From: Aeriscardovia sp.
GTDB lineage: Bacteria > Actinomycetota > Actinomycetes > Actinomycetales > Bifidobacteriaceae
DNA length: 64,000 nt
Reading direction: 5' to 3'
NCBI GenBank assembly: GCA_017413255.1
Contig: JAFPUC010000008.1
Coordinates: 1-64,000, forward strand
Shown here: positions 1-64,000 of the stretch, piece by piece
Position numbering within the stretch: position 1 is the stretch's first letter
Layout: every line of letters begins with the position of its first letter
Notes under the pieces: model-generated
The model's input: the letters and a program-made list of their open reading frames with translations, nothing else
The model's database searches: none
What the model was told of the DNA's origin: nothing
Position numbers and translations under genes: made by a program

Positions 1-137
1 GGTTTCAAAGAGGCCAGGACGGCCTTTTCCTCAGAGGGGCTGAACTTTTGTTCCTTAGGCTCTTCCTCCAAAAGGGAAGCCTTTTCCCCTTTGGAGGAAG
101 AGTAGGAAGAAGCTGAAGAGGATCTCGATGCCGCCAT
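1..137 (-). CDS. N-terminal fragment of an unidentified protein
   Basis: An open frame starts at ATG 135-137 on the minus strand and runs out of the window after 45 codons. The visible N-terminus is rich in Ser, Glu and Lys (MAASRSSSASSYSSSKGEK, then SLLEEEPKEQKFS), so it looks disordered and hydrophilic with no signal peptide or membrane segment. It lies downstream of rph and galE in the same direction, about 100 bp after galE. No clear Shine-Dalgarno is seen before this ATG, so the start is uncertain. Too little is visible for a family assignment. Confidence 0.35.
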   Translation of the reverse strand, partial: MAASRSSSASSYSSSKGEKASLLEEEPKEQKFSPSEEKAVLASLK

Positions 138-237
138 GGCGGCAAAGGACGCCCCCGTTCCGATTCCCCCGGCCTTAAAGACTTAAAACATATCCATTTT
201 AAAGGAAAACGGGCATAAAACTTGAAGGGGGAAAAAG

Positions 238-1248
238 TTAGGAGCGCTCTTTCCAGTTCTCCACATCTATCCTCTTAGGGCCTGCCTGCCATGCCTGCCA
301 GGCGGAAGAAATGATGTCTTCCAGGCTCTTTTCGCTTTGCCAACCCATGACTCTTCCTATCAGCTCGGCGTTGCCTATAAGCATTGGGGGGTCCCCGGGG
401 CGCCTTCCTTCAATCTTTTCTTTAAACTTAATCCCCGTGGTCTTTTTTATGGCCTCTATTATCTCCTTTACCGACGTCCCCTTTCCGGTGCCCACGTTAA
501 AGGCGGAGTATTTTTTCTTCCCCCCGCGCTCCAGGTATTCGAGCGCGCATACGTGCGCGCGCGCAAGATCCTGGACGTGTACGTAGTCTCTTACGCAGGT
601 GCCGTCGGGAGTGGGGTAGTCGTCTCCAAAAATCACGGGGGCCTTAAATTCGGAGAGACGCTCAAAGACTATGGGGATGAGGTTTAAGGTGGAGGGATCG
701 GCGAGATCGGGGCTCTCGCATCCTGCCACGTTAAAGTAGCGCAGGGCGCAGAAATTTATCCCAAATGCCTTGGTCACCGCATTTCCCATCCACTCCCCGA
801 AAAGCTTGGTTTGGCCATAGGGGTTGATGGGCGCCATTTCCACTCCGAACTCGGGCACGATGTCGACCGGGGGCTCACCGTATACGGCGGCTGAGGATGA
901 AAAGATCATATTTTTCACCCCGCCGTCCTTCATGGCTTCAATTACGTTTAAAAATCCGCCGACGTTTTGCCTGTAGTAGAAGATGGGCTTTTCCACGCTC
1001 TCGCCCACCTGTTTTCTGCCGGCGCAGTGGATTACGGCCTTTACGGAGCACTCCTGCATAATTCTTTGCAGCTCCTGCCTGGCCTCCGGAGAGCAGATGT
1101 CCAGCTTGTAAAACTTGGAGCCCTCGGCCCTCTTTTCATCCCCGTAACTCAGATCGTCCACTATTACGGTTTCTTCTCCCTTTTCCTTCAGGGATCGGAC
1201 GATGTGGGAGCCTATGTATCCGCAGCCTCCCGTCACCAAAACGCTCAT
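238..1248 (-). CDS. galE: UDP-glucose 4-epimerase
   Basis: Cytosolic NAD-dependent epimerase that interconverts UDP-glucose and UDP-galactose (Leloir pathway and sugar-nucleotide supply). The 336-residue length is normal. The N-terminal Rossmann motif TGGCGYIGSH (residues about 6-15) binds NAD. A Ser-rich stretch SSSAAVYG (about 117-124) and YGQTK (about 144-148) give the catalytic Ser/Thr and the Tyr-x3-Lys pair of the extended SDR family. RYFNVAG and the C-terminal RRPGDPP segment are typical of GalE. The ATG overlaps the rph stop (ATGA), so the two are probably co-transcribed and translationally coupled. There is no functional link to rph beyond adjacency. Confidence 0.95.
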   Translation of the reverse strand: MSVLVTGGCGYIGSHIVRSLKEKGEETVIVDDLSYGDEKRAEGSKFYKLDICSPEARQELQRIMQECSVKAVIHCAGRKQVGESVEKPIFYYRQNVGGFLNVIEAMKDGGVKNMIFSSSAAVYGEPPVDIVPEFGVEMAPINPYGQTKLFGEWMGNAVTKAFGINFCALRYFNVAGCESPDLADPSTLNLIPIVFERLSEFKAPVIFGDDYPTPDGTCVRDYVHVQDLARAHVCALEYLERGGKKKYSAFNVGTGKGTSVKEIIEAIKKTTGIKFKEKIEGRRPGDPPMLIGNAELIGRVMGWQSEKSLEDIISSAWQAWQAGPKRIDVENWKERS

Positions 1249-1973
1249 GCCAGCGCCTCTCTTTGCTTGATTTGCAGTTCTTTATTTCCCTTGGATGCCA
1301 GATCGAGGAGGAAGGAAAGCTGGGAAAAGGAGAAGGGGGACCTTTCCCCGGTTCCCTGAATCTCTACAAACTCTCCGGATTCGGTCTGAACCACGTTCAT
1401 GTCCGTAGAGGCCTTGCAGTCTTCCGCATAGGGCAAATCTAGAACTTCTGCCCCCTCTACTATCCCTACCGACACGGCAGAAATCTGGTGCCTTATAAAG
1501 TCTTTGGCCACTCTGCCGTTTTTTAGGGCCCACTGCGCAGCTTCCTTGAGGGCAATCCATCCTCCCGTAACCGAAGCCGTCCGGGTGCCCCCGTCGGCTT
1601 GCAGCACGTCGCAGTCTATATATACCGCGCACTCCCCCATGGCTTCAAAGTCCACCGCCATGCGGAGGGACCTTCCTATAAGCCGGCTTATTTCCTGGCT
1701 TCTGGAATTTTTCCCGCTTTCCCTGGAATTTCGGGTGCCGGTGGCCCTGGGGATCATGGCGTATTCGGCCGTCACCCAGCCCAAGCCGGTTCCGGCCCTC
1801 CATGAGGGCACCTGATCTTCCCATGAAGCCGTACACAACACCCTGGTCCCTCCGCACTCTATTAGCACAGATCCCTCGGGATTGGCCGTCCAGTGCGGGT
1901 ATACCCTGCACGGTCTCAGTTCGTCAAATTCCCTGCCATCGGGTCTTTGAAAGTCTGATTTTATGCTGTCCAC
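1245..1973 (-). CDS. rph: Ribonuclease PH
   Basis: Phosphorolytic 3'-5' exoribonuclease that trims tRNA 3' ends with inorganic phosphate as co-substrate. At 242 residues it has the usual RNase PH length. The N-terminus RPDGREFDELRP and the segments GLGWVTAEYAMIPRAT, SRLIGRSLR (phosphate and RNA contacts), DCDVLQADGGTRTASVTGG and SVGIVEG are diagnostic. The start is a GTG at 1971-1973 with only a weak ribosome binding site. Actinobacterial rph is often followed by an RdgB-type pyrophosphatase gene, but here galE follows by a 4-base overlap. Confidence 0.95.
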   Translation of the reverse strand: MDSIKSDFQRPDGREFDELRPCRVYPHWTANPEGSVLIECGGTRVLCTASWEDQVPSWRAGTGLGWVTAEYAMIPRATGTRNSRESGKNSRSQEISRLIGRSLRMAVDFEAMGECAVYIDCDVLQADGGTRTASVTGGWIALKEAAQWALKNGRVAKDFIRHQISAVSVGIVEGAEVLDLPYAEDCKASTDMNVVQTESGEFVEIQGTGERSPFSFSQLSFLLDLASKGNKELQIKQREALA

Positions 1974-2017
1974 AAGATCAGTCTATAAAATGCGGAACCA
2001 AGTAACCTTAAAATTTC

Positions 2018-2746
2018 ATGTATACTTATGGAATGACCCGAAAAGTCTTAATAGCAATTTTTGAATTTCTCGTGGCTCTTTTTGCCCTGGGAGGCATATC
2101 CCAGGGGTATGTCGGAGGGCAGTGGGAAGAATTTTGTTACTTCACCTTCCAAAGCAACCTTGCAATCGCAATCGTGTTCATCTGGGAAGGAATTTCCACT
2201 TTAACCGAAGGCTACAGGCCATGGCCCTGGCTTAAGGGAATAGTGACTCTGTGCATAATCATCACGGGAGTTGTGGCCAACACCATCCTCCCGGCCCCGG
2301 ATTACGCCACGGAGTGGAAGGCCTTCGGCTTCATTCCCAACACAGCCCTCGTGCATATAACGGTTCCAATCATGGCTACACTGGATTTCCTCCTCTTTGA
2401 GCGCCATAAGCGTTATAAGTGGTGGTACCCCCTCACCTGGCCCCTTTACGCTTACTGCTGGTTCATCTTCATTTTGATAAGGGCGGCCATCTGGCCAAAC
2501 GCCGGAGTGGACCCAGGAAGCCACAACCCCTACCCCTACTGGTTTGTGGATATCCCCAAGATCGGATGGGGAGAAATGATCAAAATGATTATTTACTTTA
2601 CGATAGGCTTCCTTATTTTGGGCTACATCCTCTACGGCCTGGACAAAGCCCTTCCCCGCTACTCTGCAATTTCCACCATCCCCAAGGAGGAAAGGCAGAA
2701 GCTAAACGCTGAAAAAGAGGCCAAAAAACAAAAGGCCATAGGCTAA
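2018..2746 (+). CDS. Pr6Pr-type integral membrane protein
   Basis: A 242-residue polytopic membrane protein with about six or seven hydrophobic segments. The early motif FCYFTFQSNLAIAIVF and the later WWYPLTWPLYAYCWFIF / NPYPYWFVDI patterns resemble the Pr6Pr/DUF1624-like actinobacterial membrane family of unknown function. The C-terminus is a charged cytosolic tail (KEERQKLNAEKEAKKQ). An in-frame ATG at 2033 (MTRKV) is an alternative start; neither has a strong Shine-Dalgarno. It is transcribed away from rph across a 44-bp gap and ends just before a terminator, so it is probably a single-gene unit. The family call is from memory of motifs, and the function is unknown. Confidence 0.7.
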   Translation: MYTYGMTRKVLIAIFEFLVALFALGGISQGYVGGQWEEFCYFTFQSNLAIAIVFIWEGISTLTEGYRPWPWLKGIVTLCIIITGVVANTILPAPDYATEWKAFGFIPNTALVHITVPIMATLDFLLFERHKRYKWWYPLTWPLYAYCWFIFILIRAAIWPNAGVDPGSHNPYPYWFVDIPKIGWGEMIKMIIYFTIGFLILGYILYGLDKALPRYSAISTIPKEERQKLNAEKEAKKQKAIG

Positions 2747-2767
2747 AAAATATTCAGTACGGCTACG

Positions 2768-2804
2768 AAAGTTTTGCGATAATCTCTATTGCAAAACTTT
2801 TTTT
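2768..2804 (+). terminator. Rho-independent terminator after the membrane protein gene
   Basis: Perfect 10-bp inverted repeat AAAGTTTTGC / GCAAAACTTT (2768-2777 with 2791-2800), a 13-nt loop, and a run of seven T overlapping the 3' arm. It separates the membrane protein gene from pncB, which starts 17 bp later. Because the stem is A/T-rich at its base, it would also place a U-tract on the opposite strand. Confidence 0.75.
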
Positions 2805-2820
2805 ATTTGGACGGGAAATT

Positions 2821-4149
2821 ATGGAGTCGACGGCATTTTTAACCGACATGTATGAGTACAGCATGCTAAACGACGCCCTGTCTGACGGATCGGCGTTTAG
2901 AAAGTGCGTATTTGAGGTATACACCCGAAGCCTGGGGGCGGGCCGAAGGTACGGCGTGTTTGCAGGACTGGGCAGGTTGCTGTCGGCGCTGAAGGATATG
3001 AAGCCCACGGGAAAAGAGCTGGAATTTCTGCTTTCACAAAAAATCATTTCGGAAAAAACGGCAAAGTGGCTGGAAGGCTTCCGCTTCACGGGAACTTTGC
3101 GCTCCTTTTTGGAGGGGGACATGTATTTCCCCCTCTCTCCGGTAATGCAGGTGGAATCCAGTTACGCGGAAGGGCTGCTTTTAGAGACGCTTTCCCTGTC
3201 TATATTGAATTACGATTCGGCCGTGGCAAGCGCGGCGTGCAGGATGAGCCATGTAAACCCCAAAAGGCCGTGTTACGAAATGGGAAGCAGGAGGATGAAC
3301 GAGTGGGCGGCGGTGGCCGCCGCCAGGGCTGCGATAGTTGGAGGCTTTGAAGGGACGTCCAATATGGAGGCGGGGCTTCTCTACGGCATCCCGCTTATAG
3401 GAACCAGCGCCCACAGTTTTACCCTCGTGCACGACTCGGAAAAGCAGGCCTTTGAAGCGCAGTTTAAAAACAATAAGGATTCCACTTTCCTTGTGGATAC
3501 CTTTGACGTCAAAAAGGCGATAGCCTCTGCCGTAAAGATCGCAGGAAGGGACCTTAAAGGGGTGAGGATAGACTCGGGAGACCTGGGATCTCTTGCAAGT
3601 GAGGTGAGGGCCGAGCTCGACGCTCTCGGCGCATCTTCTACCAAGATTACAGTCACAGGAGACCTTGACGAGTACGCCCTGCTTTCTTTAAATTCCGCGC
3701 CCGTTGACGCCTGCGGCATAGGCACAAGGCTGGTCACGGGTTCAGGCATCCCCACAAGCCAGATGGTCTACAAGCTCGTTGAAAGGGAAGACAAAAACGG
3801 GAAAATGCAGCCCGTTTCAAAAAAGAGCGCGGGGAAAAGCACGTACCCTTACGCCAAATCCGTCTACAGATCCATGAAAGACGGAAAGTACATGGAAGAG
3901 ATCGTGGTGATGGGGAGCTTGGAGTGCAAAGAAAAGTGGGAAAAGTCCCATATGGAAAAAGACAACCTCGTCCCCATGCTCCACGTCGTGGCAGAAGAGG
4001 GGAAGCCCAAAGAGGAGCTGTGCGGCAAAGAGGGCCTTTTAAGGGCGAGGAACAGGTGCAGGGAGGAAATTAAAAAGTTTCCCGACCAGATTCTCTCCCT
4101 CTCCCCCGGAGAGCCTGTAATTGAGACCCAAATGCTGCGCGCGCGTTAA
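2821..4149 (+). CDS. pncB: Nicotinate phosphoribosyltransferase
   Basis: Makes nicotinate mononucleotide from nicotinate, PRPP and ATP: the first step of NAD salvage from niacin. The 442 residues match the family. N-terminal LTDMYEYSML matches the conserved LtDlYqltM region, FAGLGRLL follows, and the core holds NPKRPCYEMGSRRMNEW (with the phosphorylated-His region altered), GGFEGTSNMEAG and GIPLIGTSAHSFTL, followed by VRIDSGDLGSLA and GIGTRLVTGSG, which hold phosphate-binding loops. It follows a terminator closely, so its promoter must overlap or lie within the 17 bp and the terminator. It converges with the DUF3039 gene, with a 4-base tail overlap. Confidence 0.93.
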   Translation: MESTAFLTDMYEYSMLNDALSDGSAFRKCVFEVYTRSLGAGRRYGVFAGLGRLLSALKDMKPTGKELEFLLSQKIISEKTAKWLEGFRFTGTLRSFLEGDMYFPLSPVMQVESSYAEGLLLETLSLSILNYDSAVASAACRMSHVNPKRPCYEMGSRRMNEWAAVAAARAAIVGGFEGTSNMEAGLLYGIPLIGTSAHSFTLVHDSEKQAFEAQFKNNKDSTFLVDTFDVKKAIASAVKIAGRDLKGVRIDSGDLGSLASEVRAELDALGASSTKITVTGDLDEYALLSLNSAPVDACGIGTRLVTGSGIPTSQMVYKLVEREDKNGKMQPVSKKSAGKSTYPYAKSVYRSMKDGKYMEEIVVMGSLECKEKWEKSHMEKDNLVPMLHVVAEEGKPKEELCGKEGLLRARNRCREEIKKFPDQILSLSPGEPVIETQMLRAR

Positions 4150-4412
4150 TTTTGCGGGTCCGAAGAGAGGGAATTGTAGATTCTCTGGCACTCGGGGCAG
4201 ATAGGCCCTCCCCTGTAGGGCTTTGGAATCCATATTTTTCCGCAAAGCGCCACCACGGGCTTTCCGGATTTCGCTTTTTGGAGCTCTTCTTTTGAGACGT
4301 AGTGCGCGAACTTTTCGGAAGCGAAATCCCCTGTAGCCGCGCCGTCTTCTTCGGTCTTTGCTTCAGATTTCTCTTTTACCGCCGTAGAGGGAGATTTATC
4401 AGTTATCATCAT
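4146..4412 (-). CDS. DUF3039 family protein
   Basis: An 88-residue small protein matching DUF3039, a family largely restricted to Actinobacteria. The conserved half is C-terminal: EKFAHYVSKEEL, GKPVVALCGKIWIP and GPICPECQRIY. The Cys in ALCG and the CPEC pair probably bind zinc. The N-terminal 30 residues are charged and low-complexity. Function is unknown. It overlaps the end of pncB tail-to-tail by 4 bases and diverges from the SepIVA-like gene across a 64-bp gap that must hold promoters for both directions. It is useful mainly as a lineage marker. Confidence 0.85.
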   Translation of the reverse strand: MMITDKSPSTAVKEKSEAKTEEDGAATGDFASEKFAHYVSKEELQKAKSGKPVVALCGKIWIPKPYRGGPICPECQRIYNSLSSDPQN

Positions 4413-4476
4413 GATTTGATCTTAAGGAAAAATATAAAATGGGTGTAGCTTTATCCCTAAGTTCAGGCAGGAATCT

Positions 4477-5052
4477 ATGGCAGAAGAGCAGCCCGGCGAG
4501 TTTAAAGATGTTTTCTCGCCTATAGACAAAATGTATAAAATCCTGGCGGATGCCAGAAGCGGGTTTATGGATCAAGATCTTGTAAAAGTGAGCAGATCTT
4601 CTTTGGAAAATCTGTTGGATGAGTTAAAGCAGGCCCTGCCCACCCAACTTAAAAGCGCCGTAGAACTTATGAGGAACGCCGACGCCCAAATGAGCCAGGC
4701 TTTGGCCGAGGCTCAAATGACCACAAGGAAAGCGGAAACGCAGGCCGAGAGAATAGTGGCCGAGGCTCAAAAGAGGGCAGATTACATTTCCAGCAATGAC
4801 AACATCGTAAAAATCGCTTCCCAAAAGGCAGATGCGTTGATGGCGCAAGCCAAGGAAAGAAGCGAGAGAATAGTGGCCGAGGCTCAAAAGAGGGCAGACG
4901 ATCTTAAAGCCTCTTCGCAGCGTTGGTGCCTGGATAACCTCCAAAGCCTTGTAGAAACCCTAAGGAAGTTGGAATCTACGACGCAGGGGGGGATAGAAAA
5001 CATAAAATTCAGGCAAAAACAAGATATGAACCAAAAAAATGGAGGCAAATGA
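4477..5052 (+). CDS. SepIVA/DivIVA-like coiled-coil division protein
   Basis: A 191-residue protein, almost entirely coiled coil after residue 45, rich in Ala, Glu, Gln and Lys. Its position directly upstream of DUF177, rpmF and rnc is that of mycobacterial SepIVA (Rv2927c), a DivIVA-related septum factor, and the composition fits. It contains an internal repeat: ERIVAEAQKRAD occurs twice (near residues 91 and 130), encoded by nearly identical DNA at about 4747-4780 and 4864-4897. Older annotations call such proteins ATP synthase subunit b-like. The start at 4477 follows CAGGAA. The last codons overlap the DUF177 start (ATGA). The role in septation is inferred from context. Confidence 0.7.
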   Translation: MAEEQPGEFKDVFSPIDKMYKILADARSGFMDQDLVKVSRSSLENLLDELKQALPTQLKSAVELMRNADAQMSQALAEAQMTTRKAETQAERIVAEAQKRADYISSNDNIVKIASQKADALMAQAKERSERIVAEAQKRADDLKASSQRWCLDNLQSLVETLRKLESTTQGGIENIKFRQKQDMNQKNGGK

Positions 5053-5600
5053 AAAACGAGTACAAGGTGCCGGTAGCGGCGCTGCTTAGAAATCCGGGGT
5101 CCCACCAGGAAGTGGATCTTGAAGTGAAGGCCCCGTCGGGAATTGGAGATTCGTTTTACGGAGTTAGGCAAGGGAGCCCGGTGCGTTTGAAAGCCACCCT
5201 TTCTTCCATAAGATCCGGCCTGGAAGCGGAGGGGGAGATCTTTGCAACCGAAGAGGGGAAGTGCTCCCGCTGCCTTAAGGACATAAAAAGGCCGGTCAAA
5301 GTGGAGTTTTCAGCTTTTATGCCCCTTGAAAAGGAAATGGAAGAAGACTCCCCCATGAGTTACCAGATAGACGAGGACGGAATATACCCCCTCTCGGGAG
5401 ACTTTGCCGATTTTGAAGGCCTGATTAGAGACGAACTGACCCTCCAGCTTTCCATGATCCGGCTCTGCAAGCCCGACTGCAAAGGGCTTTGCCAAAAGTG
5501 CGGAGCTAATCTAAATGAAGTTGAAAACCACTCCCACGAGCGCGAGGCGGATCCGAGATTTGCAAAATTGGCCGAACTGAAGGAACAAATGACAAAGTAG
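5049..5600 (+). CDS. DUF177 (YceD family) protein
   Basis: A 183-residue YceD/DUF177 protein, the family found next to rpmF across bacteria and linked to rRNA and ribosome metabolism (in plants, 23S rRNA accumulation). Two Cys clusters are visible: CSRCL (about residue 75) and, near the C-terminus, CKPDCKGLCQKCGANLN, typical of the family and probably metal-binding. The ATG overlaps the preceding stop by 4 bases, and rpmF follows after 53 bp, so the three genes form a translation-linked operon. Confidence 0.88.
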   Translation: MKNEYKVPVAALLRNPGSHQEVDLEVKAPSGIGDSFYGVRQGSPVRLKATLSSIRSGLEAEGEIFATEEGKCSRCLKDIKRPVKVEFSAFMPLEKEMEEDSPMSYQIDEDGIYPLSGDFADFEGLIRDELTLQLSMIRLCKPDCKGLCQKCGANLNEVENHSHEREADPRFAKLAELKEQMTK

Positions 5601-5653
5601 GGCTTTAGAATTACAATCTGAGAAGTAAGACCGAAGAAATTAAAGGAGTCAGA

Positions 5654-5842
5654 ATGGCGCTGCCCAAGTATAAGACCTCGCGTGCCAATATCCACACCCG
5701 CAGATCTGCATGGAAAGCAGATGCTACGACAACTGATAAATGCCCCAACTGCGGCAGGCCCACCCTTCAGCATGCGGCTTGCCCCTTCTGCGGCTATTGG
5801 CGCGGCAAAACCTACAAGGAAGCCATCAAGTACAAAAAGTAG
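5654..5842 (+). CDS. rpmF: Ribosomal protein bL32
   Basis: A 62-residue zinc-binding bL32 of the 50S subunit. The N-terminus [20 protein letters not shown] is typical of actinobacterial L32, and the zinc ribbon is formed by CPNC (about 34-37) and CPFC (about 47-50). A strong ribosome binding site AAAGGAGT lies 8 bases upstream. The gene keeps all four zinc cysteines (the C+ form). A terminator-like hairpin follows 17 bp after the stop, which would let L32 be made in excess over rnc. Confidence 0.96.
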
Positions 5843-5859
5843 GTATAGAGCTTCTTTGC

Positions 5860-5890
5860 CGCCACTCTCAAAGAGAGTGGCGTAATTTTT
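5860..5890 (+). terminator. Intrinsic terminator between rpmF and rnc
   Basis: Perfect 10-bp inverted repeat CGCCACTCTC / GAGAGTGGCG (5860-5869 with 5873-5882) with an AAA loop, followed by TAATTTTT. It sits between rpmF and rnc, only 20 bp before the rnc start, so it may act as an attenuator or partial terminator that lowers rnc expression relative to L32. Confidence 0.75.
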
Positions 5891-5909
5891 ATCTTCAGGA
5901 GGGCGGCCG

Positions 5910-6698
5910 ATGGCTCACAGCGTCAACAGGCAAAGCCGGGAGAAAGAGGGTGTGGTAGCCAGGCCCGTTGAGACTTTGAGGCTCTGGAGGCGCACCCTTC
6001 AGAAGCTGCCAGAGTTAACAAAAAAAACGGGGGTGGAGATTTCTTCCGACCTTCTTATGCGCAGCCTCACCCACCGCTCCTTTTCCCACGAGCACCCCGA
6101 TGCCCCCAATAACGAGAGGCTGGAGTTTCTGGGAGACTCCATAATCCAGGCAATATCCACCATTTACCTGTTCAACCACTTTCCCTTCATGCCTGAAAGG
6201 GAGATGAGTTCCCTAAGGAGGGCGGCTGTATGCGAAGAGGGGCTCGCCAAAATAGCTCTGGACATGTCTTTAGACAAGTTCCTGCTTTTGGGAAGGGGGG
6301 CCAGAAAAGAAGGAGACAGGCAAAGATCCAGCCTTCTTTGCGACGCTTTTGAAGCCCTGGTGGGAGCCGCTTTTGTAAGCGGGGGATGGGGGAGCGCGGA
6401 AAAACTTGCAGGAGCCCCGCTTAGAAAAACGATTGACGACAACCTAAAAAACCTTGAGGGTTCCAACCCCTATATGGATTGGAAGACTTCGCTTCTCGTT
6501 TTAGCCCGTTCAATGAATTTGGGAGAGCCCTCCTTTCCCACTTCGTTTGACGAAGAAAAAGACTGCTTTATAGCAGAGTGCACTCTTCCCTCGGGAAAAG
6601 TTTTAGCTGTTGGGCGGGGAAAGAAAAAGAAAACAGCCCAGGAAAACGCCGCCGAACTGTCATGCAGGGTTCTTAGGCAGAAAAGCGGCCTGTCCTAA
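5910..6698 (+). CDS. rnc: Ribonuclease III
   Basis: Double-stranded RNA endonuclease for rRNA precursor and mRNA processing. The 262-residue protein has the RNase III signature NERLEFLGDS (about residues 68-77), with the Glu and Asp that bind Mg2+, and the second acidic cluster CDAFEALVGAAF (about 145-156). A dsRNA-binding domain fills the last 75 residues (NPYMDWKTSLLVLA to KKKTAQENAAELS). The start is chosen at ATG 5910, after CAGGAGGGCGG. The N-terminal 35-40 residues before the catalytic domain are longer than in many homologues. cysS follows after 15 bp. Confidence 0.95.
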   Translation: MAHSVNRQSREKEGVVARPVETLRLWRRTLQKLPELTKKTGVEISSDLLMRSLTHRSFSHEHPDAPNNERLEFLGDSIIQAISTIYLFNHFPFMPEREMSSLRRAAVCEEGLAKIALDMSLDKFLLLGRGARKEGDRQRSSLLCDAFEALVGAAFVSGGWGSAEKLAGAPLRKTIDDNLKNLEGSNPYMDWKTSLLVLARSMNLGEPSFPTSFDEEKDCFIAECTLPSGKVLAVGRGKKKKTAQENAAELSCRVLRQKSGLS

Positions 6699-6713
6699 AT
6701 AAATTGGAGGCCC

Positions 6714-8171
6714 ATGGAAAAACAGACCCTTCACCTTTTCAACTCCCTTTCAAGGAAGGAAGAGGAGTTCATACCCAAAATTCCCAAAAAAGCGGGAGTG
6801 TACGTGTGCGGACCGACCGTGCAGGCAGAGGCCCATATAGGCCACATGCGCTCGGCCGTGGCCTTCGACATCCTGCGCCGGTGGCTGGAAAAGAGCGGAT
6901 ATGAAGTGAACTTCATAAGGAATGTCACAGACATCGACGACAAGATACTGAAAAAGTCGAAGGAAGCTGGGAAAGAGTGGTGGGCCCTGGCCTACGGGTT
7001 TGAAAGGAGCTTTGAAAGAGACTACAGGCTTTTAAACGTCCTCCCCCCCACTTACGAGCCGAGAGCCACGGGGCAAATTCCGGAGATGATAGAGCTTGTA
7101 GAAATCCTGCTCGAAAAGGGATACGCCTACTTGGCCCCCGCTCCGGGGGCCAAGGGTGCCAACGTCTACTTTGACACGGAAAAGTGGGAGGAATACGGCG
7201 CCCTCACAAGGCAGGGAAAAGACCCCCTTCCCGCCGAGCAGGAGGCGGGAGAGGGAAAAAAGCACCTCAGAGACTTTGCCCTCTGGAAAGCCCCCAAGCC
7301 CGGCGAACCCTCCTCTGCCTCATGGGACGCCCCGTTCGGAAAGGGGAGGCCCGGCTGGCACCTTGAGTGCTCCGCCATGAGCCACAGGTTCCTCGGAGGG
7401 GATTTTGACATCCACGGAGGGGGCCTGGATCTCAGGTTCCCCCACCACGAAAATGAAATGGCCCAGTCTTTGGCCGCAGGCTGGGGCACCGCTTCCTACT
7501 GGCTCCACTCCGCCTGGGTCACCCAAAAGGGAGAAAAAATGAGCAAATCTTTGGGAAACGGACTTGCAGTGGGGCAGATCTGCAGCCAGTTTTCCCCCTG
7601 GGCCCTCCGATACGCCCTTGCCTCCGTCCACTACAGGTCCATGCTCGAGTGGGGAGATGAGTGCGGAAAAGAGGGGATGGAGGTGGAAAAGAGGATATTT
7701 CGCTTCAAAGAGGAGGCCGAAGATTTTCTCGGAAGGAAGGTAAGCGAAGAAGAAGCCGAGGCCTTCCCCGTAGAAGGCCTTCCCGAAAACTTCGTTTCAT
7801 CCATGAATTCGGATCTGAGCGTTAGTGGAGCTTTGGCCTGCGTCTTCGATTTAGTGCGCTCTTTAAATTCTTCCATGCGTTTTGCGGGCGGAAAAGAAGA
7901 GGGCGAAAGGGGGATTTTGGCCGTCTTTTCCATGCTCTCCGTCCTCGGCCTCTCCCCGCTCTCCGGAGCCTGGAGCCAAAAACGGGAGGAAGAAGATCTT
8001 TCCGTCCTGGTGGAGGCCCTTATAGAAAAGAGGGAAGAAGCCAGGAAGGAAAAGGACTTTGAAAAAGCCGATTCCATACGCGGCCTTTTGGAGGGCTGCG
8101 GCATCGCTTTGGAAGACAAAAAAGGCTCTACATCCTGGCGCCGTATAAATACCGATGAGGGGATAAACTAA
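6714..8171 (+). CDS. cysS: Cysteinyl-tRNA synthetase
   Basis: Class I synthetase that charges tRNA-Cys, cytosolic. It has 485 residues. VYVCGPTV near residue 25 carries the zinc Cys. AHIGHMRS (about 39-46) is the HIGH motif. WHLECSAM and GGGLDLRFPHHENE contain the remaining zinc ligands. KGEKMSKSLGN is the KMSKS loop. A C-terminal anticodon-binding helical region with EKREEARKEKDFEKADSIR follows. The full C-terminal domain favours CysS over the shorter mycothiol enzyme MshC. It sits between rnc and ffh, with ffh starting 5 bp after the stop. Confidence 0.96.
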   Translation: MEKQTLHLFNSLSRKEEEFIPKIPKKAGVYVCGPTVQAEAHIGHMRSAVAFDILRRWLEKSGYEVNFIRNVTDIDDKILKKSKEAGKEWWALAYGFERSFERDYRLLNVLPPTYEPRATGQIPEMIELVEILLEKGYAYLAPAPGAKGANVYFDTEKWEEYGALTRQGKDPLPAEQEAGEGKKHLRDFALWKAPKPGEPSSASWDAPFGKGRPGWHLECSAMSHRFLGGDFDIHGGGLDLRFPHHENEMAQSLAAGWGTASYWLHSAWVTQKGEKMSKSLGNGLAVGQICSQFSPWALRYALASVHYRSMLEWGDECGKEGMEVEKRIFRFKEEAEDFLGRKVSEEEAEAFPVEGLPENFVSSMNSDLSVSGALACVFDLVRSLNSSMRFAGGKEEGERGILAVFSMLSVLGLSPLSGAWSQKREEEDLSVLVEALIEKREEARKEKDFEKADSIRGLLEGCGIALEDKKGSTSWRRINTDEGIN

Positions 8172-8176
8172 AATTC

Positions 8177-9661
8177 ATGACCGCTTTCAGTTCTCTTAGC
8201 GACAAATTAACAAAAGTCTTTTCCTTCGCCCACTCGAAGGGAAAGCTGAGCGAAAAAGACATAGACAAAACCGTATCCGGCATTAGGACGGTCCTTTTGG
8301 ATGCCGACGTTTCGCTTCCCGTGGTTCAAAAGTTCTGCGACCAGGTAAAGCAGAAGGCCATGGGATCTGAAGTCTCAAAGTCCTTAAACCCCAGCGAGCA
8401 AGTGGTGAAGATCGTCTACGGGGAGCTGGAAAGCGCCCTGGGGGAAGGGATAGAAAGGCCCCTTCGCTTTTCCAAAGTCCCCCCCACCGTAATAATGCTT
8501 TTGGGGCTTCAGGGAGCGGGAAAAACCACGCTGGCGGGAAAACTCGCCTACTGGCTAAAGCAAACCGGCCACTCTCCCCTTTTGGTGGCAGCCGACCTTC
8601 AAAGGGCGGCTGCAGTAGAGCAGGTTTCCAAGGTAGCCAAGGAAGCGGGGGCCGGAATCTACACCCCAGATCTCAGCGGGTTTTTAAGCCGCAAGAACCC
8701 GGTCAAGGTTTCAAAAGACGCCATAGACTACGCCAAAAGGAAGCTCTATGACGTGGTAATAATCGATACTGCAGGGCGCCTTGCTGTAGATGATTCTCTC
8801 ATAAAGGAGGCGTCGCAGATAAAGAAGGCGGTAAACGCCAACGAAGTTCTGCTGGTGGTCGATTCCATGATCGGCCAGGACGCCGTGCGCGTGGCTGAGG
8901 CCTTCGACAAAGGCGTGGGCTTTACGGGAATCGTCCTTACAAAGCTGGATGGAGACGCCAGGGGAGGGGCCGCCCTTTCGGTTACAGGGATGACCGGAAA
9001 GCCCATCCTCTTTGCCTCCGACGGAGAGAGGCTTAAAGACTTTGAAGTCTTCCACCCGGACCGCATGGCCAGCAGGATCCTAGACATGGGAGACACCCTA
9101 ACCCTGATAGAGAAGGCCGAGAGGGAGTTTGACGAAAAGAGCGGGGAGGAAGTCGCAAAGAAGATAAAGGCCGGAAGCTTCGGCCTTGACGACTTTGTGA
9201 GCTCTCTGGAGCAGATCCGCAAAATGGGCTCTTTAAAGAAAATGCTCATGATGCTTCCGAGCATGAACCAGTACAGAAACCAGATAGAGGATATGGATGA
9301 AAGCAGGCTGGACAGGATCACCGCCATCATCTCTTCCATGACCCCCCAGGAAAAAGCAAACCCCGACATCATCAACGGATCTAGGAGATCTAGGATCGCA
9401 AAGGGCTCCGGAACGAATGTGAGCGAGGTAAATTCCCTTCTCGCCCGTTTTGCCCAGGCCTCCAAAATGATGAAAAAGATGGGACCCAACATGGCAGGAG
9501 GGCCCATGATGACAGACTTTGGAATGGGAAGCGCCCCCGCCAGGCCCTCTTCAAAAAAGGGATCGGGCAAGAAAAAGAAATTCAAGTCCGGAAACCCGGC
9601 CAAGAGGGAAGAGGAAGAAAGGGCCCTTTTGGAGAGGCTGAACAACAAAAAACTGGAGTAG
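8177..9661 (+). CDS. ffh: Signal recognition particle GTPase Ffh
   Basis: Protein component of SRP. It binds signal sequences and 4.5S RNA and targets nascent membrane proteins to FtsY. The 494 residues contain an N domain (1-100), the G domain with GLQGAGKTT (P-loop, about 111-119), DTAGRL (G3) and TKLDGDARGG (G4 region), and a Met-rich M domain from about 330 (KMLMMLPSM, KMMKKMGPNMAGGPMM), ending in a basic tail. The start at 8177 is preceded by GAGGGG. It is co-directional with cysS and overlaps or abuts the EEP gene (stop 9661, next start 9663). Confidence 0.97.
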   Translation: MTAFSSLSDKLTKVFSFAHSKGKLSEKDIDKTVSGIRTVLLDADVSLPVVQKFCDQVKQKAMGSEVSKSLNPSEQVVKIVYGELESALGEGIERPLRFSKVPPTVIMLLGLQGAGKTTLAGKLAYWLKQTGHSPLLVAADLQRAAAVEQVSKVAKEAGAGIYTPDLSGFLSRKNPVKVSKDAIDYAKRKLYDVVIIDTAGRLAVDDSLIKEASQIKKAVNANEVLLVVDSMIGQDAVRVAEAFDKGVGFTGIVLTKLDGDARGGAALSVTGMTGKPILFASDGERLKDFEVFHPDRMASRILDMGDTLTLIEKAEREFDEKSGEEVAKKIKAGSFGLDDFVSSLEQIRKMGSLKKMLMMLPSMNQYRNQIEDMDESRLDRITAIISSMTPQEKANPDIINGSRRSRIAKGSGTNVSEVNSLLARFAQASKMMKKMGPNMAGGPMMTDFGMGSAPARPSSKKGSGKKKKFKSGNPAKREEEERALLERLNNKKLE

Positions 9662-9662
9662 G

Positions 9663-10697
9663 ATGCTCGCCTTTCACGTCGTCTGCTGGGTCTTCACTTC
9701 CTTTTTTGCAGCCTGGCTGCTTTTGCGCCTCGTTCCGGCGGGGCTGGACAGCAAAAGGCCCCTTACAGAGTTGATAGCGCTGTGCCCCTACGCAGCCTTG
9801 GCCGAGCTTCTTTTCACCATCCTTTCCTACGCCGGAGGGGACTGGGGATGCGGAATTTTGGGGAGCATCTTTGTTTTATGGGAAATTTGGTTTTTAAGAT
9901 CCTACCTTTTCGGCAAAAGGCCCAGGCTTTCCGGCCCGCTTCTTACCGTTATGACCGTAAACTGCAGGTACGGCAGGGCGAGCGCAAAAGAAATTGAAAA
10001 TTTTGCAAACGAGCAGGCTGTAGACATCCTTTCCCTTCAGGAGGTCAGCTCCGAGTTAAAGGAAAAAGTCTCCCACTTCGATTCGTTCCCCTATCAGGTT
10101 TGCGGGGAGCCCTGCCCTGAAGACAACGGGGGATTTAACATGATCCTAAGCCGAAAAGAGCCCCTCGCCTTCGCCGCTTCAAGCGTGGATCTGTGTGCGG
10201 CGCAGTGCCCCGCCATAAAGGTAGACTTTGAAGGGGAAGTCGTCTTGGCTGCAAGCGTGCACCCCAAGTCCCCCCACCGCGGAGGAGAGTACTGGGGATG
10301 GGGCGTAAACCACCTGGCATCTTTTCTCTGCTTTTTGGGAAGGGAGGTTAAAATGCCCAGGTTCTGCCCCCGCCTCGGCCTAAAAGAACCCAAAGCCAAA
10401 AAAGAGGCCGATTTTGTGGTGGTGATGGGGGATATGAACTCTTCCTTGGATCTTCCTTCCTTCAGGGCGGTTCTCAGATCCGGCATGAAAGATTCTTCTA
10501 TGGACACCCATTCAGGCCCCCACCCCACTTTTCCGGCCACGTGGAAGGGCTGGCACGAAGTTTTGGAGCTGGACCACGTCCTTCACTCTTCAGGCCTTAA
10601 AAGCTGCTTTGTAAAAACGAAAAAGATTGCCGGCACCGATCACTTGGCGCTTATAAGCCGGCTTGGAAAAGAAAAGGGCTCAAGTACTATACTTTAA
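9663..10697 (+). CDS. Membrane-anchored endonuclease/exonuclease/phosphatase (EEP) family protein
   Basis: The 344 residues begin with about three hydrophobic segments (residues 1-25, 37-58, 60-85), followed by an EEP/DNase I-like hydrolase domain from about residue 100. Catalytic motifs are visible: MTVNCRYG (Asn), ILSLQEV (Glu), VVMGDMNSS (Asp and Asn) and the final GTDHLALISRL (Asp-His pair). Such proteins may cleave phosphodiesters or phospholipid head groups at the outer face of the membrane; the substrate cannot be read from the sequence. The placement between ffh and rpsP recalls Bifidobacterium. The start is 2 bp after ffh with no intergenic ribosome site, suggesting coupling. Confidence 0.8.
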   Translation: MLAFHVVCWVFTSFFAAWLLLRLVPAGLDSKRPLTELIALCPYAALAELLFTILSYAGGDWGCGILGSIFVLWEIWFLRSYLFGKRPRLSGPLLTVMTVNCRYGRASAKEIENFANEQAVDILSLQEVSSELKEKVSHFDSFPYQVCGEPCPEDNGGFNMILSRKEPLAFAASSVDLCAAQCPAIKVDFEGEVVLAASVHPKSPHRGGEYWGWGVNHLASFLCFLGREVKMPRFCPRLGLKEPKAKKEADFVVVMGDMNSSLDLPSFRAVLRSGMKDSSMDTHSGPHPTFPATWKGWHEVLELDHVLHSSGLKSCFVKTKKIAGTDHLALISRLGKEKGSSTIL

Positions 10698-10810
10698 TTT
10701 GAAATGCGCCCACCGCCCCTCTCGCGCGGCGCATGCAAAAAAATGACTGATTTGTTTATGCCCCACTTAAATGGAGAGGTCAGATTTCTTTTAAAAAAGG
10801 AGTTAGTGCC

Positions 10811-11194
10811 GTGTCTACAAGGATCAGGCTAAAGCGTACGGGAAAGATTCATGACCCTCAATACCGCGTGGTGGTGGTCGATCAGCGCAAGAAGCGCGAC
10901 GGAGAGGCCATAGAGGAGTTGGGATACTACAACCCCAATCCCAATCCCTCCCTCATACACATAAATTCCGAGAGGGTCCAGCACTGGCTTTCCCTCGGGG
11001 CCCAGCCCTCCGATCCCGTTTTGGTGCTTCTTAAAATCACAGGAGACTGGCAGAAGTTCAAGGGCCTGCCCGGCGCGGAGGGCACCTTGAAGATGCCAGA
11101 GCAGAAGGTAAGCGCCCAAAAGAAGATCGAAGAGGCTTCGGATGAAGCCCAGGCCCTCAAGGCCAAGCACGCGGCCGATAAAGTCGGAGAGTAA
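10811..11194 (+). CDS. rpsP: Ribosomal protein bS16
   Basis: 30S subunit protein. The core [13 protein letters not shown] through [15 protein letters not shown] is standard bS16 (about 80 residues). A charged C-terminal extension of about 45 residues (from [12 protein letters not shown], Ala/Lys/Glu-rich) is the usual actinobacterial form. The start is GTG 10811 with AAGGAG 8 bases upstream, so the non-ATG start is well supported. A 113-bp gap before it probably holds the promoter of the rpsP-rimM-trmD unit. A strong terminator follows 18 bp after the stop. Confidence 0.96.
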
Positions 11195-11211
11195 GGATTT
11201 ATAAAAAGCTT

Positions 11212-11252
11212 GGGCGCGGCAAGGAAATCCCTGCCGCGGCCTTTTCTTTTTT
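11212..11252 (+). terminator. Terminator/attenuator after rpsP
   Basis: GC-rich hairpin: GGGCGCGGCAAGG (11212-11224) pairs with CCTGCCGCGGCC (11230-11241) with one mismatch and one bulge, followed by TTTTCTTTTTT. It sits between rpsP and rimM, so most transcripts probably end after S16 while some read through into rimM and trmD, matching the higher demand for a ribosomal protein. Confidence 0.8.
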
Positions 11253-11282
11253 GTTTTCCGTCCTGATTTTGGAGATTTCAAG

Positions 11283-11780
11283 ATGGATTTAGTTAGAGTC
11301 GGAAAGATAACCAAGCCCCACGGGGTGAGGGGGGAAGTTGTATTTTCCCTCACCACCGACGAGCCTGAAAAGCGCCTGAAAAAAGGAGCTGTGCTCTTTG
11401 ACGAAAACGGCGCCCTGTATACGGTAAAAGGCAAAAGGAGTTTCCAATCCCAGATCCTCCTCTCCCTCTTCCAGGTCGATGACAGAGGGAAGGCAGAAGC
11501 CATGAGGGGAAAAGAACTTTTTGCCCAGGCCGAGCCTTCCGACGAAAGAGGGATATATTTTAAAGACCTTCCCGGCCTTTTGATAGAAGAAGAGGACGGA
11601 GAAAAAATCGGCGTTATCAGCGGCGTCATCGACAACTCCCAGATCCTGCTTGAAGTGAAGAGGAAGGATGGCAGATGCCTAATCCCCTGGGCAAAAGAGT
11701 TTATAAAGCAGGTGGACTTAAAAGGTGGAAAAATTATAATGAATCTTCCTACGGGGCTTTTGTCGGCATGCAGCTATTAA
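11283..11780 (+). CDS. rimM: 16S rRNA processing protein RimM
   Basis: 30S maturation factor that binds uS19 and helps the 3' major (head) domain of 16S rRNA to fold. At 165 residues it has the N-terminal beta-barrel motif VGKITKPHGVRGEVVFSL (about 5-22) and the C-terminal PRC-barrel, with DLPGLLIEEEDGEKIG and VKRKDGRCLIPWAKEFIKQVD. It lies between bS16 and TrmD as in most bacteria, but the KH-domain gene (khpA) that usually separates rpsP and rimM in Actinobacteria is absent. Confidence 0.93.
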   Translation: MDLVRVGKITKPHGVRGEVVFSLTTDEPEKRLKKGAVLFDENGALYTVKGKRSFQSQILLSLFQVDDRGKAEAMRGKELFAQAEPSDERGIYFKDLPGLLIEEEDGEKIGVISGVIDNSQILLEVKRKDGRCLIPWAKEFIKQVDLKGGKIIMNLPTGLLSACSY

Positions 11781-11810
11781 CCGGCCCCGACCTACTGTAA
11801 AGCAGGCAAC

Positions 11811-12245
11811 ATGATTTTTCGATCGCAATTCAGCGGGCCCCGCAAGGCCGGGGAGTGCTGGCTAGACGCCATAAGCCTATTTTTTATGCTGATGTGCGCC
11901 ACAACATGTATGAGCATGGGTAGGGGGCTGGAAACATGGTGCTTCATGCTGGCCCTTCTCTTCGAGAGCGTGTCTTATGGTTTAGACGAGCTGGCGAGGG
12001 TCAAGATCTTTAAGCTCGGCCCCCAGGGCCTTAAGAACCTCAAAGACGGGATCCTGAATAATCCGGACTTCAAGTCCGTCCCTCCCCAGAATTTCCCCAA
12101 CCCCCAGTTTTTGCAAAACGCCCCCCAAAACGGGAACTTCCTTGTGGCCAGGGGGAACTTCAGAACCCTTTTGATGTGGCGAACAATAACGAGCTTCATC
12201 TGCTGGGCCTTGGTGATAATAGGCTTTATAGGCACAATTTTCTAA
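11811..12245 (+). CDS. Small membrane protein of unknown function
   Basis: A 144-residue protein with hydrophobic segments at about residues 18-33 (DAISLFFMLMCATTC), 41-52 (WCFMLALLFESV) and 122-144 (at the C-terminus, WRTITSFICWALVIIGFIGTIF), separated by a Pro/Asn/Gln-rich linker (PDFKSVPPQNFPNPQFLQN). I do not recognise the family. It lies between rimM and trmD, an arrangement not usual for this operon, and its stop overlaps the trmD start (TAATG), so it is translated as part of the operon. A link to ribosome assembly is not implied by its sequence. Confidence 0.6.
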   Translation: MIFRSQFSGPRKAGECWLDAISLFFMLMCATTCMSMGRGLETWCFMLALLFESVSYGLDELARVKIFKLGPQGLKNLKDGILNNPDFKSVPPQNFPNPQFLQNAPQNGNFLVARGNFRTLLMWRTITSFICWALVIIGFIGTIF

Positions 12246-13021
12246 TGCTGATAGATCTTATTTCCATTTTTCCCTCCTATTTTGACGTCTTGAAGCTGGG
12301 CCTTTTCGGAAAGGCCATGGAAAAAGGCGTCGTAGAAGTAAATGCCGTAAACCTTCGAGACTTTGCAAAGGGCGTACACAGATCCGTAGATGACACCCCC
12401 CTCGGCGGGGGGGCCGGAATGGTGATGAAACCCGAAGTGTGGGCTAGCGCGTTGGAAAAAGTCATAGGTGAAGGAGACCCCCTCATCCTCTACCCCTGCG
12501 CTTCCTCCTCCCTTTTTACCCAAAAGAAAGCCCACGAGCTCTCAAAAGAAAAATGGCTGGTGGTTTGCTGCGGAAGGTACGAAGGGATAGACGAGAGAGT
12601 GTGGGAATGGTGCAAGAACCGGGGCTGGAGGGTGGAAGGCTTCTGCCTTGGAGACTACATACTTTCAGGAGGGGAGAGCGCGGCCTGCGTAATGCTTGAA
12701 GCGGTGTGCAGGCTCCTTCCCGGCTTTATGGGAAACTGCCGGTCTTTGGAGGAAGAATCGTACGAAACCGGTATTTTGGAGCACAACCAGTACACCAGGC
12801 CCTTTCTTTGGAGAGGGATGGAAGCGCCAAAGATTCTCATTTCCGGAGACCATGGGAAAGTAGATCAATTCAGGCGCGAAGAAGGCCTGAAAAAGACCGA
12901 TGCCTTCAGGCCCGACCTCATAGAAAAACTTGAATGCAAGGACTTGACTAAATCGGATGCTAAGCTTTTGATTCAGCTAGGATGGGATTTAAGCGGAAAA
13001 AATCCGAAAAAGGAGGATTAG
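12245..13021 (+). CDS. trmD: tRNA (guanine-N1)-methyltransferase
   Basis: SAM-dependent SPOUT (trefoil-knot) enzyme that makes m1G37 in tRNAs and prevents frameshifting. The 258 residues begin MLIDLISIFPSYFDVL. The knot region contains LVVCCGRYEGIDERV and LGDYILSGGES, the SAM-binding segments. Asp-Asp-Thr-Pro-Leu-Gly-Gly-Gly-Ala-Gly-Met near residue 50 is also conserved. The start is set at ATG 12245, which overlaps the stop of the preceding gene; a longer in-frame reading to 12176 has no homologous sequence. The downstream flavoprotein-fold gene starts directly after the stop. Confidence 0.95.
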   Translation: MLIDLISIFPSYFDVLKLGLFGKAMEKGVVEVNAVNLRDFAKGVHRSVDDTPLGGGAGMVMKPEVWASALEKVIGEGDPLILYPCASSSLFTQKKAHELSKEKWLVVCCGRYEGIDERVWEWCKNRGWRVEGFCLGDYILSGGESAACVMLEAVCRLLPGFMGNCRSLEEESYETGILEHNQYTRPFLWRGMEAPKILISGDHGKVDQFRREEGLKKTDAFRPDLIEKLECKDLTKSDAKLLIQLGWDLSGKNPKKED

Positions 13022-13417
13022 ATGAAGCTTACCGAAGAGATGAAAGACTGTGTAAACCACAACCTGTGCTACGTTGCCACCGAAAGCGATGAAGGCAAAC
13101 TAGATCTTGGCCCTAAGATGAGCATGCAGGTTTTAGACGATTCGCACCTGATGTACTACGAGAGGACCGCAGGCCAGACCTACAGGAATCTTGAGGCCAA
13201 CGGCAAAATCTGCATAGCCGCCGCAAATTTGGAGAAAAAGACGGGCTTCCGCTTTTATGGAAAAGTGGTCCTGCACAGGGACGGGAAAATCTTTGAAGAT
13301 GCGCAGCGATATGCTGAAACGCACTCTCTAAAGAAGCCCACCGTGGTTCCCGTGATAGAAGTGACCGAGATTCAGTACCTGGATCCGGCCAGGGCGGGAA
13401 AGGATTACGAAGGCTAA
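13022..13417 (+). CDS. Pyridoxamine 5'-phosphate oxidase-like flavin-binding protein
   Basis: A 131-residue protein with the split-barrel fold of PNPOx-related FMN- or F420-binding proteins. It has an early Cys-Tyr-Val-Ala-Thr strand (NHNLCYVATESDEG), the ligand-loop segment LGPKMSMQVLDD, a strand MYYERTAGQTYRNLEANG and the second-half strand FRFYGKVVLHRDG. The substrate is unknown, and the family includes many uncharacterised small reductases. Its ATG follows the trmD stop with no gap, so it is part of the rpsP-trmD transcript. It converges with the nitroreductase gene across 4 bp. Confidence 0.72.
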   Translation: MKLTEEMKDCVNHNLCYVATESDEGKLDLGPKMSMQVLDDSHLMYYERTAGQTYRNLEANGKICIAAANLEKKTGFRFYGKVVLHRDGKIFEDAQRYAETHSLKKPTVVPVIEVTEIQYLDPARAGKDYEG

Positions 13418-13421
13418 GCTT

Positions 13422-14048
13422 CTACTTTATTACCCTGAAGTGCTCCGGGGCCCGGACCGTGTCCTTGGCTGCCGGGGCTTTTTCTATGGATCCAAACGGC
13501 ATCTGCGCATCCAGCACCCAGTCGGGATTTACGTTGTAGGCGGTCCTGACCGCGACTTCGAGCCCCAAAAAGTGCTGGAGGCTGGCTCCCATTCCGATTT
13601 TTGAAAGTCCAAGCCACATGGCGTATTCAGCCATCCCCACTTCCTGGGCGAGGAATCTGTCTATAGCGGGCTCATACTCGGTAAAGGTTTCTTTAAGGCC
13701 GCTTCCCACTTTTGAGTCGCTAAAGAACAATACGGTTCCGTTGCCCTTTGAAAAACTGTCGCAAAGGCCCCTGCGCTTCGTCCATGCGTCCTCGGCTTCG
13801 GGGTGGTTCTCGTACCTTTCCTTCATCGCCCCCGGCACTAAGTCCCTCCAAAACAGCAAATTTTCATTGCCCAAAAGAAGCAGGATCCTTTGCGCCCTGG
13901 CATTGAAGGAAGAAGGCACGGAGGAAAATATCTGGTGGAGGTAGGATTCTACTTCTTCATCCTTCACATCCGCCTTTCCCAGGTGGTATACGCTCCTTCT
14001 TGCCCTGAGGGTGGAAATAAAATCTTCTCCAGCTTTAAAATCGGTCAT
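13422..14048 (-). CDS. Nitroreductase family protein (Frm2/HBN1-like)
   Basis: A 208-residue FMN-dependent nitroreductase fold. STLRARRSVYHLG (about 9-21) is the phosphate-binding Arg-Arg motif. SVPSSFNARAQRILLLLGNE and the later LAQEVGMAEYAMWLGLSKIGMGASLQH match the subgroup related to yeast Frm2/Hbn1, which reduces nitro compounds and affects lipid signalling and stress. The natural substrate is unknown. It is followed by (downstream of) rsmD in the same direction with only one base between stop of rsmD and this start, suggesting co-transcription of recG-rsmD-nitroreductase. Confidence 0.8.
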   Translation of the reverse strand: MTDFKAGEDFISTLRARRSVYHLGKADVKDEEVESYLHQIFSSVPSSFNARAQRILLLLGNENLLFWRDLVPGAMKERYENHPEAEDAWTKRRGLCDSFSKGNGTVLFFSDSKVGSGLKETFTEYEPAIDRFLAQEVGMAEYAMWLGLSKIGMGASLQHFLGLEVAVRTAYNVNPDWVLDAQMPFGSIEKAPAAKDTVRAPEHFRVIK

Positions 14049-14049
14049 T

Positions 14050-14592
14050 TTACTCCTCCGCCTTTTTTAAAATTTCGCAGGCCGTAGAACCTGATTTCAT
14101 AGTTTTTAAGGCCTCAAGCCCAAAGGGATGAAAATCTTCCTTTTCCCTTTCGGCTACAATATATCCCCCGGGGCTTAGCAAATTTATAGAGGCGGAAAGT
14201 ATTTTTTCAAAGCTTTCGCTTTCTACTCCGTAGGGGGGGTCTAAAAAGATGAGATCAAATTTTTCTTTGCACCCTTCCAAAAACTTTTCAGCCTTCGCGC
14301 ACCGGATTTCCACCCTTTTCCCCCCTCTTTGAAAGGGAAGGGCGTTTTGCTTCAGGCATTTTGCGGCCTGCCGGGATGAATCGACGCAAAAAAGTTCTTC
14401 AGATCCGCGCGAAAGAGCTTCCAGCCCCAAAGCCCCGCTTCCCGCAAAAAGGTCTAAAACCCTTTCTCCTAAGGCCCCATGGGCTTCCAGGGAGGAAAAA
14501 ATGGATTCTTTAAGCTTGGACGTCGTGGGCCTGGTTCCGCTTTTTGGAACTTCAAGTTCCAGGCCTTTGTATTCTCCTGCTATTATCCTCAT
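14050..14592 (-). CDS. rsmD: 16S rRNA m2G966 methyltransferase
   Basis: SAM-dependent Rossmann methyltransferase acting on the assembled 30S subunit. The 180 residues start MRIIAGEYKGLELEVP and contain RPTTSKLKESIFSSL (conserved RP.....r...fn.l), the SAM motif VLDLFAGSGALGLEALSRG and the catalytic FLDPPYG (N/D-P-P-Y). The start overlaps the recG stop as TGATG. A coaD gene often follows rsmD in other actinobacteria; it is not present here. Confidence 0.93.
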   Translation of the reverse strand: MRIIAGEYKGLELEVPKSGTRPTTSKLKESIFSSLEAHGALGERVLDLFAGSGALGLEALSRGSEELFCVDSSRQAAKCLKQNALPFQRGGKRVEIRCAKAEKFLEGCKEKFDLIFLDPPYGVESESFEKILSASINLLSPGGYIVAEREKEDFHPFGLEALKTMKSGSTACEILKKAEE

Positions 14593-16679
14593 CAGAACCT
14601 TATTAAAAACGACTCGTACTTTTTCAAAAACTCTTCGGATTTTTCGTTCAAAAGCGGGAAGGAAGGGAAATCCAGTCTTTCAGCCTCGCTTTTGGCCGCC
14701 TGCAAAATATCTAAGTCCTTCATCACGCTTAGGAATTTGAAGGAAGAAGACTTTCCCGCCTGTTCGCCTCCCAAAACGTCCCCCTCCCCCCTGTTTTGCA
14801 TATCGAAGGCGGACACCTCCCTTCCGCTGGAGCTTTCTTTCATAACTTCCAGCCTGCGGGCGGCGTCCTCCTCGGGCTCTTTTGAAATGAGGAATGTCCA
14901 TGAAGGGGTGCCGTCTCTTCCTACTCTCCCCCGGAACTGGTGAAGCTGGGAAAGGCCAAAGCGGTTGGCGTCAAAAATGACCATGCAGCTGGCTTTCGAC
15001 ACGTCTACACCCGTCTCCACGACGCTGGTGGAAACAAGGAGGGGGGAGGATCCTGAAGCGAAGGAAGCCATTATCTCTTCTTTTTCCGAAGCGCTGTTTT
15101 TGCCTGTAAGGGAAGAAATGGGCACGCCCTTGAACTGTGGAAGGGCAGAGAGCCTGGAGGAGATTTCCTCCACCGAGTGCATCTTTTCCCCGCTTTTTAC
15201 CGCAGGGCAGATCGCAAACACCCTCCTGCCTTTTTCAATTTCCTTTCTGCAGTGCCAAAAGAGCCTGGCCATGTTTTCGCTCTCCCCTTCTTCTATTAGA
15301 ACCGTCCTTGCCGGCGCCTGCTCCTTTCTTGGCTCAAGGTGGCTGATTGAAAGGTCGGAAAAGAAGGCCATGGCCAGGGAGCGGGGTATCGGGGTGGCGC
15401 TCATGGCAAGAAGGTGGGGCCGTATCTTTCCTTCTGAAAAGCTTCCCCTCTGCATCACTCCGAAGCGGTGCTGCTCGTCTATTACCGCCAGCCCCAGGTT
15501 TTTAAAGCGAAGGGAATAAAAGGCTGAGTGGGTGGCAACTATAAGGCAGGGACGCCCCATCCTGAGGGCCTCGTTTATCGCGTCTTTGTCAGACTTTTTA
15601 ACCCCTCCTGAAAGGAAGTAAAGATCGGGCGCAGAAAGCCCCAATAAGCTGAGCAGCTTTTTAAAGTTCTTGTAGTGCTGCCAGGCCAAAACCACCGTGG
15701 GAGCTACAAGAAGGGCCTGTTTTCCAGCAGAAACGCACTTTAGCATGCTAAGCAGGGCCACGATCGTCTTTCCCGTGCCTACGTCGCCTTCCAAAAGCTT
15801 TTTCATGGGTGTTTTCTTTCCCATTTCCTCGCCGATTTCCGCCACCGCCTGTTTTTGGGAGGGGGTAAGGGAGAAGGGAAGGCTTTTTTCAAGCACCTCA
15901 TCCAGGCCGGATCCGGAAACTATGGGGAAGGCCTCTTCGGATTCTGAGCGCTTTTTCATCTTTAAAAGGGCGCCCTGGCTTATCAGCGCCTCTTCCATCT
16001 TGAAGGTTTTTTTGGCCTTCTGCACATCCTCCATGCTTTCGGGCTTGTGGAGGGCGAAAAAGGCGTCTTTTCGGTGAAAAAGGCCGTAGGAAGGGAGGAG
16101 GGAAGGGGGAAGGATATCGGGGATGACAGTTTCTTTTAGGGCCAGAGAGATAAGTTTTGAAAGTTTTGAAGAATCCAGGCCATGGCGGCTCTTGTAGACC
16201 GCGTGGGGTTTTTGAGCTTCAAGGCAAAAGGCCCTCGCCTCCTCCATATTAGAAAAGGAGGTGATTTGGGGGTGGATGAGGCGAAAGCGCCTTCCGAAAG
16301 GAGAAATTTTCCCTTCTACGGCTGCAAGGCCCAAAGATTTTAAGAAATGCAGAAGGTAGTGCCTATAGGAGTTTTTTGCAGCAAAAAACATGCATTCTAT
16401 GCTTTTTTGGGAGTTCTTTTCAAAAAACTGCACCGTGCAGTAGATCTTGTCTCCAAGATAGGTGATTTCAGGCTCTCCAAATTCGCCTATTATGCACGCC
16501 TTCCGGCCGCCCTGCACTTGAGAGAGGGAGAAAATGGAACAGGGTTCAATGTAGCGCGAGGGCGAATACTCAAGCAGGTCTTCTACGCTTTCAAAGCCCG
16601 CTTCCCCCAGGAGCTTTAAATTTTTTTTGTCTTCGGCAAGGCTGGAGGGAGGATCTGACGGATTTACCCTTTCCTGCAC
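14592..16679 (-). CDS. recG: ATP-dependent DNA helicase RecG
   Basis: Branched-DNA helicase that reverses stalled forks and resolves recombination intermediates. The 695 residues hold an N-terminal wedge (OB-fold) domain and two RecA-like domains: Walker A EGDVGTGKT (about 286-294), VIDEQHRFG (DEAH-like box), SATPIPRSLA, SSLTGKNSASEKE, VETGVDVSKA and the motif VI region QLHQFRGRVGRDG. The start is GTG 16677-16679. It is a little shorter than the 730-750 residues of many actinobacterial RecG proteins, with no missing helicase motif. Confidence 0.95.
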   Translation of the reverse strand: MQERVNPSDPPSSLAEDKKNLKLLGEAGFESVEDLLEYSPSRYIEPCSIFSLSQVQGGRKACIIGEFGEPEITYLGDKIYCTVQFFEKNSQKSIECMFFAAKNSYRHYLLHFLKSLGLAAVEGKISPFGRRFRLIHPQITSFSNMEEARAFCLEAQKPHAVYKSRHGLDSSKLSKLISLALKETVIPDILPPSLLPSYGLFHRKDAFFALHKPESMEDVQKAKKTFKMEEALISQGALLKMKKRSESEEAFPIVSGSGLDEVLEKSLPFSLTPSQKQAVAEIGEEMGKKTPMKKLLEGDVGTGKTIVALLSMLKCVSAGKQALLVAPTVVLAWQHYKNFKKLLSLLGLSAPDLYFLSGGVKKSDKDAINEALRMGRPCLIVATHSAFYSLRFKNLGLAVIDEQHRFGVMQRGSFSEGKIRPHLLAMSATPIPRSLAMAFFSDLSISHLEPRKEQAPARTVLIEEGESENMARLFWHCRKEIEKGRRVFAICPAVKSGEKMHSVEEISSRLSALPQFKGVPISSLTGKNSASEKEEIMASFASGSSPLLVSTSVVETGVDVSKASCMVIFDANRFGLSQLHQFRGRVGRDGTPSWTFLISKEPEEDAARRLEVMKESSSGREVSAFDMQNRGEGDVLGGEQAGKSSSFKFLSVMKDLDILQAAKSEAERLDFPSFPLLNEKSEEFLKKYESFLIRF

Positions 16680-16706
16680 CCTTTGCCTTCCAAACCGGAT
16701 TGGCGC

Positions 16707-16901
16707 CTAAATATTGTGGCAGATCTTTCCCGCCTTGATGCAGGCCGTGCACACCCTCAGCTTTACGGTTCCGCCCATGCCGTCTTCAACCCTGAAAACC
16801 TGGAGGTTGGGCATGAAGCGCCTCTTGGTGCGCCTGTGGGAGTGGGATACGCTGTACCCCGTCTGCGGCTTCTTTCCGCACACCTGGCAGTATACTGACA
16901 T
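16707..16901 (-). CDS. rpmB: Ribosomal protein bL28
   Basis: 50S subunit protein of 64 residues. The N-terminal CQVCGKKP and the late [10 protein letters not shown] provide two CxxC pairs, so this is the zinc-binding form of bL28. [18 protein letters not shown] is the conserved RNA-binding stretch. It precedes recG in the same direction by 27 bp, a common actinobacterial arrangement (rpmB-recG-rsmD). Confidence 0.95.
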
Positions 16902-16957
16902 CTTAAACCTTCCTTACTTGGTGCCTAAAACTACTCAAGCATATTACAAAGCTTAGA

Positions 16958-18007
16958 CTAAACGGCACTTTCAACCAAGTCTACCAGTATCTGCTCGTAA
17001 CTTATGCCGAGGTTTTGCCAGGCAAGAGGATACATGGAAACTTCCGTAAAGCCCGGCATGGTGTTGATTTCGTTTACAAGGACCTGCCCGTCTCCCTTTA
17101 GGAAGAAGTCCACCCTCATAAGTTCTCTTCCGTCCACCGCTTCAAAGGCCTTAACGGCTTGGCTTCGGATGCTTTCCCTGTCTTTTTCATCCAGATCCGC
17201 CGGAATTTGAACGCGGCAAAGCGAGGGGTTTACGTACTTTGCCTCATAGTCGTAGAAAGCGGCGGATTGGTGGATAATTTCTCCCGGGAGGGCCGCCACA
17301 GGCTCTTCTCCCTTCCTCTGGAGAACCGCGCACTCGATTTCCCTTCCCTTTATCCCCTCTTCGACCAAAATCCTCCAGCTGACCTTTGAAGCTTCCCGGA
17401 TGGCGGCCTCCAGATCTTCCTTTTTTTCTACTTTGCCTACCCCTACGCTCGACCCTCCCCATGCAGGCTTTACAAACACGGGCCAGCCTATCTTTTCTTT
17501 TTCCAGCTCCTTTAAGATGGCGGAAACATCCGGGGAGCGCCTGGAATCCAGCGTTATTCCGGGGGCCACCTTCAGGCCTGAAGCCTTCAAAATCAACTTC
17601 GCGTAGTGCTTGTCCATGCAGGCGGCCGAGGCGAAGATGCCGCATCCGACATAGGGAAGGGAGCAGGTTTCCAAAAAGCCCTGCACCGCCCCGTCTTCTC
17701 CGCCCAGGCCGTGAAGCACGGGAAAGACTACGTCAATGCCCAGCTTTTTTTCTCCCGCCCAAAGGCCGCATCCCGGCTTTAGAGAGATTTCTTCTCTGCC
17801 TTCAGGCCTTATTTCGGGCATGCTCTTAAGGTTCCACGAGCACATTTCTTCCAGGGAAACAGACACCCATTTCCCTTCCCGGGTTATGCCCACGGGAACT
17901 ATACGGTAATCTTCTTTAAGAGTTTTTGCCACGCCTGCTGCCGATACGCAGGAAATCGAATGCTCCCCGCTTTTCCCTCCGCATAGGATCGCTACTGTCT
18001 TTTTCAT
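16958..18007 (-). CDS. ddl: D-alanine--D-alanine ligase
   Basis: ATP-grasp enzyme that makes D-Ala-D-Ala for peptidoglycan precursors. The 349 residues contain the N-terminal CGGKSGEHSISCVSA, PVLHGLGGEDGAVQG (substrate loop), the ATP-grasp core VFVKPAWGGSSVGVGKV, GREIECAVL and the Mg2+-binding VNEINTMPGFTEVSMYP. The omega-loop reads FYDYEAKY with Tyr rather than Phe, which indicates D-Ala-D-Ala rather than D-Ala-D-Lac synthesis, so intrinsic vancomycin resistance is not expected from this gene. The start overlaps the gpsA stop by 4 bases. Confidence 0.95.
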   Translation of the reverse strand: MKKTVAILCGGKSGEHSISCVSAAGVAKTLKEDYRIVPVGITREGKWVSVSLEEMCSWNLKSMPEIRPEGREEISLKPGCGLWAGEKKLGIDVVFPVLHGLGGEDGAVQGFLETCSLPYVGCGIFASAACMDKHYAKLILKASGLKVAPGITLDSRRSPDVSAILKELEKEKIGWPVFVKPAWGGSSVGVGKVEKKEDLEAAIREASKVSWRILVEEGIKGREIECAVLQRKGEEPVAALPGEIIHQSAAFYDYEAKYVNPSLCRVQIPADLDEKDRESIRSQAVKAFEAVDGRELMRVDFFLKGDGQVLVNEINTMPGFTEVSMYPLAWQNLGISYEQILVDLVESAV

Positions 18008-18987
18008 GCTGTTTCTCCCGCCACTTTGGAAAATAGGGCGGTAAAGTCGGATTTGCCCTCCATCGCCTCTTTTAGCGCCCCCGCCAGGGGCATAGGCGAA
18101 TCGTATTTTTCAGAAAGGGCGAGAGCCGAATCTATGGTGTCTTTACCTTCGGTTACGCCCTTAACCCCCCTGGCCGCCTCTTCCACGTTTATTCCAAGGC
18201 CCAGCCTGTAGCCCAAAGAAAAGTTCCGGCTGAGCCGGCTTGAGGCTGTACACACAAGGTCTCCCACTCCTGCCACCCCTTCCATGGTTTCTGCCCTTCC
18301 TCCCAGTTTTAAGGACAGGGCCTCTATTTCGGAAAGGGCCGCAGAAATTAAGACCGCAGCCGTATTTTGGCCGTACCCCGCCCCTGCGGCCATTCCGCAG
18401 GCTATTGCCGCCACGTTTTTAAGCGCTCCCCACACCTGAAGCCCTATGGGATCGGATGAATCGGAGACAAAGTAATAGGGATTTGAAAAAGTTTTCGCCA
18501 GATCAGCCGCCCGCTTGTTTGTGCCTGCCACTTGGGCTGCAGCGGGTTCCTCTTTTGCCAAAAGGGCCGCAAGGTTGGGGCCTCCAAGGGCAAAAACGCG
18601 GTCGGAAGGTACGCGCAGGCACTCTTCTATTACCTGTGTGGGAAGTTTCCCGCTTCCTTTTTCCATCCCCTTGCTTAAAGAAACGACGGGGGCATCGGAT
18701 GATTCCATAAAGGGGGCGAAAGCGGGAAGGGCGCTTCTTAGAGACTGGCAGGGGAGGGCAGAGACCACGATTTCACCCCACGAGATGTCTTTGGGGTTTT
18801 TCGTCGCCTGGATTTCTTCGGGAAGCAAAACTGATTTAAGATAGGCGTGGTTTGTATGGTTGGAGTTTATCTCCTCTGCTACATCCTCTTCCCTTGTCCA
18901 CAGCAGAACTTCGTTTCCCGCATCCGCGCAGATCTTTGCAAAGCAGGTGCCCCATGCCCCGCAGCCTATGATTGCGATTTTGCTCAT
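18004..18987 (-). CDS. gpsA: Glycerol-3-phosphate dehydrogenase [NAD(P)+]
   Basis: Reduces dihydroxyacetone phosphate to sn-glycerol 3-phosphate for phospholipid synthesis. The start is taken at ATG 18985-18987 (MSKIAIIGCGAWG), which has GAGAGGAAG just upstream and leaves the Rossmann motif IGCGAWGTCFA at the N-terminus; an in-frame upstream start would add 16 unconserved residues inside plsC. The 327 residues include VSLSKGMEKGSGKL, ALGGPNLA, the catalytic Lys in WGALKNVAAIACGMAAG and GVAGVGDLVCTASS. It overlaps plsC (ATGA) and ddl, forming a tight murA-plsC-gpsA-ddl series. Confidence 0.95.
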   Translation of the reverse strand: MSKIAIIGCGAWGTCFAKICADAGNEVLLWTREEDVAEEINSNHTNHAYLKSVLLPEEIQATKNPKDISWGEIVVSALPCQSLRSALPAFAPFMESSDAPVVSLSKGMEKGSGKLPTQVIEECLRVPSDRVFALGGPNLAALLAKEEPAAAQVAGTNKRAADLAKTFSNPYYFVSDSSDPIGLQVWGALKNVAAIACGMAAGAGYGQNTAAVLISAALSEIEALSLKLGGRAETMEGVAGVGDLVCTASSRLSRNFSLGYRLGLGINVEEAARGVKGVTEGKDTIDSALALSEKYDSPMPLAGALKEAMEGKSDFTALFSKVAGETA

Positions 18988-19880
18988 TTTTCTTCCTCTC
19001 CTAAGGGATGGCGCGAAGAGGTGTGGTAGTCCCAAACCCCTGCCGCAGGGGGCTTTTCCCCTCGAATTTCGCCTTCCACTTTTTCCATAACCCTGTGTAC
19101 TCGCCTGTTAAGTTCCAAGGCTACTTCCTTTGGGGGCTCCTGCCAGTCGCCCTGAAGAAGGTCTGCGTAGTCTATTGGGGGAGTTATGGCTAAGACCACG
19201 TTTTTCCTTGGGAAGGGGCAAAAGTTGCGAATTGACGCGGCCCCCCATGTGACGGCTACCAGGATTGGAATGGGCGAGCCCAGCTTCTTGGAGGCGGTCA
19301 GAGCGATTTCGGCCATGCCCAGTTTAAAAGTCATCGGCCACTTGTCGGGGTCCCGGGTAAGGGTGCCCTCGGGCCAAATCGAGAGGGGCTGGCCGGCCAG
19401 CAGAGACTTTATGGAATCGGATTCTATTTCCTTCATCTCTCCGCTTCTCCTCCTCACCGGCTGCATGGCCAGGGCTGAAAGCCACTTGCCTATGAAAGGC
19501 CAGCGGAGGATTTCAGCCTTGGCCATAAAGCGGGGATAGCGGCCGAGGTTGTGCATGCAGCCCATGGGAATTAGCACATCCAGCTGGGTGATGTGGGTGT
19601 TGGCCAAAATGAAAACTCCCTCCTCGGGCACGTTCTCAATGCCCCAGCAGTACACTTTCGCCCTCGCCCTCACAAAGGCCATGGCGGCGGCCATCAGCTT
19701 TTTTTCCACGGGCAAATTGACGTAGGAGGCATCCAACGGGCAGGGCTGCCTTAAAAACCCTCCCCCGCATAGCTTCCTTGTAGGGTCTATCAGCCTGTGC
19801 TTCTTTGATAAAAGAGCCACCTGCCTGTTTCTTAAGTGCGGGATGAGGTGGAAAGGGGAGGGTTTTCCCGGAGAAGTCAT
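18984..19880 (-). CDS. plsC: 1-acyl-sn-glycerol-3-phosphate acyltransferase
   Basis: Adds the second acyl chain in phosphatidic acid synthesis. It acts at the inner face of the membrane directly after GpsA and PlsY/PlsB. The 298 residues have the catalytic His-x4-Asp in NTHITQLD (about 112-119), the KAEILRWPFIGKWL block and IWPEGTLTRD (motif III). An N-terminal 60-residue stretch before the domain and a C-terminal Glu-rich tail are lineage-specific. The final ATGA couples it to gpsA, which matches their consecutive steps. Confidence 0.88.
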   Translation of the reverse strand: MTSPGKPSPFHLIPHLRNRQVALLSKKHRLIDPTRKLCGGGFLRQPCPLDASYVNLPVEKKLMAAAMAFVRARAKVYCWGIENVPEEGVFILANTHITQLDVLIPMGCMHNLGRYPRFMAKAEILRWPFIGKWLSALAMQPVRRRSGEMKEIESDSIKSLLAGQPLSIWPEGTLTRDPDKWPMTFKLGMAEIALTASKKLGSPIPILVAVTWGAASIRNFCPFPRKNVVLAITPPIDYADLLQGDWQEPPKEVALELNRRVHRVMEKVEGEIRGEKPPAAGVWDYHTSSRHPLGEEEK

Positions 19881-19899
19881 GCCAACCTTTCTCTTGAGA

Positions 19900-21249
19900 T
19901 CAATTTATCCTGGCTCCCAGGGCTTCCAGTTTCTTCCTGAAGTTTTCATATCCCCTGTCAATCAGGGAAATGCCGTGGATGCGCGACTGCCCTTCCGCAA
20001 CCAAGGCGCCTATCACATGGCTAAAGCCGCCTCGGATATCGGGGATGTCGATATCGGCCCCGTGAAGCGGGGTGGGCCCGAAAATGACGGCAGAGTGCAC
20101 AAACCCCCTGTGCCCGAACCTGCAGGGAAGGGAACCCAGACACTCGCTGTAAAGCTGGATTACGGCACCCATTTTCACCAGGGTGTCGGTAAAGCCGAAG
20201 CGGTTCTCATACACCGTCTCGTGCACGATGCTAAGGCCCTTGGCCTGCGTCAGGGCGCAAACGAGCGGTGGCTGCCAGTCGGTCATAAAGCCGGGGTGCA
20301 CATCCGTTTCAAGGGCTATGGGGTTTAGGTCCCCTCCCGGGTGCCAGAAGCGGATCCCGTCGTCTTGCACGTCGAACTTTCCCCCGATTTTGCGGTAGAC
20401 GTTCAAGTAGGTCATCATGGTGGACTGCTGGGCCCCGCGGATGAAGATGTCTCCCTTGGTGGCCAAAGCGGCCGAGGCCCACGAGGCCACTTCTATCCTG
20501 TCGGTCTGGGCCTTAAAGGTGAAGGGCTGGAGGCTTTCCACCCCGTTCACCCTTATGGTCCTGTCGACATCTACCGCTATCAGGGCGCCCATCCTCTGAA
20601 GCACCGCTACGAGGTCCATGATCTCGGGTTCTATGGCGGCGCCCGAAATCTCGGTCTTCCCCTCGGCTTCCACGGATGTCAAAAGAGCCTGCTCCGTTGC
20701 CCCTACTGAGGGGTAAGGAAGGTGAATCATTGCTCCCTTTAGGCCGTGCGGGGCCTTAAGCTCTATGCTTCCATTTTCGTTTTCGGTTATTTCGGCTCCG
20801 AGTTGCTTTAGTATCGAAAGGTGAAAGTTTACGGGCCTTTTACCTATCTGGTCTCCTCCAAGGGAAGGAATGAAGGCCCTGCCCAGCCTTTGGAGCAGAG
20901 GGCCTGCAAAGAGGATGGGGATTCTGGAAGACCCGGCAAGAGTGTGAACGTCGGCTATGTCGGCGACGGAAATTGAAGAGGCGTCTATTTTGACAGTCCC
21001 TGCTTCTTTGTCCACCTCGGTCTTGGCCCCGTGCAGACGCAGCAAATCGGAAACCACCCTAACATCTTTTATATCGGGGACGTTTTGTACCACCGATTCC
21101 CCCGGGGCCAGAAGGGAGGCAACCATTGCCTTGCTTACAAAATTCTTGGCCCCCCTCACGCATATTTCGCCCTTCAAGGGCTCTCCTCCCCATACGGTCA
21201 GGATGTCTTCTTCCTGGAGAGGCTGAGGCTGTTTAAAGCTTGTATTCAT
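19900..21249 (-). CDS. murA: UDP-N-acetylglucosamine 1-carboxyvinyltransferase, fosfomycin-insensitive type
   Basis: First committed step of peptidoglycan synthesis: transfers enolpyruvate from PEP to UDP-GlcNAc. The 449 residues include the catalytic Lys-Asn pair in RGAKNFVSKA, VGATEQALLTSV (normally VGATENALLAA) and RGGFSHVIGALVAEG. The active-site loop that carries Cys115 in E. coli reads SLGGDQIGKRPVNFH, so Cys is Asp, as in Mycobacterium and Chlamydia; known C-to-D enzymes are active and fosfomycin-resistant. The ATG at 21247-21249 has no Shine-Dalgarno but lies 7 nt after GATAAT, suggesting a leaderless mRNA. A decayed copy of its 5' end lies at 28460-28736. Confidence 0.94.
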   Translation of the reverse strand: MNTSFKQPQPLQEEDILTVWGGEPLKGEICVRGAKNFVSKAMVASLLAPGESVVQNVPDIKDVRVVSDLLRLHGAKTEVDKEAGTVKIDASSISVADIADVHTLAGSSRIPILFAGPLLQRLGRAFIPSLGGDQIGKRPVNFHLSILKQLGAEITENENGSIELKAPHGLKGAMIHLPYPSVGATEQALLTSVEAEGKTEISGAAIEPEIMDLVAVLQRMGALIAVDVDRTIRVNGVESLQPFTFKAQTDRIEVASWASAALATKGDIFIRGAQQSTMMTYLNVYRKIGGKFDVQDDGIRFWHPGGDLNPIALETDVHPGFMTDWQPPLVCALTQAKGLSIVHETVYENRFGFTDTLVKMGAVIQLYSECLGSLPCRFGHRGFVHSAVIFGPTPLHGADIDIPDIRGGFSHVIGALVAEGQSRIHGISLIDRGYENFRKKLEALGARIN

Positions 21250-21256
21250 ACTTGTG

Positions 21257-21262
21257 ATTATC
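21257..21262 (-). promoter_or_regulatory. Probable -10 box of a leaderless murA promoter
   Basis: On the minus strand GTGAGATAATC places a near-consensus -10 hexamer GATAAT 7 nt before the murA ATG. A transcript from it would start at or within a base or two of the ATG. The same GATAAT-to-ATG spacing is kept in the decayed second copy at about 28743-28750. Confidence 0.45.
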
Positions 21263-21867
21263 TCACAGCGGGGTAAAAATAGGCTCTCTTTACCGCGATC
21301 GCAGAAATTGTGAATAATACTTCCTGACTTGACTTCTCAAATTAAACATAAGCCAGAATTTAACTATCAAAACTGTAAATCAATGGGCGTCAAATGGGTT
21401 GATAGTTGGGCGGAGCCTGCAGGATGAAAAAAGTAAATACAATTTTGCCATCAGTACTAGAAAAAGATCCCGGCATCATTTGGGGTACCACAAACCTTGA
21501 TGAAAAGAGCTTTTAACTTTCTTTAAATATGCTTCAAACATGTGTTAGCAATCCAATAAAAAATCCCGGCCTTTTAAACCGTGCAACCGATGCCCTCACA
21601 TTCTCTACCCTGCTACGGGGGTTTTACTGGATTAAACAGGCAGAACATAAAATGCGTTCAATGGACTCAAATACTAAACTGGACCAAGTAGAAAAAATAC
21701 CCAGCCTATGATTCTCGCTCTGGCACCGCGCAAATCCGGTGGAAAAGAACTGCTGGCCTCCCACCCTCGATCCCACTCTGAACTAGGGTGTTTTTGTTCT
21801 CCATAAAAACTAAGACGGAATCCACTATTCTTTCTCGCTCATCCCGTTTGCCCTTAAAGGATGCAGC
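21263..21867. other. Intergenic region between murA and the type IIG R-M gene
   Basis: About 600 bp without a convincing gene. The first 50 bp match the upstream flank of the murA fragment at 28751-28800. A possible 30-codon reading frame at 21424-21516 (MKKVNTILPSVLEKDPGIIW at its start) follows GCAGG but has no recognised relative. A 10-base echo of the tRNA-Gln 3' end (TTGGGGTACC) lies at 21480-21489. On the minus strand the frame of the R-M gene stays open for about 54 codons past its TAG stop. Confidence 0.4.
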
Positions 21868-24762
21868 CTAGCCTTCTTTTTTGGAAGTCATTTGTTGATA
21901 GGCTTCTAGCAGCACTCTCCACCTCTCTCCTTTTGTGAGAAACTTTTTCGGGGTAAATAGCGCGTCCACCGCTTTATCAAGCTTTTCATGGGCCTTGCGC
22001 AAACTTGGCGGCATATATTGAGGATCGTATATGCGCCTAAGCGTAACTCCCTTTTTCTTTTGCTCCGAGCGCACAGTAAGTACATCCGCCCCTCGCTCTA
22101 TAATCAAATTTCTTTGATTGTCTGTAATATCTGGAAAAGGGAAGGTGTTCCACACCTGCGTATTGCCAAAATTGTGACTCAGGCCAAATCTCCCCCCTAC
22201 CAAGTCTTGCCATGCCTTAAACATAGCGCTCTCAACCACTGGAAATGCCAATTCATTTGATTCTTCTACCACGTACAGTTTGTTGCTGAACACTACCCGC
22301 TGCGGCAAAAACCCGGCTGCAAAATATTCCCTGATGGGAGTGAAAACCTCAGGGATGGCTAATGTTGCTTCATGGCTTGTAGGTTCTACAATTTCCTGGA
22401 AGCAATATGGAGTAGCGGCGGCGCGCCTTGTTGCAGCTTTTGTAGATTTCAGCCTGTATTTTCTAACGATTTCTAGCCTGTTTTTTAAAAACTTGCTCTT
22501 TTCAATTTGAGATGCCAATCCGTCTCTTTCATAAATTTCAGGTGTGATCCACAGGCACCAGCGTTTCTTACCAGACGCAAGCTGTTCTGCCCCGAAATAA
22601 GGAAGCACGTACTTGGAGGCCACAAGATCTTTATCAGCTTCTGCTTTTGCAGATTCGTTTTCCAGCACCAGTCCTCCGCCATCTGCAGGTTTGCAGCCCA
22701 TGCAGCATTGGGGAAGCTGGGAGAGAGGAGAGGCTTCCTCTTTAACGAATACAGTCGGGAGATCGTCGAGGTACTGGGAAATGTTTTCAACCTCCCTAAA
22801 AGCTCCGCATTCCCCGCTGTCTTTATCCCACAAATGGTAGGGAGGCTTGCAGTCTTGGGCCATTCCGGCTATCACCGCCGCTACTGAAACTTTTGGCCTG
22901 TCCCATTTAAAGGGGGGATAGGCAAAAAAGATTTTCCAACCCATATTGAAAATCGGCTCAAAAAGCGGAGTGACTTGGTTGCCTTCTACAATCGAACTTG
23001 TGGTAACAAAGGAAAACCGTGCCCCAGAACCGTTCAAAAAATCAGCAGCCTTGTAAAGCCATGCTGTACAGTAGTCAAATCTCCCGCAGTAGTTTCTTCC
23101 CCACACTGATTTCAGGTCTTTTTTCTGGGTGTCATCCATATTGCTGTATCCCCTATAGGGAGGATTTCCAAAAACGTAGAGTGCTGCGGAGGGTTTTACG
23201 ATCTCTCCCCAGTCGGTTTCAAGAGAATTTTTTCCCCCGACAATGCCTTGAACTTCATATTTCAAGGGCAAAAATCTAGGAGGGAGGGAAGAAGACCGGA
23301 AACGCGAATAACTCCTTTTTAAAGCCTGCTCGCGGGCTATGTAGAGCGAAGTTCTGGCTATCATTGCAGCATATTTGTCCAGTTCAATTCCATGAAACTG
23401 GGATAGGGAAACTTTAACCTCCTGATCCAGATCGTGGGCAGTCTCATTTTCCAGCTCTATCACGTCATCTTCCAGGTTCCTAAGCTCCCAGAAAGATTCA
23501 ATTAGGAATGCTCCGCTGCCGCAAGCCGGATCAAAAAACTGCAAACTTCCCAGCTTTTCATGAAAGCACTTCAACCTTTTCTGTTTTTCCTCGTAATTTT
23601 CGATTTTTTCAATTCTGCTCAATTCCGCTCTTAAATGGCTCATAAATAAAGGTTCTATGACTTTTTGTATGTTCTCCCTTGAGGTGTTGTACATCCCGTT
23701 TTCGCGCCGATATTCGCCTTTAAAAGCCTGGTCCATAATCATACCGAAAACGGAAATGTCAATGCGGTCCCAATCTTCAGTTCCAAGCACAAAATCTTTC
23801 AAAACACCGTAGACTGAGGCGGGAAAGGCTGGAAAAGTATTAATTTCTTCCCCGTTAAAGTCCTTAGAACTAAAAAGTTCCCCATCCACATAGGGGAAAC
23901 TGCGCAGAGATTCCCGTATTCCGGCTAAGGCTCGATCGCGGCGATCCTTAATGTTTAGGCATTTGAATAGCATCATGAGATCTGAAGAAAGGCGCGATCC
24001 ATCTGTGCCGTCAAGAAAAGACTCAAAATCGTGGTTTGGAAAGATTGCGCCCAATTTGTCCGAGGTGCTGTTTGCAAAGAGAAGGAAGACTATCCGCATT
24101 ATAATAAGCGGTATTTCATCTTCATACTTCTTTCTGTCTTCTTCGCTTAAATCCGGGTCTTCCTCAATACCCTTGCGCAGGCTTTGATAGAGACCGTCAA
24201 TCTTATCTGCGATCTTCTGAGTGCCTTCAGGATCTAGAATTGAAAATCCTTCTTCAGGTTTCTCTCCCTCCTTGAATAATCTTTCAAAGAGATCAAGTCT
24301 TTGAGGCATTTCTTCCCAAGAGCACTCTGCATAAAATCTCCCATTGAGCCCTTCAGGGGTGTCCAAATCATAGAACCGGAACACATCAAAATTAGAAGTG
24401 ACTATAATTGGAACCTTTTCCCAGTCAGGAAGGTCATCATGGTACTCTCTGGCCTGTTCAAAAGGAGTGAGTTTTGGTTTGCCAGCCCCCCTGCTTTCGG
24501 GCTTGTCTAAATCCATTCCAGGTTTTTTCTGCTCAACTATAAAGCCGTATTTTTGCGAATAAACGTCAGAAAAACCTCCCTTGACTGTCTCCTTTTCAAA
24601 TTCCAATCCCTTGTGCGTCCCTGCAAAGAGATCTGCAAGGTCTATCCACAAAACCTGGTAAAGCGGCCGCTCGCGCTCGCTCTTATTTTCAGTTTTCCAA
24701 TTCCTTACAAAGCTTTCTACTCTTTCTTGCAAAGGCTTTTCAGCTGAAAACAAGTCATCCAT
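21868..24762 (-). CDS. Type IIG/IIL restriction-modification enzyme (MmeI-like)
   Basis: A single 964-residue polypeptide combining nuclease and adenine methyltransferase. The N-terminus has an MmeI-type nuclease block: SDVYSQKYGFIVEQKKPGMD (PD-ExK: Asp, Glu-x-Lys), then VPIIVTSNFDVFRFYDLD. The methylase core has FFDPACGSGAFLIESF (SAM motif I, about 411-426) and VFGNPPYRGY (catalytic NPPY), so it makes N6-methyladenine. A target-recognition and C-terminal region follows (TPYCFQEIV, FGNTQVWNTFPFPDI, LDKAVDALF). The ATG at 24760 has GGGAGGA upstream. No separate specificity subunit is needed. It is divergent from the 287-residue gene. The recognition sequence cannot be read from the protein. 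Confidence 0.85.
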   Translation of the reverse strand: MDDLFSAEKPLQERVESFVRNWKTENKSERERPLYQVLWIDLADLFAGTHKGLEFEKETVKGGFSDVYSQKYGFIVEQKKPGMDLDKPESRGAGKPKLTPFEQAREYHDDLPDWEKVPIIVTSNFDVFRFYDLDTPEGLNGRFYAECSWEEMPQRLDLFERLFKEGEKPEEGFSILDPEGTQKIADKIDGLYQSLRKGIEEDPDLSEEDRKKYEDEIPLIIMRIVFLLFANSTSDKLGAIFPNHDFESFLDGTDGSRLSSDLMMLFKCLNIKDRRDRALAGIRESLRSFPYVDGELFSSKDFNGEEINTFPAFPASVYGVLKDFVLGTEDWDRIDISVFGMIMDQAFKGEYRRENGMYNTSRENIQKVIEPLFMSHLRAELSRIEKIENYEEKQKRLKCFHEKLGSLQFFDPACGSGAFLIESFWELRNLEDDVIELENETAHDLDQEVKVSLSQFHGIELDKYAAMIARTSLYIAREQALKRSYSRFRSSSLPPRFLPLKYEVQGIVGGKNSLETDWGEIVKPSAALYVFGNPPYRGYSNMDDTQKKDLKSVWGRNYCGRFDYCTAWLYKAADFLNGSGARFSFVTTSSIVEGNQVTPLFEPIFNMGWKIFFAYPPFKWDRPKVSVAAVIAGMAQDCKPPYHLWDKDSGECGAFREVENISQYLDDLPTVFVKEEASPLSQLPQCCMGCKPADGGGLVLENESAKAEADKDLVASKYVLPYFGAEQLASGKKRWCLWITPEIYERDGLASQIEKSKFLKNRLEIVRKYRLKSTKAATRRAAATPYCFQEIVEPTSHEATLAIPEVFTPIREYFAAGFLPQRVVFSNKLYVVEESNELAFPVVESAMFKAWQDLVGGRFGLSHNFGNTQVWNTFPFPDITDNQRNLIIERGADVLTVRSEQKKKGVTLRRIYDPQYMPPSLRKAHEKLDKAVDALFTPKKFLTKGERWRVLLEAYQQMTSKKEG

Positions 24763-24891
24763 AAGTCCTCCCTGCGTGAAGGGAAATAGTAACTAAGCAA
24801 TTTAAGAATTTATAGTATACAATTAGACACAATAAGAAAGCAAGAAAAGGCGGCTATTACGTCAAATAATCCACGCACAAACTTTCTAAAC

Positions 24892-25755
24892 ATGCAAGTT
24901 CCCCAGGTTCCCCAAATAACAGATAATGACTTTAAAGTTTTATGTTATCTGCATTATTTAGATTTAGATAAAGACAATGGTGATAAGACGATAGGGGTCC
25001 TTTTGGAAAATAACAAACTTGCAGTAAAGGCGCACGAAAGTTATGCATTTTGGGACGAAGCCCTGAACGGTCCAAATGCCGACATTAAAGATGGGAAAAC
25101 CGTTCTGCAGAATATGGATCCTGACAAACTAACTTCGGAAGAAGCTAGAAAAGCTATAAAAACTGATGATATTGAGTGGATTAAGAATCACTGGCGAAAC
25201 AGCGAGAATATACATCGAAATGGTGGGGGCAAGGAGCCTTGGTACGTCTTCGGTTTCGATGATGCTCCTCTTGTATGTGGAATTATCATAACGCTTGCTT
25301 TTAAGGCGCTATTCGAACTAACCAGACATTCAGATGGGGATGGACATTTTTCGGCTGGTATGTTGATGTGGTTTGTAAAATCACTTTCTGAGAAGACGAA
25401 AGACAAAATAAGGGCCGTTGGGGAAAAGTTCTTGGATGGCATAAAGGGTAACGATTCTAAGAAAATGAAGGATGCTCGAGGGGAAGCTAACAAGGCAATG
25501 AATCAGGAGCTTTTTGGAAAAGACGACCCTGAGGACGAGGAGATATACCAGAAACTTAAGGGTGATTTCTTAAAAAAGATAAAGACTCGTTTGTCTTTAG
25601 ATGATAGAGAATTGTCAACATGGATTATCAATGGTTTTGATGGTTTCCATACCTCTGAAGCTGTTCTTAAAGAGATGGAGGACAGGATGGATAGGCACTT
25701 TGCAGAAAAGTACCCCTACTCTGCAACTACTTCAGCTTTGGGCGCAGCGCATTAA
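24892..25755 (+). CDS. Unrecognised 287-residue protein beside the type IIG enzyme
   Basis: No family is recognised. The frame is long, with acceptable coding character. The N-terminal half is hydrophilic (QITDNDFKVLCYLHYLDLD, EEARKAIKTDDIEWIKNHW). One hydrophobic stretch at about residues 123-140 (DAPLVCGIIITLAFKALFEL) could be a single membrane segment. The C-terminal half is strongly charged and helical (KKMKDARGEANKAMNQELFG, KLKGDFLKKIKTRLSLDDRE). There is no obvious Shine-Dalgarno at ATG 24892, and the frame is open further upstream. It is divergent from the R-M gene across 129 bp and is AT-richer than the core genome, suggesting shared acquisition. Confidence 0.6.
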   Translation: MQVPQVPQITDNDFKVLCYLHYLDLDKDNGDKTIGVLLENNKLAVKAHESYAFWDEALNGPNADIKDGKTVLQNMDPDKLTSEEARKAIKTDDIEWIKNHWRNSENIHRNGGGKEPWYVFGFDDAPLVCGIIITLAFKALFELTRHSDGDGHFSAGMLMWFVKSLSEKTKDKIRAVGEKFLDGIKGNDSKKMKDARGEANKAMNQELFGKDDPEDEEIYQKLKGDFLKKIKTRLSLDDRELSTWIINGFDGFHTSEAVLKEMEDRMDRHFAEKYPYSATTSALGAAH

Positions 25756-25791
25756 TGGCAGATGGTCAAAGCAGGCAAAAAATAGAAGGCC

Positions 25792-26261
25792 CTACCGCCT
25801 TACGTACTCCCCTTTGTACTCGTCTATAATTACATCCTTCCTCATGCGTCCGGCAAAGAGGGATGCTGCAAAGGTGCGGTAGAGCTTCCCCCCAGAGGCT
25901 GGATTTCCTTAGACAGGGCATATTTGCCGCCTTTGAGGGGCCACAGGCCGCCGCGCTCCATCTGCTCCTCCACCACCTGGAATACATGAAGGGGACGATG
26001 GAGGGGTTGAAAGGGGTATTGTAGCGGTAGAGGTCCAAAAGGGCCTTGAAAAAATCCTCGTCTCCAGCCGGGAGCGGAAAAGCGGGGAGTGCAGATGACA
26101 GAAGAGGGGGTGTACTGGGTAACTTCGGCAAAGTAGTCTCCTCCGGTAAAGTAGCCTGCCTCCACGTAGGGGATGGTAAAGACGGAAAAGCCCCTTTCCC
26201 TCAGGATCTGCTCTATAGCAGGCATCGCTCCGAGCTCTTCTTCGACTACGATTGAGGTCAA
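25792..26261 (-). pseudogene. Decayed gene with several frameshifts (about 155 codons)
   Basis: A start (TTG 26259-26261) with a strong AAGGAGGGGG site begins a frame TSIVVEEELGAMPAIEQILR... that moves between frames at about 26090, 25985 and 25890. Pieces in order are VEAGYFTGGDYFAEVTQYTP, PLPAGDEDFFKALLDLYRYN, VFQVVEEQMERGGLWPLKGG and LYRTFAASLFAGRMRKDVII, ending VRR at 25792. The pieces form a coherent protein-like series, so this is a once-intact gene. I do not recognise the family. Its GC content is host-like rather than AT-rich. Confidence 0.55.
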
Positions 26262-26324
26262 GACTTTCCCCCTCCTTTGCCGTACCATTGGCTCTATCCT
26301 ACCCAATCCCCCCCAGAAGACAGG

Positions 26325-27357
26325 TTAGAACCCCTCATCTTCCAGATCTTCAAGGGATATTGCGGGCACATTGGTCTTCACGAGGTAGGAGGCGTATGGG
26401 GGAGCCGTCGGTTATGCGGTTCAGATCCGAATCCGGGTTCCAAGGTACGTCCCTCAAGGCGGCCTGGTTGTGTGAGACTCTAAGCCTGAACTCATGGGAC
26501 CCCGATACCCCCTGATGGAAGGCCCTGGGGGATACTGTAGCTTTCTTGGGGAGGGCGTCCCCGTCTTTAAGGCGCTTTCTTAGGGAGGCCAGAGTCACAG
26601 ATTTTCCGGGCTCATGCACCAAAACCTGCGTCAGAACGTAGTCCGCGGAGTTCTCCTGTTTCTATTCCAGGACGATGGGCAGGCTGTTCTACGCTTCAGC
26701 CTTCAGTCTTTTTGACCCCACAGCTTCGCAAATCCACCTCCTGCAGTCTTCCACCAGATCCGGAGTAACTTCAAAAGGAATGTTGCGGTCGAACTTGTGT
26801 TTGAACTCGATTATGCACACCCTGCGGAAAACGGCGTCGTCATTGTCTTCGCTCACGGGGGGGGGAGGATGTTTAAGATTATGAAGGGCTTCCACCCGAT
26901 TGGTCGAAACCTCCTACAAATAAGCTTCTCTCATCGGGGTTGACATTGCCTTGTACCTCGATCTTGAACTGTGTGCTTAACCTCTCCCTAACTCATACTC
27001 CTCCCAAGGCGGGAGGCGCAGAAAAAAGGGGAATAGATTTGCGATAATGGAGTAATAAACGCGCTGGCCTTTCAACTCATACCCCTATTTCTCCTGCATC
27101 CAAGGGCAACCTGGTAGGCTATCTGTTCTCTGCGGTACGCTTGTCAATTTCTCCTTTCGCCTTCCTCAGTACATAGGAAAAATCGTTCCTTTGGTTTGCA
27201 AAGTAACCTAACCCTCTGGGAAGGTTGTTATTTCTGGAGCCCTTGATCAAGAGATCTAATGCACCCTCGTCTCTACAGGAGAGACAATTCAGGAAGGCTT
27301 CTATCCTATCTTTTGCGCCTATCGTAGCTCCGCATCTTTTCCTAAGATGGCGCCCTA
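26325..27357 (-). pseudogene. Heavily decayed gene remnant(s) upstream of the previous pseudogene
   Basis: Reading the minus strand from 27357 down, protein-like segments follow each other in shifting frames. First come RHLRKRCGATIGAKDRIEAF through GEIDKRTAENR (27119-27357), then ELKGQRVYYSIIANLFPF, then STQFKIEVQGNVNPDERSLF. Next is STNRVEALHNLKHPPPPVSE to WICEAVGSKRLKAEA, followed in frame after two TAG codons by ADYVLTQVLVHEPGKSVTLA, and finally VKTNVPAISLEDLEDEGF ending at 26325. The SEDNDDAVFRRVCIIEFKH part resembles either the end of a D5/P4-type phage helicase or a PD-ExK nuclease strand; neither is secure. At least four frameshifts and two stops are present. Confidence 0.45.
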
Positions 27358-27523
27358 ATTAGATAGAAAAAAGAACTACCGATATGTTTTAATCTCTTAT
27401 TCGACCCCGCTCCATGTTAAAAGCGATTGAAAAACTCAATTACATCCGCCCCCATTGTGGGCCGGTCATGCGCTCTAAGGGTTATAAACCGAATCAACTT
27501 GGACGGAGGATAACAAAAAATAA

Positions 27524-27582
27524 GGGCAAATGGCTCATAAACAGGCTTGTTAACGCCCCGCTGGAAATGAAGCCATTTGCCC
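27524..27582. repeat. 12-bp perfect inverted repeat with 35-nt spacer
   Basis: GGGCAAATGGCT (27524-27535) is exactly complementary in inverted order to AGCCATTTGCCC (27571-27582). A further short palindromic element AAAATG-GG-CATTTT follows at 27584-27597. It lies just downstream of the 45-codon gene at 27620 and has no T-tract, so it is not an obvious terminator. It could be a protein-binding site or a remnant end of a mobile element. Confidence 0.4.
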
Positions 27583-27619
27583 CAAAATGGGCATTTTGCC
27601 ACAGGATACTAATAGAGAT

Positions 27620-27757
27620 TTATATCTCCCTCGGGCGCACCTCCTCGCAGTCAGCCTTAAATTTATCAAGATCGGCTTTCAATTCGGCATAGTCTGCATC
27701 TAAAGCGGCCAGGTCGTCGTTTAATACATCCTGCCTAATCTTATCATATTCTAGCAT
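27620..27757 (-). CDS. 45-aa helical protein, paralogue A
   Basis: A short gene with a good ribosome site (AGAGGAG, 7 bases before ATG 27755-27757) encoding 45 residues: MLEYDKIRQDVLNDDLAALD, then ADYAELKADLDKFKADCEEV, then RPREI. The product is charged, helical, with one Cys. The gene at 35338-35475 has exactly the same length and shares LDADYA-x-LKADL-x-KF-x-ADCEE-x2-PREI, so the pair is certainly paralogous and under selection or recently copied. No family is recognised. Both copies have a conserved 19-bp element about 150-160 bp upstream. Confidence 0.65.
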   Translation of the reverse strand: MLEYDKIRQDVLNDDLAALDADYAELKADLDKFKADCEEVRPREI

Positions 27758-28455
27758 TTGGCTACTCCTCTTTTTCATCATTTCGTCTTCGCCCAAGCTT
27801 CCAGTACTGCTTTCGGCCTTTTACAAAAGTGGGATCGCTATACCTAGGAAGGCCAAAACTTGGGAGTTCCAAGGAGAAATGTAAGCCCTCTACCCCTTCT
27901 AACCTTCCATGGGCAAATCTATAATGATCCGATATACGTTTTCTTGCTGTGGTACCTTCCTACGCTTTTCATACTTCGGAGACTTTTGGTTATTGCAAAT
28001 GAAATAAACGGTTTTATAGATTGCCTAAGGTTGGGATCATTTAAGGAAGCTGGAAAAATAGAGCATGAGATTATCTAAGAAGGAGCTAGAATACTAGGCT
28101 CGGCTATAACTTTTTAGTGCAAAAACCTATTGATGAAATAGGGAAGCATTTGGGACAGCATTGCAACACATTGCTCCCCCGGACACTAATACACAAAACT
28201 CTCGATATATGTCATCCTAACTCGACGGCGCCCTCTACCTGTGAGATGTATGGGAAGCAAATTATTGTATATGAATGGAGCTATGGATAAGGGTTTCATC
28301 CAGGCACTTGATGAGCCCACACCTGAGCCTGTTAAGGAGACTGCTACTCCTGCTACCTCATAGGACAAATCTGCAGCATGATGGGTAGTGGGCAAAAGGT
28401 GTATGCTGTCCTTTGGAATCCTGAAAATTATGATAGAGCGGCTGAGGACCCTAAT
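27758..28455. other. Region between the 45-aa gene and the murA fragment
   Basis: About 700 bp with no gene I can support. It carries the conserved 19-bp element (27913-27931). A plus-strand open stretch at 27860-28078 and a 31-codon stretch ending PTPEPVKETATPATS near 28360 are protein-like but lack starts, ribosome sites or relatives. It is probably decayed sequence at the junction between two accessory units. Confidence 0.4.
27913..27931. promoter_or_regulatory. Conserved 19-bp element upstream of 45-aa gene A
   Basis: GCAAATCTATAATGATCCG here matches GCAAATCTATAATAATCCG at 35616-35634 in 18 of 19 positions. Both lie upstream of the paralogous 45-codon genes, at 156 and 141 bp from their start codons. 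The element contains TATAAT on the plus strand and TATTATAG/CATTATAG on the minus strand, so a promoter in either direction is possible. No convincing -35 box was found. Confidence 0.4.
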
Positions 28456-28459
28456 TGGA

Positions 28460-28736
28460 AGGGAGGAGGCGTTTGTTTTGGCTACCCCAGCTTCTTTTTC
28501 GGCATCGTCCTTTGCGCCATGGAGGCGCAAAAGATTTGCGACCGCCCTCACACCCCTAATATCAGGGATGCTCTGTATTACCGATTCCCAGGGGCCAAAA
28601 GAGATGCCACCGTTGCCCTGCTCACAAAGTTTTTGGCACCCTTCACCCGTATTTCGCCCTTCAAAGGGCTTCCACCCCACACGGTAAGGGTATCTTCCCC
28701 ACCGCAGGTCTGGCTTTGCTCAGAGCTTGTGTTCAT
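28460..28736 (-). pseudogene. 5' fragment of murA (frameshifted duplicate)
   Basis: On the minus strand ATG 28734-28736 opens MNTSSEQSQTCGGEDTLTVW, then GGSPLKGEIRVKGAKNFVSR and ATVASLLAPG, matching the first 50 residues of MurA. One base is missing in the G-run after APG. Homology then continues in the next frame as ESVIQSIPDIRGVRAVANLL, RLHGAKDDAEKEAGVAK and TNASSLP, to about MurA codon 88, and stops. The similarity also extends about 60 bp upstream (GATTATCTCACAGC and flank), so the promoter was copied too. The orientation is the same as real murA, 7.5 kb away, making a direct repeat. Confidence 0.85.
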
Positions 28737-28800
28737 ACTTAGGATTATCTCACAGCAGCGTAAAAATCGGATTTCTTGACTGCGAACGCAGAGATTGAAC

Positions 28801-29089
28801 TTGATATTTTTGTTATATACCTCAGATTTCTAATTTCAAAGTAAGAACTGAAACTAAGATTGTAGTTTCTAATGCAAATAGTTGGCTTCTCTAGATCCCA
28901 TGGAAGGAAATAAAATAAAAATGACAATACTGCCCTACTGTACTAAAAGAAATAAAGAGCCTATAGGCCAGTCAGAAAGTGGGTAAAGGGGAATCCATTG
29001 TTCTTCGTCTACGTAAAGGTATAAACGATCACGTCAATGGGCTGTCTTTAATGGATGCTATCTTTTCCCTTCCCCTCTTTCTCTACTAT
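28801..29089. other. AT-rich stretch without a supported gene
   Basis: Between the upstream flank of the murA fragment and the next pseudogene. It is AT-rich with frequent stops in all frames. A plus-strand reading frame at 28979-29215 overlaps the end of the decayed minus-strand gene and has no protein-like features. Confidence 0.4.
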
Positions 29090-29944
29090 TCAGAAATTGT
29101 TAGGGCTAAGTGCTTGGCAAATGATTGCCATCCAGAGCAAATGTCTCAGATTGCAATTCTTTTTAAATTCACTAATATCGGGCAACTCATCCCTGTAATT
29201 AAGTCTGGACGGTAACGCCTTAAATAATGCATCATCCATAGCATCATCCAGCTCTTCTTCTGCTTTTATCGAATTGCCAAAATAATTCTTAATATCACCA
29301 GGATTATTAAATCTGTTGTTTCGAATGAGGCAGCGAACCTTCTGCACGCAATCTAAGATTTGTTTTATTGCAGGATCTTCGCTTTCTAAAAGATAAGAAA
29401 AAAGTGGGAAAATAATGTTTAGCATACCCGCGGTTAAATGTTCCTTATCCTTAGTTACGTCATACAATGCCCTGAAGCCAGAGTATCTAAAAATGGCAAA
29501 TATAAGACTGTCTCCGCTGCATTTTTACCTTTCAGGAGCCAGTAGTTGTACTTCGGAATGATAATCTTTCTATCAATGGTATTGAAATCGGTATCATCAA
29601 GATAATACGCGCGAGGTGAAGTGTCTAGTGGCACAAAAAGATAGCCCCTCTTTTCTTTGGCCATCCATGCCTCTCCTAGTACATCTTCTCTTTTCCTCCT
29701 CTTACGGGCATAGTACCTTTGACAAAGCTGTTCATTGATTCCCCACTTATTGCCGTCTTCGTATGGGAAGTAGTAACAAGCTTCAGTTATGGGAAACTCT
29801 CCCTCACTTTTCTTCTTAAGGCACTTCACATCAGATGAAATATAGGGAGGTATGCAGCTACACAATCCATCAGTCTTTGGAAGAAAATAATTAAACTTGC
29901 TAATTAAACAAAATTGAAATGGAAATAGGATTTTTTTTATTCAT
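29090..29944 (-). pseudogene. Unidentified gene broken by shifts at A-runs
   Basis: Protein-like sequence of about 280 codons on the minus strand, broken twice at homopolymers. ATG 29942-29944 begins MNKK, and an A8 run must lose or gain a base to enter the frame ILFPFQFCLISKFNYFLPKT and PPYISSDVKCLKKKSEGEFP. A second shift at an A5 run (about 29523) leads from IPKYNYWLLKGK into CSGDSLIFAIFRYSGFRALY and KDKEHLTAGMLNIIFPLFSY, ending PNNF at 29090. The composition is AT-rich. No family is recognised. Homopolymer sequencing error is an alternative to true decay. Confidence 0.55.
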
Positions 29945-30187
29945 ATCTCCCAGTTGTCCCCTAGGTGGGTCTGACCATCTACTAACAGGCTAATAACTTG
30001 CTTTGCTCTTTTTTTAATCATCTCCTCCCTCTTTTCTTCGGAGGTATCTTCACGCAGACCATCGAAATTATTTGCTTTGATCTGATCATGCAAATAATCT
30101 AACCATGTGTATGTACCCATGATTTTCTCCTTCTGTCAGATTTTTATTTTATTGTGCAAATCTCCATATCATTTATTATACCATTTC

Positions 30188-30581
30188 TTAATTCAAATAA
30201 AGTTCACTCAGCTGACATATGATCAAGCAGTGCTCAAATAGCGGCACCATAAATCTCCCAATTATCCCTTTTGAGGGAAATTTATAGACGATTCTCCTTT
30301 TATTCTTATCAAGTCCCATCCTGTTTATCTTTCTTTCAGACTTGCCAATCTGCAGGAGATCTTCATATTTGGACATATGCCCATACCCTACACAGAGGGT
30401 AACGAGCTCATCCGCGGCCTTTTCAAATTCTCCAAAGTGAGAGAAGGGAAGGTATGTGTGAGGAAAATCTCTTTCAAGGCCCTTCTAATATTTTCTTTGG
30501 GTAGAAAATGCCGTAGATATAGCCAAAGTGTCGTTTCTTAGTCTCGTTGGCGCCAGAGTTCAAAACTACACAAATGCCGCA
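30188..30581 (-). pseudogene. Unidentified gene remnant with one frameshift
   Basis: The minus strand reads CGICVVLNSGANETKKRHFG and YIYGIFYPKKILEG, then shifts frame at about 30485 into LERDFPHTYLPFSHFGEFEK, AADELVTLCVGYGHMSKYED and LLQIGKSERKINRMGLDKNK, ending LSELYLN at 30188. No start codon with a ribosome site was found, so the 5' end is lost or shifted as well. It lies upstream of the previous pseudogene in the same direction and could be part of the same decayed unit. Family unknown. Confidence 0.45.
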
Positions 30582-30839
30582 CTAATTCAGTAGAAAAGAA
30601 GAATTGACTTTATGGAATTCGTGCCCTTATAACATCGCCTGAAGTCCGTGGAAGTGTGAGAGGAAGAGAGGGGAGAGCCTTTTAGTCATGCAGTGAGGTA
30701 TGGGAGGTGGTGCGTGGAGGTAAGGATACTGGAATAAAAAAGGGCGTGCTGAAGTTTTGGCGTGCTGGGAACAGTATGGCAGAAACCCAGAAATACGTTA
30801 GGCTCTGAATAAGGCTAAAAAAGAACCTGCCCTCATCCT

Positions 30840-32136
30840 TTATCTAGTTTTAACGTCCTCCCATACATCCCAAGCGGAGTAACAATCGTCTTTGGCATTT
30901 GTCCAGTCGCCGTAGGCCGCGTCCCATTGCCTGCCTGCCGCTACGACCGGCTTCGTATTCGTCATAAGCTTCATCATATTCGGATTCGTCATAGGCGTCT
31001 TTGGCTTCATCCAGCCTGTCTTCCGCCTCTCTGAGTCTCTCTTGGGCTTCGCCTGTTTTATCGCTAGCCCTGTAGCGAGCGTCCTGCGCTCTTTGGTAGG
31101 CCTCGTAAGCTCTATCCAGCTTGTCAGAATCTCCGTATCTTAAATCTTTGTATGCCCGCTTCGCATCGTCTTCCCTGCTTTGTGCAGCTCTCTCAGCTTC
31201 TTGAGCTCCCTCGTACCTAGATTCTGCGGAGTCGTAGGCGCTCTGGGCGGCATCTATCCTGGCCTTGGCCGCGTCCAACCTGTCTTTAGCTGCCATATAT
31301 TTATCATGCTTGACATCGCGCTCATTTTTGGCTTCATCTAGCCTGTCTTGAGCCCTCCCCCATGCATTCCAAGTGCTTTCCCATTTGCTAAAGGCCTTTT
31401 GAATTCCCATATAGGCGCTGTCCCACTTGTTATAGGCGGCATTTTCTTTACCTGTGGAAGATTGCCACCTGGAAATGGCATCTTAAATTTCTGAGTAAGC
31501 TCTTTCCCAGTTGCGCCATGCAGAATTTAATTTGATATAACTGGAATTGCGGTTGTTGAAATCAGCATCACATTCGTCCTCGCAAGCTTTTGCTTTGCGC
31601 ACTGCGTCATTGCATTTGGCGCGGGCCCGCGCCATTTCACTCTTTGACTCCTGCAGCTTAGCATCAGCATCCTCCACCTTGCGCTTAACTTCCCCGCGTT
31701 TTGCTTGGAGTGCGTCATATTTTTCTTTGGCCGCCATATATTTGGCGTAAATGTCGTCATATTTGGCTTTGGCCTTTTCAATTTTTCTTCCGGTGGCCTT
31801 TTTTAATTTCTCATCGGCTTTTTGCAGCTTGTCTTTTGCGGCGTCATATTGTGCATCTATAGCCGTGTATTTGAACTCTGGGGCATTGGCTTTGGCCCTC
31901 TTAAATTCAGCTTCAGCCATGCTTAAATTAGATTCTGAGGCCTTTACTTTGCTATAATCGACGCTCAACTCATTTTTGTCGACTGCCAATTCATTTTGAG
32001 CGGCGGTGAGTTTATTTTGATCAGCAGCATATTTAGAGTCTATGGCCTTAAATCCGTCATAGGCCGTTCTTAACTCGTCAAACAGGGAGTTATATCTAGC
32101 TTTGGCAGTTTGCCAGTCTCCGTTGATGTCCGACAT
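30840..32136 (-). pseudogene. Long Ala/Lys/Asp-rich coiled-coil gene with Trp clusters, interrupted
   Basis: ATG 32134-32136 opens MSDINGDWQTAKARYNSLFD and 217 residues of near-continuous coiled coil (SKYAADQNKLTAAQNELAVD, AKDKLQKADEKLKKATGRKI). An in-frame TAA at 31483-31485 follows, and the same frame then continues without a break as DAISRWQSSTGKENAAYNKW and YMGIQKAFSKWESTWNAWGR into another coiled coil (AKDRLDAAKARIDAAQSAYD). Near 30925-30950 one base is lost: the coding signal moves to QWDAAYGDWTNAKDDCYSAW and ends at 30840. Trp-rich patches thus sit at the start, middle and end of about 430 codons. It has no signal peptide or membrane segment. The two halves could instead be separate proteins. 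Function unknown. Confidence 0.6.
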
Positions 32137-32648
32137 AAACTCTCTTACACTTCCTTTTCACTTGTCATTTTCTCCCGAGCCTCAAGCAGAGCCTTCTGTC
32201 TTTTTTGGGATTGATTTTAGAGAGGTTCATATGCCGTGGCGGGGAAACTTTTTCCACTTTTATTTACCAAAGAAAACAGTAATAAACGCTATTTTAAATT
32301 ATTTCCCCTGTATGAAGATGGTGTGCTCCCGATAGTCTAACATCTATGACTACCCTTGAAAACATGAATTGTGACTTCCAATCACTTTGTTACAAAGCTG
32401 TAGGGTCGGATGGAATATGGGATTAGTATTGAGGCTAAAAGAAAAGGTGCCAAACGAGCAATAAGATTTCATTCCTTCCCAATGTATGATAATTTTCAAT
32501 TCTTTATTAATGTACTCCATTACCCTATTCAAGAAAACTAACCTTAAGATTTATACAGTTGAGTTTAATCGCACATACCTTCCCGTTGTTTTTAAGAGTC
32601 TTTTAAGTGCTATCTATTTAAATTATTGTCCCACTATTATCAACACAC
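32137..32648. other. AT-rich intergenic region without supported gene
   Basis: About 510 bp between the coiled-coil gene and the restriction endonuclease. A short minus-strand stretch just upstream of 32136 reads QSQKRQKALLEAREKMTSEK before a stop and may be the end of a lost gene. Nothing else is coding-like. The promoter of the coiled-coil gene should be in the first 150 bp. Confidence 0.4.
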
Positions 32649-33542
32649 TTATTGATGCGTTTCCTCTAAATATTCTTCGATTTTTTCCGAGATATTTGCG
32701 TATACCTCTTCTTCTTTTGCATTGAAATAATTTTTTAACATGTTTAATACTATTCCTTTTGGAAATATTATCGGTAATATTTGTTCCCTTATATCCTCGT
32801 TATTAAATAATTTTCTATAGATTGATGGAGATAAATCCTTTAATTCCTCAAAAGTTTCTTTGCTATTGCTGTCAAGGTTAATTTCGGGCATATCTGGCAG
32901 CGTCCTTTTCCATTTAGTGAGGTGGCCTATAATTTCATTCCACATTTCATATGGGAAATCTTTAATACCATTTTTAGAAAACATTTCACCCCCATAGTAA
33001 AGCTTTGGGTGGCAACCGTACGCCTCTGCCATTTCAAACATTTGACCTGCGTAGTACCTCTTATTTTTCTTTAACGAGTCATCTATAAACCACATTATCG
33101 GTATTACTTCATTTCTCTTGTACTTGCATGACGCCTCAAAATATTTAGCCTCAAAATTTGAAAATTGCCCCACCTTTTTAGTGCTGTCGTGGTCATCTCT
33201 TACTTTCTGTTCAATAAGATATACAACGTTGCCCTTCCTAAACAACTGATCAATATCGTATGTTTGTCCGTCTCTTGTTTCACGCTCTGATAATTTCTTT
33301 GGCAGCATTTCAAATTTCAATACTCTGAAATATGCTTCCATTATGTCTTCTAGCGCATCTCCAAATTTAATTTCATGGGATTGGGTTACATTCTGTATTA
33401 GCTTTGTTCTTGGTGTTGTCGGTCTAAATAATCCAACATACCTGTCTGGAGAGCTCTCTATTTTTATTACCAAATCTGCGGCGCTGCCTTCAAATAGTTT
33501 GGTATTTAATTTATTTACAAAAGCATCATAATCCATTATCAC
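32649..33542 (-). CDS. Type II restriction endonuclease, HinfI/TdeIII-like
   Basis: A 297-residue nuclease directly downstream (18 bp) of its cognate-type methylase. A PD-(D/E)xK core is visible: YDIDQLF (Asp) and VVYLIEQKVRDDHDSTKK (Glu-x-Lys), followed by FSNFEAKYFEASCKYKRNE. Context and this motif suggest the HinfI (GANTC) type, or the related TdeIII fold. The start is GTG 33540-33542 or ATG 33534-33536. The gene is markedly AT-rich compared with the core genome, evidence for horizontal transfer together with the methylase. It appears intact, so the system may be functional. Confidence 0.75.
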   Translation of the reverse strand: MIMDYDAFVNKLNTKLFEGSAADLVIKIESSPDRYVGLFRPTTPRTKLIQNVTQSHEIKFGDALEDIMEAYFRVLKFEMLPKKLSERETRDGQTYDIDQLFRKGNVVYLIEQKVRDDHDSTKKVGQFSNFEAKYFEASCKYKRNEVIPIMWFIDDSLKKNKRYYAGQMFEMAEAYGCHPKLYYGGEMFSKNGIKDFPYEMWNEIIGHLTKWKRTLPDMPEINLDSNSKETFEELKDLSPSIYRKLFNNEDIREQILPIIFPKGIVLNMLKNYFNAKEEEVYANISEKIEEYLEETHQ

Positions 33543-33560
33543 TGTGATACGCGCTCTTCC

Positions 33561-34649
33561 TTATAAGTTAGTTTCCCTTTGATACCTATATCGCAATGAA
33601 TCTAATGTCACAAATTCCCCATCATCGTTTTTCACCCAGAAGTAACTCCAGCCATTATTATTCACAAGCCCTAGCATTTTTGCAGACATTTTATGAATAG
33701 ATAAATCTTCCACCCCATCATTTACATATCCAGTGGCGGTAATAGTTACTTCTTCACTTCCATCCTTGCTGTATAACTTTTGGCCCGGACGTATGTATCC
33801 ATACTCCATCAGCTTTATCATTGGAACCTTTGGAGGCTTTACTTCTAACTTTAGATTTGTTACATCATCCAGCACGGGCTGTATGCTATCTAATCTTTTT
33901 TGCGCATATTTTATATATTTTTTCTCTCTTTCAAAACCTACATAATTTCTTCCTGTAGCTTTTGCCATTACGCCAGTTGTCCCTGTACCAAAGAACGGAT
34001 CCAAGACTAAATCACCAGGCTTGGAAGAAGATATTATGACCTTATACAACAATTCTTCTGGTTTTTGCGTTGAATGAACCTTTTGTCCCTTTTCATCTTT
34101 AAGCCGCTCAGTTCCAGTGCAGATGCCAATATTCCATACGCTTTTCTCTTGTTTACCGTTATTCAAATATTTCATAGTTTTGTAGTTAAAGGTATATTTG
34201 GCATTTCTGCTTTTAGTGCACCACAGTAATGTTTCATGTGAATTTTGAAATCTTGTACCTCCAAAATTTGGAACTGCGTTAGGCTTAGACCATATAACAT
34301 CATTTAGGATCCAAAATCCCATGTTTTGCATGATATAACCTAATCTGTATATATTTTGGAAGGATCCTATAATCCATATCGATGCATTTTTTTTCATTAC
34401 TCTTTTGCATTCGATCAACCATTTTGTCGTAAAGTCATCATATTCTGCGTAATCATCAAATTTATCCCATTCGTCTTCAACTCCTGCAAATTTTGTTCCA
34501 TTCGTTCTACGCAAAATACCATCTGTTTGCATAAAATATGGCGGGTCTGCAAAAACAAGATCTACGCTTTCTGCTGGCATTTTCTTTATCTCATCTATAC
34601 AATTTCCTTCAATAATTTTATTAATATAAAAATTCAAATCATTATTCAT
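33561..34649 (-). CDS. DNA adenine methyltransferase of the CcrM/M.HinfI type
   Basis: A 362-residue beta-class N6-adenine methylase: the catalytic DPPY (VDLVFADPPYFMQTDG, about 30-45) precedes the SAM motif LVLDPFFGTGTTGVMAKATG (about 217-236). HSTQKPEELLYKVI is also conserved. The C-terminal 80 residues (MEYGYIRPGQKLYSKDGSEE, then SIHKMSAKMLGL) form the RAMA domain found in CcrM and M.HinfI. The predicted target is GANTC, by analogy only. It precedes and probably is co-transcribed with the endonuclease. Base composition is strongly AT-rich. Start at ATG 34647-34649. Confidence 0.88.
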   Translation of the reverse strand: MNNDLNFYINKIIEGNCIDEIKKMPAESVDLVFADPPYFMQTDGILRRTNGTKFAGVEDEWDKFDDYAEYDDFTTKWLIECKRVMKKNASIWIIGSFQNIYRLGYIMQNMGFWILNDVIWSKPNAVPNFGGTRFQNSHETLLWCTKSRNAKYTFNYKTMKYLNNGKQEKSVWNIGICTGTERLKDEKGQKVHSTQKPEELLYKVIISSSKPGDLVLDPFFGTGTTGVMAKATGRNYVGFEREKKYIKYAQKRLDSIQPVLDDVTNLKLEVKPPKVPMIKLMEYGYIRPGQKLYSKDGSEEVTITATGYVNDGVEDLSIHKMSAKMLGLVNNNGWSYFWVKNDDGEFVTLDSLRYRYQRETNL

Positions 34650-35337
34650 TAGTGGTTTCCTTTCTTCCTCATAATCTCATATCCGGAAAAAGCATTAAGC
34701 ATAAACTTATTGTTCCCACTTTTTGTAACTTTAAATTTATAAGAATTTCAAAGAAAATTAGAGGGAAAATAACTGCCTTTGGCTGATGCGGTTAAGTGTA
34801 TAACTGCGATCTTCCTATTCTAAATATGTTGCCGTAGTTTATAGAAAGAAAAAAAGATAAATTGTAAAATCCTGTCTCTTAAGAAGAATAGGAATGGCAA
34901 TATTTTAAAGCGATTCATACAAAAAAAGAGGTTACAACCCAAACTCAATATTCAAAGCTTACTGCAATATATGGGCGAGGCTAAAAATTACCTAAGCGAA
35001 AAAATGTGGCATACGTTTCCAACGTTTCTAATTGGAAATGATGAAAAAAATCATAAAATGCAGTAAAAAGTTCTAGAAGAGAAAACAAGTCAAAGAAAAG
35101 TTTCCGGACTATAGCAGATTTCTGCCATCTTGATAGGTCAAACAAAGAAAAGTAACTTAAAAAGTTAATCGAGGCTTACAAAACTCTTGAGCTTGCCATA
35201 GGCTGTACGTTTGTTCCATTTTGTAAAGACAAATGAGTACATACAAGCGTTCTTGGCGGGGGGATTTGTCCTGACCCCAAACATAATATCTATTCGCCCT
35301 AAAAATAGCATCTTTACCCTTGGGAGAAAAGTACCTC
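34650..35337. other. AT-rich region with possible gene remnant
   Basis: About 690 bp. On the plus strand, fragments such as MGEAKNYLSEKMWHTFPTFL, FRTIADFCHLDRSNKEK and, after a stop, LKKLIEAYKTLELAIGCTFV followed by PFCKDK (ending about 35237) are protein-like but lie in different frames with stops between them. They may be the remains of one small gene. No family is recognised, and no RNA gene or repeat was seen. Confidence 0.3.
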
Positions 35338-35475
35338 TTATATCTCCCTCGGTCCTATTTCTTCGCAGTCTGCCCTAAATTTGGCAAGATCAGCCTTTAA
35401 TTTAGCGTAATCTGCATCCAAGTTAGCAAGATCATTATCCAGTTTCTTATGCTTATCCTTCTTATCGTCTGCCAT
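35338..35475 (-). CDS. 45-aa helical protein, paralogue B
   Basis: ATG 35473-35475 with AAAGGAGGAG 6 bases upstream encodes 45 residues: MADDKKDKHKKLDNDLANLD, then ADYAKLKADLAKFRADCEEI, then GPREI. The second half matches the product of 27620-27757 nearly residue for residue; the first 17 residues differ. A single Cys is conserved. The strong ribosome site, identical length and shared C-terminus argue for a real gene. It is the last gene of the accessory region before the tRNA pair. Function is unknown; the heptad-like spacing suggests a short coiled coil that could pair with the nearby long coiled-coil protein, but that is conjecture. Confidence 0.65.
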   Translation of the reverse strand: MADDKKDKHKKLDNDLANLDADYAKLKADLAKFRADCEEIGPREI

Positions 35476-36034
35476 GGCTTCTCCTCCTTTTCTTTTTGTT
35501 ATTAAACAGGCTTTTGGTGGAGCCAATCTACTTTGCCCTCGGATAAAACCGCTGCGGCTAAGAGCTCGCAATTGTGGTGCAAGGCTATGCACCCCGCCTT
35601 TTCCCGCTTTTCGGTGCAAATCTATAATAATCCGCTTTAAGCATCCATGTGTTTTTGCTTTCTTTGCGCCTTTAAATGTTTTAGTTAGAAGGTCTACCGC
35701 AGACTCTTATAATTCTGCTTTTCTCAAGGGTTTTAAGCCCGGAACCCATGAGAATCACTCCATTCTATGAGGAGGAATAAATTAATACAGTTTGTTAATG
35801 CTTTATAAACTTTCAAAAGGTCTTTGCCTTCCTACTTCACTAATGAATGTCTTTCTGGCAAAGGGGAAGGCTGCTTTATTACTCGTCTTCTTTTGCGTTT
35901 CGTGCAGGCTATATGGAATTTTGCCGCCTGTTTTTTCCTCAGCCCAATAAAAAACTGGAACAATTATTTGTTTGGAGCCAAGGCGGTGAAAAGATCAAAA
36001 AAGCAGCTTTCTAAGGGAGCTGCATAACCCTGTG
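35476..36034. other. Region between 45-aa gene B and tRNA-Gln
   Basis: About 560 bp without a supported gene. It holds the second copy of the 19-bp element at 35616-35634. Open stretches on the plus strand lack starts with ribosome sites or protein-like composition. This is where an attachment junction beside the tRNA genes would be expected, but no repeat of the tRNA 3' end longer than 10 bases was found within the accessory region. Confidence 0.35.
35616..35634. promoter_or_regulatory. Conserved 19-bp element upstream of 45-aa gene B
   Basis: GCAAATCTATAATAATCCG, one mismatch from the copy at 27913-27931 and at a similar distance (141 bp) from its 45-codon gene. The sequence between element and start codon is not well conserved between the two loci, so the element itself seems to be what is kept. 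Confidence 0.4.
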
Positions 36035-36109
36035 TGGTTGGGGTACCTGGACTCGAACCAAGAATAGATGAACCAGAATCACCTGTGTTGCCAATTACAC
36101 CATACCCCA
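36035..36109 (-). tRNA. tRNA-Gln (anticodon CTG)
   Basis: The minus strand folds as a full cloverleaf: acceptor TGGGGTA/TACCCCA, D arm GTGT-AATTGGCA-ACAC, anticodon stem GGTGA/TCATC with loop TTCTGGT (anticodon CTG, reads CAG), T stem CTTGG/CCAGG with loop TTCGAGT, discriminator A, and an encoded CCA. The two T-stem G-U pairs are acceptable. It lies 52 bp from tRNA-Glu and in the same direction as gltX. Confidence 0.92.
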
Positions 36110-36161
36110 ATGGTTGTATCACTTATATCCTAAGTTGTCCGTCTCACAATATAGGTGACAG

Positions 36162-36234
36162 TACCCCCAACCAGATTTGAACTGGTGTTACCGCCGTGAG
36201 AGGGCGATGTCCTAGACCACTAGACGATAGGGGC
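36162..36234 (-). tRNA. tRNA-Glu (anticodon CTC)
   Basis: Minus-strand cloverleaf beginning GCCCCTATCGTCTAGTGG: acceptor GCCCCTA/TGGGGGT, anticodon arm TCGCC-CTCTCAC-GGCGG (anticodon CTC, reads GAG), T arm ACCAG-TTCAAAT-CTGGT. The 3' CCA is not encoded here (CTG follows the discriminator A), in contrast to the neighbouring tRNA-Gln. It lies 63 bp downstream of gltX. Confidence 0.92.
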
Positions 36235-36297
36235 CAACCTCTTGCTTCTCAGCGAGATTACTTACACATTTCTGTGCTCGCCTTAAATTGTAGTACG

Positions 36298-37818
36298 TCA
36301 AATTTTGGAGCGCAAGGAGGAAATTCTTTCGATTACGACAGGTTTTCCGATTATCTCCAGAGATTCAAAGAGGGGGGCAGAAACCTTCTTTCCGCTGATG
36401 GCAAGGCGCACCGGGTTGAAGGCCTTCTTTGCCGACAGGGACATGTCGTTTATAAGGCAGTCGGTAAGAAGGGTGTGGAGGGTGTCTGCCTTCCAGTCTT
36501 CTTCCTGAACGTTTTCCAGTTCCTTAAGGGTCCTGTCGAGAATTTCCTTGTCGCTTAGCGTAAGGGGTTCAAGCGATCCCTCCTCGAACTGGAGTTCTCC
36601 GGCCCTGTCAATAAGGGGAAGCATCATAGGCACGGCTTCTGAGAGAAGACGGACCCTGGGTTGCACCAGTGGGGAGATTCTAAGAAGCAGGGCCTTTTCG
36701 TCTGCAGTAAGGTTCTCCCACTTGTCGCCGGACGCCAGCCCTTCCTTGAAGAGGTAGGGCACGCAGCGGTTTGCAAAGTCTTCGGTTTCCAGCATGCGGA
36801 TGTGGGAGGCGTTAATGGAGATGGCCTTCTTAAGATCGAACCTGGCGGGATTGGCCTTGACGTCTCTTACGTCAAACTTTTTGACCAGTTCTTCCATGGA
36901 GAAGACATCCCGATCCGAAGAGTAAGACCAGCCAAGGAGGGAGAGGTAATTCAAAAGGCCTTCCCTTGTAAAGCCCATATCCCTGAGAAGGAAGAGGTTG
37001 CTTTGCGGATCCCTCTTGGAAAGCTTCTTATTTCCCTCCCCCATCACGTAGGGAAGGTGGCCAAAGAGGGGCGTCTGCTTGGCAATGCCCAGCTTCTTTA
37101 GGTATTCGTAAAGGACGATCTGGCGGGGGGTGGAGGGAAGCAGGTCTTCTCCCCTAAGCACCATGTTCACATCCAAGATTGCGTCATCTACGGGGTTGGT
37201 GAGTGTGTAGAGGGGGTCTCCGTTGGGCCTGACGATTACAAAGTCCGGGAAAGATCCCGCTTTATAAGTTATGGGGCCTCTTACAAGGTCGTCCCAGCTA
37301 ATGTCCTTATCGGGAACGCGGATTCTAAGCGCAGGCTTCCTGCCTTCTTTCCTGAAGGCCTCTTTCTGCTCTTCGGTGAGGTTTCTGTCGTATCCGTCAT
37401 ATCCGAAGGTCTCCGGCCTTCCTGCAGCCTTATTTCTCTCAGCTATCTCTTCTGCCGTGGAGAAAGATTCGTAAGCGAACCCTGCCTCAAAGAGCTGCTT
37501 TGCTACGCCCTGGTATACTTCTTTCCTTCTTGATTGGAAGTAAAGGTCGTCATTTCCTTTTCCTATTCCCTCATCCCAGTCTATTCCCATCCAGTTGAGG
37601 GCCTCGATTATCATGTCGAGGCTTTCTTGTGTATCCCTCCTGTCATCGGTGTCTTCCATCCTGAAAATCAGGGTGCCTCCGGTGTGGCGGGCTTCAGCCC
37701 AGTTGTAAAGGGCGGTATGGATCATGCCCACGTGGGGAATGCCCGTGGGGGAAGGGCAAAATCTTAATCTCAAATGCTCCGGAATGGCCGGTTTTTCTTT
37801 ATCATTCTTTGCACTCAT
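36298..37818 (-). CDS. gltX: Glutamyl-tRNA synthetase
   Basis: Class I synthetase. The 506 residues contain the HIGH-type motif PSPTGIPHVGMIHTALYNW (about 26-44), MEDTDDRR, a GNKKLSKRD KMSKS-type loop and an all-helical anticodon-binding C-terminal domain. In Actinobacteria this enzyme usually charges both tRNA-Glu and tRNA-Gln, with GatCAB then amidating Glu-tRNA-Gln. Both tRNA genes lie directly downstream in the same direction, so enzyme and substrates are physically grouped. It diverges from the transporter gene at 37909. Confidence 0.95.
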   Translation of the reverse strand: MSAKNDKEKPAIPEHLRLRFCPSPTGIPHVGMIHTALYNWAEARHTGGTLIFRMEDTDDRRDTQESLDMIIEALNWMGIDWDEGIGKGNDDLYFQSRRKEVYQGVAKQLFEAGFAYESFSTAEEIAERNKAAGRPETFGYDGYDRNLTEEQKEAFRKEGRKPALRIRVPDKDISWDDLVRGPITYKAGSFPDFVIVRPNGDPLYTLTNPVDDAILDVNMVLRGEDLLPSTPRQIVLYEYLKKLGIAKQTPLFGHLPYVMGEGNKKLSKRDPQSNLFLLRDMGFTREGLLNYLSLLGWSYSSDRDVFSMEELVKKFDVRDVKANPARFDLKKAISINASHIRMLETEDFANRCVPYLFKEGLASGDKWENLTADEKALLLRISPLVQPRVRLLSEAVPMMLPLIDRAGELQFEEGSLEPLTLSDKEILDRTLKELENVQEEDWKADTLHTLLTDCLINDMSLSAKKAFNPVRLAISGKKVSAPLFESLEIIGKPVVIERISSLRSKI

Positions 37819-37908
37819 ACCTCAATTTTAGGATCGGCACCCTTTAATTAACAGGAGCAAGTCTAATATAAAAGAAGTAGAGAGCGGGCCAAAAAGCTTG
37901 GAGGTAAA

Positions 37909-39009
37909 GTGAGGAAGAAGATTATAAAAGCCGCATCCGTTGCGGTGGCCGTCCTGGCCCTTACGCTGGGACTTGCAGCCTGCGGGCAGTCTCAAACCAG
38001 CGCCGCCCAAAATACGGACCCCACAATCAACGTAATGCTGGATTGGACGCCCAATACTAATCACGTAGGCCTCTATGCCGCAAAAGCCCTGGGCTACTAC
38101 AAAGACGAAGGGATAAACGTAAATATTTTGCCCGTTTCTTCCGCCGGAGCCGAGCAGGCGGTGGAAACGGGAGTTGCCAATATCGGCTTTTCTACCCTAA
38201 GCAACGTGGCTGCCTTCGATGCCAAAGGGGCGCATCTGCAGCTAATACTTGACCTCACTCAAAAAGACGTGGCGATCTGGTGCGCCCTGGCTTCAAACAA
38301 ATCCATAAAGACGCCCAAAGACTTTAGCGGAAAGACTTTCGTCACTTTCGGATCTGCCGAGCAAAAGGCGGTTCTCAGGGAAATGATAAAGAACGCGGGA
38401 GGAACGGGCCAGTTTTCCACAATCACCGTCGGAACCTCTACCTTCCAGACTTTGGAAAGCGGAAAGGGGACCTTTGGCGGGTTCTATGCCACTTGGGAGG
38501 GCGTGGAAAGCCAACTATACGGCCCCAAGCTCACCTGCTTTAAGTCCGTAGACTGGGGAGTTCCGGGCAACCCCACCCAGTTGGGCTACGCCGTAAACAC
38601 TTCCTGGGAGCAGGCGCACGAAAAAGAGGTGCAGGAATTTGTAGACGCCACCGCCAGGGGATACGCCTACGCCATAGCCAACCCCATACAGGCCGCCCAC
38701 CTTCTGGTTCAGGGCGCCAAGCCCACCCAGGTCCCCATAAAGCTGGCGGAAGCTTCGATGGAAGACATAATAAACAACAACTACTGGGGAAACTCCAAAC
38801 AGATAGCGGCCGCGTGGGAAAAGACAAAGTCGGATGCCACCCTTTCGGCTTCAGAGCTTGGAGGATTTGGAAACATAAACTTTTCCGAGGCTCAAAATTA
38901 TTTGGACTTCCTTTGGAAAAACGGGGTGTATGACACTCAGTCCAACCCCTCTCCTGCCCAGCCCAATGCCCAGACTTTGGGCACCAACCGGTATGTAGAC
39001 GCAAAATAA
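37909..39009 (+). CDS. ABC transporter substrate-binding lipoprotein, ThiY/NMT1 type
   Basis: A 366-residue secreted lipoprotein: basic N-terminus MRKKIIKAA, hydrophobic core and lipobox LAAC (Cys about 25). The NMT1/ThiY family signature follows: INVMLDWTPNTNHVGLYAAK (about 41-60), then EAGINV-like DEGINV and VNVGFS-type VANIGFS. These proteins bind pyrimidine precursors of thiamine (HMP or formyl-aminopyrimidine). The start is GTG 37909 with TTGGAGG 6 bases upstream. The permease follows directly. No TPP riboswitch is visible in the 90-bp gap upstream, so substrate and regulation are less certain than the family. Confidence 0.82.
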   Translation: MRKKIIKAASVAVAVLALTLGLAACGQSQTSAAQNTDPTINVMLDWTPNTNHVGLYAAKALGYYKDEGINVNILPVSSAGAEQAVETGVANIGFSTLSNVAAFDAKGAHLQLILDLTQKDVAIWCALASNKSIKTPKDFSGKTFVTFGSAEQKAVLREMIKNAGGTGQFSTITVGTSTFQTLESGKGTFGGFYATWEGVESQLYGPKLTCFKSVDWGVPGNPTQLGYAVNTSWEQAHEKEVQEFVDATARGYAYAIANPIQAAHLLVQGAKPTQVPIKLAEASMEDIINNNYWGNSKQIAAAWEKTKSDATLSASELGGFGNINFSEAQNYLDFLWKNGVYDTQSNPSPAQPNAQTLGTNRYVDAK

Positions 39010-39786
39010 ATGAAAAAAAAGGGATACAGGATCTGGATAGGGATCGGCACTTTTGCGGTCCTTATAGCAATATGGCAGATTTGCGTATGTGCGGGGAAAA
39101 TAAGCCCCAGGGTTCTAAGCTCCCCGTGGCAGATAGTCGTATGCCTCGTAGAGTACTGGCCCTCGGTTCTCTCTTCTGCCACTTTGATTACCGGCCTTGA
39201 GGGCTTTTTGGGCTTTTTGGCCTCCATCCCCTTGGGGCTGGCTCTCGGAATAGGGCTTTACTCTTCCAAGACCGTCCAGTCCTCCCTTTACCCCCTCATC
39301 GTGGTGGCCCAGATGCTCCCCCTCATCACCATCGCCCCTTTATTTATAATTTGGTTCGGCTTTTCTCCGGCGGGCAAGGGCGTGATGGTTGCCGTCTTTT
39401 CCATTTTTCCGATAGCCGTGCAAACCTTCAGGGGGCTTAAAAAAGTTCCTGAAGAATATGTGGACGTCGCCAAATCATGCGGAGCCGGAAGGTTTTGGAT
39501 CCTTCTTCACGTAAAACTCCGCCTCGCCGCCCCCCAGATTTTTGGAGGCATGAAGATTGCCACGGCCTACGTTTTTGCCACCGCCGCCACGGCAGAGTAC
39601 CTGGGGGCCAGAAACGGGCTTGGCATAGTCCTTCAATCTGCCTTTGAATCCTTCCAAACCCCTTTAATTTTTTCGGCTACTATCGTAATAATCGCGATGA
39701 CGGCCCTTCTTTGGCTGCTGGTTTCGATTAGCGAATGGGCCGTTTCCAGGCCAAAGAGGAGCTTTCTTAAATTTGGAAGGAAATAG
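39010..39786 (+). CDS. ABC transporter permease, ThiX/SsuC-like
   Basis: A 258-residue permease of the BPD-transp-1 family with about six membrane helices. The cytoplasmic coupling (EAA) loop reads EEYVDVAKSCGAGRFWILLH (about 140-160), and the C-terminal basic tail is cytosolic. It starts at the ATG directly after the binding-protein stop, so they are one operon. No ATPase gene (ThiZ type) follows, as would be expected; a shared ATPase encoded elsewhere must be assumed if the system works. Confidence 0.85.
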   Translation: MKKKGYRIWIGIGTFAVLIAIWQICVCAGKISPRVLSSPWQIVVCLVEYWPSVLSSATLITGLEGFLGFLASIPLGLALGIGLYSSKTVQSSLYPLIVVAQMLPLITIAPLFIIWFGFSPAGKGVMVAVFSIFPIAVQTFRGLKKVPEEYVDVAKSCGAGRFWILLHVKLRLAAPQIFGGMKIATAYVFATAATAEYLGARNGLGIVLQSAFESFQTPLIFSATIVIIAMTALLWLLVSISEWAVSRPKRSFLKFGRK

Positions 39787-39789
39787 GGG

Positions 39790-40576
39790 ATGATTGAAGC
39801 AGGCGAAGTGTCTCCGGAAATTGAAGAAAAGAAGAGAATTTACCGCCTTCGTTTGAGCCAGCCCCTCTACGGGGCGAGCCCTCTGGATGCCTGTGCGAGA
39901 TTTTTCTTTAAGTACGGCCAGTTTTCGGGAAGGGCCTCAAGGAGCGAATACTGGTACGCCAGCATGTGGCTCTCCATTTACCTTGTAGTCTGCTGGTGCG
40001 CATACGCCCTGTTTTTTTTACAATCCCTCCATTGTCGGCATTATTTTGCTTATCCTCATGGCTGCGGGGCTGATGTTTGCGCTAGTGCCCTTCCTTTCCC
40101 TCACCTCCAGGCGCTACCACGATGCCGGACTCAGCGCGCTTTGGATGCTTATAGGATCTGTAATATCCCTTGCCGGAATTGTAGTGGCAGGATCTGCCCT
40201 GGCGGATGCCACAAAATTAATGCTCGCGTTAAATCACTTAAACAAGTCCTTCGCCTCAGCTTCGGGAGGGGCCCCCACCCTTCAAAACCCCTCTACCCAA
40301 AGTGCCGCCTTTATTTCCGAAATGACTTTTTCTTCTGCCAAGGCCATCCTCCTAACTTCCATCAGGGAGGAAATAAGGCTTTTGTTTGTAGGATTTTTAA
40401 TTATGCTCCCCGGCCAGGTTGTGGACGTAATTTTCTGCCTTTTGCCCAGCAGGCAAAAGGGGGTCAGGTTTGACGTGCCCCGCCTTCCTTTCGAGTGGAC
40501 CGTCACAAAGGAAAGCTACCTAAATTCCCGCAAAAGGAAAGAAAAGGAAATCAGCGAATCTTTCCTGCAGGGTTGA
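39790..40576 (+). pseudogene. DUF805 membrane protein, frameshifted at a T8 tract
   Basis: The N-terminal part (ATG 39790) has the DUF805 signature FFKYGQFSGRASRSEYWYAS (about 38-57). At T8 (40012-40019) the frame is lost. With one T fewer it continues as YALFFYNPSIVGIILLILMA and LVPFLSLTSRRYHDAGLSAL, the second half of DUF805, then to the stop at 40576 (ESFLQG). About 262 codons in all, with 4 or so membrane helices. The rest is well conserved, so this is a recent inactivation, a phase-variable tract or a sequencing error. The gene follows the permease by 3 bp and overlaps the end of the phosphatase gene tail-to-tail by 26 bp. Confidence 0.75.
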
Positions 40577-41210
40577 AGTAGGAGGCGCTGAGCAGTTTTC
40601 CCGTGGCCGCATCAATGCAGAATTTGCTTACGGAAGCCAGGTCCACTTTGCGCATCAAGGGGTTTAAAGGCGTGCTGCTTTTAGTCAGAAAGTGTCTGAG
40701 AACCCAGATGGGGGACTGGTGGGAGACTACCAGGACGGCATCGTCCTTTGCAAAATTAATTTTTGAATGGATGAAAGAAACCATTCTGTTTTCAATCTTT
40801 ATATAGTCTTCGCCCCAGCCGGGGGTTTTAAGATCTAAAAACTTCTTCCAGTTTGAGGCCTTAAAAAAAGAGGCGGATCCGTATCCCATCCTGCAGCCTT
40901 TAAAGCTGTTTTCAGCTTCAATTAGGCGGGGGTCGGTCCTGACCCTGAGTTTTGGCAAAATCGCCAGGCTGCGCCTCTCGTTTAAAATTTCCGCTATCAG
41001 CTCGGCTGTCTGAACCGTCCTTTCAAGCGGGGAAGCGTAAATGGCGCTGGCAGTTATGGCTTCGTCTATAGAAGAAAGGAAGCGGCCGGTCTCCCTGACC
41101 TGCCTCATGCCGGTAAGGGAGAGGGGAAAGCCTTTAAGCCTTTCGTAAATAACCTTTTGGGAGTTGGCCACATGGCCGTGCCTGATGAAATAAAAAACGG
41201 TTCTGGTCAT
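40551..41210 (-). CDS. Histidine phosphatase (phosphoglycerate mutase) family protein
   Basis: The 219-residue protein has the phosphohistidine motif FYFIRHGHVANSQ near the N-terminus, LSLTGMRQVRETGRFL, YASPLERTVQTAELIAEIL and the later VVSHQSPIWVLRHFL with the second catalytic His. The start is set at ATG 41208-41210, which overlaps the GtrA stop as ATGA and has GAAGGGG upstream; a GTG two codons earlier is possible. It could be a cofactor-dependent mutase or a broad phosphatase; the substrate is unknown. Confidence 0.85.
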   Translation of the reverse strand: MTRTVFYFIRHGHVANSQKVIYERLKGFPLSLTGMRQVRETGRFLSSIDEAITASAIYASPLERTVQTAELIAEILNERRSLAILPKLRVRTDPRLIEAENSFKGCRMGYGSASFFKASNWKKFLDLKTPGWGEDYIKIENRMVSFIHSKINFAKDDAVLVVSHQSPIWVLRHFLTKSSTPLNPLMRKVDLASVSKFCIDAATGKLLSASYFNPAGKIR

Positions 41211-41710
41211 AGCCACCCCTTCGGAGTGTGCTTTTTAGCCCAGGTTCCCAGCTTGTGAGCCAGGACGGTCTTCTCTTCGTTGCCGTCTTTGGGTTCGTCC
41301 AGCAGCACCTTTCTTACGGTAAAGCTCCACGCTGCCACTACTACCGACCCCACCAGAAGTCCTATATTGGCAAACAGGGTGTACCTTACGTGGTCTGTCT
41401 CGGAAAGGCGGGAAGAGATTATGACGTTGGTAAAAATCCAGACTATGAAGTCATTTAGGCCCAGGCCAATAAAGGAATTTAAGAAGAAAACCATCATTTC
41501 CGTCCAACGCGGCATATCGCGCCTGTGGATGAAAACATGACTCATGCTGGCCGAGTAGTTGTAGGCCAGGGCTACTAAAAATCCAATCGATACGCCGAAG
41601 ATCGATCCAAAATGCGCCATAAGAAGCACATTCATCACGGACCAATTTATGCAGAAAGCAATTCCGCCCACGGCCGCGAATTTAACAAACTGACCTAACA
41701 GCCTTTTCAT
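41207..41710 (-). CDS. GtrA-family membrane protein
   Basis: A 167-residue protein with four predicted membrane helices: FVKFAAVGGIAFCINWSVMN (about 8-27, the family hallmark), then GVSIGFLVALAYNYSASMSHVFIHR, VFFLNSFIGLGLNDFIVWIF and LLVGSVVVAAWSFTVRKVLL. GtrA proteins are thought to flip or transport lipid-linked sugars for cell-envelope glycans. Its stop overlaps the phosphatase start, suggesting one transcript. It lies downstream of rplI. Confidence 0.85.
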   Translation of the reverse strand: MKRLLGQFVKFAAVGGIAFCINWSVMNVLLMAHFGSIFGVSIGFLVALAYNYSASMSHVFIHRRDMPRWTEMMVFFLNSFIGLGLNDFIVWIFTNVIISSRLSETDHVRYTLFANIGLLVGSVVVAAWSFTVRKVLLDEPKDGNEEKTVLAHKLGTWAKKHTPKGWL

Positions 41711-41741
41711 TGCATGTACTATCCCCTGAGGAGGGGAAACA

Positions 41742-42194
41742 CTACTCCTCGGTTACGGCCACCGTAAATTCGGCAGTAATCTGGGGATAGAGGCGGGCCT
41801 CTACCTTGTAGCGCCCGGTCTGCTTTATCGCCTCGTAGTGGAGGGTCTTGGGATCTATTGCTATATCCTTTTCCTTGAGCTTTTCGACTATGGCTTCAGG
41901 GCTGATGCCTCCAAACAGCTTTCCGCTCTCGGAAACCTTGGCAGGAATTATAACGGTAACGCCGTCAAGCATGTCCTTGAGAGCCGCGGCCTTTTGCCTG
42001 CTTTCCACCTTTTCGGCGTCCCTCTTGGCAAAGGCGGCTTCCTCCTTCTGGGCGGCTTTTGCAGTCCAAAGCTGAGCAAGGCCCTGCCTGACCAAAAAGT
42101 TTCTAGCGTACCCTGCAGCTACCTCTACGCTCTGCCCGGCAGATCCTAAAGAGGGAACATCCTTGGTCAATATAACTTTGATTTGTTTGCTCAT
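41742..42194 (-). CDS. rplI: Ribosomal protein bL9
   Basis: 50S subunit protein of 150 residues with the N-terminal rRNA-binding domain KVILTKDVPSLGSAGQSVEV and AAGYARNFLVRQGLA, a long connecting helix (KAAQKEEAAFAKRDAEKVES) and a C-terminal domain (LFGGISPEAIVEKL, TGRYKVEARLYP). Last gene of the rpsF-ssb-rpsR-rplI operon, in the usual order. Confidence 0.96.
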   Translation of the reverse strand: MSKQIKVILTKDVPSLGSAGQSVEVAAGYARNFLVRQGLAQLWTAKAAQKEEAAFAKRDAEKVESRQKAAALKDMLDGVTVIIPAKVSESGKLFGGISPEAIVEKLKEKDIAIDPKTLHYEAIKQTGRYKVEARLYPQITAEFTVAVTEE

Positions 42195-42201
42195 TTTTAC
42201 C

Positions 42202-42444
42202 TCAGCGTGTAGAAGTGGAGTAGGGCAGGAGCGCCATTTCCCTGGCGTTCTTTATGGCGTTGGCGATCCTGTGCTGCTGCTGAACAGTAACACCGGTAAT
42301 CCTTCTGGAACGTATCTTGCCCCTGTCGGAAATGAACTTCCTAAGGAGGGCGACGTCCTTGTAGTCAACCTTTCCTACCTTGATTGCGGTAAAGCCGGCC
42401 GGCTTTTTGTATACCTTGGATGAAAATTGCATTCTTTTTGACAT
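42202..42444 (-). CDS. rpsR: Ribosomal protein bS18
   Basis: 30S subunit protein of 80 residues with the conserved [19 protein letters not shown]-type stretch (here [19 protein letters not shown]), [20 protein letters not shown] and [12 protein letters not shown]. The N-terminus lacks the Cys pair of zinc-type S18. It pairs with bS6 on the platform and lies between ssb and rplI. Confidence 0.96.
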
Positions 42445-42458
42445 CTTTTATTCTTCTC

Positions 42459-42971
42459 CTAAAATCCCGGATCTTCGTCTATGCCCAGGGGGCTGTCGGA
42501 GGCGCCCCCTCCATAGGAGTAGTCCCCGCTGCCTGCCCACGGGTCCTGGGGGGCCGGGGCGGCCGGGGCCTGGCGCTGCGGAGCTCTAGAGTAGCTCTGG
42601 GGCGCGTATTCGTCTTTGCTAACCGTGCAGGATGCATACATCAAAGACGGGCCCACGTCGTTTACCCTAAGTTCCATAGTCGTGCGCTTTTCGCCCTGTT
42701 GGGTTTGGTATGAACGGGCAATGAGGGAGCCCTGAACTATCACCCTCATCCCTTTGGCAAGGGAGTTGACTACGTGATCGGCCAGGTTCCCCCATGCCGT
42801 GCAGTTCATAAACAGGGTTTCTTCTTCCTGCCTTTGACCCGTCGTTCTGTCCACCTTGTAGGGGGTGGATGCCACGCGGAAGGAAGCGAGCTTGCTTCCG
42901 CTGGGGAAAGTCCTAAGCTCGGGGTCTGCCACCATGTACCCAATCAGGGTTACGGGAGTTTCGTTGGGCAT
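42459..42971 (-). CDS. ssb: Single-stranded DNA-binding protein
   Basis: The 170-residue protein has an N-terminal OB-fold of about 110 residues (VTLIGYMVADPELRTFPSGS, ETLFMNCTAWGNLADHVVNS, KGMRVIVQGSLIARSYQTQQ), a low-complexity Pro/Ala/Gln/Gly linker and a short acidic tip DEDPGF. The tip is close to the DDDIPF-type sequence through which SSB recruits repair proteins. In the rpsF operon as usual. Confidence 0.95.
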   Translation of the reverse strand: MPNETPVTLIGYMVADPELRTFPSGSKLASFRVASTPYKVDRTTGQRQEEETLFMNCTAWGNLADHVVNSLAKGMRVIVQGSLIARSYQTQQGEKRTTMELRVNDVGPSLMYASCTVSKDEYAPQSYSRAPQRQAPAAPAPQDPWAGSGDYSYGGGASDSPLGIDEDPGF

Positions 42972-42972
42972 C

Positions 42973-43266
42973 CTAGCGCCTGTCTTCGCGCAGGACCTTG
43001 GTGCGCACTACGTTCTCGTTAAGCTTCATCTGCCTGTCGAGCTCGGCGCAGGTTTCGGGGGTGCAGGAGAAGTGGGCTACAAGGTAAAAGCCGTCATCCA
43101 GGCCGTTTATCTGGTAGGCCAAGCGACGCTTGCCCCAGTAATCTATATCTTTTACTTCGCCGCCGTCTTTGACGACGACGCTCATAAACTGATCCATCAG
43201 CTTCTTAACGCTGGCCTCTTCCATGGAAGGATTGATGATGGCCATCATTTCGTAAGGATGAGACAC
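42973..43266 (-). CDS. rpsF: Ribosomal protein bS6
   Basis: 30S platform protein of 97 residues: HPYEMMAIINPSMEEASVKK, then KDIDYWGKRRLAYQINGLDD and FYLVAHFSC. First gene of the ribosomal/SSB operon. The 59-bp gap toward the SGNH hydrolase should contain the promoter. One base separates it from the ssb start. Confidence 0.96.
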   Translation of the reverse strand: MSHPYEMMAIINPSMEEASVKKLMDQFMSVVVKDGGEVKDIDYWGKRRLAYQINGLDDGFYLVAHFSCTPETCAELDRQMKLNENVVRTKVLREDRR

Positions 43267-43325
43267 TTAACCTCCTCTGGTCTTTGTCGATCACGTTTTG
43301 CGTGACAGGAGTTTTACTCGTTAAT

Positions 43326-44090
43326 TCAGTTTACTTGCTGCTCTTTACAATCTTTCAACCCCAAAGAGGCCAAATCTTTGATGCGGCTGTCGGAAAAGTG
43401 GCTTATCAGGCAGTTGGCTATCACCCTGTACCCCTCGTAACTGGGGTGGAAGCAGTCGGAACACCAGAACCATTTGGTGTCCCCGTGAGGGGTGCCGACC
43501 GACTGATTTACGTAGAAGGCCCCGTTTGCATCACACACTTCCTGGGCCACTTTGGCCTGGTAGAGGGTGGCTTTTTTGAGCTGGGCCCGAAGGGCCCCTC
43601 CGAAGGCGGGAACCATGTAAACTTCGGCAGAAGAAAAGACTATGACCTTGTCTGCCAGCGCTTTAGCCATTTCGATGGATTCTTTTAGCTCTTTTTTCCA
43701 TTTTTCATCGGTAGGCCTTAAAGCCATAAGATCATTGCTTCCCGCGCAAAGTATCACAACATCCCAGCGGTTCCCTTCCAGTGAGGGAAGGAGCCTGTAG
43801 CGCACCCGGGTCAGGGTGGCTCCGAACTTTCCCACCAGATTCCACTCCACGTTCCTGTTCATCCTTTTTGCCAGGAGCCTTAAAAATTGCGGAACGAGCC
43901 CGTACTTGGTGTTTGAGCAGCCGCAGCCCAGAACCATGGAGTCTCCCACCGCCACGACGGAGAGGGGTCTTTGTTCTCCTCCCGCTACTTCTATCAGGCC
44001 GCTGGTTTCCCCCGGGGGCTCTTTTGCAAAATCCATATTCTTTAACTTCAGCGCGTCAATTTGCGCCGCCATTTTTTCCAGGGCGTTCAT
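43326..44090 (-). CDS. SGNH/GDSL-type hydrolase
   Basis: A 254-residue cytosolic SGNH hydrolase with no signal peptide. Catalytic blocks are visible: VVAVGDSMVLGCG (block I, nucleophilic Ser, about 45-57), NLVGKFGATL (block II Gly), VILCAGSNDLMAL (block III Asn) and WFWCSDCFHPSYEGY (block V Asp-x-x-His). Likely an esterase or acyl-hydrolase of unknown substrate. It precedes the rpsF operon in the same direction. Confidence 0.87.
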   Translation of the reverse strand: MNALEKMAAQIDALKLKNMDFAKEPPGETSGLIEVAGGEQRPLSVVAVGDSMVLGCGCSNTKYGLVPQFLRLLAKRMNRNVEWNLVGKFGATLTRVRYRLLPSLEGNRWDVVILCAGSNDLMALRPTDEKWKKELKESIEMAKALADKVIVFSSAEVYMVPAFGGALRAQLKKATLYQAKVAQEVCDANGAFYVNQSVGTPHGDTKWFWCSDCFHPSYEGYRVIANCLISHFSDSRIKDLASLGLKDCKEQQVN

Positions 44091-44112
44091 TTTGCCTTCT
44101 TTCTGCCTTAAT

Positions 44113-45699
44113 CTATTCCTCCGCTACGAGGTCTAAGTAATCGTCTTCCCATCTATCTTCAACACCATCGGGGAGCAATAAAATCCTATCGGGTTTCAAA
44201 GCCTCCAGGGCGCCCCTGTCATGGGTGACCAGAATGCAGGCCCCCTTGTACCCGCCTATCGCTTCCAAAATCTTTTCGCGGCTGGCGGGGTCCAGGTTGT
44301 TTGTGGGTTCGTCCAAAAGCAGCAGGTTGGCCCTCGAATGGGCCAAAGAGGCCAGGGAAAGGCGCGTTTTTTCGCCTCCCGACAGCACTCCTGCCTGCTT
44401 GTATACTTCATCGTTTGAAAAAAGAAAACTCCCCAGGGCGGTTCTGGCGTTTTCCTCGCTCATGTCGCTGCAGGCTTCCATCATGTTCTCAAGAATCGTA
44501 AGGTCCCCTTTGAGGTTTTCGTGTTCCTGGGAAAAGTAGCCTATCTTGCATTTTTCCCCGAGCTCGATTTGGCCGCAATCAGGGCAAAGAAGGCCGGAAA
44601 GGAGGCGCAGAAATGTCGTCTTTCCCGCTCCGTTTGCCCCCAAAACGGCGATCCTGGAATCCCTTTCCACCGTGAGGTTCAGATTTTCAAATAACGGGCT
44701 TCCGTTGTAACCGTAAGACAGATCCCGGCATTCGGCCAAAATCTTCTCCCCCTTTTCGGGCTCGGGAAGGCGGATATTGGCGATCTTTTCCCGCTTTCTT
44801 TCAAACTTTCCTTCCTCCAGGAGTTTTTCCGCCCTCCTTTCCATATTCTTTGCGGCCACGGCTTTGGTGGCCTTGGCCCCCAAAGAGGCGCTTTCTTTAA
44901 GGAGCCTTTCCGCTTTTTTCTTTGCAATCTCTGCGGCTTTGGCCTTCCTCTCTTCTTCTGCCTCCCTTTCCTTCAAAAACGCGCTGTAGCCGAGGGAGTA
45001 CTTGTCAAAGGCGCCGTCATGAAGGTACCAGATTGAAGTGGCGCACTCGTCGAGAAGTTTTTTCGAGTGGGAGATTAAAAGCAGGCTCCCCTCAAATTCC
45101 TTTAATTTTTCCGTCAGCCATTCGATGGCCCCCGCGTCCAAATGGTTTGTGGGTTCGTCGAGTATGAGGGTGTCGGCCCCCGCAAAAATAATCCTCGCCA
45201 GTTCCACCCTCCTCTTCTGTCCTCCGGAAAGGGCGGAGAGGGGGCAGCCCATATACTTTTCTATTTCCAGCCGGGAGGCCATCTTCGTGGCCACGGCTTT
45301 GGCGCTCCAGCCTCCCAGGGCTTCAAACCTCTCCTGGAGCCTGTTTAATTTCTCTATGTCTTTTTCGAGGTTCTTTCCCTCTTCTACGGCTTTTTGCGCC
45401 TGCTCTATTTTTTTGGCAAGGGAGGAAAGGCCCTTTACCGATAAAATCCTTTCCGTCACGGTCTGTGCCTGGTTTTCCACGCGGGTCTCTTGGGGAAGGT
45501 AGCCTAAAGTCCCCCGGATTTGAACTTTCCCCCCCTCAGGAGGAAGCTCCCCCACCAAAGTCCTTACAAAGCTCGTTTTTCCGGCCCCGTTTTTCCCCAC
45601 CAGGCCTATCTTTTCTCCTGCCCCTATCGAAAAGGAGACGGGGTATAGGATCTGGCGCTCTCCCCAGCTTATGGATAAGTCGTCGGCTGTGATTGACAT
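44113..45699 (-). CDS. ABC-F family ATPase
   Basis: A 528-residue soluble protein with two ABC domains and no membrane segments, of the ribosome-associated ABC-F class (translation factors and ribosome-protection proteins). Domain 1: GLVGKNGAGKTS (Walker A), LSGGQKRRVELARIIFAG, TLILDEPTNHLDAG. A charged P-site tRNA-interaction linker (EREAEEERKAKAAEIAKKKA) follows. Domain 2: VLGANGAGKTTFLRLLSG, LSGGEKTRLSLASLAHS, LLLLDEPTNNLDP. The start is ATG 45697-45699 with AAGGAA upstream; a TTG seven codons earlier is less likely. The linker is too divergent to tell housekeeping from antibiotic resistance. Confidence 0.88.
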   Translation of the reverse strand: MSITADDLSISWGERQILYPVSFSIGAGEKIGLVGKNGAGKTSFVRTLVGELPPEGGKVQIRGTLGYLPQETRVENQAQTVTERILSVKGLSSLAKKIEQAQKAVEEGKNLEKDIEKLNRLQERFEALGGWSAKAVATKMASRLEIEKYMGCPLSALSGGQKRRVELARIIFAGADTLILDEPTNHLDAGAIEWLTEKLKEFEGSLLLISHSKKLLDECATSIWYLHDGAFDKYSLGYSAFLKEREAEEERKAKAAEIAKKKAERLLKESASLGAKATKAVAAKNMERRAEKLLEEGKFERKREKIANIRLPEPEKGEKILAECRDLSYGYNGSPLFENLNLTVERDSRIAVLGANGAGKTTFLRLLSGLLCPDCGQIELGEKCKIGYFSQEHENLKGDLTILENMMEACSDMSEENARTALGSFLFSNDEVYKQAGVLSGGEKTRLSLASLAHSRANLLLLDEPTNNLDPASREKILEAIGGYKGACILVTHDRGALEALKPDRILLLPDGVEDRWEDDYLDLVAEE

Positions 45700-45785
45700 G
45701 GAATTTTTCCTTAAATACAAAAGTTAGCTAATTTAGACTTTAGAGTATCGATAAGAAAACCTGCAAAAAAAATACAGAAGGCGAA

Positions 45786-48647
45786 ATGTTGCAAGAAGAG
45801 GGAGTCTTTGTAGAAGATCTTTCAAATTTGGAAGCGAATAAAAAAATCATCATAAAGGGGGCGGCGGAGCATAATTTAAAGCAAGTGGACCTGGCCATTC
45901 CCAAAAACAAACTTGTAGTTTTTACGGGGCTGTCGGGATCCGGCAAGTCCTCTTTGGCTTTTGACACTCTTTGCGCCGAGGGGCAGAGGCGCTACATGCA
46001 GTCCCTCTCTTCCTACGCCAGGCAGTTTTTGGGCCAGATCCCCAAGCCCAAAGTAGATTCTATAGAGGGCCTCAGCCCCACCATCTCGATAGATCAAAAA
46101 ACCACCAACCACAATCCGAGATCCACCGTAGGGACCGTAACTGAAATATACGACTACATGCGCGTGCTTTTCTCCAGGATTTCCATCCCCCACTGCCCGA
46201 TATGCCTGGAAGAAGTGGGGAGACAGAGCGCAGAGCAGATAGTGGATGCGATCTTGGATCACGGAGGGGAGGCGCAGATCCTCTCCCCCCTCGCCCGCGA
46301 AAAGAAGGGGACGTTTGAGAGCCTTTTTGAGGATTTAAATTCCAAGGGCTTTACAAGGGTCATAGTGGACGGAAAATACTTCAGGACGGGCGATGCCCCC
46401 GACTTAAAAAAGCAGGAAAAGCACACCATCTACGCCCTTATAGATCAAATCCCTCTAAGCTCCCGGGAGTGCAGCCGCCTTACGGACTCTGTTGAAACGG
46501 CGCTGGAGCTTTCAGGGGGAAGCGCGGTGGCAAGGTTCCTTAAAGAGGATGGGGGGGAGGACGAATTTTTCAGCGAGAAAGCGTCTTGCCCAAACGGGCA
46601 CAGTTTTGACCTGGATATGGAGCCGCGCAGCTTCTCATTCAATTCCCCCCTGGGGGCCTGCCCTTCGTGCGGGGGTCTTGGCACAAAAGAAGAGATGGAC
46701 CTTAAAAGCGTCATAAAGGACCCCTCCCTTTCCCTGGATCAGGGCGTGATAGACCCGTGGAACCACCAGATAACCGACCACTCCCGGCAGCTAAGAGACC
46801 TTAGCCTTCAGATGGGCTTTAAGATGAGCACCCCTTGGAAAGATCTTCCCGAAAAAGTGAAGAACGCGATCCTTTACGAAGGGTGGAACTTTAGCGAAGA
46901 CAAGCCGGTGAAAAACAGGTGGGGGCAGAAAAGGAGCAGGATTTACGGCTTTGAACCGCTTTCCCACTGGCTGAACCGAAAAATTTCCCAAAGCGACTCG
47001 GAACTTATCCGAAGCTGGTACTCAAAGTGGATGCACTCCACCCTGTGCTCGGAGTGCCGGGGGAAAAGGCTGAGAAAAGAAATACTGGCGGCCTGGATTG
47101 ACGGAAAGTCGATAGTGGACGTGTGCCAAATGCCCATCAAGGAAGAGGCGGAGTGGATTTCAAACCTTGTTTTGACCCCAAAGCAGGAGCTTATCGCCAA
47201 AGACGCGCTTAAAGCCATAGGCCAGAGGCTGGAATTCCTCCTTGACATCGGCCTTGACTACCTCACCCTCATGCGTTCGGCATCCACCCTTTCGGGAGGG
47301 GAGGCGCAGAGGATAAGGCTTGCCAACCAGATAGGATCCAAGCTCACCGGGGTGATGTACGTCTTAGACGAGCCCTCCATAGGGCTTCACCAGAGGGATA
47401 ACGACAAAATGCTCTCCACCCTGAGAAGCCTTCAGGCTTTAGGCAACACCGTGATAGTGGTGGAGCACGACGAAGACACCATCCGCAGCGCCGACTGGCT
47501 GGTGGATGTGGGCCCCCTGGCCGGAAAAGAAGGGGGAAAGATAATCTACTCCGGGGAGCCTGAGGGGATTTCAAGGGCGAGCCTGTCCATAACGGGCCAG
47601 TTTATGACCGGAAAGCGGAAGATAGAGGTGCCATCCTCCCGAAGGGAGCCGGGAGGATGGCTCAGGCTAAAAGACGTAAACAAAAACAACCTAAAGCATC
47701 TCGACGTTTCCATCCCCCTTCAGGTTTTTTCCACCATCACGGGGGTGTCGGGGTCGGGAAAGTCCACCCTCATGGATGACATCCTCTACCCCCGCCTTTC
47801 AAGGGACCTCAACGGGTCATCCTGCGAAGTGGACGAGGGGGAAGGAAGGATAGAGGGGGAGGAAAACCTGGACAAGGTGATTTACATCGACCAGTCTCCT
47901 ATAGGGCGCACCCCCCGCAGCAACCCGGCCACCTACACCGGGGTGTGGAACGCAATAAGGGACCTTTTTGCCAGGACCCCCGAGGCCCAGATAAGGGGCT
48001 ACAAGCCGGGACGTTTTTCCTTCAACGAAAAAGGGGGAAGGTGCGAAACCTGCCACGGGGACGGGGCGATAAACATAGAGATGAACTTTTTGCCCGCCGT
48101 GCAGATAAAGTGCGACGCCTGCGGCGGCAGGAGGTACAACAGGGAAACCCTCCAGGTGGAGTACAACGGGAAAAACATCTCCCAAGTCCTAGACATGACG
48201 GTAAGCGAAGCCTGCCAATTTTTCAAAAACATCCCCTCCATCCTCCGCTACTTAAAGGCCCTGGAAGATGTGGGTCTGGGATACATCAGCCTGGACCAAA
48301 ACGCCACAACCCTTTCAGGAGGTGAGGCCCAGAGGGTAAAACTCGCATCCGAACTTCAAAAAAAGCAGACCGGAAAGACCATCTACCTTTTAGACGAGCC
48401 CACGACGGGCCTGCACGCAGAAGACGTCTCCAAGCTTCTTGAAATCTTTAAAAGGCTTGTAGACAAGAAGAACACCCTGGTGGTGATAGAGCACAACATG
48501 GATGTGATAAAAAGCTGCGACTACGTGATAGACCTGGGGCCCGAAGGGGGAGATAAGGGCGGAAAGGTGGTGGCCTCCGGAACTCCCGAACAGGTGGCCA
48601 AGACCGGCACTTGGACCGGACGCTACCTTAAAAAGGTTTTATGCTAG
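45786..48647 (+). CDS. uvrA: Excinuclease ABC subunit A
   Basis: DNA damage recognition ATPase of nucleotide excision repair. The 953 residues hold two ABC modules: GLSGSGKSSLAFDTL (about 50-64) and GVSGSGKSTLMDDIL, signatures LSGGEAQRIRLANQIGS and LSGGEAQRVKLASELQ, Walker B VMYVLDEPSIGLHQRD and YLLDEPTTGLH. Zinc modules show as CPICLEE, CPSCGGLG, CSECRGKRL and CETCHGDG with CDACGGRRY. No SOS/LexA box was recognised in the 86-bp divergent gap to the ABC-F gene. The stop overlaps the uvrC ATG. Confidence 0.97.
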   Translation: MLQEEGVFVEDLSNLEANKKIIIKGAAEHNLKQVDLAIPKNKLVVFTGLSGSGKSSLAFDTLCAEGQRRYMQSLSSYARQFLGQIPKPKVDSIEGLSPTISIDQKTTNHNPRSTVGTVTEIYDYMRVLFSRISIPHCPICLEEVGRQSAEQIVDAILDHGGEAQILSPLAREKKGTFESLFEDLNSKGFTRVIVDGKYFRTGDAPDLKKQEKHTIYALIDQIPLSSRECSRLTDSVETALELSGGSAVARFLKEDGGEDEFFSEKASCPNGHSFDLDMEPRSFSFNSPLGACPSCGGLGTKEEMDLKSVIKDPSLSLDQGVIDPWNHQITDHSRQLRDLSLQMGFKMSTPWKDLPEKVKNAILYEGWNFSEDKPVKNRWGQKRSRIYGFEPLSHWLNRKISQSDSELIRSWYSKWMHSTLCSECRGKRLRKEILAAWIDGKSIVDVCQMPIKEEAEWISNLVLTPKQELIAKDALKAIGQRLEFLLDIGLDYLTLMRSASTLSGGEAQRIRLANQIGSKLTGVMYVLDEPSIGLHQRDNDKMLSTLRSLQALGNTVIVVEHDEDTIRSADWLVDVGPLAGKEGGKIIYSGEPEGISRASLSITGQFMTGKRKIEVPSSRREPGGWLRLKDVNKNNLKHLDVSIPLQVFSTITGVSGSGKSTLMDDILYPRLSRDLNGSSCEVDEGEGRIEGEENLDKVIYIDQSPIGRTPRSNPATYTGVWNAIRDLFARTPEAQIRGYKPGRFSFNEKGGRCETCHGDGAINIEMNFLPAVQIKCDACGGRRYNRETLQVEYNGKNISQVLDMTVSEACQFFKNIPSILRYLKALEDVGLGYISLDQNATTLSGGEAQRVKLASELQKKQTGKTIYLLDEPTTGLHAEDVSKLLEIFKRLVDKKNTLVVIEHNMDVIKSCDYVIDLGPEGGDKGGKVVASGTPEQVAKTGTWTGRYLKKVLC

Positions 48648-50362
48648 ATCCCCGATCCGCCCCTAAAAGGGGGGAAATTCCGGAAACTTTCGGCGTATAC
48701 AAGTGGAAAGACGCCGAGGGAAAGGTAATTTACGTAGGAAAGGCAAAGAACCTGAGAAACCGCCTCTCCTACTACTTTCAGCCCCCATCCTCCCTTCCGG
48801 CCCGCACGCGCAACATGGTTTTGTCGGCCAAAAGCCTTGAGTGGACAGTGGTGGATAACGAGCTGGAAGCCCTCTCTTTGGAGTACTCGTGGATTAAGGA
48901 ATTTAACCCCAGGTTCAACGTCGTTTTCAAAGACGACAAAAGCTACCCCTACCTCGCCCTTTCCTGCAGCCAAAAGTTTCCAAGGCTCTTTATAACCAGG
49001 AGCACCAAAAGGAAGGGGCTTTTGCTCTTCGGGCCTTTCGCAAACTTAAAGCTTTTTAAGCTTCTTGGCCCTTTGACCCACCTTTACCCCCTGCGCACCT
49101 GCAGCGACGAAGTGTTCAAAAGGCATCTGGCCCACAAAAGATCCTGCATTCTTTACGAACTTGGCCGGTGCTCGGGGCCCTGCATAGGTCAAATCGACCA
49201 AAAAGCGTACGCAAAAATCATGAAGGATTTTTCTTCCGTCCTCTCTTCTACCTCCAGGGCCAAAGAAGAAGAGGGGAAGCTGAAACTTGAAATCGAAAAG
49301 CAGGTTGAAAACTTTAACTTTGAAAAAGCCGCGAGGGCCAGAGACGAGCTTTTGGCTTTAAATCAGGTGACGGAAAAAAATTCGGTAATCGGCATGAAAG
49401 ACGACGAGGACGTCTTCGGCGTGGCTGAGGGAAAGGAGATGGTCTATTTTTACCAGTTTTGCGTGCGCGGCGGCCGAATCGGGGCGGAGAGGAGCTGGGT
49501 GGCCGATTTTGTGGAAGAAGAATCTAAAGAAGAGCTTTTGGGCCGCCTCCTTTTTTCCTTTTACCGGGCGGGGGAGGAAGAAGGGTTTAAAAGGGAGAGG
49601 GTTTCAGATCCAGACGAGGGCTTCAAAGAAACTTCCCCCTCTTCCCCCAGCTCCATTCTCCTTCCTTTTCTTCCCGAGGATGCAAAAGGAATAGAAGAAA
49701 TGCTTTGCTCCATATTCGGCAAAAAAGTGGAACTTAAAGTTCCTAAGAAAGGAGAAAAGAGAAAGCTTTTGGAGGAGGCCCAGAAAAACGCTCTTGAAGG
49801 CGAAAAGCGGATGGAAAAGAGCTCCCTTAAAAAAGCGGAATCCAGGAGGAAGGGCCTGGAAGAGGCGGAAAAGCTCCTCTCCCTTCCCTCCCTTCCACTC
49901 CTCATAGAAGGCTTTGACATTTCAAATTCGGCCAAAGGGGAAAACCAGGTGGGCTCCTGCGTCTCCTTTGTAAACGGCCTTAAAAACGGCGAGGGATACA
50001 GGAAATTCAAACTTTCTTCAACAGACGATCTTCACGCCCTCAAGGAAGTGGTGAGGCGAAGGTTTGAAATGGACCTTCCCTCCCCGGACCTTCTGGTCAT
50101 AGACGGGGGCCCGGAGCAGTTGAAGGCGGCAAGGGAGGGGGTGCAAGAAGCCTCAAAGGAGAGGGGGGAAGAAAAAAAAGTCTCCATAGTGGGATTGTCA
50201 AAAAAGCTGGAGGAAGTGTGGAGGGAAGAAGATCCCTATCCCTTGATTCTTTCCAGGACAGATCCCGTTCTCCTTCTTTTGGAGGAGGTGAGAGACGAAT
50301 CGCACCGGTTCGCCATTTCCTTCCACCGCGACCTTCGGCGCAAAAGCCTTCTTCAAAAGTGA
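48641..50362 (+). CDS. uvrC: Excinuclease ABC subunit C, lacking the C-terminal HhH domain
   Basis: Dual-incision nuclease of excision repair. The 573 residues include the GIY-YIG domain (FGVYKWKDAEGKVIYVGKAK, about 18-37; catalytic Glu in ALSLEYSWIKEFNPRFN), the UvrB-contact helix VENFNFEKAARARDELLAL (about 218-236) and the RNase H-like domain with FDISNSAKGENQVGS, LLVIDGGPEQLKAA and DESHRFAISFHR. The protein ends 9 residues later, so the usual tandem helix-hairpin-helix domain (about 55-60 residues) is missing, and no continuation is found in other frames. It starts within the uvrA stop. Confidence 0.93.
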   Translation: MLDPRSAPKRGEIPETFGVYKWKDAEGKVIYVGKAKNLRNRLSYYFQPPSSLPARTRNMVLSAKSLEWTVVDNELEALSLEYSWIKEFNPRFNVVFKDDKSYPYLALSCSQKFPRLFITRSTKRKGLLLFGPFANLKLFKLLGPLTHLYPLRTCSDEVFKRHLAHKRSCILYELGRCSGPCIGQIDQKAYAKIMKDFSSVLSSTSRAKEEEGKLKLEIEKQVENFNFEKAARARDELLALNQVTEKNSVIGMKDDEDVFGVAEGKEMVYFYQFCVRGGRIGAERSWVADFVEEESKEELLGRLLFSFYRAGEEEGFKRERVSDPDEGFKETSPSSPSSILLPFLPEDAKGIEEMLCSIFGKKVELKVPKKGEKRKLLEEAQKNALEGEKRMEKSSLKKAESRRKGLEEAEKLLSLPSLPLLIEGFDISNSAKGENQVGSCVSFVNGLKNGEGYRKFKLSSTDDLHALKEVVRRRFEMDLPSPDLLVIDGGPEQLKAAREGVQEASKERGEEKKVSIVGLSKKLEEVWREEDPYPLILSRTDPVLLLLEEVRDESHRFAISFHRDLRRKSLLQK

Positions 50363-50473
50363 AGACTGTAAAATAGAGGCGAGATCCCAATAGTCAAAAT
50401 TAAAAAGCATTTAAAGTTTTGCGCTTTTCAGCGCGCTTAGATCCTTTCAAAAAAGCAGCAAGAGAGGCGAAGA

Positions 50474-51376
50474 GTGAGGGCGGAAGTTTATAGCGAACTT
50501 GCAAAAGCGAATATAAGCCCTTCCATGCGTGAAATTCAAATAGCCACCATGCTCAGGCTTTCTATGGTCATAAAAGTTGCAAACGGGGCGCTCGTTTTGC
50601 AGTGCCCCTTAAAATCCCAAGATCTGGTCAAGTGGCTGCGCGACGCCATAAAAGAGACTTACAAGATAGATTCAAAACCCCAAAAATCCGGCGCTCCCTG
50701 CCTCTGCATTGAAGGGGCGGGAGCAAAAAAACTGCTGCTGCTCACGGGGCTTTTGGACAGGAAAAACAAAAGAATTGTTCCGGGCTTCCCCGTTTTCGGA
50801 AGCGTCCCTCCTCTTCCTGCGGCCACAGCCATGTGGAGGGGGGCCCTCATGGCCCAGGGCGAGCTAAGTTCCGACAAAAAAGAGGGGGCCAAGGTTTACT
50901 GCTCCGTGCCGGAGTTGGCCCAGGAGCTGGTAAAAAGCGCCGCAATTTTAGGGTTGGACGCCCATATAAACACCAAAGGGAGAAGAAAGAGCGTGGAAGC
51001 GGAGGCGGACCAGACCCTAAAGCTCTTAAACCTTTTGGGCGCCAAAGACTGGGCGATAAAAGTGTGTAACACATACGCCCAAAAAGACGAAGACACGAAG
51101 CACGTAGTCTCCCAGCTCTATGAAGCCAATAAAAAAAGGAGCTCGGAGGCGAGCCAGAGCGCCTGCCAAAGGGTTGAAAGGGCGCTTAAAATTCTGGAGG
51201 GGAAAAAAGTAAACCCCAACCTCATCGAGGCGGGGCGCCTCAGGCTCCGGTACCCCGATGCCACTTTAAGCGAGCTGGGAGGGCTTGCAAATCCGCCCAT
51301 CAGCAAGGATGCGCTGGCGGGAAGAATGAGGCGCCTTTATAAACTGGCTATGGACGCCCGGGAGGGCCGGGCCTAA
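50474..51376 (+). CDS. whiA: WhiA-type DNA-binding regulator
   Basis: A 300-residue protein with the LAGLIDADG-like N-terminal/central fold (degenerate homing-endonuclease type) and a C-terminal helix-turn-helix, visible as EAGRLRLRYPDATLSELGGL and NPPISKDALAGRMRRLYKLA. In Streptomyces it activates sporulation-division genes; in other Gram-positives it links growth and division. The start is GTG 50474. rapZ and yvcK, which precede whiA in most Actinobacteria, are absent here: only 111 bp separate uvrC and whiA. pgk follows after 76 bp. Confidence 0.92.
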   Translation: MRAEVYSELAKANISPSMREIQIATMLRLSMVIKVANGALVLQCPLKSQDLVKWLRDAIKETYKIDSKPQKSGAPCLCIEGAGAKKLLLLTGLLDRKNKRIVPGFPVFGSVPPLPAATAMWRGALMAQGELSSDKKEGAKVYCSVPELAQELVKSAAILGLDAHINTKGRRKSVEAEADQTLKLLNLLGAKDWAIKVCNTYAQKDEDTKHVVSQLYEANKKRSSEASQSACQRVERALKILEGKKVNPNLIEAGRLRLRYPDATLSELGGLANPPISKDALAGRMRRLYKLAMDAREGRA

Positions 51377-51452
51377 AGGCCGCAAACAAATTCAATGCCT
51401 TTTGAATTAAACTCTTTATAAATGCGCTTGACCCGATTAGAGGGGAGAAAAT

Positions 51453-52649
51453 ATGGAAAGCATAGAAAAACTGGGAGACCTGACGGGCAAGACCGCCCTC
51501 GTCAGGTGCGATCTCAACGTGCCCTTAAACGAAAAGGGGGAAATTACAGACGACAGGAGGATAAGGGAATCTGTTCCCACCATAAAAGACCTTCTTTCCC
51601 GCGGAGCTAAGGTGATTGTCACGGCCCACCTTGGCCGCCCCGGAGGAAAGGCGGATCCCGCCTTCTCGCTGGCCCCCGTAGCCCAGAGGCTTTCCGGGCT
51701 TTTGGGCGCCCCCGTCATCCTCGCAAAGGACGCGGCGGGAGAGGATTCAAAGAAATTGGCCAAAGATCTCAAGCCCGGAGAGGTCCTCCTTCTCGAAAAC
51801 ATAAGGTTCAGGCCCGAAGAGGCGAGCAAAGACGAAGAAGAGAGGATGAAGCTGGCAAAGGATCTGGCCTCCATGGCCGACCTTTTCGTCTTCGACGGAT
51901 TTGGAGTGGCCCACCGCAAGCACGCTTCCAGTTATGACGTTTCCAAGCTTTTGCCCAGCTATATGGGCTTTTTGGTAGCCAAGGAAGAAAAGGCTTTGAG
52001 CAGGGCCCTTAAAGACCCCGCCAGGCCCTACACCGTCGTCATGGGCGGAGCAAAAGTTTCCGACAAGCTCAAAGTCATAGTCCACCTCCTGGATGTTGCG
52101 GACAGGATCCTGGTGGCGGGAGGCATGGCCTACACCTTCATCAAGGCGAGCGGTGGGCAGATCGGCCAGTCTCTTGTGGAGCTGGACATGCTAGACGAAG
52201 CCAGGGAATGCATGAGGATAGCCAAGGAGAAGGGCGTGGAGTTTCTCCTCCCCAAGGACCTTGTGGTGGCGGGCGCCTTCTCAAACGACGCTTCCAGCGA
52301 GATAGTGGACGCCTACAAGGTGCCCGAAAACATGATGGGAATGGACGTGGGCCCCAAGACCTGCGAGGAATTTGCCGCAAAGATTGCCGGTTCCAAGACC
52401 GTATTTTGGAACGGCCCGCTTGGCGTGTTCGAGTTTCCCAAGTTCGCCGAGGGAACCCGCTTTATAGCCCAGGCCATGAAGAAGGCCACAGAAAACGGGG
52501 CCTTTACGATAATAGGGGGCGGAGACAGCGCGGCCGCAGTGGACGCCTTCGGCTTTAAGGACGGCGACTTTTCCCACATCTCCACCGGAGGCGGAGCTTC
52601 GCTTGAGTTTCTCAAGGGAGAAGGGCTTCCCGCTCTGGAGGGAAAGTAA
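51453..52649 (+). CDS. pgk: Phosphoglycerate kinase
   Basis: Glycolytic enzyme that makes ATP from 1,3-bisphosphoglycerate. The 398 residues carry TALVRCDLNVPLNEKG (substrate-binding N-domain), AHLGRPGGK, LLENIRFRPEEASKDEE, FDGFGVAHRKHAS (usually D..g.aHR.haS), MGGAKVSDKL and the nucleotide-site GGGDSAAAVDAFG. It shares one co-directional set with tpiA and secG, starting 2 bp before tpiA. Confidence 0.97.
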   Translation: MESIEKLGDLTGKTALVRCDLNVPLNEKGEITDDRRIRESVPTIKDLLSRGAKVIVTAHLGRPGGKADPAFSLAPVAQRLSGLLGAPVILAKDAAGEDSKKLAKDLKPGEVLLLENIRFRPEEASKDEEERMKLAKDLASMADLFVFDGFGVAHRKHASSYDVSKLLPSYMGFLVAKEEKALSRALKDPARPYTVVMGGAKVSDKLKVIVHLLDVADRILVAGGMAYTFIKASGGQIGQSLVELDMLDEARECMRIAKEKGVEFLLPKDLVVAGAFSNDASSEIVDAYKVPENMMGMDVGPKTCEEFAAKIAGSKTVFWNGPLGVFEFPKFAEGTRFIAQAMKKATENGAFTIIGGGDSAAAVDAFGFKDGDFSHISTGGGASLEFLKGEGLPALEGK

Positions 52650-52651
52650 GC

Positions 52652-53428
52652 ATGACCTCTTCCCCCGCGCCCTGCCTTTTGGCGGCCAACTGGAAAATGA
52701 ATATGGACCACCTGCAGACTTTGGACTTTTTGCGCAGGCTTTCTTTGCTTCTGCCCGAAAGAGAGACGTGGAAGAGCGGGGTTCAAATGGCAATTTTCCC
52801 GCCTTTTACCAGCCTGCGCACGGCCCAGGTGTTTTCCAACTCCTACCGGCTGCCCATATCCCTGGGGGCCCAGGACGTCTCCCCCCACGAATGCGGGGCC
52901 TTTACGGGAGAAGTGTCGGCATCCATGCTCGAAAAGCTCGGGTGCCGCTACGTTTTGGTGGGCCACTCCGAGAGCCGGAAAAACCATCACGAGACGCGCG
53001 AAGAGCTGGTGGGGAAAGTCAAAAGATCCATCTGCTGCTCCATGATTCCGGTGCTGTGCGTAGGAGAAAAGGAAAAGGGAGAAGAAAGCTGGGAAGAGAT
53101 AACTTCCCAGGCGGCCGAGGTCTTTTGCGATCTTGAGCCTTCCGAGATGGAAAAGGTGATTATTTCCTACGAGCCCGTGTGGGCGATAGGTTCTTCCATG
53201 ACAGCTTCCCCCGATCGCATTGGCAGGGCCGCTTCGGCTTTAAAAGGGCAAATGCAGGAAAAGTTCGGCATTTGCCCCCGCATTCTTTACGGCGGATCTG
53301 TAAACGAGGGTAATATAGATTCTCTCATGGGACTTGGCCTGGGGGGCTTTCTGGTAGGGCATGCCAGCCTGAACCCCTCGGAATTTGCCACAATATTTCA
53401 GCGCCTGGCTGAAGAGGGGAGAAGATAG
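52652..53428 (+). CDS. tpiA: Triosephosphate isomerase
   Basis: Interconverts glyceraldehyde 3-phosphate and dihydroxyacetone phosphate. The 258 residues include AANWKMN (catalytic Lys), YVLVGHSESRKNH (His), ISYEPVWAIGSSMTA (Glu and loop 6 start) and ILYGGSVNEGN with LGGFLVGHASL (phosphate-binding). A short Ser/Pro-rich N-terminus precedes the barrel. The stop overlaps the secG GTG. Confidence 0.97.
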   Translation: MTSSPAPCLLAANWKMNMDHLQTLDFLRRLSLLLPERETWKSGVQMAIFPPFTSLRTAQVFSNSYRLPISLGAQDVSPHECGAFTGEVSASMLEKLGCRYVLVGHSESRKNHHETREELVGKVKRSICCSMIPVLCVGEKEKGEESWEEITSQAAEVFCDLEPSEMEKVIISYEPVWAIGSSMTASPDRIGRAASALKGQMQEKFGICPRILYGGSVNEGNIDSLMGLGLGGFLVGHASLNPSEFATIFQRLAEEGRR

Positions 53429-53685
53429 TGAAGGCGTTGGTAATCATTCTAGACATCCTGGTCATAATAACCAGCATCCTCCTCACCCTCCTCATCCTCA
53501 TGCACAAGGGCAAGGGGGGAGGCCTGTCGGATATGTTTGGAGCCTCCGCCAGCGGGCAGAGCGCGAGCACTTCCGGGGTTGCCGAAAAGAACTTAAACCG
53601 CATAACGGTAATCGTGGCCCTTATTTGGATTGTGACGATAATCGGCCTCGGGCTTTTAACGAGATTCGGATTTACGGCTTGGTGA
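53428..53685 (+). CDS. secG: Preprotein translocase subunit SecG
   Basis: An 85-residue inner-membrane protein of the SecYEG channel: two hydrophobic helices (VIILDILVIITSILLTLLIL, about 5-24, and VALIWIVTIIGLGLLTRFGF at the end) with the loop MHKGKGGGLSDMFGAS between them. The start is GTG 53428, overlapping the tpiA stop. pgk-tpiA-secG is a common actinobacterial order. Confidence 0.93.
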   Translation: MKALVIILDILVIITSILLTLLILMHKGKGGGLSDMFGASASGQSASTSGVAEKNLNRITVIVALIWIVTIIGLGLLTRFGFTAW

Positions 53686-53689
53686 TGAA

Positions 53690-54145
53690 ATGATACGTTA
53701 CGCTTTGGAAGATGACGCCCAGGAGCTTGTAAAGCTCAGGATTGCCGAACAAAAGGAACTCCACCCGGAGGCCGATGCCGCCCCGGACAAGGTTAAGGCC
53801 ATTGAAAAATGGATCAGACAGTCTATAGGCAACGTAAACACCCTGATACTGGTAAGCGAAACCGACGGGAAGATTGGCGCCACCTGCACTTTTGTGGTGG
53901 AGCACAACATTCCGGGCCTGGTAGACAACGGGAACTATGCGTATATGTGCAACGTGTACACGGTCCCCGAACAGAGAAAACAGGGCATAATGGGCGACAT
54001 GATTTCCCAGGGGGAAGTGGAATTGAAAGCGAGGAACGTGTGCGCAGTCTATTTTGACAGCGTTTCCGGCGCCATGATCTCCCTTTCCCAAAAGCTGGGC
54101 TACGTCCACCGCACCAGCTTCTACTCCAAAGATCTTGTGGACTGA
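53690..54145 (+). CDS. GNAT family N-acetyltransferase
   Basis: A 151-residue single-domain acetyltransferase. The acetyl-CoA pyrophosphate-binding segment is VYTVPEQRKQGIMGDMISQG (about 88-107; Q/RxxGxG/A type), and VYFDSVSGAMISLSQKLGY gives the C-terminal strand and helix. The substrate is unknown. It starts 4 bp after secG and ends at a bidirectional terminator, so it is the last gene of the pgk transcript. Confidence 0.82.
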   Translation: MIRYALEDDAQELVKLRIAEQKELHPEADAAPDKVKAIEKWIRQSIGNVNTLILVSETDGKIGATCTFVVEHNIPGLVDNGNYAYMCNVYTVPEQRKQGIMGDMISQGEVELKARNVCAVYFDSVSGAMISLSQKLGYVHRTSFYSKDLVD

Positions 54146-54153
54146 AATATAAT

Positions 54154-54202
54154 AAAAAAAAGTCGGACGGGCTTAAATTCAAAGTCGGTCCGACTTTTTT
54201 TT
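54154..54202. terminator. Bidirectional terminator between the GNAT gene and tal
   Basis: An inverted repeat with an A-run before and a T-run after: A8-GTCGGAC (54154-54168) and GTCCGAC-T8 (54188-54202), with a 19-nt loop. It serves both convergent genes, since either strand yields a hairpin followed by U residues. Confidence 0.9.
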
Positions 54203-54214
54203 GCGCCTCAGGGG

Positions 54215-55303
54215 CTACATCTTCTTTTCGATCTCGCTTATCAGGGAGTTCCAGGAATCTTTGAACTGGTCTATCCCGTCCTTTTGAAGGTCTTCGCTTA
54301 CCTTCTCTATGTCGATTCCGAGGGCCGAAAGCCCCTCTATCACCCTGCGGCTTTCGTCGAAGTTGAAATCGGAGGGTTCGCCCTTGCCGTGGTCGGCCTC
54401 CGCCTCAAGGGTGGAAAGAGGCATGGTGTTTACAGTCTTGGGGGCGACCAGAGAATCTACGTACAGGCAGTCGGGGTAGGCGGGATTTTTAACTGAAGTG
54501 CTCGCCCAAAGCAGCCTTTGCGGGCGCACCCCGGCCCTCTCAAGCTCTGCCCACCTGGGGTCGGAGCTAAAGATCTTTTCAAAGAGGCCGTAGGCCAGGG
54601 TGGCGTTGGCTATTGCGGCCTTTCCCTTGAGGGAGAGGGCCTCTTGGGTGCCGATCTTGTCCAGCATGGCATCGACTTTGGTGTCGATTCTGGAAACGAA
54701 GAGGGAGGCAACAGATCCCAGAGGCCTAAGATCCACGTCGCTTCTCAGTGCATCCATCGCCCCCTCAAGGAAGGCATTGACTGCGGCCTGGTAGTGGGGA
54801 AGGGAGAAAAGAAGGGTCATATTTACGCTGATTCCGTGGCCTATGCAGAACCTTGCGGCCTCAAATCCGGCGGGAGTGGCCGGAATCTTAACCATTGCGT
54901 TCTTTCTTTCTATCTTCTCCCACACTTTCTGCGCGGAGGCTATCATGGCCTCAGAATCGCCGGAGATATTGGGGTCCACTTCCAAAGACACCCTTCCGTT
55001 GACCCAATCGCTCTTTTCGGCGGTGGGCCTGAAGATGTCGCAGGCAGAGCGGACGTCTTTAACCATAAGGCCGTAAAGGATGTCGGAGGCGCTCCTCTCC
55101 CCCTCCTTTATTTCTTCGTCGTAAAGGGAAGATCCGTGTATGGCTTTGTAGAAGATGTTGGGGTTGGTGGTAACGCCGCACACTCCGTCTTCATCAATCA
55201 GACTTTGAAGCTTTCCGGATCCCATAAGGTCTCTGGAGAGGCTGTCTAGCCATACAGACACCCCGTTCGATTCCAGACGCGCCATATTTTCATTTTTCGC
55301 CAT
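54215..55303 (-). CDS. tal: Transaldolase
   Basis: Transfers a dihydroxyacetone unit from sedoheptulose 7-phosphate to glyceraldehyde 3-phosphate. The 362 residues have GVSVWLDSLSRDLMGSG, GVTTNPNIFYKAI, SLEVDPNISGDSE and the Schiff-base region AMVKIPATPAGFEAARFCIG with the active Lys. It is of the longer actinobacterial type. It follows tkt by 11 bp. In Bifidobacteriaceae tal and tkt feed the fructose-6-phosphate phosphoketolase (bifid) shunt, which is the likely role here if the taxonomic reading is right. Confidence 0.95.
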   Translation of the reverse strand: MAKNENMARLESNGVSVWLDSLSRDLMGSGKLQSLIDEDGVCGVTTNPNIFYKAIHGSSLYDEEIKEGERSASDILYGLMVKDVRSACDIFRPTAEKSDWVNGRVSLEVDPNISGDSEAMIASAQKVWEKIERKNAMVKIPATPAGFEAARFCIGHGISVNMTLLFSLPHYQAAVNAFLEGAMDALRSDVDLRPLGSVASLFVSRIDTKVDAMLDKIGTQEALSLKGKAAIANATLAYGLFEKIFSSDPRWAELERAGVRPQRLLWASTSVKNPAYPDCLYVDSLVAPKTVNTMPLSTLEAEADHGKGEPSDFNFDESRRVIEGLSALGIDIEKVSEDLQKDGIDQFKDSWNSLISEIEKKM

Positions 55304-55314
55304 TGTTTCTCCTT

Positions 55315-57375
55315 TTATTCTTCTTTAAGGCTTTCCAAGGCTTTTTCCACCACATTCTCGACTGTCATGCCCAAAGCCTTCATATTTTCGCTTCCGCTTC
55401 CCTGCAGGCCGAACCTGTCTATGCAAACCGTCCTTCCGGAAAGCCCGACGTATTTGTACCAGCTCATGGCGCTGCCGGCTTCTACGGCAACCCTCGCTCT
55501 TATTTCATCAGGGAACACGGATTGTCTGTAGGAAAGGGGCTGGCGCTCGAACCACTCCATACATGGAACAGATACAACCCTCGCTCTTATTCCCATTTTC
55601 TCCAGTTCTTCTGCGGCCCCGAGTATCAAAGAGACCTCCGAACCGCTGGCCATGAGGATAAGGTCGTCGCCCTCGCGGCCCTTTAGAACGTAGGCCCCCT
55701 TGGGCAGGCCCTCCCTGGCCTTTTCTTTTGTAAGGGATAGGGTGGGGACTTTCTGGCGGGTAAGGATCAGGGCTGAAGGCGAAGTCCCCTCTTTTTCAAA
55801 TATCTCCCTCCACGCCTCGCAGGTTTCAAATGCGTCGCAGGGCCTTATTACGTCAAGGTTGGGCATGGCCCTGAGGGAGGAAAGGTGCTCTACGGGCTGG
55901 TGGGTAGGCCCGTCTTCTCCGAGGGCCACCGAGTCGTGGGTAAGGACGAAGATGTTGGGGATGTCCATAAGGGCTGCAAGCCTCACAGCCGCCCTCTCGT
56001 AGTCTGCAAACTGGAGGAAGGTGCCCCCAAAGCAGCGCGTGGAAGATCCCAAAAGTATGCCGTTGGTGATGGCGCCCATGGCAAATTCCCTCACTCCAAA
56101 GTGGATTACCCTTCCTGCAGGGGAGCAGTTTGGCCACTGCTTGGTTCCCGATCCCTCGGGCCCGAAGGATGCGGCTCCTTCGATTACGGTATTGTTGGAT
56201 CCTCCCAGGTCCGCGCTTCCTCCCCACAGCTCGGCCATCACCTTCGCTATGGCGTTCAGGGCTTTTCCGGAAGAGGCCCTGGTGGGCAGCGGGTCTAAAG
56301 AGAGGCTTTCTTCAAGATCGTCTAGGGCCTTGTCAAACCCTTGGGGAAGATCTCCCTTTTTCATCCTTTCGTGCAGGGAGGCGTTCTCAGGGTTTTTAGC
56401 TTTCCACTCTTCAAATCCCTCTTCCCATTCTCTTTTGGCCTCTTCCCCCCTCTTTACAGACTGCCTCGCGTAGGCCAAAAGATCGGGGTCTACCTGAAAC
56501 TTTCTGTCCGGATCCAGGCCCAGCTCTTTTTTAAGATCCCTTACCGCCTCTTCCCCGAGGGGGGATCCGTGAGTCTTCTCGCTTCCGGCCTTTCCGGGGG
56601 CGGGCCAGGCTATGACGGTGTTTACCTGTATGAAGTGGGGCCTGTCTTCCACTTTCCTGGCCTTCTTTACGGCCCTAAGAAGGGCCTGAACGTCTTCCTT
56701 GTAGCCGGAAGGGGTATTGAAGTCCACGACATCCGTGTACCAGCCGTAGCTCTTGTAGCGCGCCAAAACGTCTTCGGTCAGGGTGATGGAGGTGTCCCCC
56801 TCGATTTGAATTCTGTTGCAATCGAATATCACGAAAAGATTGCCAAGTTTTTGCGTCCCGGCCAAAGAAGAGGCTTCGGAGCTGACCCCTTCCTCTATGT
56901 CCCCTTCTCCGCACAGCGTCCACACTTCGTGCTTGAAAAGATCGCTTTCCAAAAGGGCAGACTGGAACCTGGAGGCCATAGCAAAGCCCACGGCGGTTGA
57001 GATGCCCTGCCCCAGAGGACCGGTCGTCATCTCAATTCCCTCCGTCAGGCCGTACTCGGGATGGCCCGGGGTCTTAGAGCGCATGGTCCTGTAGCCCTTG
57101 ATGTCGTCTAAAGTGAGGTATCCGGCCAAAAAGAGCTGCACGTATTGGGCCAGGGAAGCGTGGCCCGAAGAGAGGATGAACCTGTCTCTGCCTTCCCATT
57201 TTGGATCCAAAGGATCGTGACGGAGCACGTAGCGGTAAAGAGCGTAGACGATGGGCGTCATGGAAATTGCGCTTCCCGGGTGCCCGCTGCCGGCCTTTTG
57301 CACAGCATCTGCGATCAGGCCTTTAGACATGGCTATGGTTTTTTCATCCAAATTGGATTTCTTCAACTCATCCAT
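55315..57375 (-). CDS. tkt: Transketolase
   Basis: ThDP-dependent transfer of two-carbon units between sugar phosphates. The 686 residues include DAVQKAGSGHPGSAISMTPI, the diphosphate-site GEGDIEEGVSSEA (GDG..EG type, here GEGD) and FDCNRIQIEGD, THGSPLG, the second domain GGSADLGGSNNTVI and LTHDSVALGEDGPTHQPVEH, and a C-terminal domain RVVSVPCMEWFERQ. First gene of the tkt-tal pair. It diverges from hrcA across about 175 bp. Confidence 0.96.
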   Translation of the reverse strand: MDELKKSNLDEKTIAMSKGLIADAVQKAGSGHPGSAISMTPIVYALYRYVLRHDPLDPKWEGRDRFILSSGHASLAQYVQLFLAGYLTLDDIKGYRTMRSKTPGHPEYGLTEGIEMTTGPLGQGISTAVGFAMASRFQSALLESDLFKHEVWTLCGEGDIEEGVSSEASSLAGTQKLGNLFVIFDCNRIQIEGDTSITLTEDVLARYKSYGWYTDVVDFNTPSGYKEDVQALLRAVKKARKVEDRPHFIQVNTVIAWPAPGKAGSEKTHGSPLGEEAVRDLKKELGLDPDRKFQVDPDLLAYARQSVKRGEEAKREWEEGFEEWKAKNPENASLHERMKKGDLPQGFDKALDDLEESLSLDPLPTRASSGKALNAIAKVMAELWGGSADLGGSNNTVIEGAASFGPEGSGTKQWPNCSPAGRVIHFGVREFAMGAITNGILLGSSTRCFGGTFLQFADYERAAVRLAALMDIPNIFVLTHDSVALGEDGPTHQPVEHLSSLRAMPNLDVIRPCDAFETCEAWREIFEKEGTSPSALILTRQKVPTLSLTKEKAREGLPKGAYVLKGREGDDLILMASGSEVSLILGAAEELEKMGIRARVVSVPCMEWFERQPLSYRQSVFPDEIRARVAVEAGSAMSWYKYVGLSGRTVCIDRFGLQGSGSENMKALGMTVENVVEKALESLKEE

Positions 57376-57479
57376 TTCAATCCTTAATTGAAAACCAGTG
57401 ATGGAGAGGGAAAACTCTCATTTTAAAGATTAGAATGCGGCCCATAAATTTAACAGAAAGAATAATTTTTTCAAAAAAT

Positions 57480-57506
57480 ATAGCACTCTCAGGCTTTGAG
57501 TGCTAA
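57480..57506 (+). promoter_or_regulatory. CIRCE operator (HrcA binding site)
   Basis: ATAGCACTC (57480-57488), 9 nt (TCAGGCTTT), GAGTGCTAA (57498-57506): the classic TTAGCACTC-N9-GAGTGCTAA inverted repeat with one mismatch in the first base. It lies 44 bp upstream of the hrcA start, so HrcA represses its own transcript and dnaJ until heat shock. Confidence 0.93.
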
Positions 57507-57550
57507 AACGATATATTATTATCTTCCCTTTTGGGCCTAAGGAGGCAGGA

Positions 57551-58573
57551 GTGCACCAAGATCGCCAGACGCTGGTGCTCAAAATAGTGGTAGAAAAATA
57601 TATACGCACTCATGAGCCCGTAGCATCGGGCAGCGTGGTAAAGGAGTTTCCCACCCTCATAAGCTCGGCTACTATACGAAACGACATGGCTGCCTTAGAG
57701 AGGGAGGGCTACCTCATGGAGCCCCACACCTCAGCCGGAAGGGTGCCTACCGACAAGGGCTACAGGCAGTTTGTAGACAGCCTCTCCGATTGCGATCTGA
57801 CAGACCCCCGTCTTAAACCTCTAAAAGATCTTCTGGCTTCCGCTCCGAGCATGGAGGAGGGGATAGCGGGGGCGGTAAAGTTTTTATCGTCTCTCACCGG
57901 CCAGGTTGCCATTGGCGTGGCCCCGCCCCTCTCCTCACTTCTTCTTCACAGGCTTGAAATAGTCGGAAAGGATTTTCTTACGGTAATCCTCATTTCCGAC
58001 AACGGTCAGGTGGAAAAGTCTGCGATGGAGAACCCCGGATTTTCCAAAGAGGAAATTAATGGGGAAGTGGAAAAGCTAAACGGGGAGCTTTCAGGCCAGC
58101 CCCTTTCAGGCCTTGCCTCCAAAATCTCTTCACTTCCCCCGTCCTGCGCGAAGGAAGGGAGGTTTTTGGAAAGACTTTCAAAAAGCGTGCAGATGAGCGG
58201 ATCGAAAAGGGAGGTCTATATATACGGGGTAGATCTTGCTTACAGGCAGATGCAAAAAGATCTGCTCGCGCCTCTTTTGGATGCGCTGGAAGAGAGGATG
58301 GCCCTTTTACGCCTTATGGCATCAATCTCCCGGCAGGGAATAGGGGTGGCAATAGGATCTGAAATCCAAAGCTCCGCCCTTTCGCACGTTTCCGTCCTTT
58401 CAGCCCGCTACGGGGCGGAAGGCTGGCAGGCTTTGATAGGATCGATTGGAAATACTTACATGAATTACCCCCGCGCCATTTCTTCTCTGCGGGGCGTGGC
58501 CGAATGCCTGTCAGATTTTGCATTCCAACAATTTCCCCCCACTTCGGCCGACAGGAGTTTTAATGGAGAATGA
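57551..58573 (+). CDS. hrcA: Heat-inducible transcription repressor HrcA
   Basis: Repressor of heat-shock genes through CIRCE. The 340 residues start at GTG 57551, 5 bases after AAGGAGGC ([20 protein letters not shown]); a longer reading frame from within the CIRCE site is not used. The N-terminal winged helix contains [30 protein letters not shown] and [20 protein letters not shown]. The C-terminal GAF-like dimer domain contains [19 protein letters not shown]. Its end overlaps dnaJ by 11 bp. Confidence 0.95.
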
Positions 58574-59711
58574 TTATTACAAGATTCTCGGAGTCCCGAG
58601 AGGCGCTAGCCAAGAGGAAATACAAAAGGCATACAGGAAACTTTCGCGCCAGTACCACCCTGACATCGCCGGAAAAGAATTTGAAGACAAATTTAAGGAA
58701 ATAAACGAGGCCTATTCGGTTTTATCCGATCCTGAAAAGCGCCAGCAGTACGACATGGGCGCATCCTCCTTCTCGGGCGGGGGCGCAGGAGCCGGATTTT
58801 CCCCCATGGATTTTTCCAATCTTGGAGATATTTTCGGACAGTTTTTTGGGGGAGAGGGCCCCTTTGGGGCGCCCTCAAGTTCTCCCATTCCGCGTGAAAG
58901 CCGCGGAGGAGACGACCTGGTTTCTCTCACCATCAGCCTAAAGGATGCAGTCTTCGGAGCCGAAAAACAAATTGAAGTGACGACTTTTGCAAAATGCAAA
59001 GCCTGCGATGGGACGGGTTCCAAAAGCAAAAGCGCACCCGTAGTTTGCCCCTCCTGCCACGGCACGGGCTTAAAGAGGCAGGTGCAAAGGAGCATTCTGG
59101 GCCAGATTTTGACCACGGCGCCCTGCCCTCAGTGCCAGGGCCACGGAACTATCATTGCAGACCCCTGCCCTGAGTGCCAGGGGACCGGACGCGTGAGGGT
59201 AAGAAGGACTATAGAGGTAAAGATTCCGGCCGGAATAGAAGACGGCACGCGCATAAAGCTTGCAGGGCAAGGAGAAGCGGGGCAGCTTGGAGGCCCTGCG
59301 GGGGACCTTTATGTAGAAGTGCGTATTGCGCCAAACAGGGAGTTTACGCGCAAGGGCCAGGACCTTCACTGCTGGCTTTCCATTCCCATGACCTGGGCAG
59401 CGCTGGGAACCAGGACTTCCATCTCAACTTTTGACGGCGAAAAAGAGCTTGAAATACCCGCCGGCACGCAGTACGGCCAGACCGTAGTAATGCCCGGGCT
59501 CGGCCTTCCCAAATCCGAAAAGGAGAGGGGGGATATGGTCGTCCATATTCAAATTGAAATCCCTACCAGCCTCTCAGGAGAGCAAAAAGAACTTCTGAAA
59601 AAATTCGCCTCCCTCCACGATTCGGGGGCCGGGGCCAATATGCAGGCAGCCCAGGAGATGAAGCCCAAAAAGAACATCTTTGCCAGAATGAAGGACGCTT
59701 TCAAGGGTTAG
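58563..59711 (+). CDS. dnaJ: Chaperone protein DnaJ
   Basis: Hsp40 co-chaperone of DnaK. The start is ATG 58563 ([20 protein letters not shown]), with ACAGGAG upstream inside hrcA. The 382 residues hold a J domain with the HPD motif (QYHPDIAGK), a Gly/Phe linker ([15 protein letters not shown]), four CxxCxGxG zinc repeats ([32 protein letters not shown]), and the C-terminal peptide-binding domains ([20 protein letters not shown]). Paired with hrcA rather than dnaK, as for DnaJ2 of Bifidobacterium and other Actinobacteria. Confidence 0.96.
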
Positions 59712-60484
59712 TAAAGCCTTTTGGGAACCGAGGGAAACGGCGAAAAAGGCGCCATGGAAACGGAAAACGCCCCATCTTTTCCAATCTGCGAGCAGTAAAT
59801 CCCGGGGGCTCCGGGGGTAACTGCAAATTTTTTGAGATCGAACTCGCCTTCCCTGCTCAAGACCAAAAACCTTCCCTCCGGCCCTTTAAATCTTTTCAAG
59901 GGCGAAATCGGAGCGGAGCAAAGCTTTGAATAAAAAGAAGCCAAGGAGAGGGCGGAGGGGGAAAAGAAGATGCGCTCGGGGGCAAAGCAGGAAAGGGTCC
60001 TGGAGAAGGAAAGCATGGATGAGGGGGGAACCAAATCGGGGTTTGCCCAAAAAAGGACGCTGGAAGGAAGGGGAGGGAGGAGCGAAACCAGATTTCGATC
60101 CGCGCTGTAGCTTAAAAGCTTTATCGCCTCCCCTTTTCCTACAAAACGGATCTCTTCCGTTTCGCTGTCCTTCCACCTTTTGGTGCCAAGCCCTTTTTGA
60201 ACCTTCGAGGCCAAGGGGCGGGGGATTTTTTCCCCAAAAAAGTAGAAGACGCTTTTTTCTCCGAAGCGGGTCTTATAGAAGGTAGATCCCAAAAACCCCA
60301 GAAGCCTGAGGCTGCACCCGCTCTCCTCTTCGGCCTCGCGCAGCGCGCAGTGGGCTACGCTTTCCCCTTCTTCGATTTGCCCCTTGGGAAGGCTCCAGTC
60401 CCTATAGAGCCCGCGGTGCACCACGGCTATGCATCCCCCCTCTTGCAGAACTACTCCCGCCGCCTTCGTCCTCAGACTTGCCAT
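59708..60484 (-). CDS. MutT1-like Nudix protein with degenerate phosphatase half
   Basis: The 258-residue N-terminal Nudix domain has [38 protein letters not shown] and [10 protein letters not shown], a complete Nudix box (G-x5-E-x7-RE-x2-EE-x-G). The remaining 125 residues align by pattern with the histidine-phosphatase half of mycobacterial MutT1, e.g. [20 protein letters not shown] for the 'pdri-SP-l-R---T' block. The RHA/RHG catalytic start is replaced by FWANPDL, so phosphatase activity is probably lost. Likely substrates are (d)NTPs or dinucleoside polyphosphates. It overlaps the dnaJ end by 4 bases, convergent. Confidence 0.75.
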
Positions 60485-60553
60485 TTGCCCCCCTTTTTTT
60501 CAAATTTTGTATACCATTTTTTATATCAAATCTACAGGAAGGCTAAACAGAGA

Positions 60554-62098
60554 ATGTCCCTTTATGGCAAATACCGTCCCGAAACTTTTCCCGAGGTCAT
60601 AGGTCAGGACCTCATAACGAGCGCTCTTTCCAACGCCATAGACAATTCCAGAATCTCGCAGGCCTACCTTTTTTCCGGGCCCAGAGGATGCGGGAAGACA
60701 AGCTGCGCCCGCATTTTGGCAAGGTGCCTAAACTGCGCCAAGGGCCCCACTTCCCACCCCTGCGGAGAGTGCGAAAGCTGCATAGAGTTGGGCAGGGGGG
60801 GCTCAGGGTCTCTGGATGTGATGGAAATAGACGCGGCAAGCCACAACAGCGTAGAGGATGCGAGGAACCTAAGGGAGCAGGTCCAGTTTTCCCCCCTGAG
60901 AGACAGGTACAAAATCTTTATCCTGGACGAAGCCCACATGATCAGCACCCAGGGTTTCAACGCCCTTTTAAAGGTGGTGGAAGAGCCTCCCAAAAACACC
61001 GTCTTTATTTTTGCCACCACTGCCCCCGAAAAGGTTCTGGCCACCATCCGATCAAGAACGGTACACTATTCCTTTAAATTGGTAGAGCCCGGCGTAATGA
61101 AAAAACAGCTGCAGTACGTCTGCGGCCAAGAAGGGGTCAAAGCCGGAGACGAAGTTTTGGACATGGTAGTCAAACAGGGGGGAGGGAGCGTGAGGGACTG
61201 CCTGTCGGTGCTAGAAGAGCTTATAAACGGCCGATCCGGACAAGAGCTGGATCCTGAAAGGTGCAGGAAGATTTTGGGCCTCCTTCCATCCGAACTTGTG
61301 GAAGGCTACCTGGAGGCCGTTTTAAAATTCAACGCCGCAGCGGCCTACGAGCTGGGAGAAAAAATGGGGGATTTCGAGCCGTCGGCCATGATGGAAGCCC
61401 TGCTGGAAAGCATCAGGGCAAAGCTGGTGGAAAACTTTAAAAAGGGGGAGGAGGGAAAAGAGGCATCGCAGCTCCTTTTCATGTCTGAATCCATAAAAGA
61501 CTATTCTTCGCTTTTCAAGCTTTCTTTGTCCCAAAGCCTCTCTTTGGACCTTTTAACATCCAAGCTTCTCTCTTTTTCGCTCTCCGGATCCCAAGATACC
61601 TCTCCCAAGATTTCTCCCTCCCCCGCCCTTCCTCCTTCCTCTTTCGCCTCCTCCCCCTCTCCTTTGCCCCGCAAAGCCGCCGCGCCCTCCCAAAACAAGG
61701 AGGAACTCAGGGAGAAGTGGAAGAAAGTGCTTTCGGATTTGCCGGAGGAAGTGAAGGAAAACGTGGTAGAAGAAAAAATTCCGGACATAGATTTTGAAGA
61801 GGGCCAGGGAAGGACCGCCATCCTCCTCACCTTCGCCACCCCCATAGATCAGCACGCCTTTGCCCTGCGCCTAAACAGGTCTATTCCAAAGATAGTGGGG
61901 GAGGCCGTGAAAAAAGAATTCGGACCCGGCTTTTTCATCCAGCCCGCAAAGAAGGCCGCAAACGGGGAAGCGGTCACAAAAGTGAAAGACATGAGCACCG
62001 AGGAACTTTCCAGGCTTTCAAGGGAAATGATTAAGGAAAAGCCCCTGAGCGTGGAAGAAATTGCAAAAAAAGTTGAGGGAAAGGTAATAGAGGGTTAA
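60554..62098 (+). CDS. dnaX: DNA polymerase III subunit gamma/tau
   Basis: Clamp-loader ATPase. The start is set at ATG 60554 (MSLYGKYRPETFPEVIGQ), since that is the conserved N-terminus; the frame is open further upstream into the divergent Nudix gene. The 514 residues contain LFSGPRGCGKTSCARILARC (Walker A), the zinc module CLNCAKGPTSHPCGECESC, IFILDEAHMISTQGFNALLK (Walker B) and RSRTVHYSF (SRC-like). After residue 365 come a Ser/Pro-rich linker and a short domain V. It is short compared with many actinobacterial tau proteins. recR follows with no gap. Confidence 0.94.
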   Translation: MSLYGKYRPETFPEVIGQDLITSALSNAIDNSRISQAYLFSGPRGCGKTSCARILARCLNCAKGPTSHPCGECESCIELGRGGSGSLDVMEIDAASHNSVEDARNLREQVQFSPLRDRYKIFILDEAHMISTQGFNALLKVVEEPPKNTVFIFATTAPEKVLATIRSRTVHYSFKLVEPGVMKKQLQYVCGQEGVKAGDEVLDMVVKQGGGSVRDCLSVLEELINGRSGQELDPERCRKILGLLPSELVEGYLEAVLKFNAAAAYELGEKMGDFEPSAMMEALLESIRAKLVENFKKGEEGKEASQLLFMSESIKDYSSLFKLSLSQSLSLDLLTSKLLSFSLSGSQDTSPKISPSPALPPSSFASSPSPLPRKAAAPSQNKEELREKWKKVLSDLPEEVKENVVEEKIPDIDFEEGQGRTAILLTFATPIDQHAFALRLNRSIPKIVGEAVKKEFGPGFFIQPAKKAANGEAVTKVKDMSTEELSRLSREMIKEKPLSVEEIAKKVEGKVIEG

Positions 62099-62680
62099 AT
62101 GGACATCATAGAAGAAGCGGTAGAGGCCTTCAGCCAGCTTCCGGGGATAGGGCCTAAAAGCGCGAAAAGAATCGTCTACTCCCTCATCTCCTCGCCCCAA
62201 AAGGGAAAGAGAATCGAGGGGGCGATAGAAAGGCTTTCAAACGATCTGACCTTCTGCAAAATCTGCGGGAATGTGTCGGACGGGGAGATATGCAAAATCT
62301 GCTCGGATCCCGGCAGGGAAAATACGATTTGCGTAGTAGGAAAGCCGCTGGATGTGATGAGCTTTGAAAAGACGGGGGTTTACAGGGGAAAGTACCACGT
62401 TTTGGGAGGCCTTATAGATCCTTTGAGCGGCATAGGCCCCCAGGACCTGAGGATAGCGGAGCTGAAAAAAAGGGTGGAAGAAGAAAAAGCGCCGGAAGTA
62501 ATTTTGGCCTTGGATTCTACCGTGGAGGGAGAGGCCACTTCCGCCTTCATCTCTTCCCTCCTTAGAGGGTCTGCCAAAATTTCCCGCCTGGCCTTGGGGA
62601 TACCCGTAGGATCCGAACTCGAATACACAGACCAGCTCACCCTTTCCAAGGCCCTCACCGACAGAATGAGGGAAGATTAG
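62099..62680 (+). CDS. recR: Recombination protein RecR
   Basis: RecFOR-pathway mediator that loads RecA on gapped DNA. The 193 residues have an N-terminal HhH (FSQLPGIGPKSAKRIVYSLI), a Cys4 zinc finger (CKICGNVSDGEICKIC), a Toprim domain (NTICVVGKPLDVMSFEKTG, then HVLGGLIDPLSGIGPQDL) and the Walker-like end GIPVGSELEYTDQLTLSKAL. The ATG follows the dnaX stop directly, the usual dnaX-recR order. It converges with the ABC exporter gene by a 4-base overlap. Confidence 0.96.
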   Translation: MDIIEEAVEAFSQLPGIGPKSAKRIVYSLISSPQKGKRIEGAIERLSNDLTFCKICGNVSDGEICKICSDPGRENTICVVGKPLDVMSFEKTGVYRGKYHVLGGLIDPLSGIGPQDLRIAELKKRVEEEKAPEVILALDSTVEGEATSAFISSLLRGSAKISRLALGIPVGSELEYTDQLTLSKALTDRMRED

Positions 62681-64000
62681 TCCGCAAACTGCGAGCGGTA
62701 GAGCTTGGCGTATTCTCCGTTTTTCTTCAGCAGCTCTTCGTGGTTCCCCTTTTCGACGATGTTTCCGTGATTTACCACGAGGATGGTGTCTGCGTCCCTT
62801 ATGGTGGAAAGCCTGTGGGCTATTACAAAGCTGGTCCTGTTTTTGCTCAGGCTGTTCATGGCCTGCTGTACCAGCATTTCGGTGCGGGTGTCTACCGAGC
62901 TGGTGGCTTCATCCAGGATGAGGATGTCCGGCTGGGAAATATAGGCTCTGCAAATTGTAAGCAGCTGCCTTTCTCCCTGAGAAAGCTGGGAAGCGTCCGA
63001 ATCTAGCATGGTCTGGTAACCGTTCTTGAGGGAGGATACAAAGTCATCCACGTGGGTCTTCTTGCACGCCTCCATAAACTCTTCTTCGCCGATCTCTTTT
63101 CCGGGCTTCAGGCCGTAAAGCAGGTTGTCCTTTATGGTTCCCCTGAAAAGCCAGGTGTCTTGGAGCACCATGCCAAAGTGAGATCTAAGCTCCCGGCGGC
63201 TGACATTTTTGGTATTTATACCCGATACCTTTATCTCGCCCTTTTGAATTTCGTAGAAGCGCATTAGAAGGTTTACTATCGTGGTTTTTCCGGCGCCCGT
63301 GGGGCCTACGATAGCTATCATCTGGCCCGGGGAGGCCGCAAAATTGAGGTCTTCTATGAGCGGGTCTTCGGGAAGGTAGGAGAAGTAGACGTTTTCAAAG
63401 GCCACTTTGCCTTCAAACTTCTTCCCGTCCTCCCCAAAGTGCTCGGTGGCCTTGTCCTCTTCTTCGTTTTTCGCATCCAAAAAGTCGAAGAACCTTTTGC
63501 AGGAAGCCAGGGCGGACTGGACGTTTGTAGACATGGAGGCCAGCTGCACTACGGGCCTTTGAATCTGGCGGGAGTACTGGGCGAAAGCCTGCAGGTCTCC
63601 CAGGCTCATCTGGCCCTTTATAACCGCAATTCCTCCGATGATTACAATCGCCACAAATATCAGGTTCCCCAGAAAGCCGTCTACCGGGTTCACGGCTCCC
63701 GAGAGGGCCTGGGCCTTGTAAGTCACCTTGTAGAAATGGCGGTTTCTTTTGTCAAAGGATTTTTCCACTTCCTTTTGCTGGCTGTAGGCCTTTATAACTT
63801 CGTTTCCCGAGTACACTTCCTCGACCTGGGACTGGATGTCTCCGGTTGCCTGCCACTGGGCGACAAAGGAGGGCTTGGACTTGTTTATGAAGATTTTCGT
63901 AATCAGAACCACTATGCACAAAGCCCCTATTGTGCACAGGGTAAAAATCCAGGAAATCGTAAACATCATGATTGCGACCCCGAAAATCATAAAAGTTGAA
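62677..64000 (-). CDS. ABC exporter, C-terminal part (cut by window edge)
   Basis: A partial gene of at least 441 residues. The visible part has the last membrane helices of an ABC transmembrane domain (MIFGVAIMMFTISWIFTLCT, LGNLIFVAIVIIGGIAVIKG) and a complete nucleotide-binding domain: AIVGPTGAGKTTIVNLLMRF (Walker A), SQLSQGERQLLTICRAY (signature, LSQGE variant), ILILDEATSSVDTRTE (Walker B) and IAHRLSTI (H-loop). It is of the MdlB/LmrCD-type multidrug or lipid exporters. The Walker B region ends in the catalytic Glu, so this half is ATPase-competent. It probably pairs with a second half-transporter outside the window. Confidence 0.9.
   Translation of the reverse strand, partial: STFMIFGVAIMMFTISWIFTLCTIGALCIVVLITKIFINKSKPSFVAQWQATGDIQSQVEEVYSGNEVIKAYSQQKEVEKSFDKRNRHFYKVTYKAQALSGAVNPVDGFLGNLIFVAIVIIGGIAVIKGQMSLGDLQAFAQYSRQIQRPVVQLASMSTNVQSALASCKRFFDFLDAKNEEEDKATEHFGEDGKKFEGKVAFENVYFSYLPEDPLIEDLNFAASPGQMIAIVGPTGAGKTTIVNLLMRFYEIQKGEIKVSGINTKNVSRRELRSHFGMVLQDTWLFRGTIKDNLLYGLKPGKEIGEEEFMEACKKTHVDDFVSSLKNGYQTMLDSDASQLSQGERQLLTICRAYISQPDILILDEATSSVDTRTEMLVQQAMNSLSKNRTSFVIAHRLSTIRDADTILVVNHGNIVEKGNHEELLKKNGEYAKLYRSQFAD

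Follow-up and report, generated by a model that had tools for sequence, protein, structure and literature searches.

The frame at 30840-32136 on the minus strand of the window, the whole 64,000-nucleotide stretch of Aeriscardovia DNA analysed here, which belongs to a 0.93-Mb genome, is very probably a recently inactivated copy of a single gene, interrupted by an in-frame stop and a frameshift. Its product would have been an all-helical coiled-coil protein some 430 aa long, probably cytosolic, from a family so far known only in Aeriscardovia. The first-pass annotation had described an in-frame TAA and one frameshift in a gene of about 430 codons, and both were confirmed on the minus strand. The N-terminal part (31483..32136) starts with ATG at 32136 and ends after 217 codons with the TAA at 31485-31483. 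The same frame then begins with DAISRWQSS at 31482 and runs for 184 codons to about 30931 (30931..31482, minus strand), taking in the middle Trp patch and the second coiled-coil arm; when the segment was nucleotide-shuffled, the frame stayed open over this length in 5e-5 of trials. The frame changes at about 30930-30950, and the shifted frame (30840..30950, minus strand), which carries the C-terminal Trp patch, encodes QWDAAYGDWTNAKDDCYSAWDVWEDVKTR followed by the stop at 30842-30840.

Intact homologues in a single ORF were found in three other Aeriscardovia genomes, G006, G005 and G002. The G006 ORF of 435 aa is 46% identical to the window sequence before the TAA and about 60-62% after it; the match extends past the frameshift, where the G006 C-terminus shares 54% identity over 35 aa. 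The frame past the TAA is open and protein-like, as had been noted. The G005 homologue has 354 aa (328 aa if an inner start is used), and the G002 homologue (293 aa) is a weak relative with 23-27% identity. In the comparison of the window with G006, dN/dS before the TAA was 0.33, dN after the TAA was 0.29 with dS saturated, and after the frameshift dN was 0.36 against a dS of 1.6. As dN lies well below dS in all three stretches, the sequence past both breaks was under protein-coding constraint until recently. Because non-synonymous change was restrained before the TAA, after it and beyond the frameshift, we conclude that one long protein was in all likelihood once made and that the breaks are recent, and the three single-ORF homologues within the genus agree with the earlier proposal of one long product. 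Among named relatives, the nearest are metagenome assemblies of Aeriscardovia recovered from yak gut, whose RGIG isolate names presumably come from the ruminant gut catalogue of PMC8199421. In G001 and G004 the contig stops immediately after gltX and in G003 within 1 kb of it, so absence of the gene from these three genomes is unproven.

The search for intact relatives also bears on the idea that the stop split the gene into two separate proteins, the second restarting at ATG 31410 and comprising 186 codons. An ATG-started ORF is indeed present at 31410-30850, but the intact G006 protein has Ala in place of its Met, a strong ribosome site is lacking ahead of it, and the frameshift deprives it of the conserved C-terminus. 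None of the homologues in G006, G005 and G002 is split; the arrangement as two separate genes had been named beforehand as the outcome speaking against a single protein. We regard this reading as very improbable. The same holds for functional recoding, in which UAA readthrough and a ribosomal frameshift would together yield the full-length protein and which we consider hardly credible. It could draw on a downstream frame that has no visible decay, with dN after the TAA not above that before it. However, a single message would require two recoding events, inspection by eye revealed neither a slippery heptamer nor a stimulatory structure at the shift, and neighbouring genes, that of the restriction enzyme among them, normally end in TAA. 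Stop-codon readthrough, which the first-pass annotation had left open, gained no support, and the intact relatives manage without recoding. From the inactivated copy, the full protein would be made only if rare readthrough and a frameshift both happened, and the 217-aa fragment with helices 1-2 could still be produced.

An assembly or sequencing error, with the gene intact in the living strain, is unlikely. The window comes from a draft assembly of 14 contigs, which is probably metagenome-derived like the congeners found, the remaining features of the broken gene look fresh, and a second window gene at about 40.01 kb differs from its G005 counterpart by one base in a T run. On the other hand, when conserved ORFs were compared with the syntenic genes of G005, 40 of 43 were intact in the window, the exceptions being a run-off at the window end, a likely antisense ORF and the T-run frameshift. 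The coiled-coil gene carries two independent defects of different type, and a stop of the substitution type is a rare assembly error. Two unlike defects in one gene, rare among the genes of the window, therefore favour true inactivation over general assembly noise; the inactivation as such is unremarkable gene decay, in a region rich in restriction enzymes. As a separate observation, the gene with the longer T run encodes a membrane protein (39790-40573, plus strand), and its frameshift relative to G005 may reflect decay, phase variation or an assembly error.

The Trp patches listed in the first-pass annotation were all found in the sequence. Heptad periodicity in the coiled-coil protein goes well beyond that of shuffles (z 4.7-10 for ILMVFWY), and the aromatic residues are spaced by 3, 4, 7, 10, 11 and 14. 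By these spacings, the patches are stretches of coiled coil whose core positions are occupied by Trp, Tyr or Phe. The N-terminus is hydrophilic in all four family members and has no hydrophobic signal, which bears out the earlier statement that an export signal is missing and suggests a cytosolic location. AlphaFold2 models of the G005 and G006 members were built from an alignment of three rows. The G005 model (pLDDT 78, pTM 0.66) has four long helices, which would fit a pair of antiparallel hairpin arms whose shared end lies close to the aromatic patches (N-terminal, middle and C-terminal); its confidence is highest around the patches and weak at the tip of the first hairpin and at the second turn. 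The G006 model shows the same helix order (pLDDT 87), and its pTM of 0.52 is low for this longer model, so that the packing of the patches is uncertain. A shared aromatic junction of the two predicted arms is only partly supported, because the most confident part of the G006 model is the second hairpin. Between G006 and G005 the aromatic patches and the TG-K segment are 33-58% conserved and the arms 16-20%. The aromatic patches might pack into one core, and the protein might act as a scaffold or clamp.

The earlier remark that the protein matches no known family holds across Pfam, NCBIfam, PHROGs, PADLOC and the sequences of the PDB, none of which offered a fitting family, and fold searches with the two models returned no match with E below 0.001 and none that stands out. 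A top Foldseek match for both models (E 0.016-0.03) was the coiled-coil regulatory domain of peptidoglycan hydrolases of the RipA/Cg1735 type, which shares long helical hairpins (VIA Z 10.4-13.0). The rmsd over the long match is 28-29 A (27.6 over 336 residues), the Z is as expected of unrelated helical bundles, and, unlike RipA/Cg1735, the family proteins have neither an NlpC/P60 domain in Pfam nor a signal peptide. Arms of the SMC, JetC, MukB or LmuB type likewise consist of long antiparallel heptad coiled coils, and there are weak matches to the NCBIfam profile SMC_prok_B (34.8 bits against a curated cut-off of 567) and to JetC in PADLOC (E about 1e-6). In contrast to SMC, JetC and MukB, the family proteins have no hinge domain and are only 293-435 aa long, and scans of the coiled-coil protein with Pfam and NCBIfam found no ABC-type ATPase head. 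The coiled coil of the PgrA/PrgA/SEC10 surface exclusion proteins is also Ala- and Lys-rich (VIA Z 11.9), and TIGR04320 (NCBIfam, PgrA/SEC10) scored 33.7 bits, under its curated cut-off of 70, but the family proteins have no visible export signal or LPXTG anchor. Phage tape-measure proteins are long and helical as well, and a single sub-threshold match to the profile PHROG 1272 (E 1.3e-4) was seen; unlike for tape measures, no phage genes were recognised around the locus and no phage record matched.

Searches of genome contigs, phages, plasmids and viral contigs found no relative outside the genus. One genome-contig scan was without matches and the other returned only G006 and G005, none of 50,697 phage records matched, and viral contigs and plasmids likewise gave nothing. 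A profile match in G297, a distant actinobacterium (E 1.6e-9), proved to be a coiled coil without Trp in a sensor-kinase-like protein and was rejected as a relative. The weak matches in the genera g8, g13 and g15, all with E above 1e-6, fall in frames 583-1456 codons long and were judged to be generic coiled coil. On the basis of these searches, the family appears to be genus-restricted, known so far only from Aeriscardovia and previously undescribed.

The first-pass annotation had also raised a link between the coiled-coil protein and 45-aa proteins, and this was tested and found unsupported. Six of the seven Aeriscardovia genomes carry the strongly conserved 45-aa protein (LDADYAKLKADLAKFRADCEEIGPREI type), at differing locations. 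Its two copies in the window (35338-35475 and 27620-27742, both on the minus strand) share upstream sequence too (27913-27936 and 35616-35639). As candidate homologues of the N-terminal patch, these proteins were touched weakly by the A3 profile (E 0.02-0.7), and in the reverse search heptad-preserving shuffles outscored the real coiled-coil proteins, which points to compositional likeness.

The broken gene lies in a variable island (21288..36300) between murA (19900-21249) on one side and gltX, tRNA-Glu and tRNA-Gln on the other. The island holds this gene, two restriction-modification (R-M) systems and gene remnants, and its contents differ in each Aeriscardovia genome. Directly upstream of the coiled-coil gene is an HpyAIV-family restriction enzyme (32649-33542, minus strand), paired with a CcrM-like adenine methyltransferase (33561-34649, minus strand; pair 32649..34649), and directly downstream is what remains of the C-terminal portion of a Type ISP/IIG R-M protein (30299..30563, minus strand). 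An MmeI-like R-M protein is also encoded in the island. In G005 the order is gltX, the tRNAs, the coiled-coil gene, a 45-aa gene and an intact Type ISP gene. In G006 the coiled-coil gene has a different location, flanked by a Type III system and an ISP remnant, and the gltX island carries R-M genes instead. The intact G002 gene sits directly between tRNA-Gln/gltX and murA. No conserved flanking DNA is shared around the four gene copies.

Several further features of the island were observed. The 5' part of murA is present a second time, in broken form, at 28453-28775 (minus strand). A 287-aa orphan ORF (24892-25755, plus strand) adjoins the MmeI-like gene; it belongs to no family in Pfam, NCBIfam, PHROGs or PADLOC and has a 64% identical homologue in G001. 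Extra Type ISP C-terminal pieces lie beyond the intact gene in G005 (L008 717-1162), much like the lone ISP C-terminal pieces in G006 and the window, and are possibly spare target-recognition fragments. The contig ends near gltX in G001, G004 and G003 suggest an island that varies between strains and interrupts assemblies.

A dedicated partnership of the coiled-coil protein with the neighbouring R-M systems, for example Type ISP, would fit the gene's position next to R-M genes or remnants in G000, G005 and G006, with ISP sequence downstream in all three. Such a partnership is nevertheless improbable: constant linkage fails, the neighbouring R-M types vary (HpyAIV, ISP, Type III, MmeI), and insertion at a shared hotspot would explain the proximity more simply. 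The proximity to R-M genes is best read as such a hotspot because the G002 gene has no R-M gene on its 5.5-kb contig.

By gltX (98% identical) and Ddl (91%), the window and G005 are the closest pair, whereas their coiled-coil proteins are only about 26% identical. With G006 the identities are 92% for gltX, 74% for Ddl and 51% for the coiled-coil protein, which is thus closer to that of G006. The near-identical gltX and Ddl beside a coiled-coil identity of about 26% to G005 imply that the history of the gene disagrees with that of the species, and either interspecies exchange or old divergent alleles would be needed to account for it. GC at third positions is 0.40-0.52 in the four gene copies versus 0.63-0.68 in core neighbours. 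The gene is probably accessory cargo of the gltX-murA island that either diverges fast or is exchanged horizontally, at a site where R-M systems insert as well.

From the location and the divergence, one may guess at a defence-related job of the family. It is conceivable, if rather doubtful, that the protein is an undescribed defence or counter-mobile-element factor, namely a cytosolic two-armed coiled coil in which the aromatic junction is conserved while the arms diverge fast, and whose gene was exchanged within Aeriscardovia at the gltX-murA island and recently lost from the window. The family represented by the broken frame is undescribed and restricted to the genus, and in its intact form it is of mild interest. 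Because intact members exist in no fewer than three further species, its function can be tested there instead of in the inactivated copy. A coiled-coil protein only 26% identical, set among nearly identical neighbours, marks the gltX-murA junction as a hotspot of exchange in a reduced-genome relative of bifidobacteria.
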